Origin: Methanoregulaceae archaeon
GTDB taxonomy: Archaea; Halobacteriota; Methanomicrobia; Methanomicrobiales; Methanospirillaceae
Assembly: GCA_019695435.1 (NCBI GenBank)
Contig: JACTVF010000012.1
Span: forward strand, 1 to 16,537
DNA length: 16,537 nucleotides
Reading direction: 5' to 3'
Shown here piece by piece: positions 1-16,537 of this stretch. The notes under the pieces are model-generated. The model had not been told where the DNA came from, did not search any database, and saw only the letters and a program-made list of their open reading frames with translations. Position 1 is the stretch's first letter. Each line of letters starts with the position of its first letter. The translations under genes were made by a program, and so were the position numbers.

Positions 1-3000
1 CTCCCAGCCGAGAAGGCGTTGGATTGGGTAATCGTTTGCCAAAGGGTCGGACCAGTTCCGCTGAAGCCAGAGAATCCACTGAATCCAGAGTAGCCAGATG
101 TGCCCGAATAGCCGCTGTAGCCAGAAGTTCCAGAGGTTCCAGAATACCCCGTGTAGCCCGATGTCCCAGAGGTTCCTGAATACCCTGTGTAGCCCGAAGT
201 CCCAGAATAGCTTGAGTAGCCACTGTAACCCGAAGTCCCCGAAGTCCCCGAAGTCCCTGAATAGCTGCTATAACCAGAATAACCAGAAGTCCCAGAATAC
301 CCTGTGTAGCCTGAGGTACCCGAATAGCTTGAATAGCCAGAATACCCCGATGTTCCAGAATAGCTCGAATAGCCAGAGTAGCCAGACCCGCCAGAGTAGC
401 CAGAAGTACCAGATGTTCCTGAAGTGCCAGAGTATCCCGTATACCCTGATGTTCCAGAGTAGCCTGTATAGCCCGAAGTTCCAGAATACCCCGTGTAGCC
501 CGAAGTTCCAGAATATCCAGAATAGCCGCTGATCCCGCTCCACCCCGAGACGCCGCCCGAGACGCTTTCCATGTTGTAGTTGGCATATAGGACCGTGCAA
601 ACATTCCCGCCCGCGGTAATGTCCTCGACTCTAACATCAAAATAATCACCAACCTGGACGCCCGTGATCACCCCCGTGATCATCACGGGGGTGACCTCGT
701 TGCTTGCCGAGCATCTCACCTGCACTATGTGGTCGGTAATGCCGACGCCATTCTTGAATATTTGGAAGACCAGGTCCTGGTTGGTGCTGTTGGTAATTGG
801 CGACAGAGAGCAGCTTGTGACGTAGGTTCCCGCGGTGTCCGCCACTATTGTATTGGCGTTGTAGTGGCACCCGGAATTGTCGCCCGCTGCCCACATGGTG
901 TTGATGACGTAGAAGGTGCTGCCGGAGGCCATGCTGATGCCGCTGACAGCCCCGGCATTGTCCAGGGTCATCTCGCCATATGCCGCCGCATTCTGCGGCG
1001 CCATCCCGGAGAAGCCCGAGACGCCGGAGTAGCCTGAAGCTCCCGAGTACCCAGATGTTCCAGACGTCCCAGAATAGCCCGTGTAGCCGCTGGTTCCAGA
1101 GTAGCCCGAAGCCCCAGAAGTTCCCGAGTACCCAGTATACCCAGACGTCCCGGAATAGCCCGTGTAGCCCGATGTCCCAGAGTAGCTTGAGTAGCCGCTG
1201 TATCCTGACGTTCCAGAAGTCCCGGAGTATCCACTGTAGCCTGAAGTCCCAGATGCACCGCTGTATCCAGTATAGCCACTGGTTCCAGAGCAGCCAGTGT
1301 ACCCAGAAGTTCCTGAAATACCTGATGTGCCTGAATAGCCCGTGTAGCCGGAAGTCCCCGATGTTCCCGCTGGCCCGCTGAAGCCTAGTCCGCTGAAGCC
1401 TGAAGCCCCGGACGTTCCCGACTGGCCGACATAGCCCGATGAGCCGCTGGTTCCCGACGCTCCCGATGTTCCCACGCCTGAGTAGCCGGATGTTCCCGCC
1501 GCGCCTTGCAACGCGTAGATCGCCAATGCCGGGCTATAGTAGGCTCCGCTCTGGATGGTGACCGTGCCGGCGTAGTCCGTGGACACCGTGACATCCACGG
1601 CGTCCCCGGCATTCAGGTTGATCATGAAATTGGTGCTGAGCAGAATCTTGCCGCCCGCATAGACGCTGTAAGTCTGCGTGGCTATGCCCGTCCCGTTCAC
1701 CCTGATCGAGATGGTCCCGAACGTCCCTCCGCCGGTCAGCATGTAGCAGCCGGCTTCGATCAGATAGAACCCGTTGGAGGGCGCGAAGCATGCGGACGAA
1801 TACCCTGCGGGGCCCGCCCTGGACGGCTGCCAGTACGGCGTTGGGCTGCCCGTGTCGTACAGGACTTGGTCATACAGCACGGGAGACGGGTTTGGGTTGA
1901 CGCCGCCGGACGACGCGTACGTTTGCGGCCCGTCATTCCACGTCCGCACGCCATTAAATGACGCGACGCCCGGCCCGGGCAGCCCGCTGTACCCGGACGT
2001 TCCAGAAGCACCCGGGCCGCCTGGCACGCCCTGGACGCCGCTAGTTCCCGAGTAGCCCGACACGGCGCCCGCTACCTGGTACCGAAGCCAACTGTCGGCA
2101 TACAGGGTCAGGTGATAGGGAGTTGCGTAATAGAATTCGTTGGACCAATATAGTGACAGCGTGCCGGCCGCGGTGGTCTGTATCCAGCCGTACAAGTTAA
2201 TGTACAAGTCATTGCCGCCCCCGGGCGTGCCCCCTGCGGTGGCGATCAGGGTATTGTACCCCAGAGACGGCATGTAGTTTTGGAGCGCCGTGTCGGCGAG
2301 CGACGACCCATTGGGAGCCAGCGTGGTCTGATAATTGTTCTGGAGGACTGCGGATGCATAGGTGCCGGTATAGTAATAGCCGAACTCCACCCCGTCCTCT
2401 TCGTTAGACAGAAAGTGGAACTGCCCGGTAACGTAAACGAGCGAATTGGCGGGCAGGGCCAATTGCAGATAGGGGTCTATGGTCGGGCTGGAAGGGTCTC
2501 CGCCAGGCTCAGGGTTGCCCGAACTGTCCTTTCCGCGGATCGTGTTGGACGGGCTAACGACGATGCCGTAGCCCACGAACGGGGCAAAGCCAGAGTAGCC
2601 TGATAGGCCGCTGGCTGCGGACGCCCCGGATTGCCCGGAAGCTCCACTCTGCCCTTGTCCGCTGGCCCCGGAAGCCCCTGAAATTCCAGCCCCGGAAAAA
2701 CCGCTGGTTCCAGAGCAGCCCGTGTAGCCCGAAGTCCCCGAAGCCCCGGAATAGCTGCTATAGCCCGATGACCCAGAAGTTCCTGAATATCCCGATTGTC
2801 CGGATATTCCAACTCCTGAAAAGCCGCTGGTTCCCGAATATCCCGGGCCGCCGATTCCGCTATAGCCCGACGTGCCCGATTGCCCAATGGTCCCGGACGT
2901 CCCGGACGTCCCGGACGCGCCGCTGAACGCGCTGGACCCGCTCTGCCCGCTCTGTCCGCTTTGTCCGCTTTGCCCAATGGCTCCCGACCAGCCGCTTTGG

Positions 3001-3275
3001 CCCGACGGGCCCTGGTAGCCCGAGTAGCCGACCGAGCCAGAATACCCGCTTTGGCCGCTCCATCCGGACTGTCCAGAACCGCCCGACGCCCCCGAGAACA
3101 GCCCTGTCTCGGATTGCCGGGCATGGACGCAGGGATTGCATTCATGGGCGCCGACCTGGCCGCAGGAACAGCGGACGGAGACGCGCGGGCATGGGACGGC
3201 GGCGTCGACCTGCCTTGTTGGCAACGCGACGGACACCTGCGGAATGGACTGGGAAGCCTTGACCTGCTCGGGCAT
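1..3275 (-). CDS. Giant multi-stalk collagen-like fibre protein (3' end outside window)
   Basis: The frame stays open from ATG 3275 to the left window edge, giving 1091 codons without a stop; the C-terminus is missing. GGAG lies 5 nt before the ATG, and the upstream gene's stop is 11 nt away. Order seen: Cys-rich N-terminus (about residues 1-55, with CSCG and CNPC); Gly-X-Ser/Thr stalk 1 (about 56-228); globular domain 1 (about 229-402); a short stalk 2 (about 403-433); globular domain 2 (about 434-588, including 'FYLIEAGCYML'); stalk 3 (about 589-757); globular domain 3 (about 758-914); stalk 4 (about 915-1072); and the start of a fourth domain. Domains 2 and 3 read like C1q/TNF-type beta-sandwich heads ('AGTYVTSCSL', 'IFKNGVGI'), which is an inference from pattern. 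Collagen triplets in phage proteins normally form trimeric fibre shafts. Likely a tail fibre or appendage; receptor binding is inferred. Confidence 0.85.
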   Translation of the reverse strand, partial: MPEQVKASQSIPQVSVALPTRQVDAAVPCPRVSVRCSCGQVGAHECNPCVHARQSETGLFSGASGGSGQSGWSGQSGYSGSVGYSGYQGPSGQSGWSGAIGQSGQSGQSGQSGSSAFSGASGTSGTSGTIGQSGTSGYSGIGGPGYSGTSGFSGVGISGQSGYSGTSGSSGYSSYSGASGTSGYTGCSGTSGFSGAGISGASGASGQGQSGASGQSGASAASGLSGYSGFAPFVGYGIVVSPSNTIRGKDSSGNPEPGGDPSSPTIDPYLQLALPANSLVYVTGQFHFLSNEEDGVEFGYYYTGTYASAVLQNNYQTTLAPNGSSLADTALQNYMPSLGYNTLIATAGGTPGGGNDLYINLYGWIQTTAAGTLSLYWSNEFYYATPYHLTLYADSWLRYQVAGAVSGYSGTSGVQGVPGGPGASGTSGYSGLPGPGVASFNGVRTWNDGPQTYASSGGVNPNPSPVLYDQVLYDTGSPTPYWQPSRAGPAGYSSACFAPSNGFYLIEAGCYMLTGGGTFGTISIRVNGTGIATQTYSVYAGGKILLSTNFMINLNAGDAVDVTVSTDYAGTVTIQSGAYYSPALAIYALQGAAGTSGYSGVGTSGASGTSGSSGYVGQSGTSGASGFSGLGFSGPAGTSGTSGYTGYSGTSGISGTSGYTGCSGTSGYTGYSGASGTSGYSGYSGTSGTSGYSGYSSYSGTSGYTGYSGTSGYTGYSGTSGASGYSGTSGYTGYSGTSGTSGYSGASGYSGVSGFSGMAPQNAAAYGEMTLDNAGAVSGISMASGSTFYVINTMWAAGDNSGCHYNANTIVADTAGTYVTSCSLSPITNSTNQDLVFQIFKNGVGITDHIVQVRCSASNEVTPVMITGVITGVQVGDYFDVRVEDITAGGNVCTVLYANYNMESVSGGVSGWSGISGYSGYSGTSGYTGYSGTSGYTGYSGTSGYTGYSGTSGTSGTSGYSGGSGYSGYSSYSGTSGYSGYSSYSGTSGYTGYSGTSGYSGYSSYSGTSGTSGTSGYSGYSSYSGTSGYTGYSGTSGTSGYTGYSGTSGTSGYSGYSGTSGYSGFSGFSGFSGTGPTLWQTITQSNAFSAG
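60..533 (-). repeat. Collagen-like stalk 4 coding repeat
   Basis: Degenerate 9- and 18-base direct repeats encode about 158 residues of Gly-X-Ser/Thr triplets, mainly GYS, GTS and GYT. Glycine is strictly every third residue apart from SYS/YSS interruptions at 'GYSSYSG'. Near-identical units make this stretch prone to slippage and length change. Confidence 0.9.
1005..1511 (-). repeat. Collagen-like stalk 3 coding repeat
   Basis: About 168 residues of Gly-X-Ser/Thr triplets lie between globular domains 2 and 3. One unit reads GYTGCSGTSG, where a TAC (Tyr) codon has become TGC (Cys); the same change occurs in stalk 1. Confidence 0.88.
2590..3110 (-). repeat. Collagen-like stalk 1 coding repeat
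   Basis: About 173 residues of Gly-X-Ser triplets, richer in GQS and GAS than stalks 3 and 4, with a run of four GQS triplets near 2946-2980. It connects the Cys-rich N-terminus to the first globular domain. Confidence 0.88.
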
Positions 3276-3286
3276 TTTGGCTCCAA

Positions 3287-3703
3287 TTAGGCGGAGGTCG
3301 AGTTTGGAACCAAATGGATGTCGCCCCAAATGACTACGTTCCTGTATTTGCCCTTGCCGCTATATCCGCTGAACCCGGAAAAGCCGGAATAGCTGGGCGT
3401 CGGGCCGATTTCCAGTTCCAAGCTGTAGACGCTGTTCGCAAGCAGGCCGCCCAGTCCTGCCGTGGCGGTCGCGGGAATGGTGATCGCGAAGCTCCCCGCG
3501 GGCCCGTCCAGTATCAGGATGTCGCCGCTCGTGGTGGATATCTGCCACAGGGCATTGGCGTCGGGCGCGTAGGGATCCGTCTTGCAGGTCATTGTGATTA
3601 CGGCGGCGCTTATGTCGGTCGGGTTGTTGCAGCCCACCTCGAACGACACGGGTATGTACTGCGTGGTTCCCGCAGGAAAGCAAAGGTCCAGCCTCTTTGA
3701 CAT
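3287..3703 (-). CDS. Small virion protein with beta-domain and three collagen triplets
   Basis: 138 aa starting at the ATG that overlaps the upstream stop (TAATG), with GAGGAG 9 nt before it. The body (residues 10-100) has the pattern of the N-terminal beta-domain of phage baseplate upper proteins: 'IPVSFEV' near the start, 'ITMTCKTDPYA' after 'DISAA', and 'SFAITIPATATAGL' towards the end. This is resemblance from memory, not a proven match. Residues 106-116 are SGFSGFSGYSG, the same triplets as the neighbouring fibre genes, placed in what looks like a surface loop before the last strand 'YRNVVIWGDIHLV'. It sits between two collagen-like fibre genes, so it may be their adaptor. Function is not established. 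Confidence 0.75.
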   Translation of the reverse strand: MSKRLDLCFPAGTTQYIPVSFEVGCNNPTDISAAVITMTCKTDPYAPDANALWQISTTSGDILILDGPAGSFAITIPATATAGLGGLLANSVYSLELEIGPTPSYSGFSGFSGYSGKGKYRNVVIWGDIHLVPNSTSA

Positions 3704-4905
3704 TAGCGCATTCTCCTCGCGGACAGCCTGCTGTACGTCACCGGTGGGCCGCCCGTGGCGGCATTGATGTCGCACTTGAGGTAGACGTAGCCGGTGGTCG
3801 TGGTGTTGATTCTCCAATTGGCGATGGTCGCCGACGTCCAGTCCGAATAGGTTGCCTCGTAATGCACGTATATCCCGATCTGGTTGTCTCCCATGACATG
3901 GTCGGTGGTCGTCCCCGCGCTGTACTGCGACAGGGCGATCAGGTTTTCCTCGTTGCCGCCAATGGACGGGTTGGCCCCCGCGTTGTCGACGGTCACCTGC
4001 CCCGTTACCTGCCAGTCGCCGGCGGTCAGGGACAGCGACAATAGGTTTTGCCAACTGCCCGTGGCATTTGTCCCCACCGAGTCGTTGGCGTAGGCGACCT
4101 CGCCAATGTACCCTGTTGCGGCATTGGAGCTGTTCGTCACTCCCAGGGCGGGCCATCCCGTCGGGCCCACGTTCCCGCTAAACCCCGAAGCTCCCGTATA
4201 GCCGCTGGTCCCGGACGAGCCGATCGATCCGCTGGTTCCCGAGTAGCCGCTGAAGGTGCCGCTGAAGCCGGACGTCCCGGACGCCCCGGGCCCGCCGATC
4301 GCCCCCGATTGTCCGCTGGCTCCCGACGTGCCCGATTGCCCGCTATAGGTGCCGCTAAAGCCCGAGACGCCGCTTATTCCGCTCGCCCCGGACAGGCCGA
4401 TGCCCGAAAAGCCGCTTCCCCCCGATCTGCCCGATTGTCCGCTCAGCCCGGACGAGCCGCTGAAACCGCTGGGGCCGCCGCTAAAGCCCGATGATCCTGA
4501 AAAGCCCGAACCGCCCGACGCGCCCAATATCCCGCTGGTTCCGCTGATCCCGCTTTCCCCTATCGCCCCGCTCTGCCCGGACGTCCCCGATTGGCCCTGA
4601 TTGCCGCTGAACGCGCTGAAGCCGCTGGCTCCAACGGCTCCCGAATAGCCGCTCGGCCCGCTATACCCCGAGTCCCCGTCCGTGCCCGATTGGCCGCTGG
4701 CCCCGGAAACGCCGTACCCGATGCCGCTATACCCGGAAATGCCGCTCCATCCCGAATGCCCGCTGATGGCGGCCGGGCCGATGGCCCCCGAGAAGCCCGA
4801 TGCGCCCGATCCGTTCTGCATCCATTGGCATCCGCAGCGGCAGGACGGCAGGTGGGAGCAGGACTGTTTCTCGGCGTACCAGGATGAGTTTTCGCAGCCG
4901 TTCAT
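3703..4905 (-). CDS. Collagen-like tail fibre protein with phage fibre-tip domain
   Basis: 400 aa. Residues 1-31 are Cys-rich ('YAEKQSC', 'SCRCGC'). Residues about 32-253 are Gly-X-Ser/Thr triplets. Residues about 254-400 form a globular head with 'GSWQNLLSLSLTAGDWQVTG' and a final 'YSRLSARRMR'. That arrangement (a 'LTAGDWxVxG' strand near the start and an 'ARRxR' end) is familiar from C-terminal domains of many phage tail-fibre proteins. The ATG at 4905 follows a purine-rich leader (GGGAAAG), and the stop overlaps the next gene's ATG by one base, so the two are probably translationally coupled. Likely a trimeric fibre with an N-terminal anchor and a C-terminal tip; the ligand is unknown. Confidence 0.85.
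   Translation of the reverse strand: MNGCENSSWYAEKQSCSHLPSCRCGCQWMQNGSGASGFSGAIGPAAISGHSGWSGISGYSGIGYGVSGASGQSGTDGDSGYSGPSGYSGAVGASGFSAFSGNQGQSGTSGQSGAIGESGISGTSGILGASGGSGFSGSSGFSGGPSGFSGSSGLSGQSGRSGGSGFSGIGLSGASGISGVSGFSGTYSGQSGTSGASGQSGAIGGPGASGTSGFSGTFSGYSGTSGSIGSSGTSGYTGASGFSGNVGPTGWPALGVTNSSNAATGYIGEVAYANDSVGTNATGSWQNLLSLSLTAGDWQVTGQVTVDNAGANPSIGGNEENLIALSQYSAGTTTDHVMGDNQIGIYVHYEATYSDWTSATIANWRINTTTTGYVYLKCDINAATGGPPVTYSRLSARRMR
4180..4810 (-). repeat. Collagen-like stalk coding repeat of the 400-aa fibre gene
   Basis: Degenerate 9-base units encode about 210 residues of Gly-X-Ser/Thr triplets (GFS, GYS, GTS, GQS, GAS). Its codons are more GC-rich than those of stalks 3 and 4 in the giant gene, so the two arrays are not recent copies of each other. 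Confidence 0.88.
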
Positions 4906-4938
4906 ATGCGTTTCTTTCCCGTTTTTTTGCCGGCAATC

Positions 4939-5373
4939 CTATTGCTGGGAAATGGACAGGGTTCCCAATAGAAACTGCACGGGAACTCCCGACGTGAATG
5001 TCACCGTGGACGTCAATGGGCCGGCATACATGAGGTTCCCTCCAACGGCGGCGTCAAAGATCGCTATGCCTCCCGTGGGCGGCGTGACCGTTCCCCAGCC
5101 GATGCCGCCCGGCGTAGGGAAGGCGATCGTGACCGCGTTCGAGCAGGATTCCGTCGACGTGGCTGGAAAGCTTGCGGCGGTCGTGGCGACGCTGGCTCGG
5201 GCATAGCCGACAGCGTTTCCGGCAGGGTCGGCCACTTCCGTTCCTCCGCTTCCATCCTTTGCGGGAAGGGTCGAAAATATCCCAATGTAAAGCGTGGCCG
5301 GAGGCGTATACGGCGCCGCATTCAGCAGGAAGTTTAACAGCGCGTTCGCCCAGTAGTTGCCGGTGTTTCCCAT
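4939..5373 (-). CDS. Phage virion-associated protein of the 'TLYIGIFS' family
   Basis: 144 aa starting 'MGNTGNYWANALLNFLLN' and running through 'PPATLYIGIFS', 'GYARASV', 'AFPTPGGIGWGTVT', 'GGIAIFDA' and 'GNLMYAGPLTS'. This is a common small phage structural protein with the order ALLN-hairpin, PPATLYVALF, GYARQ, WGTVTHFGIFDA and GxLLYHGAL; its exact virion position is usually not annotated. The open frame extends upstream to 5547, but those residues read through the leader and IS boundary and do not fit the family, so the ATG at 5373 is chosen. No Shine-Dalgarno lies in the 18 nt before it; instead a two-tier hairpin separates it from a strong AGGAGG (see the leader entry). The stop lies 33 nt before the next fibre gene. 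Confidence 0.85.
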   Translation of the reverse strand: MGNTGNYWANALLNFLLNAAPYTPPATLYIGIFSTLPAKDGSGGTEVADPAGNAVGYARASVATTAASFPATSTESCSNAVTIAFPTPGGIGWGTVTPPTGGIAIFDAAVGGNLMYAGPLTSTVTFTSGVPVQFLLGTLSISQQ

Positions 5374-5434
5374 AAGATTTTCGGGCGAGGGTACTGCTGG
5401 CTTCAGCCAGCAGGGGAATCGCCCGCATCCTCCT
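5374..5434 (-). promoter_or_regulatory. Leader A: hairpin-split ribosome binding site
   Basis: On the minus strand, AGGAGG (5434-5429) is followed by ATG, outer stem CGGGCGA (5425-5419), TTCCC, inner stem CTGCTGGC (5413-5406), loop TGAA, GCCAGCAG (5401-5394), TACCC, outer stem TCGCCCG (5388-5382), then AAAATCTT and the start codon at 5373. Both stems are perfect (7 and 8 bp) with a 5x5 internal loop. Linear SD-to-ATG spacing is 55 nt; with the hairpin folded out it is 11 nt. The same design with different stems occurs before 13255. Known analogues of split initiation regions are T4 genes 38 and 25; function here is inferred. Confidence 0.65.
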
Positions 5435-5483
5435 CTCCAGATGCGACGCCGTAGTTCGGAAGGAATTGTCCGAGCGATGGCAT
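5403..5483 (-). CDS. Possible 26-aa leader ORF
   Basis: ATG 5483 follows AAGGA at 9 nt spacing inside a 33-base sequence that is identical to the leader of the 379-aa structural gene at 11772, so this start probably is, or was, a real one. The peptide begins MPSLGQFLPNYG and ends DSPAG. Its TGA lies in the loop of the leader A hairpin, 29 nt before the next ATG. It may be a coupling leader peptide, a genuine micro-gene, or the surviving start of a gene whose body was lost. No family recognised. Confidence 0.4.
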   Translation of the reverse strand: MPSLGQFLPNYGVASGEEDAGDSPAG

Positions 5484-5511
5484 TGTAATTAGTCCTTGAC
5501 TTTCGTGACTT
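5479..5511 (-). repeat. 33-base repeat, copy 1 (translation leader)
   Basis: Identical over 33 bases to 11769-11801, same strand. It spans a Shine-Dalgarno (AAGGA), spacer, ATG and two more bases. Identity stops sharply at 5511, which suggests that phage sequence ends and the IS607 element begins there. Confidence 0.8.
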
Positions 5512-5524
5512 CCCGTGCCATAAT
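5496..5524 (+). promoter_or_regulatory. Probable promoter of IS607 tnpA
   Basis: TTGACT (5496-5501) and CATAAT (5519-5524) are 17 bp apart, a good sigma70-type fit. The -35 lies inside the 33-base phage repeat and the -10 outside it. Expected initiation near 5531 coincides with the tnpA ATG, and no Shine-Dalgarno precedes that ATG, so the message may be leaderless. Confidence 0.5.
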
Positions 5525-5530
5525 ATATCC

Positions 5531-6121
5531 ATGGACGGGAGAGTCAAGCTGTCCGAGGCGGCTAAAATCCTCGGAATGTCCCTTAGGCAAACAAAGCGCC
5601 ATGTTTACGCCGGCAAGATTCCAAACATCATCACCGACACCGGCAGGCGGTTTGTGCCTGTATCCTGGCTTAAAACACAGGTTGGCGAAGGCCCCTCTGC
5701 AGGCAGTCGGTGCGCTATCTACAGCCGGGAGTCCAGTAGTGAGAACAAGACAGCCCTCGCCAGCCAGACGGATGTTCTCAGGAAGTACGCCGCGGCTAAA
5801 GGCTGGACCATCGTGCGCGCGGTTGAGGAATTTGGCAGCGGGGTCAATGACCAGCGCAAGAAACTCCACTCGCTGTTGTCCAAGCGGGATTATGACGTGC
5901 TCTTGGTCGAACACAAAGACAGACTTACTCGCTTCGGCTTTTCCTGGTTTGAGGCCACTTGCCCATTCAGGATTGAAGTGATAAACCGGGCCGAGAACGA
6001 AACCAATGACCTCATGGAGGACCTGGTGGCCATACTGACAAGCTTCTCCGCAAGACTGTATGGTCAGAGGCGTGGAAGAAAGAAGAGTTTGGCCGCCATC
6101 AAGGCGCTCAAGGAGGTTTAG
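5531..6121 (+). CDS. tnpA: IS607-family serine recombinase TnpA
   Basis: 196 aa. Residues 5-50 form a MerR-like helix-turn-helix ('VKLSEAAKILGMSLRQTKRH', 'AGKIPN'), followed by the resolvase/invertase catalytic domain: 'AIYSRESSSENK' with S68 as probable nucleophile, 'ASQTDVLRKYAAAKG', 'LLVEHKDRLTRFGF' (130-137) and 'LMEDLVAILTSFSARLYGQR'. Length and order match IS607 TnpA, which binds the element ends and cuts and rejoins DNA through a Ser-DNA link. The usual 'RVS' around the nucleophile is 'RES' here. The stop abuts the tnpB GTG. No truncation is seen, so it is probably active. Confidence 0.92.
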   Translation: MDGRVKLSEAAKILGMSLRQTKRHVYAGKIPNIITDTGRRFVPVSWLKTQVGEGPSAGSRCAIYSRESSSENKTALASQTDVLRKYAAAKGWTIVRAVEEFGSGVNDQRKKLHSLLSKRDYDVLLVEHKDRLTRFGFSWFEATCPFRIEVINRAENETNDLMEDLVAILTSFSARLYGQRRGRKKSLAAIKALKEV

Positions 6122-7204
6122 GTGCTGCGGGCAGTTAAGGTTTCCCTTAGAGGGGCCACCCAGCGCAAGCTCGGCAAGCTCGAAGCCCTGCGGCGCGAAG
6201 TCCGCGGCTGCACCCAGCGGTACATGGACTCCCTTTGGACTGAACCCGGCAGACTTGACGCTAATACACTGAACCGCGTCAGCGGTGGGAGTTTGTCTTA
6301 CCGGCACCGCTCCAACTGCCTCAAGGTCGCCCTCGAAACCTTGTCCGCCACCAGAAAGGCCGCTAAGGCCACTGGCTTTATGTGTGGCAAGCCGCGCGTT
6401 CACGGCTCTACTAGACTCAGTTCCCTTGTGGCTAAGATTGAAGCCGGAAAGGGAAGCTTCGGCTATGTGCTCAAGGTCTCTGGGCTGGCCAAGGGAAATC
6501 CGATAGTTGTTCCGTTTAAGTCTCATGCGCGGCTTAACCACTGGCTCGGCAAGCCCGGCGCCAAATTGTTGCAGGGCTGCACCCTTGGCGACAAGTGGGC
6601 CGCCCTGTGGATTGAGATTCCAGACAGAGAAGTTAAGGAAACCGGGAAAGCCATTGGCGTTGATGTTGGCATCAATAAGTTGATGGTTGACTCTGACGGG
6701 GCCAAGTATGGCGTTGAAATGAAAGCTGTTTGCCGGCGCGTCAGGCGTTGTATGCCGGGTAGTAAGGGTAAGCGGCGCGCTTGCGCGGCTCGGCGGGATT
6801 ACATTAACCGGCAAGCTAAACTTTTGCCGTGGAAAGACCTCGCCGTTATCGGCGTGGAGAAGTTGCGGGATTTGAAGAAAGGCAAGAGCAAGAAAAGAAG
6901 CAAAGAATTTCGCAAGGCGGCCGCGCCTTGGACATACCGGCAGATGCTTGATAGGATTGAACAACTCGCGCAAGAGAACCGTGTTCGTCTTGTGGCTGTC
7001 AATCCGCGCAACACCTCCCGGACATGCCCTCGCTGTGGATGGGTGGCGGCCGAAAACAGGAGAGGAGAGAAATTTCAGTGCGTCATTTGCAACTACAGCG
7101 GTGACGCCGATCACGTCGGAGCACTGAATATTCTCGCACGCACTCTCGGCAACTCGCAGGAGTCTATGGTCCCTGCGCCGCCTGGCGAAGAACAACGAGG
7201 TTAA
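6122..7204 (+). CDS. tnpB: TnpB RNA-guided nuclease of the IS607 element
   Basis: 360 aa, GTG start directly after the tnpA stop, with AAGGAGG 7-13 nt upstream. RuvC residues are all present: D181 in 'AIGVDVGINKL', E246 in 'IGVEKLRDL' and D330 in 'GDADHVGALNIL'. A zinc finger is formed by C302/C305 ('TCPRCG') and C320/C323 ('CVIC'). Characterised TnpBs use a right-end-derived guide RNA (omega RNA) to cut DNA and help the element persist. The C-terminus 'PAPPGEEQRG' ends at TAA 7202-7204, well before the terminal hairpin, which is unusual because many tnpB genes run into it. The same frame continues after the TAA as part of another TnpB. Confidence 0.92.
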   Translation: MLRAVKVSLRGATQRKLGKLEALRREVRGCTQRYMDSLWTEPGRLDANTLNRVSGGSLSYRHRSNCLKVALETLSATRKAAKATGFMCGKPRVHGSTRLSSLVAKIEAGKGSFGYVLKVSGLAKGNPIVVPFKSHARLNHWLGKPGAKLLQGCTLGDKWAALWIEIPDREVKETGKAIGVDVGINKLMVDSDGAKYGVEMKAVCRRVRRCMPGSKGKRRACAARRDYINRQAKLLPWKDLAVIGVEKLRDLKKGKSKKRSKEFRKAAAPWTYRQMLDRIEQLAQENRVRLVAVNPRNTSRTCPRCGWVAAENRRGEKFQCVICNYSGDADHVGALNILARTLGNSQESMVPAPPGEEQRG

Positions 7205-7219
7205 AATGTCACACATTTT
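7203..7219. repeat. Short palindrome at the tnpB / remnant junction
   Basis: AAAATGT-CAC-ACATTTT is a perfect 7-bp inverted repeat overlapping the tnpB stop codon, at the switch from one TnpB tail to the other. It is a candidate for the original IS607 right end or the recombination point. Confidence 0.45.
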
Positions 7220-7408
7220 GACTACCATTGCTGCCCGAACTGCGGCCTGTCTGTACATCGGGACGTAAATGCGGCTCGCAACATATTGAAGCGAGCCTTG
7301 GCCCGGACTGGGCCAAAAAACGGCATCGCTAACCTTGTGCTCCAGCATGGACATCCCCTTCAGCAGTCCGTGTCGCCACGGGGTCGTTTTAGAAGCCCCC
7401 GCCTTTAG
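7205..7408 (+). pseudogene. C-terminal remnant of a second TnpB
   Basis: Directly after the tnpB TAA and in the same frame, the translation reads 'HFDYHCCPNCGLSVHRDVN' then 'AARNILKRALARTGP' and ends 'SPRGRFRSPRL' at TAG 7406-7408. It is the second half of a TnpB zinc finger (CPNCG) plus the RuvC-III 'DVNAARNIL' and the C-terminal tail. The first CxxC and everything upstream are absent. The preceding tnpB already has a full zinc finger and RuvC-III, so this is not its own end. It is read as the tail of another TnpB left by recombination or nested insertion. Confidence 0.8.
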
Positions 7409-7424
7409 GCGGGGGAGTAGTCAC
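7396..7424 (+). repeat. Right-end hairpin of a TnpB element (probable omega RNA 3' end)
   Basis: CCCCCGCC-TTTA-GGCGGGGG (7396-7415) is an 8-bp perfect hairpin followed by AGTAGTCAC. It is the typical right end of TnpB-carrying elements, and the remnant's TAG stop begins in its loop. In studied systems the guide RNA is transcribed through the tnpB 3' end into this hairpin, so an omega RNA roughly within 7205-7424 is expected but not shown. Confidence 0.7.
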
Positions 7425-7433
7425 ACTAGTGAC

Positions 7434-7474
7434 GCAAAAAAAAGGAGCGAGGCTTCCGCTGTCGCCTGAAGGCG
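7434..7474 (+). repeat. Truncated third copy of the leader hairpin unit
   Basis: 41 bases identical to minus-strand 13318-13278: an A8 run, GGAG, outer-stem strand CGAGGC, inner-stem strand CTGTCGCC, loop TGAA and half of the closing strand (GGCG). It breaks off there and IS200/IS605 end sequence follows. Read on the minus strand, the T8 run follows the partial hairpin, so it could act as a weak terminator in the phage transcription direction. Confidence 0.75.
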
Positions 7475-7486
7475 CCTTGTGACACT

Positions 7487-7509
7487 CCGCCACCCCTAAA
7501 GGGGTGCGG
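7487..7509 (-). repeat. Right-end hairpin of the IS200/IS605 element
   Basis: CCGC, one bulged base, ACCCC-TAAA-GGGGT and GCGG form a bulged hairpin. The tnpB TAG stop starts in its loop, and minus-strand GAGTGTCAC follows. It matches the left-end hairpin, as expected for sites recognised by Y1 transposases as single strands, and is also the expected 3' end of the omega RNA. Confidence 0.75.
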
Positions 7510-8731
7510 CTTCTCGGTTCGCTTGGACCAGTTCCCGACCTGGAACCATCCCCGAAGGGGCTGCCCGCCCCATTTCTTTTCCCAGTCTTTCTGCTTCTTC
7601 AATCCTTCCCGCCACCATCAGCCACCTTTTCAGGATGTTGATGGCGGCGTTAATGTCCCTGTGAATCACAAGCCCGCAGAACGGACAGTCGTAAACCCGC
7701 TCATCAAGCCCCTTTCTGACGATTTTCCCGCACCTGCAACATTCCTGGCTCGTTCCCCTCGGCTCGACTGCCTTGATGGCGGAGCCAGCGTTCGCAGCTT
7801 TGCTCCCGAGCCTTTGAAGAAACAGTCCCCAACCAGCGTCCAGGATGTTCTCGGACTTCGCACAAACCTTCTTGCCGTTCTTTTTGTCTTCCACTGCCTT
7901 CCTGATCAACCCCATGATGTCCAAGTCCTCGACAACGATGGGATTGAAGTTCTCGACCAGCATGTTCGCGAGCTTGAAGTGGAAGTCCCTTCTATGACGC
8001 TCGACCTTCAAATGCTTCCTGGCTAATTTTTCTCTTTGTTTCGCTCTTCTCTTCGACGCCCTTTCCTTATTATCCAGCAATCTTTGCTCGTGCTTGACTT
8101 CGTCCAGGGCTTTCTTAAGCAGCCTTGGATTCTTGATCTTCTCGCCGTCGGACAGGACAGCGAAGCTGTTCAAGCCCAAGTCTAGGCCGACGGGATTGTC
8201 CAATTGGCTTGGCTTCGGTTCTGGGACTTCGACTCCAAGGAAGGCGTACCAGCCGTCTGCCTTTCTCTTGACGATACAGGTCTTGATCTCGCCAATGATT
8301 TCGCGATGAAGGTTGATCCTGATTCTGCCTATTTTTGAAAGGGAGAGCCTCTTGCCCTGAAGCCCGAAGCCGTTTCCGTATTCCTTGAACGAAAAGGAGT
8401 TGAAGAAATACTGCCCCTTGAACCTTGGAAAGCCTGGCTTCTCGCCATTCTTGAGTCTCCTGAAGAAAGCTTTGAAGGCAAGATCAAGCCGCTTCAGAGA
8501 CCCTTGAAGGACGTGGACATGGACGTCTTCGAGCCAGGGCTTTTCCTTCCTGAGTTCCTTAAGGTACTTGGACTGGTCATAGAAGCTGGTGGAATACTTG
8601 GCATAGCGATACATGTTGACGCGGTCTTCAAGCCCCCAGTTGTAAACGTAGCGGGCTGCGTCAAGCATGTCGATGAGCCGCTGCTTTTGGCACTTAGTAG
8701 GCTGGAGCTTGAACTCATAGGTCTTGAGCAT
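7496..8731 (-). CDS. tnpB: TnpB RNA-guided nuclease of the IS200/IS605 element
   Basis: 411 aa. The chosen ATG overlaps the tnpA stop (TGATG) and gives the canonical start 'MLKTYEFKLQPTKCQKQ'. The frame is open further upstream, but only through tnpA sequence. RuvC residues are D184 ('VGLDLGLNSFAV'), E268 ('PIVVEDLDIMGL') and D359 ('HRDINAAINIL'). The zinc finger is C331/C334 and C349/C352. 'FPRFKG' and the Lys/Arg-rich helix at 205-250 are standard for the family. The last residues (REAAPL) are encoded by the right-end hairpin itself. It resembles the adjacent plus-strand TnpB only in the core motifs, so the two elements are unrelated insertions rather than duplicates. Confidence 0.94.
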   Translation of the reverse strand: MLKTYEFKLQPTKCQKQRLIDMLDAARYVYNWGLEDRVNMYRYAKYSTSFYDQSKYLKELRKEKPWLEDVHVHVLQGSLKRLDLAFKAFFRRLKNGEKPGFPRFKGQYFFNSFSFKEYGNGFGLQGKRLSLSKIGRIRINLHREIIGEIKTCIVKRKADGWYAFLGVEVPEPKPSQLDNPVGLDLGLNSFAVLSDGEKIKNPRLLKKALDEVKHEQRLLDNKERASKRRAKQREKLARKHLKVERHRRDFHFKLANMLVENFNPIVVEDLDIMGLIRKAVEDKKNGKKVCAKSENILDAGWGLFLQRLGSKAANAGSAIKAVEPRGTSQECCRCGKIVRKGLDERVYDCPFCGLVIHRDINAAINILKRWLMVAGRIEEAERLGKEMGRAAPSGMVPGRELVQANREAAPL

Positions 8732-9120
8732 CAGATGCCTTTTTGCTTTTCGATGTATTTTTGAATCATCTCTTGGGATACATTTCCAGCAGTAGAAGCA
8801 AAATAGGACGATGTCCAGAGGGACGGCAACTTGCACAGTTCTGGGTATTTCTGTCTCAACAGCCTGGATGTACTGCCCTTGCATTGGTTGACCACGAAGG
8901 CCGCATCGTTGGTTGGAAAAGTACGAACGAAGAGATGAACATGGTCTGGTGCGATGGCAAGATTAAGCACCTGCCAGCCATGTTCTTCGCACTTTGTTTC
9001 AATCATGGCCTTCAGGTCCTTGGCTACGTCTCCGACAAGGACTTTCTTGCGACGCTTGGGGCACCAGATGAGATGGTAGATGATTAGGTGAACCCTGTGT
9101 TCGTCCCTTTGATAGTCCAT
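8731..9120 (-). CDS. tnpA: Y1 HUH single-strand transposase TnpA
   Basis: 129 aa. Shows 'YHLIWCPKRRKKVL' at the start, the HUH motif 'PDHVHLFV' (H60, H62) and the catalytic helix 'SQEMIQKYIEKQ' with Y122 as probable nucleophile. Length and motifs fit complete IS200/IS605 TnpA, which excises and inserts single-stranded DNA guided by end hairpins. GGAG lies 8 nt before the ATG, partly inside a small palindrome (CTGTAG-AA-CTACAG on the minus strand, 9145-9132) that could limit translation. The stop overlaps the tnpB start by one base. Confidence 0.94.
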   Translation of the reverse strand: MDYQRDEHRVHLIIYHLIWCPKRRKKVLVGDVAKDLKAMIETKCEEHGWQVLNLAIAPDHVHLFVRTFPTNDAAFVVNQCKGSTSRLLRQKYPELCKLPSLWTSSYFASTAGNVSQEMIQKYIEKQKGI

Positions 9121-9150
9121 GTTTTTGTCTCCTGTAGTTCTACAGTTTAT

Positions 9151-9180
9151 ATTCTACAGGCAGAAACACTAATCCTTCAA
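9151..9180 (-). promoter_or_regulatory. Candidate promoter of IS200/IS605 tnpA
   Basis: Minus-strand TTGAAG (9180-9175) and TAGAAT (9156-9151) are separated by 18 bp, upstream of the tnpA ribosome binding site. Moderate consensus match only. Confidence 0.35.
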
Positions 9181-9192
9181 CAATTCTTCATG

Positions 9193-9238
9193 CGCCGCCT
9201 ATCCGCTGACCCCTAAAGGGGTGCGGCTTGCGGCGGCG
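9193..9238 (-). repeat. Left-end structured hairpin of the IS200/IS605 element
   Basis: Outer stem CGCCGCC/GGCGGCG (9193-9199 with 9232-9238) encloses CCGC-TG-ACCCC-TAAA-GGGGT-GCGG, whose core matches the right-end hairpin. Position and similarity fit the left subterminal palindrome bound by TnpA. Confidence 0.7.
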
Positions 9239-9247
9239 AAAAATCTG

Positions 9248-9883
9248 TCAACTTGGTATCCTCAATTGTACGCTCAAATTGTACGCCCAATTGTTGCCCG
9301 GGTTATTTGCCAGGTCCGTATCGCAATAGACGTAGACGTAGTTCATTCCAATAGCCAAGCGGGAAGCGGGGACGACTATGGATTGCGGAATTATGGCCGC
9401 GGCCTGGGCGGCGGTTTGGGCCACCAAAAACGTGCCCGTTCCCGCAGCAAACCAATCCGCTGCAACCGGGGGATTGGAAACGGCCGGATTGAGATAGTAT
9501 TCGAGATTATACGAGCCTCCGCCTATCTCGGCCCCTAAGGTAAGGACGCCAAAGGGTATTTCCGTGCCCATTGGTATATTTAGGCCAATGATGCTGCGAT
9601 AGCGGTAGTAGTTCCCCGCGGCCAGCCCGGTACCGACTACGACCCCGGTGTAATTGGTCAAGGAAATTATCGGATAGGGAGGATCTTCGTGATTCCCGAA
9701 CGGCGAATCCAGCATCTCCGCAGTGTATGTGGTTATGTCCGCGGACAGGTAGTTCAAGCTGGCCGTCAGGGTTCCCACTCCGAGCAGGGTACAGGCGAGA
9801 GTTGACACGGGCTCGCCAAACTGCCCGCAAGGGCTTTGCCAGACCGATCCGCAGGAGGACTGTTGGGCGTAGGACCAGGCCAT
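9248..9883 (-). CDS. Unrecognised phage structural protein, Cys-containing N-terminus
   Basis: 211 aa. AGGAG lies 6 nt before the ATG, and the previous gene's stop is 9 nt upstream. The N-terminus 'MAWSYAQQSSCGSVWQSPCG' resembles that of the 400-aa fibre gene ('SSWYAEKQSCSHLPSC'), suggesting a shared anchor. The rest is rich in Gly, Ala, Tyr and small residues and looks beta-rich, without signal peptide, coiled coil or collagen triplets. It belongs to the tail or baseplate block by position. Its TGA is followed directly by the IS200/IS605 left end, so the gene is uninterrupted but its downstream link is broken. No function assigned. Confidence 0.75.
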   Translation of the reverse strand: MAWSYAQQSSCGSVWQSPCGQFGEPVSTLACTLLGVGTLTASLNYLSADITTYTAEMLDSPFGNHEDPPYPIISLTNYTGVVVGTGLAAGNYYRYRSIIGLNIPMGTEIPFGVLTLGAEIGGGSYNLEYYLNPAVSNPPVAADWFAAGTGTFLVAQTAAQAAAIIPQSIVVPASRLAIGMNYVYVYCDTDLANNPGNNWAYNLSVQLRIPS

Positions 9884-9892
9884 TGCGGACTC

Positions 9893-10630
9893 CTATGAAA
9901 TGGTTTGGGCGACCCAATGCCTGGCGTCAATATTCAGGTCCACGTAGCTGATTTGAGTGGTTTTCAAGAGGTACGTCGGCAGGGACACCGTGACTTGGGC
10001 CGCAACCGTTCCGCCGAAGTTGAAGGTGGCGATCATGGCGCCGACATTTGGGGCTCGGGCGACTTGCAGCGCTTGGTAGGACACAACTATGTTGGCGTTG
10101 GTGAAGTACATCGGGCTAATTACCTGGGTCTCCGTGGCTGCCGTTCCCGAATATCCCATGTATGGCGCCCGCCTCGCCACCCTGCTGTTTCCATCCTGTG
10201 AATATAGGCTATAGGACGCGGAATATGCGACCGTGGGCGGGCTGCCATAGGCGCCGCTCGCCGTTCCCGGATATATCCACAGGTTGTCGGTAGCGTACCA
10301 CGAATCGGTTAGGACAGTGGGCTTGGATACAACGAAGAGAGTGGGGTTTGCGCTGGCCCATGTTCCCGCCGCCAGGGCCGCTCCGTCCACGTTCGGACTT
10401 TGCTCTATGGGCACGCAAAACAGCCACTGGTCCCATGTTCCCATTACCGTCATGTACCTGGTTGGGACCGATTGCATCCATGGCTGCGGCTCGGGGTAAT
10501 TGGCCTGCGGGCCGTATATGCCGTCCTTCAGCCGGTTTATTGCGTCGCTGATCGCCGTTTGCCTGGACGCGGAGAACCTGTCGCCGATCTGAGTCTGGTT
10601 CAATATGTTTGGCGGCTGAAAATTGTCCAT
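9893..10630 (-). CDS. Unrecognised phage structural protein (245 aa)
   Basis: The ATG at 10630 is two bases after the upstream TAA and gives 'MDNFQPPNILNQTQIGDRFS'; the longer open frame would only add shadow sequence of the preceding gene. Residues 1-40 look helical ('FSASRQTAISDAINRLKDGI'). The remainder is beta-rich with many aromatics and ends 'VDLNIDARHWVAQTIS'. It lies in the run of tail genes after the tape-measure-like gene and precedes the 211-aa gene by 9 nt. Possibly a baseplate or fibre-connector protein, by position only. Confidence 0.75.
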   Translation of the reverse strand: MDNFQPPNILNQTQIGDRFSASRQTAISDAINRLKDGIYGPQANYPEPQPWMQSVPTRYMTVMGTWDQWLFCVPIEQSPNVDGAALAAGTWASANPTLFVVSKPTVLTDSWYATDNLWIYPGTASGAYGSPPTVAYSASYSLYSQDGNSRVARRAPYMGYSGTAATETQVISPMYFTNANIVVSYQALQVARAPNVGAMIATFNFGGTVAAQVTVSLPTYLLKTTQISYVDLNIDARHWVAQTIS

Positions 10631-10632
10631 CG

Positions 10633-11772
10633 TTAAGTCGCCTGGGTGCCGGGCAGGTTCAGGACGCTGCTGAAGTCGCACGTTTGGTACATTTGAAAGA
10701 CAAACGGGTTTGCGTCGGGCGGTATTTGGCCGCCTGAGAGGTATGTTGATCCCTCCGGCGCCGACTCATTCGGAGCCCCGCTGCCATTATTGATCGTGTA
10801 CCACGCCAACGCTTGCCATGGCGACATGCAGCTGGTTCCGATATATGGGCCGACCGTGGCAAGGACGCTGGAGGCAGGAGGGACGTATTCGGCGGAAGTC
10901 GCCGTTCCGCTTCCGCCGTATGGCTGCGGTGGGTATGCGAGCTGCCCGACCTGGAACTCATAGGTGACGCAATAGCTCTGCGATTCGTCAAGGGTGGTAT
11001 TCTCGATTCTCGTGCACAGGGCGCATTGCGCGTTTATGACGCCGATCGAGGGCCATGGGTCGGACAGGTCCCAATAGGATGAATTGACATACCCCACGTA
11101 CTGGTTATTCCTGGGCTGGGTTTCGCGGCGCTGGAACCTGAGCAATACGGTCGGAACCTGGATGGAAGCCGTGACCCGGGTATTGGGCTGCCCGGGGCGG
11201 AACGGAGGCCCCAGGGAGGTGGCGCTTGGGCTTATGTTCACGGCCTGCAATACGCCATTGACGTTCGCCTGGGTTGTGATATTGTAGGAGTTCGTTCCGC
11301 CGCCCGCCCCGGTTCCCCCGCTGCAATACGGGACGACCATGACGTTGCCCGCGATATCGGTGGACGTCTCTATCGTTTGGACGGATGACGATATTATCAG
11401 CAGGGCCAGGGCGCTGTCGTTGTCAGCGTTTGCCTCCTGGGTCAGGCCGTTCATCATCTGATAATCGACCGTGACCCTCGCCTGGGTGGACGTGATGGCC
11501 TTGCATTGGATGACGTCCGCGCAGAAGGCGTTCGTGGTATTCCAGTTGTTGGGAAAAAAGATGGACGGATGCGGGGCCCCGCGCATGGGCAACTGCATCT
11601 CATCGGGGTATTCTTGGGCGACGTTGAAGACCACGTTCCACAGCGTGCTTGTTGGGATCGACATGTCGCAATTGTCAAGGATGAAGGTCCTGCGGCATTT
11701 CGGGCCTTCCTTGGAGTACTCGAAGGTCTGGTCGCCCTCGGTGACCTGTATGTCCGGATAAGTCGTAGGCAT
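10633..11772 (-). CDS. Unrecognised phage structural protein (379 aa)
   Basis: ATG 11772 is chosen because AAGGA stands 9 nt upstream and residues before it merely translate the leader. The protein begins 'MPTTYPDIQVTEGDQTF' and contains several Cys ('FILDNCDM', 'AQCALCTRIE', 'SYCVTYEFQVG'). It is Asn/Thr/Ser/Pro-rich in the middle and looks beta-sheet throughout, with no transmembrane segment. It is the first gene after the tape-measure-like gene, where distal tail or baseplate hub proteins usually lie, but no hub motif is recognised. The 31-nt gap to the upstream gene is occupied by the 33-base repeat that also occurs at 5479-5511. Confidence 0.78.
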   Translation of the reverse strand: MPTTYPDIQVTEGDQTFEYSKEGPKCRRTFILDNCDMSIPTSTLWNVVFNVAQEYPDEMQLPMRGAPHPSIFFPNNWNTTNAFCADVIQCKAITSTQARVTVDYQMMNGLTQEANADNDSALALLIISSSVQTIETSTDIAGNVMVVPYCSGGTGAGGGTNSYNITTQANVNGVLQAVNISPSATSLGPPFRPGQPNTRVTASIQVPTVLLRFQRRETQPRNNQYVGYVNSSYWDLSDPWPSIGVINAQCALCTRIENTTLDESQSYCVTYEFQVGQLAYPPQPYGGSGTATSAEYVPPASSVLATVGPYIGTSCMSPWQALAWYTINNGSGAPNESAPEGSTYLSGGQIPPDANPFVFQMYQTCDFSSVLNLPGTQAT

Positions 11773-11801
11773 TGTAATTAGTCCTTGACTTTCGTGACTT
11801 T
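11769..11801 (-). repeat. 33-base repeat, copy 2 (translation leader)
   Basis: Identical to 5479-5511. Here it fills the whole gap between the tape-measure-like stop and the start of the 379-aa gene and carries that gene's Shine-Dalgarno and ATG. Confidence 0.8.
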
Positions 11802-11803
11802 CA

Positions 11804-12571
11804 CTATGCAACCGCCCTCGGTGGCAATGGGTTATTGTTGTTTCGGTTTACGGCGTCGAGGATCTTATAGAGCACGACGACTTCTTGCGAATGCTGGGCT
11901 TGGAGGGCGCCTCCTGCTATGGCCCCAATGGCGGCATGGCCCGGGCCATGTCCTCCTGCACCGGCGGGCTGTTTATTGGATGTCAATATCGCCTTTTCAA
12001 GAAGGCTTTTTTGGGACTCTGCCTCCTCAAGACGTTCTTTTCCAATCTCCGGAATGACCCCTAATTTTTGCAGGATATATCCCATCCCGGGAATGGGTCC
12101 GGCCACCCCTATGGCCGCATTCGCATAATCCTCCCACGTCGACTTGCCCTTTATGAGCTCGGTATTGACCTCCGCAAGCCGCTTTTTCATGTTCTCCAGG
12201 CTGTTGCTCCTGATGGCGTCCGTGGTCTTGTTGAGCCCCGTTGCGTATGCGTTTATTGCTTCGGTTCCGGCTTCGAACGCACTCTTTGCCGCCAATAGCG
12301 TCCCGACAAAGATGGCTATCGGGCCTAGCCCCGACTCGAAGGCCGCAAAGACGTGATGCACCGCCCCTAGCGATACTCCTGCCGCTTCCCCAATCAAGTG
12401 CAAGTTATTGCGGGACATAAGCAGCGACGCATTGAACTTGTCCATGCCCGCGCCGCTTTTTTTCGCGGCGTCGCCAAACCAATTGACGGTGTTACCGGCC
12501 TTTTGCATGCCCGACGTGAACTCGCTCTGATCGGCCGTCAACAGCAATTCTAATCTGCCTGCGTCAGCCAC
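11804..12571 (-). CDS. Short tape-measure-like tail protein
   Basis: 255 aa from a GTG start (GGGAGG 5 nt upstream) that overlaps the chaperone stop by 8 bases. 'RLELLLTADQSEFTSGMQKA' followed by 'WFGDAAKKSGAG' is the usual opening of tail tape-measure proteins. A hydrophobic stretch (about residues 80-95, 'GPIAIFVGTLLAAKSAF'), helical Lys/Glu-rich segments and a Gly/Ala-rich part ('GAIAGGALQAQ') follow. It sits directly after the G/G-T chaperone pair, exactly where the tape measure is expected. Most tape measures are several times longer, so this is either a short-tailed virion or a reduced relative. It ends cleanly with TAG; no broken continuation is seen downstream. Confidence 0.72.
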   Translation of the reverse strand: MADAGRLELLLTADQSEFTSGMQKAGNTVNWFGDAAKKSGAGMDKFNASLLMSRNNLHLIGEAAGVSLGAVHHVFAAFESGLGPIAIFVGTLLAAKSAFEAGTEAINAYATGLNKTTDAIRSNSLENMKKRLAEVNTELIKGKSTWEDYANAAIGVAGPIPGMGYILQKLGVIPEIGKERLEEAESQKSLLEKAILTSNKQPAGAGGHGPGHAAIGAIAGGALQAQHSQEVVVLYKILDAVNRNNNNPLPPRAVA

Positions 12572-12896
12572 GCTTGCCTCCCGCCATCACCCCGAATCCC
12601 GCAGCGAAGGCCCTGCGCTTGTGTTCGATCTCTTCCTCGGTTATCGGCGTGGGGAACAGCATGTAGTCGCGGGCCTCGGCCAATTCCCTGGATGAATTCT
12701 GCAGCATGATCCTGGCTCCGATCAGGTCGGCAACCTCGTCGCTGGGCGAGCGCAACCCGCCGGGGGCGTAGTAGCCGAAAAAGCTCCGCCATTCCTCGAA
12801 CTGCTCGGCGGTGAGGCAGGTCTTGCACTCGTCTGCCGTCTTAAAGCCCAGTTGCCAACTCACATAAAGCCACGAGAATAGCTCTGAGCTTAAACT
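12564..12896 (-). CDS. Tail assembly chaperone T part, read by -1 frameshift from G
   Basis: After a -1 slip on the A8 run the frame reads SLSSELFSWLYVSWQLGF and continues to TGA 12566-12564, adding 110 aa to the 120 aa of G, for 230 aa in all. A GTG at 12863 could start a separate 99-aa protein, but it lacks a clear Shine-Dalgarno. The T segment has 'LTAEQFEEWRSFFGYYAPGG', then 'SDEVADLIGARIMLQNSS', the layout of phage minor tail protein T / DUF4035-type chaperones ('EF..W..y...PfG', then an Ala-rich helix). In lambda-like phages G and G-T hold the tape measure and recruit major tail protein, which agrees with the gene order here. Confidence 0.75.
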   Translation of the reverse strand, partial: SLSSELFSWLYVSWQLGFKTADECKTCLTAEQFEEWRSFFGYYAPGGLRSPSDEVADLIGARIMLQNSSRELAEARDYMLFPTPITEEEIEHKRRAFAAGFGVMAGGKRG

Positions 12897-13255
12897 TTTT
12901 TTTGGACGGCATCCTTCGCCTCGGCGGTGAAGCAGTTTATGTCGGCCGCCTTCTTAGCCAGCCTGTCCAGCACCAGGCCGTCGATCTCGCCCAGTTCCTC
13001 GGGCTTTTCGAAAATGCTCTTCCCGTCCGCGTCGCAGAGCGTCAGTTGCAGGAGCAGCGGCTGAAGCTTGACGAACGCGACGCTGCCCTGTCCCTTTTCC
13101 TTTTCGTCCGACGCGGCGTAGAGGGCTTCCAAATAAGCGTCCCTTTGGTGCCCATTCATCCTGCGGATGAAAAGGCCGCCGACGCCAAGATCGGCATCGT
13201 TGACGAGTTCGATCTTGCTCTTGACCGCCAATATCTGGTGCTTCAAGCTGCCCAT
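12890..13255 (-). CDS. Tail assembly chaperone G
   Basis: 121 aa, mostly helical and charged: 'MGSLKHQILAVKSKIELVND', 'GGLFIRRMNGHQRDAYLEALY', ending 'EAKDAVQKKV'. The pattern ('vFIRRm.g.eRd.y') and size fit the phage tail assembly chaperone families, and it lies between the major tail gene and the tape-measure-like gene. Its last codons hold the A8 slippery run. No Shine-Dalgarno lies directly before the ATG; AAGGAG is 49 nt upstream, on the far side of a stable two-tier hairpin that would fold it to a 7-nt spacing. G and G-T are not virion components in lambda; by analogy this one acts during tail assembly in the cytoplasm. Confidence 0.8.
   Translation of the reverse strand: MGSLKHQILAVKSKIELVNDADLGVGGLFIRRMNGHQRDAYLEALYAASDEKEKGQGSVAFVKLQPLLLQLTLCDADGKSIFEKPEELGEIDGLVLDRLAKKAADINCFTAEAKDAVQKKV
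12896..12904 (-). promoter_or_regulatory. Probable -1 ribosomal frameshift site
   Basis: Minus-strand codons CAA AAA AAA GTT TAA contain the slippery heptamer A AAA AAA five codons or fewer from the G stop. Slipping back one base reads AGT TTA AGC and joins the T frame with no intervening stop. Shift direction and position match the conserved G/G-T arrangement of long-tailed phages. Confidence 0.75.
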
Positions 13256-13310
13256 AAGTTGACGAGGCGGGGACTGTCGCCTTCAGGCGACAGCGGAAGC
13301 CTCGCTCCTT
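13256..13310 (-). promoter_or_regulatory. Leader B: hairpin-split ribosome binding site
   Basis: On the minus strand AAGGAG (13310-13305) runs straight into outer stem CGAGGC (13304-13299), then TTCCG, inner stem CTGTCGCC (13293-13286), loop TGAA, GGCGACAG (13281-13274), TCCCC, outer stem GCCTCG (13268-13263), TCAACTT and ATG 13255. Stems of 6 and 8 bp flank a 5x5 internal loop. Folding reduces the SD-to-ATG distance from 49 to 7 nt, an optimal spacing. Same architecture as leader A with different stem sequences. Confidence 0.68.
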
Positions 13311-13316
13311 TTTTTT
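13263..13316 (+). terminator. Terminator-like hairpin in plus orientation
   Basis: The same two-tier hairpin read on the plus strand is followed by CTCC and eight T (13309-13316), the form of an intrinsic terminator. No plus-strand gene precedes it, so it could only stop antisense transcription; the minus-strand role as leader B may be the real one. Confidence 0.4.
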
Positions 13317-13390
13317 GCCGGAATTGTATTGACTATATCCTTGGCGGAGATATAGTCAAGAGCATGGAAACGAGATACCGAAGAAATCAC
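13283..13390 (-). CDS. Doubtful 35-aa leader ORF
   Basis: GTG 13390 has AGGAGG four bases before it, overlapping the stop of the major tail gene. The frame ends in TGA within the leader B hairpin loop, in the same phase as the 26-aa ORF ends in leader A. The peptide (ending SEASAVA) passes through the palindrome and the A8 run and matches nothing recognised. Probably chance or a coupling peptide. Confidence 0.2.
   Translation of the reverse strand: MISSVSRFHALDYISAKDIVNTIPAKKRSEASAVA
13329..13359 (-). promoter_or_regulatory. Palindromic promoter candidate before the chaperone leader
   Basis: A perfect 11-bp inverted repeat, TTGACTATATC and GATATAGTCAA with a 9-base centre. On the minus strand it gives TTGACT, 16 bp, TATAGT, so transcription would begin near 13325, just upstream of leader B. 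Being symmetric, it gives the same boxes on the plus strand. It may be a promoter, an operator, or an RNA hairpin after the major tail gene. Confidence 0.4.
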
Positions 13391-13398
13391 TCGGCCTC

Positions 13399-13920
13399 CT
13401 AGCTCGCCGCCTTTCCCGTCACGGCGCCGGTGTCGGAATAGCTGTTGTCCAATACGTCCGTGATGACCAGGACGATGTTGGCGATCAGCGCCTTGCCGTC
13501 CAACTCGCCTTCAAGCTCGTAGCTCTTCATCCATGCGAGGCATTTCGCTGTCTGTTGGGCGCCGCCATCTGGAGTCGCTGGGGTCGCTGGGCCGTAATTG
13601 ATCGTAATGTAATCGACGCCTGGAAACGACGACGTCCCGGCTGGGTTGATCGGCGACGTGACCGTGGAATCGTGCAGTATCTGGAGGTGGAGCTCGCCCG
13701 GCTTTATGTAGGCCGATGGCATGTACATCTTGTTTCCGAAATTGTACTCGCCGGAAGCCGTGGGCAAAACGTTCATGTTCGTCAGCTCAATAGACTCCCG
13801 GTTAACCTCCGGCCAGTTAAAGCGCACGATTTGGACGGGCGAGGACGAAAACGCGCTCATTCCCGTTATGGTGGCAAGCGCCTGCCCATGCGTGAGACCG
13901 CCGCCGGCATAATTAGGCAT
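13399..13920 (-). CDS. Probable major tail (tube) protein
   Basis: 173 aa, AGGGAGAA upstream of the ATG. Beta-rich, beginning 'MPNYAGGGLTHGQALATITG', with 'SGEYNFGNKMYMPSAYIKPG' and a C-terminal 'KCLAWMKSYELEGELDGKAL' then 'ANIVLVITDVL', which looks like a tail tube domain. Identity rests mainly on position: the gene before the G/G-T chaperones and tape measure encodes the tube subunit in siphophages, and size (about 170 aa) fits. After its stop lie a palindrome and the leader B hairpin, which may separate its high expression from that of the chaperones. Confidence 0.68.
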   Translation of the reverse strand: MPNYAGGGLTHGQALATITGMSAFSSSPVQIVRFNWPEVNRESIELTNMNVLPTASGEYNFGNKMYMPSAYIKPGELHLQILHDSTVTSPINPAGTSSFPGVDYITINYGPATPATPDGGAQQTAKCLAWMKSYELEGELDGKALIANIVLVITDVLDNSYSDTGAVTGKAAS

Positions 13921-13940
13921 TTTTGTTTCTCCCTAAGCGG

Positions 13941-14342
13941 TCAAGCGCTTGGCTTGGCCATTTCCGTTTCTATCTTTTGCTTCAGTTCCTTCGCCGTTAT
14001 TTCCGTCGCCTCGGCCGCGTTCCGTTCCAATGCGGGACCCATGAACGGGACCTTCTTCTGAATTCTCTTCCCGGGACCGGTCGAGCCGCCCTCGGCCATG
14101 ATCGCGTAGTACGCGTCTCCCACCCCGACCCGAACCTGCGTCTCGCCCGACTTGGAGCGGGACGATATGTTCATTTGGCTGATCAGGTGGCCGGTCCTGT
14201 ACGGCGCGTTCCCTATGGCGTCGGCAAGGATTGGCTCCGCGCCCTTCTTCATTGCCGCGGCCATGAACCGCTTGGCCACCTTGTCGGGCAGCGCCTTCAG
14301 CTTCTCGGCCATCTCCTTGACGCCCTTGACCTCAATCTTCAC
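13941..14342 (-). CDS. HK97 gp10-like head-tail joining protein
   Basis: 133 aa from GTG 14342 (GGGAAAAG upstream), which gives 'VKIEVKGVKEMAEKLKALPD'. The family pattern is clear: helix 'KRFMAAAMKKGAEPILADAI', 'NAPYRTGHLISQM', 'GDAYYAIMAEGGSTG', then 'PFMGPALERNAAEATE' and a final amphipathic helix. These proteins sit at the neck and help complete the tail or join it to the head. The gene follows the 100-aa membrane protein with one base between TGA and GTG and precedes the major tail gene by 20 nt. The open frame extends further upstream, but those residues overlap the previous gene. Confidence 0.82.
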   Translation of the reverse strand: MKIEVKGVKEMAEKLKALPDKVAKRFMAAAMKKGAEPILADAIGNAPYRTGHLISQMNISSRSKSGETQVRVGVGDAYYAIMAEGGSTGPGKRIQKKVPFMGPALERNAAEATEITAKELKQKIETEMAKPSA

Positions 14343-14343
14343 G

Positions 14344-14646
14344 TCATTCTTTTCCCGCCCGGGACGCCAAGTTCCTACTGCCCGCCAAGTCCCTGCGGAT
14401 GGCGGCAATGTCGTCGCGGATCTGGATCAGGCTGATGTTGATGCTGGCGATGCTTGCTGCCGTCTCCTTCTCGAACGACTCGATGGAAGCGTGCTTTTCC
14501 GCCTGCTCCTGCCACTTCACGTCGTCGGCGGACAGGCTCTTGTCGTGGGAGTTTAGGGTGAACAGTCCCCATGCGAACAGGCCGGTGCAGGCGATCACCA
14601 GGGCGATCACGGTGTTGCGGAGGAGGGCGGAGTCGTGCATTGTCAT
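14344..14646 (-). CDS. Small membrane-anchored coiled-coil protein
   Basis: 100 aa. The ATG at 14646 overlaps the upstream TAA (TAATG). A short N-terminus is followed by one hydrophobic segment (about residues 9-31, 'TVIALVIACTGLFAWGLFTL'), then a charged helical region with likely coiled coil ('ISLIQIRDDIAAIRRDLAGS'). No signal-peptidase or lipobox site is seen, so it is probably a type II inner-membrane protein. Similar small proteins in phage clusters include holins, spanin subunits and superinfection-exclusion proteins, but it lies in the neck region and no lysis genes are nearby, so no role is assigned. A second ATG at 14640 is an alternative start. Confidence 0.7.
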   Translation of the reverse strand: MTMHDSALLRNTVIALVIACTGLFAWGLFTLNSHDKSLSADDVKWQEQAEKHASIESFEKETAASIASINISLIQIRDDIAAIRRDLAGSRNLASRAGKE

Positions 14647-15161
14647 TATCCCACGGGCGGCTCGTCGTACGGAGCGGCAACTTGGTCGCTGATGAACGGA
14701 TAGGAGAACGTTATGGGAATGGTGCAAATGAACGCTTCCAGCCCGCCCAGGAACTTGGACACGGGCTTCTCGTGGAACCTTCTTTCCGGCTTTCCCGCCT
14801 TCATTTTCAGGGCCGTCCTGTTTTCCCCGTACCGCCAAACATCGTTCGTCGCCCAGCCCGTCCACAGCATGGCGAGTTGGTTGTACACGGGCCCGAAGTC
14901 GTATGAGACGTCCGCAGGAACCGGGAAGAACAGTTCCGCCGTCAGCGAGAACATGGAATTAGTGGTCAATAGGTCGGACTCTATTTCCGAGGGCATGCCT
15001 ATGACCAGGACATAACCCGTGTCGGCGATCCGAGTCCAGAAGTCGCCGTTTGCCAGGAGCTCGACCTGGCCGACGACCACGTTGGACGGGACCATGTTCG
15101 GGCAATTTTGGGCAACCGATTGCAGGTCCAACTGGAATTGGTAGAATGCCGAGTTTGCCAT
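14646..15161 (-). CDS. Phage neck or tail-terminator-region protein, unrecognised
   Basis: 171 aa; the ATG overlaps the upstream TGA (TGATG). 'MANSAFYQFQLDLQSVAQNC' begins with a helix, then strands such as 'TGYVLVIGMPSEIES' and 'AFICTIPITFSYPFI', an alpha-beta layout compatible with tail terminator proteins. It precedes the gp10-like gene, whereas terminators usually follow it, so the assignment is only positional. No transmembrane segment. Confidence 0.68.
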   Translation of the reverse strand: MANSAFYQFQLDLQSVAQNCPNMVPSNVVVGQVELLANGDFWTRIADTGYVLVIGMPSEIESDLLTTNSMFSLTAELFFPVPADVSYDFGPVYNQLAMLWTGWATNDVWRYGENRTALKMKAGKPERRFHEKPVSKFLGGLEAFICTIPITFSYPFISDQVAAPYDEPPVG

Positions 15162-15532
15162 CAGCGGGTCAAAAGCCTCCTGGCGACATGGCGCGTGGTT
15201 TCCAGGACGTAGGACGCCCTAAGCGAGTCCGTCCTCCACTTGTCCACGGACCAGTCCCAGCCCTCGTAATATATTTGGGCGTTGAAGCTCGGCTCGTACC
15301 TGGGCGGGAAGCCATCCTGCGTGGGAACCACGAATTCCCTGTGGCAATGCTGTTCCTGCAGGGCGCCGTCGTTGACCGCGTCGAAAGTCTCCTTGCCCGG
15401 TATGGACCAGAGCGTTTGGACGCAGTCCGTCGCCCGGTCCTGGTACTCGACGCGATCGCCGTTGGCAATGCAGTCCTCGAGGGCGGACGTGGAAAACACG
15501 TAGCGGGTCTCTTCCCGGAAAGGGTTAGGCAT
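15161..15532 (-). CDS. Phage neck-region protein, unrecognised (123 aa)
   Basis: ATG 15532 has GGAGG 8 nt upstream and overlaps the previous stop by 8 bases; the product starts 'MPNPFREETRYVFSTSALED'. It is mixed charged and aromatic ('NAQIYYEGWDWSVDKWRTDS') and ends in a basic helix 'ETTRHVARRLLTR'. Size and place are compatible with a head-closure or adaptor protein, without a recognised motif. Confidence 0.68.
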   Translation of the reverse strand: MPNPFREETRYVFSTSALEDCIANGDRVEYQDRATDCVQTLWSIPGKETFDAVNDGALQEQHCHREFVVPTQDGFPPRYEPSFNAQIYYEGWDWSVDKWRTDSLRASYVLETTRHVARRLLTR

Positions 15533-15812
15533 GGGCGTCGCCTCCGGCGTCATGGCCGACCTTTTCAAGCAGCCATGCCAGCCCCTTCTTGAATCCGAAC
15601 GACTCGCCCTTGGCGACCTTGGCCTTCAGCTTTTGATCGGCTTCCAGCATGATGGCGTAGGCTGCTTCTATCTCGTGCTCAATGTCCGCGTCCGTCTGCT
15701 CTTCGTGGGACAGCGACGCCATGGCAGCCGCGAATTGGCAATCCTTCTGGGCCAAGGCAAGCTTTTCGTTCTTGCGCTGATCGACCCTGGGATCGTAAGG
15801 GTATTGGAGCAT
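15525..15812 (-). CDS. Small helical protein of the neck region (95 aa)
   Basis: ATG 15812 with GGAGAGG upstream, one base after the previous TAG. Almost entirely helical and charged: 'LALAQKDCQFAAAMASL', 'DIEHEIEAAYAIMLEADQ', 'GLAWLLEKVGHD'. No transmembrane segment or DNA-binding motif seen. Likely a small connector or assembly factor, by context only. Confidence 0.66.
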   Translation of the reverse strand: MLQYPYDPRVDQRKNEKLALAQKDCQFAAAMASLSHEEQTDADIEHEIEAAYAIMLEADQKLKAKVAKGESFGFKKGLAWLLEKVGHDAGGDAHA

Positions 15813-15813
15813 G

Positions 15814-16537
15814 CTACCTCTCCAGGGTTGCGGTTCCGAAACCGCTTCCATTGCTGTTCCCCGTAATATTACCGGTAAAGTCGCTGCCTCCATGATGAGC
15901 CTGTCTAGCTTCAATTTCCGCTCGCGAATAGGCAGGCAAGCATGTTTTTGCAAGGAGCAAAAGAGCCATTTTCTTTTCCTGGAAATCATTGAAAATCCCG
16001 GTTACTCCATCAACTGAACCGGCTTTTTGCTTTTGAACTATTAGCTTAATCCTATCCCATTCCGTTACGTATTGCCGAAGGCGCCGAAGCATTCCATTGG
16101 TCATGCTGTTCAAGTACGCGTTGATCACGAGGCGGACCCCGCCGAAGGCGGCGTTTCCAATATCTCCAATTTTCACATTTCTTGTACCCAGGTCACTCAG
16201 GACGATGTAATAGTCGCCAACATACGTAGCGCTCAGCATCTCAAAAACGGAAATGGTCTCGTCCTCGGAGAACACGCCGACGTTTATGGTGTAGGCCTGC
16301 GTGGCGGTCAGCGGCGTCACGGGAGTGCTGTCGGCGACTGAAATCGTGAACGTCGAAGGGTTGGCCAGCACGGGAACGAACGCGGGCGGCAGGGTCGCGG
16401 CCAGGTCGCCGCTGGACTGGTACTGGTCGGCGACAAGCGGGCGGCCCGCAATGATCGCCGTGGACGCCGTGGACGCGGAGAAAGTCAGCCCGACAGGCAG
16501 GCTGCCGGAAATGGACCACGTGTACGGAGCCACGCCC
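15814..16537 (-). CDS. Ig-domain protein with helical C-terminus (5' end outside window)
   Basis: The frame is open to the right edge. A GTG at 16533 could start it, but the text there ('APYTWSISGSLPVGLTF') is the middle of a He_PIG-type putative Ig repeat, so the start lies beyond the window. In-window residues about 1-90 are Ig-like ('FTISVADSTPVTPLTATQAY'). They are followed by a different, helical part ('GMLRRLRQYVTEWDRIKLIV', 'DFQEKKMALLLLAKTCLPAY') and a Gly/Asn-rich tail ending 'GTATLER'. DNA coding the helical part (about 15850-16210) looks less GC-rich than its neighbours, suggesting a mosaic join. Possibly a decorated capsid or connector protein; function unknown. Confidence 0.7.
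   Translation of the reverse strand, partial: GVAPYTWSISGSLPVGLTFSASTASTAIIAGRPLVADQYQSSGDLAATLPPAFVPVLANPSTFTISVADSTPVTPLTATQAYTINVGVFSEDETISVFEMLSATYVGDYYIVLSDLGTRNVKIGDIGNAAFGGVRLVINAYLNSMTNGMLRRLRQYVTEWDRIKLIVQKQKAGSVDGVTGIFNDFQEKKMALLLLAKTCLPAYSRAEIEARQAHHGGSDFTGNITGNSNGSGFGTATLER

Follow-up and report, generated by a model that had tools for sequence, protein, structure and literature searches.

Transposons can limit the harm that they cause if they insert in intergenic positions or, as IStrons do, splice themselves out, and the target of a transposon usually corresponds to the motif of its TnpB. In IS608 of Helicobacter pylori, the 5' foot of the left-end hairpin carries a guide tetranucleotide, of which bases +16 and +17 are named (PMC5934647). 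PATEs, described in Haloquadratum (PMC3119063) and Halanaerobium (PMC7290912), are short, have palindromic ends of the IS605 type, carry no transposase gene, and do not duplicate their target. IStrons, one group of which is of the IS200/IS605 type, are excised from RNA by group I intron splicing (PMC4227781). In T4 genes 25 and 38, a hairpin shortens the spacing between the Shine-Dalgarno sequence and AUG from 27 to 11 nt and from 22 to 5 nt, respectively (PMC3014915).

The window analyzed here, a 16,537-nt stretch of a Methanoregulaceae archaeon contig (JACTVF010000012.1), contains two hairpin leaders, each in front of a virion gene. The initial annotation described them as a phage-evolved translational device shared by the two genes. 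Both leaders exist as drawn there, on the minus strand, with the start codon of the first, fibre-like gene corrected to 5371-5373. Their interpretation has changed: rather than such a device, the hairpins are very likely the left ends of IS200/IS605-type elements, which adjoin transposase or TnpB and lie directly against start codons, displacing the ribosome-binding site and maybe replacing it.

The two leaders and their probable elements

The features are as follows, with element boundaries as read from the sequence.

4939..5373, minus strand: Gp80-like fibre/head protein, encoded downstream of element 1 (Pfam PF23140, E 3.2e-27; phrog_240, E 2.8e-13)
5370..5373, plus strand: CCAT, putative target and left cleavage tetranucleotide of element 1, as predicted by guide GGTA; on the other strand this reads ATGG, with which the fibre-like gene begins
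5374..5425, plus strand: leader 1, left-end hairpin of element 1 (model R1, 65.0 bits); outer stem 5382-5388/5419-5425, guide GGTA 5390-5393, inner hairpin 5394-5413
5429..5434, minus strand: AGGAGG, candidate replacement Shine-Dalgarno sequence, separated by the hairpin from the start codon
5374..7424, plus strand: putative entire element 1, 2051 bp, IS200/IS605 type, with left end, TnpB fragment, and right end; an IS607-type element has interrupted it
5531..6121, plus strand: serine recombinase of the IS607-type insertion within element 1 (PF00239, E 1.9e-15)
6122..7204, plus strand: TnpB of the IS607-type insertion (PF07282, E 5.3e-17)
7205..7405, plus strand: C-terminal TnpB fragment of 67 residues, assigned to element 1 itself (PF07282, E 5.3e-7)
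7392..7424, plus strand: right end of element 1, by eye; guide GAAG 7392-7395, hairpin 7396-7415, cleavage TCAC 7421-7424
7434..7474, plus strand: third, partial copy, 41 nt identical to leader 2
7479..9246, minus strand: separate IS200/IS605 element with TnpA (8731-9120) and TnpB (7496-8884), ends by eye
12890..13255, minus strand: tail assembly chaperone, encoded downstream of element 2 (phrog_344, E 2.3e-14)
13252..13255, plus strand: CCAT, putative target of element 2, as predicted by guide GGGA; on the other strand this reads ATGG, with which the tail chaperone gene begins
13256..13390, plus strand: element 2 (leader 2), probable 135-bp non-autonomous element; left-end hairpin 71.3 bits (model R1), with outer stem 13263-13268/13299-13304, guide GGGA 13270-13273, inner hairpin 13274-13293
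13380-13383 (GAAG) to 13387-13390 (TCAC): putative degenerate right end of element 2, right-end hairpin absent
13305..13308, minus strand: GGAG, candidate replacement Shine-Dalgarno sequence, separated by the hairpin from the start codon
13395..13400, minus strand: AGGAGG that element 2 has displaced; once the element is left out, it is 4 nt upstream of the ATG

By counting, the spacing between the Shine-Dalgarno sequence and the start codon is 55 nt in leader 1 and 49 nt in leader 2, and it falls to 11 and 7 nt when the hairpin is looped out, as annotated; the linear spacing is too long in both, and the folded hairpin would bring it to a usable distance. RNA folding recovered the drawn structures (z = -2.60 and -2.75), with the Shine-Dalgarno region of leader 1 also predicted to form a separate small hairpin. 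When the UGAA hairpin was searched for as a 20-nt pattern, allowing up to one mismatch, the window matched at the two leaders only, versus 0.03 matches expected from shuffles. Rfam gave no matches within the window at the gathering score, and at E 0.1, searches of three further loci (L065, L012, and L057) returned one sub-threshold microRNA match (L012, 2-92), judged to be due to chance, which rules out a known RNA family. A tRNA or tmRNA was likewise tested and rejected.

Element 1 appears to extend from 5374 to 7424. The serine-recombinase element was considered as the owner of leader 1 and rejected, as the separate TnpB fragment and right end explain leader 1 better; model R1 matched 0/7 loci with relatives of the recombinase (34-64% identity). 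Subterminal hairpins are present at the left end of both window elements and at the right end of element 1 and of Frankia elements; the putative right end of element 2 shows GAAG and TCAC without one. When the flanks of element 1 are joined without it, no Shine-Dalgarno sequence results, which counts against the explanation preferred here. Leader 2 probably represents a 135-bp non-autonomous element between the displaced AGGAGG and the ATG, its right boundary being provisionally placed at the TCAC of the degenerate right end. Transposase is absent from element 2, as is the right-end hairpin, also points against a transposon. Leaving each element out of its flanks suggests that both inserted cleanly. 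On the transposon strand, the leader 2 hairpin is followed by TCC and T8, resembling a terminator.

Among the candidates scored, the genome holds one full copy of element 2 and one 41-nt partial copy; the IS605 element apparently split this third copy from a further piece at about 9247-9254. The IS605 element has guide CAAG, target TGAC, and right end TCAC, so that its target is not a start codon; an outer stem is nevertheless visible in it by eye. A control search for left ends of other IS605 lineages gave too few clean cases. No relative lacking element 2 was found: the tail chaperone search returned the window's own copy only among 298 related genomes, and none in viral contigs or phages. 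The fibre protein had no relatives in the viral contigs searched, and leader 2 DNA gave just four weak, short matches in phages.

Relatives of the hairpin and the guide/target rule

Many further covarying copies of the hairpin lie outside the window, in bacteria and phages; their occurrence in Chloroflexi, Frankia, Bacillota, and other genomes rules out a phage-specific regulon. Some Bacillota and proteobacterial bins hold many copies. The compensatory change claimed from the two window copies was thin evidence by itself, and it is the 29 relatives that provide it, as all seven outer-stem pairs covary among them, with 93.1% of cells paired and a covariation score of 0.540 versus 0.122 for shuffles. 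Sequence conservation of the inner hairpin is partly imposed, because some of its bases were fixed in the search patterns, whereas none of these patterns touched the outer stem.

The pattern search provided 29 genome stretches, of which 22 have a model R1 match (that of L053 cut off by the end), three have none (L034, L051, and L054), and four were not given to the model because flanking features were missing (L027, L028, L030, and L048). Nearly all R1 training sequences include ATGG, which biases the model toward that ending, and matches shorter than 55 nt were left out. The 15 genomes searched with the model had been preselected for a pattern hit, making 15/15 uninformative on frequency, and the 80 stretches taken around their matches are a part of all matches; in this search and in that of the window's genome, 150 first-look candidates were scored per genome.

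Of 127 copies, 47 have transposase or TnpB sequence in divergent direction at a distance of up to 2 kb; the 127 include at least one locus counted twice (L053 = L165) and one near-identical pair (L055/L060). The distance is 41-247 nt in 40 of the 47, which include window leader 1, whose match is IS607. Of the remainder, 55/127 have no such match in the available flank, which speaks against a transposon, and 25/127 have too little flank.

Pairing of the IS608 type gives the exact tetranucleotide in 103 of 118 copies, among them both window copies (GGTA and GGGA with CCAT); the 15/118 copies that break the rule count against a transposon. Targets are mostly CCAT, with variants (C/T)CA(T/C), and the conserved CTTATGG contains the complement of CCAT. 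Foot base 1 and target base 1 combine as T>A in 98 copies, C>G in 9, C>A in 5, T>G in 4, and T>T in 2, and foot base 3 and target base 4 as C>G in 106, T>A in 9, C>A in 2, C>C in 1, and T>G in 0 (Fisher, 1.6e-7 and 6.7e-12, for copies that are not independent). The guide occupies +15 to +18 in element 2 and +17 to +20 in element 1. What was annotated as an internal loop holds this transposon guide, which explains the unpaired loop bases; of the bound ligand or protein then suggested, the existence of a partner stands, this being the guide tetranucleotide used by the transposase.

Two Frankia insertions, of 1212 and 1747 bp, are absent in five and four relatives, respectively, whose flanks are contiguous up to the ATG, and both sites show insertion 3' of the target with no duplication or loss. 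For a third insertion, of 1517 bp before ureF, the gene side is exact in two relatives and the upstream side aligns only at a distance. Insertions in Frankia lie before a TldD-like gene and a dehydrogenase gene. In one genome, an ORF-less element of 327-332 bp is present in at least nine copies, all of which end at ATG or GTG and have dissimilar sequence downstream. At the level of sequence, then, identification of the hairpins as transposon left ends is supported by the left-end identity, the guide/target rule, the two exact Frankia empty sites, and the occurrence of copies both with and without transposase.

Insertion at start codons and the ribosome-binding site

We propose that each hairpin is the subterminal left end of an IS200/IS605-type (Y1 transposase, single-strand) transposon in the orientation opposite to the gene, and that the tetranucleotide at its 5' foot, GGGA or GGTA in the window, would select the target by pairing with CCAT, which on the other strand reads ATGG and begins with a start codon. 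An element inserted 3' of CCAT would therefore directly abut the ATG on its 5' side and separate the gene from its Shine-Dalgarno sequence. The element's own end would then donate a replacement ribosome-binding site, either beside the ATG or, as in leaders 1 and 2, across the hairpin, making the insertion tolerable. Cleavage and single-strand transfer by TnpA are predicted. That a DNA guide reads the start-codon complement, and that one hairpin serves as both transposase substrate and structured ribosome-binding site, thereby letting the element survive, is a tentative proposal that we rate as quite possible.

Outward Shine-Dalgarno words occur across the hairpin in 65/125 copies and adjacent to the ATG in 35/125, versus 13% and 8% of random windows; 28/125 copies have none. 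The looped-out spacing in the 65 across copies is 3-17 nt, with a mode of 6 that comes mostly from genome G007. When related copies are counted once, across-words are found in 18/43 clusters, compared with 14% of 471 windows taken further inside these elements (19% as a cluster average), and the exclusivity of adjacent and across words reaches only p = 0.046 (43 clusters), which counts against the proposal. Word enrichment and sensible looped-out spacing speak for the possibility that the hairpin folds a split ribosome site together. The covariation of the outer stem is no evidence for it, since the stem is equally complete without Shine-Dalgarno words (mean pairs out of seven: across-only, 6.4; adjacent-only, 6.2; neither, 6.1).

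This independence of the stem from the word is what would be expected if the hairpin were a transposon end alone, with GGAGG incidental or the complement of a pyrimidine tract, such as a terminator, and the downstream genes silenced or weakly translated. We consider this a real possibility, somewhat short of probable. Left ends that have other targets likewise show a stem by eye, the copies without a word and the terminator-like TCC and T8 of leader 2 fit, and in the adjacent class, the word starts inside the stem in 35/35 copies, so that folding would hide it. Against it stand the enrichment of across-words over deeper windows and their spacings; moreover, in the across-class copies listed, long T runs are rare by eye on the transposon strand, the tracts being mostly CTCC or CCTCC.

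A transposon-independent RNA leader that evolved in phages to unite a split ribosome site, possibly binding a ligand or protein, was the view of the initial annotation, and could draw on the perfectly paired, covarying stems, the T4 precedents (PMC3014915), and the placement of two copies before two virion genes. Phage contig L065 is similar, with two copies before two genes, 69 nt of shared upstream sequence, and no transposase match (one flank is short). However, the same structure adjoins transposase or TnpB in bacteria, obeys the guide rule, and has its unpaired loop bases accounted for by the guide, while its absence from empty sites refutes this view in the main, leaving it very improbable. 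Some phages might instead have domesticated old transposon ends, making leaders 1 and 2 regulatory parts now; the good stems of both window copies and the lack of a transposase match in element 2 and the L065 copies would agree with this. We regard it as unlikely, as element 1 retains both ends and a TnpB fragment and element 2 resembles an ordinary non-autonomous copy.

At least 100 codons are open from the ATG in 68/120 copies, as against 1946/6160 ATGG sites anywhere in the loci, and in five of the nine 327-332 bp copies; the 68/120 imply that many insertions lie away from real gene starts, which counts against the proposal. With flanks joined, the 100 codons upstream are free of in-frame stops in 3/11 copies, which could therefore lie inside genes. 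(Shine-Dalgarno and frame counts omit L014 and L041, which have no [A/G]TG, and the frame count omits five more with <330 nt downstream.) A crude gene-start count places 21/97 element sites in the start class, versus 91/2931 other ATGG and 261/9405 other RTGR sites; the same count places 57/97 element sites in the "genic" class, with starts miscalled since frames run into the element.

If the proposal is true, targeting of the start-codon complement, with translation restored from the element's own end, would be a further way to harmlessness, and some conserved "leader RNAs" would be transposon ends. By the usual correspondence between target and TnpB motif, these elements should have TnpBs that depend on a CCAT-like motif, a sequence that occurs at start codons. 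For RNA-motif searches, a caution follows: perfectly covarying hairpins upstream of start codons can be parts of single-strand transposons.

Comparison with known systems

The elements share with IS608 a guide located at the hairpin's 5' foot, target recognition through similarly crossed base pairs, and insertion 3' of the target (PMC5934647). They differ in that the IS608 target is TTAC, whereas theirs is mostly CCAT, the start-codon complement, and in that the hairpin and guide lie within a covarying outer stem and the end bears outward Shine-Dalgarno words. REP sequences with TnpA-REP likewise have a hairpin with a guide-like foot tetranucleotide and solo copies, with a GTAG foot and CT/CA cleavage in place of the GGGA/CCAT pair found here (PMC8266576).

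Element 2, the 327-332 bp elements, and L058/L063 resemble PATEs; element 2 is short, with a left palindrome and no transposase, although its right palindrome is missing. Unlike PATEs, the PATE-like elements here end exactly at ATG or GTG, and the term "start codon" does not occur in the main text of either PATE paper (PMC3119063 and PMC7290912). As in T4 genes 25 and 38, an excessive linear distance between Shine-Dalgarno sequence and AUG would be shortened by an intervening hairpin, but the T4 structures are phage leaders with experimental support, whereas here the hairpin is very likely a transposon end and a candidate for such a role. IStrons, with their one group of IS200/IS605 type, also have a means of harmless insertion (PMC4227781); while they splice out of RNA, the elements described here would replace the ribosome-binding site.

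Recurrence and identity of the leader hairpin

Both leaders described in the initial annotation are present in the window and are of one hairpin type, with a Shine-Dalgarno word across the hairpin from the ATG and none adjacent to that codon. Their folds match those drawn there (RNA folding z = -2.60 for leader 1 and -2.75 for leader 2). A search of the window with the inner-hairpin pattern returned the two leader sites only, with 0.03 expected, while an Rfam search of the window gave no match.

5374-5434, minus strand: leader 1; downstream, a Gp80-like fibre/head protein (PF23140)
13256-13310, minus strand: leader 2; downstream, a tail assembly chaperone (phrog_344)

Downstream of the Gp80-like gene, long minus-strand open frames at 3-3329 and 3703-4905 contain collagen-like G-x-S-G repeats (SGYSGTSG...) and are probably fibre protein genes.

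The proposal that the stems covary is borne out by copies elsewhere. A pattern with free stem bases retrieved nine viral stretches, seven of them convincing (the other two, L009 and L011, gave no match to the later model); the commonest inner hairpin as query retrieved 14 viral stretches, and a free-loop pattern 29 genome and 17 viral stretches. The sequence/structure model built later from relatives (R1) was matched by 22 of the 29 genome stretches, four of the 29 being outside that test. In an alignment of 29 copies, both sides vary at all 7 outer-stem pairs, and 93.1% of cells over the whole structure are paired, versus 27-47% with the partner slid. As the outer stem was untouched by every search pattern, its covariation is not a search effect. 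Fifteen genomes, picked for already holding a match, have 1 to 42 copies apiece, often at contig ends, as with repeats; in the window's own genome, two full-length copies only were found (150 scored of 752 candidates).

Many loci have Y1 transposase or TnpB sequence next to the hairpin, on the leader's complementary strand. Such a match lies within 2 kb of 47 of 127 copies (41-247 nt away in 40 of these), whereas 55 have none and 25 have flanks too short for judging; leader 1 is counted among the 47, its match being an inserted IS607. These neighbours, together with the repeat-like copies, lead us to read the hairpin as the left end of IS200/IS605-type elements, so that the leaders, initially taken for an RNA device serving virion genes, are reassigned as transposon ends. 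In one phage contig (L018), two different left ends, at 4750-4812 and 6524-6587, flank a single tnpA/tnpB pair, one with a guide for ATGG and the other with a guide for ATGA.

Guide, target, and empty sites

In IS608, the fourth bases of guide and target pair, and the rule was applied here as target X Y A Z to guide Y' X' N Z'. The IS608 cleavage site is selected through base pairing with a tetranucleotide located at the hairpin's 5' foot, A+16:T-3 and A+17:T-4 being the pairs named (PMC5934647); the guide is AAAG and the target TTAC at the left end, and GAAT and TCAA at the right (PMC5934647). A fourth-base pair is consistent with both sets. The unpaired bases on one side of the previously drawn internal loop include the guide, and the foot predicts the tetranucleotide holding the start codon exactly in 103 of 118 distinct copies. 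A changed foot mostly accompanies a changed start (CCCC with GTGG, TCTC and TTTC with ATGA, CTTC with GTGA). Association is seen for both informative base pairs (Fisher p = 1.6e-7 and 6.7e-12), among copies that are related to each other. As exceptions, five copies have foot base C yet ATG, and four have T yet GTG. By eye, right ends in Frankia and phage contigs L058 and L063 obey the rule (GAAG with TCAC), as do those in 5 of 9 copies of an element in the Bacillota genome G007 (CAAG with TGAC); the last tetranucleotide is altered in the other four.

Close relatives served as comparison for insertions in Frankia or Parafrankia, with gene names read off translations and no family search behind them. 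Five relatives lack a 1212-bp element that precedes a TldD-like gene, and in them the flank is directly continuous with the ATG; four lack a 1747-bp element located 5' of a dehydrogenase gene and have native GAAGGAGA immediately upstream of the ATG. Both elements are inserted precisely at the junction of the final upstream base with the A of ATG. For a 1517-bp element preceding ureF, absent in two relatives, the gene side is exact; this case is weaker because the flank upstream can be aligned only at some remove. At the dehydrogenase locus, a fifth relative has nothing more than a 13-nt tail of the left end, CCGGAGGTCTTTG, 5' of the ATG, which may be an excision remnant or an assembly collapse; if the former, excision would leave a new Shine-Dalgarno behind.

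Elements in the window and elements without transposase

5370-5373: CCAT, target of element 1 (guide GGTA), whose left end is leader 1
5531-7204: IS607-type serine-recombinase/TnpB pair, inside element 1
7205-7405: TnpB C-terminus in element 1 (PF07282, E 5.3e-7); 3' of it, the right end (guide GAAG, hairpin, TCAC)
7434-7474: partial third copy
7479-9246, minus strand: separate, complete-looking IS200/IS605 element (guide CAAG, target TGAC/TTGAC)
13252-13255: CCAT, target of element 2 (guide GGGA)
13256-13390: element 2, 135 bp, with leader 2 and end GAAG...TCAC

Element 1 is taken to extend to 7424; its flanks, when joined, contain no Shine-Dalgarno sequence. The serine-recombinase pair was rejected as the hairpin's owner, as 0 of 7 loci with relatives of the recombinase carry the hairpin. 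Leader 2 is best read as the 135-bp element, with a right boundary that is inferred because the right hairpin is missing. Without it, upstream TAGGAGGCCGA meets ATGGGC, and AGGAGG then lies 4 nt 5' of the ATG. No relative of the window phage showing empty sites of elements 1 and 2 was found. The partial third copy adjoins the 7479-9246 element, by which it was apparently split; that element has a target and guide unlike those of leaders 1 and 2 and, by eye, a left-end outer stem CGCCGCC/GGCGGCG around guide and hairpin. A palindrome inside element 2 (13329-13359, TTGACTATATC-N9-GATATAGTCAA) resembles one inside the left end of a Frankia element (L035, GGTTATACC-N9-GGTATAACC, likewise with a 9-nt spacer); it could be a promoter or operator.

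Elements without any ORF also occur. G007 has at least nine copies of 327-332 bp (89-94% alike in the pairs listed), all nine ending at ATG or GTG before dissimilar downstream sequences, with 5 of 9 opening at least 100 codons. A 329/332-bp element is found in both L058 and L063, where the genes that follow it differ, and two copies in phage contig L065 have 69 nt in common. At the 11 joined sites (nine of G007, plus L058 and L063), leaving the element out places a G-rich Shine-Dalgarno-like word upstream in 10, by a generous word list including AAGG and GGGG; 8 show a stop in frame no more than 75 codons upstream, and the remaining three may lie inside genes. The interior of these ~330-bp elements (G007, e.g., L103, L105, and L106; L058; L063) is conserved between the ends and is possibly a structured RNA.

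Possible initiation sites and relation to known elements

Among 125 copies, the Shine-Dalgarno word lies only across the hairpin in 62, only adjacent to the start codon in 32, in both places in 3, and in neither in 28, compared with 13% across and 8% adjacent in random windows. Counted once per cluster of related copies (43), the numbers are 16, 10, 2, and 15, with mutual exclusion at p = 0.046 only; deeper inside the same elements, such words occur in 14% of windows (19% averaged by cluster). Looped-out spacings are 3-17 nt with a mode of 6, mostly owed to one genome, and adjacent spacings also have a mode of 6. Adjacent words predominate in Frankia and an Anaerolineales genome (G001), across words in a Chloroflexi genome (G008) and G007, and phages have both. 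These distributions fit an element that would bring its own initiation site.

Stem conservation, initially offered as a sign of a split ribosome site, does not serve as one. The outer stem is equally complete across the Shine-Dalgarno classes (6.4, 6.2, and 6.1 of 7 pairs), and adjacent words start within the stem in 35 of 35 cases; the stem is therefore kept for another reason, perhaps for the transposon's own transcript or for the transposase. A frame of 100 or more codons begins at the ATG in 68 of 120 copies, compared with 11 and 26 for the two remaining frames and with 1946 of 6160 for ATGG sites throughout the loci. Real starts thus account for perhaps half of the insertions, and other sites for the remainder. 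A translational role of the left end is a testable hypothesis, and easily tested, since the across and adjacent arrangements predict opposite effects of folding.

Already described are guide targeting in IS608 (PMC5934647), PATEs (PMC3119063, PMC7290912), TnpA-REP guides (PMC8266576), IStron splicing (PMC4227781), T4 split initiation (PMC3014915), and the masking of the transposase's own ribosome site by a 5' stem-loop in IS200 (PMC12594629). The listed open-licence titles and abstract beginnings hold no description of IS200/IS605 elements abutting start codons, which supports novelty weakly, as the search reached open-licence papers only. We place these left ends in the known IS200/IS605 family, as a novel variant.
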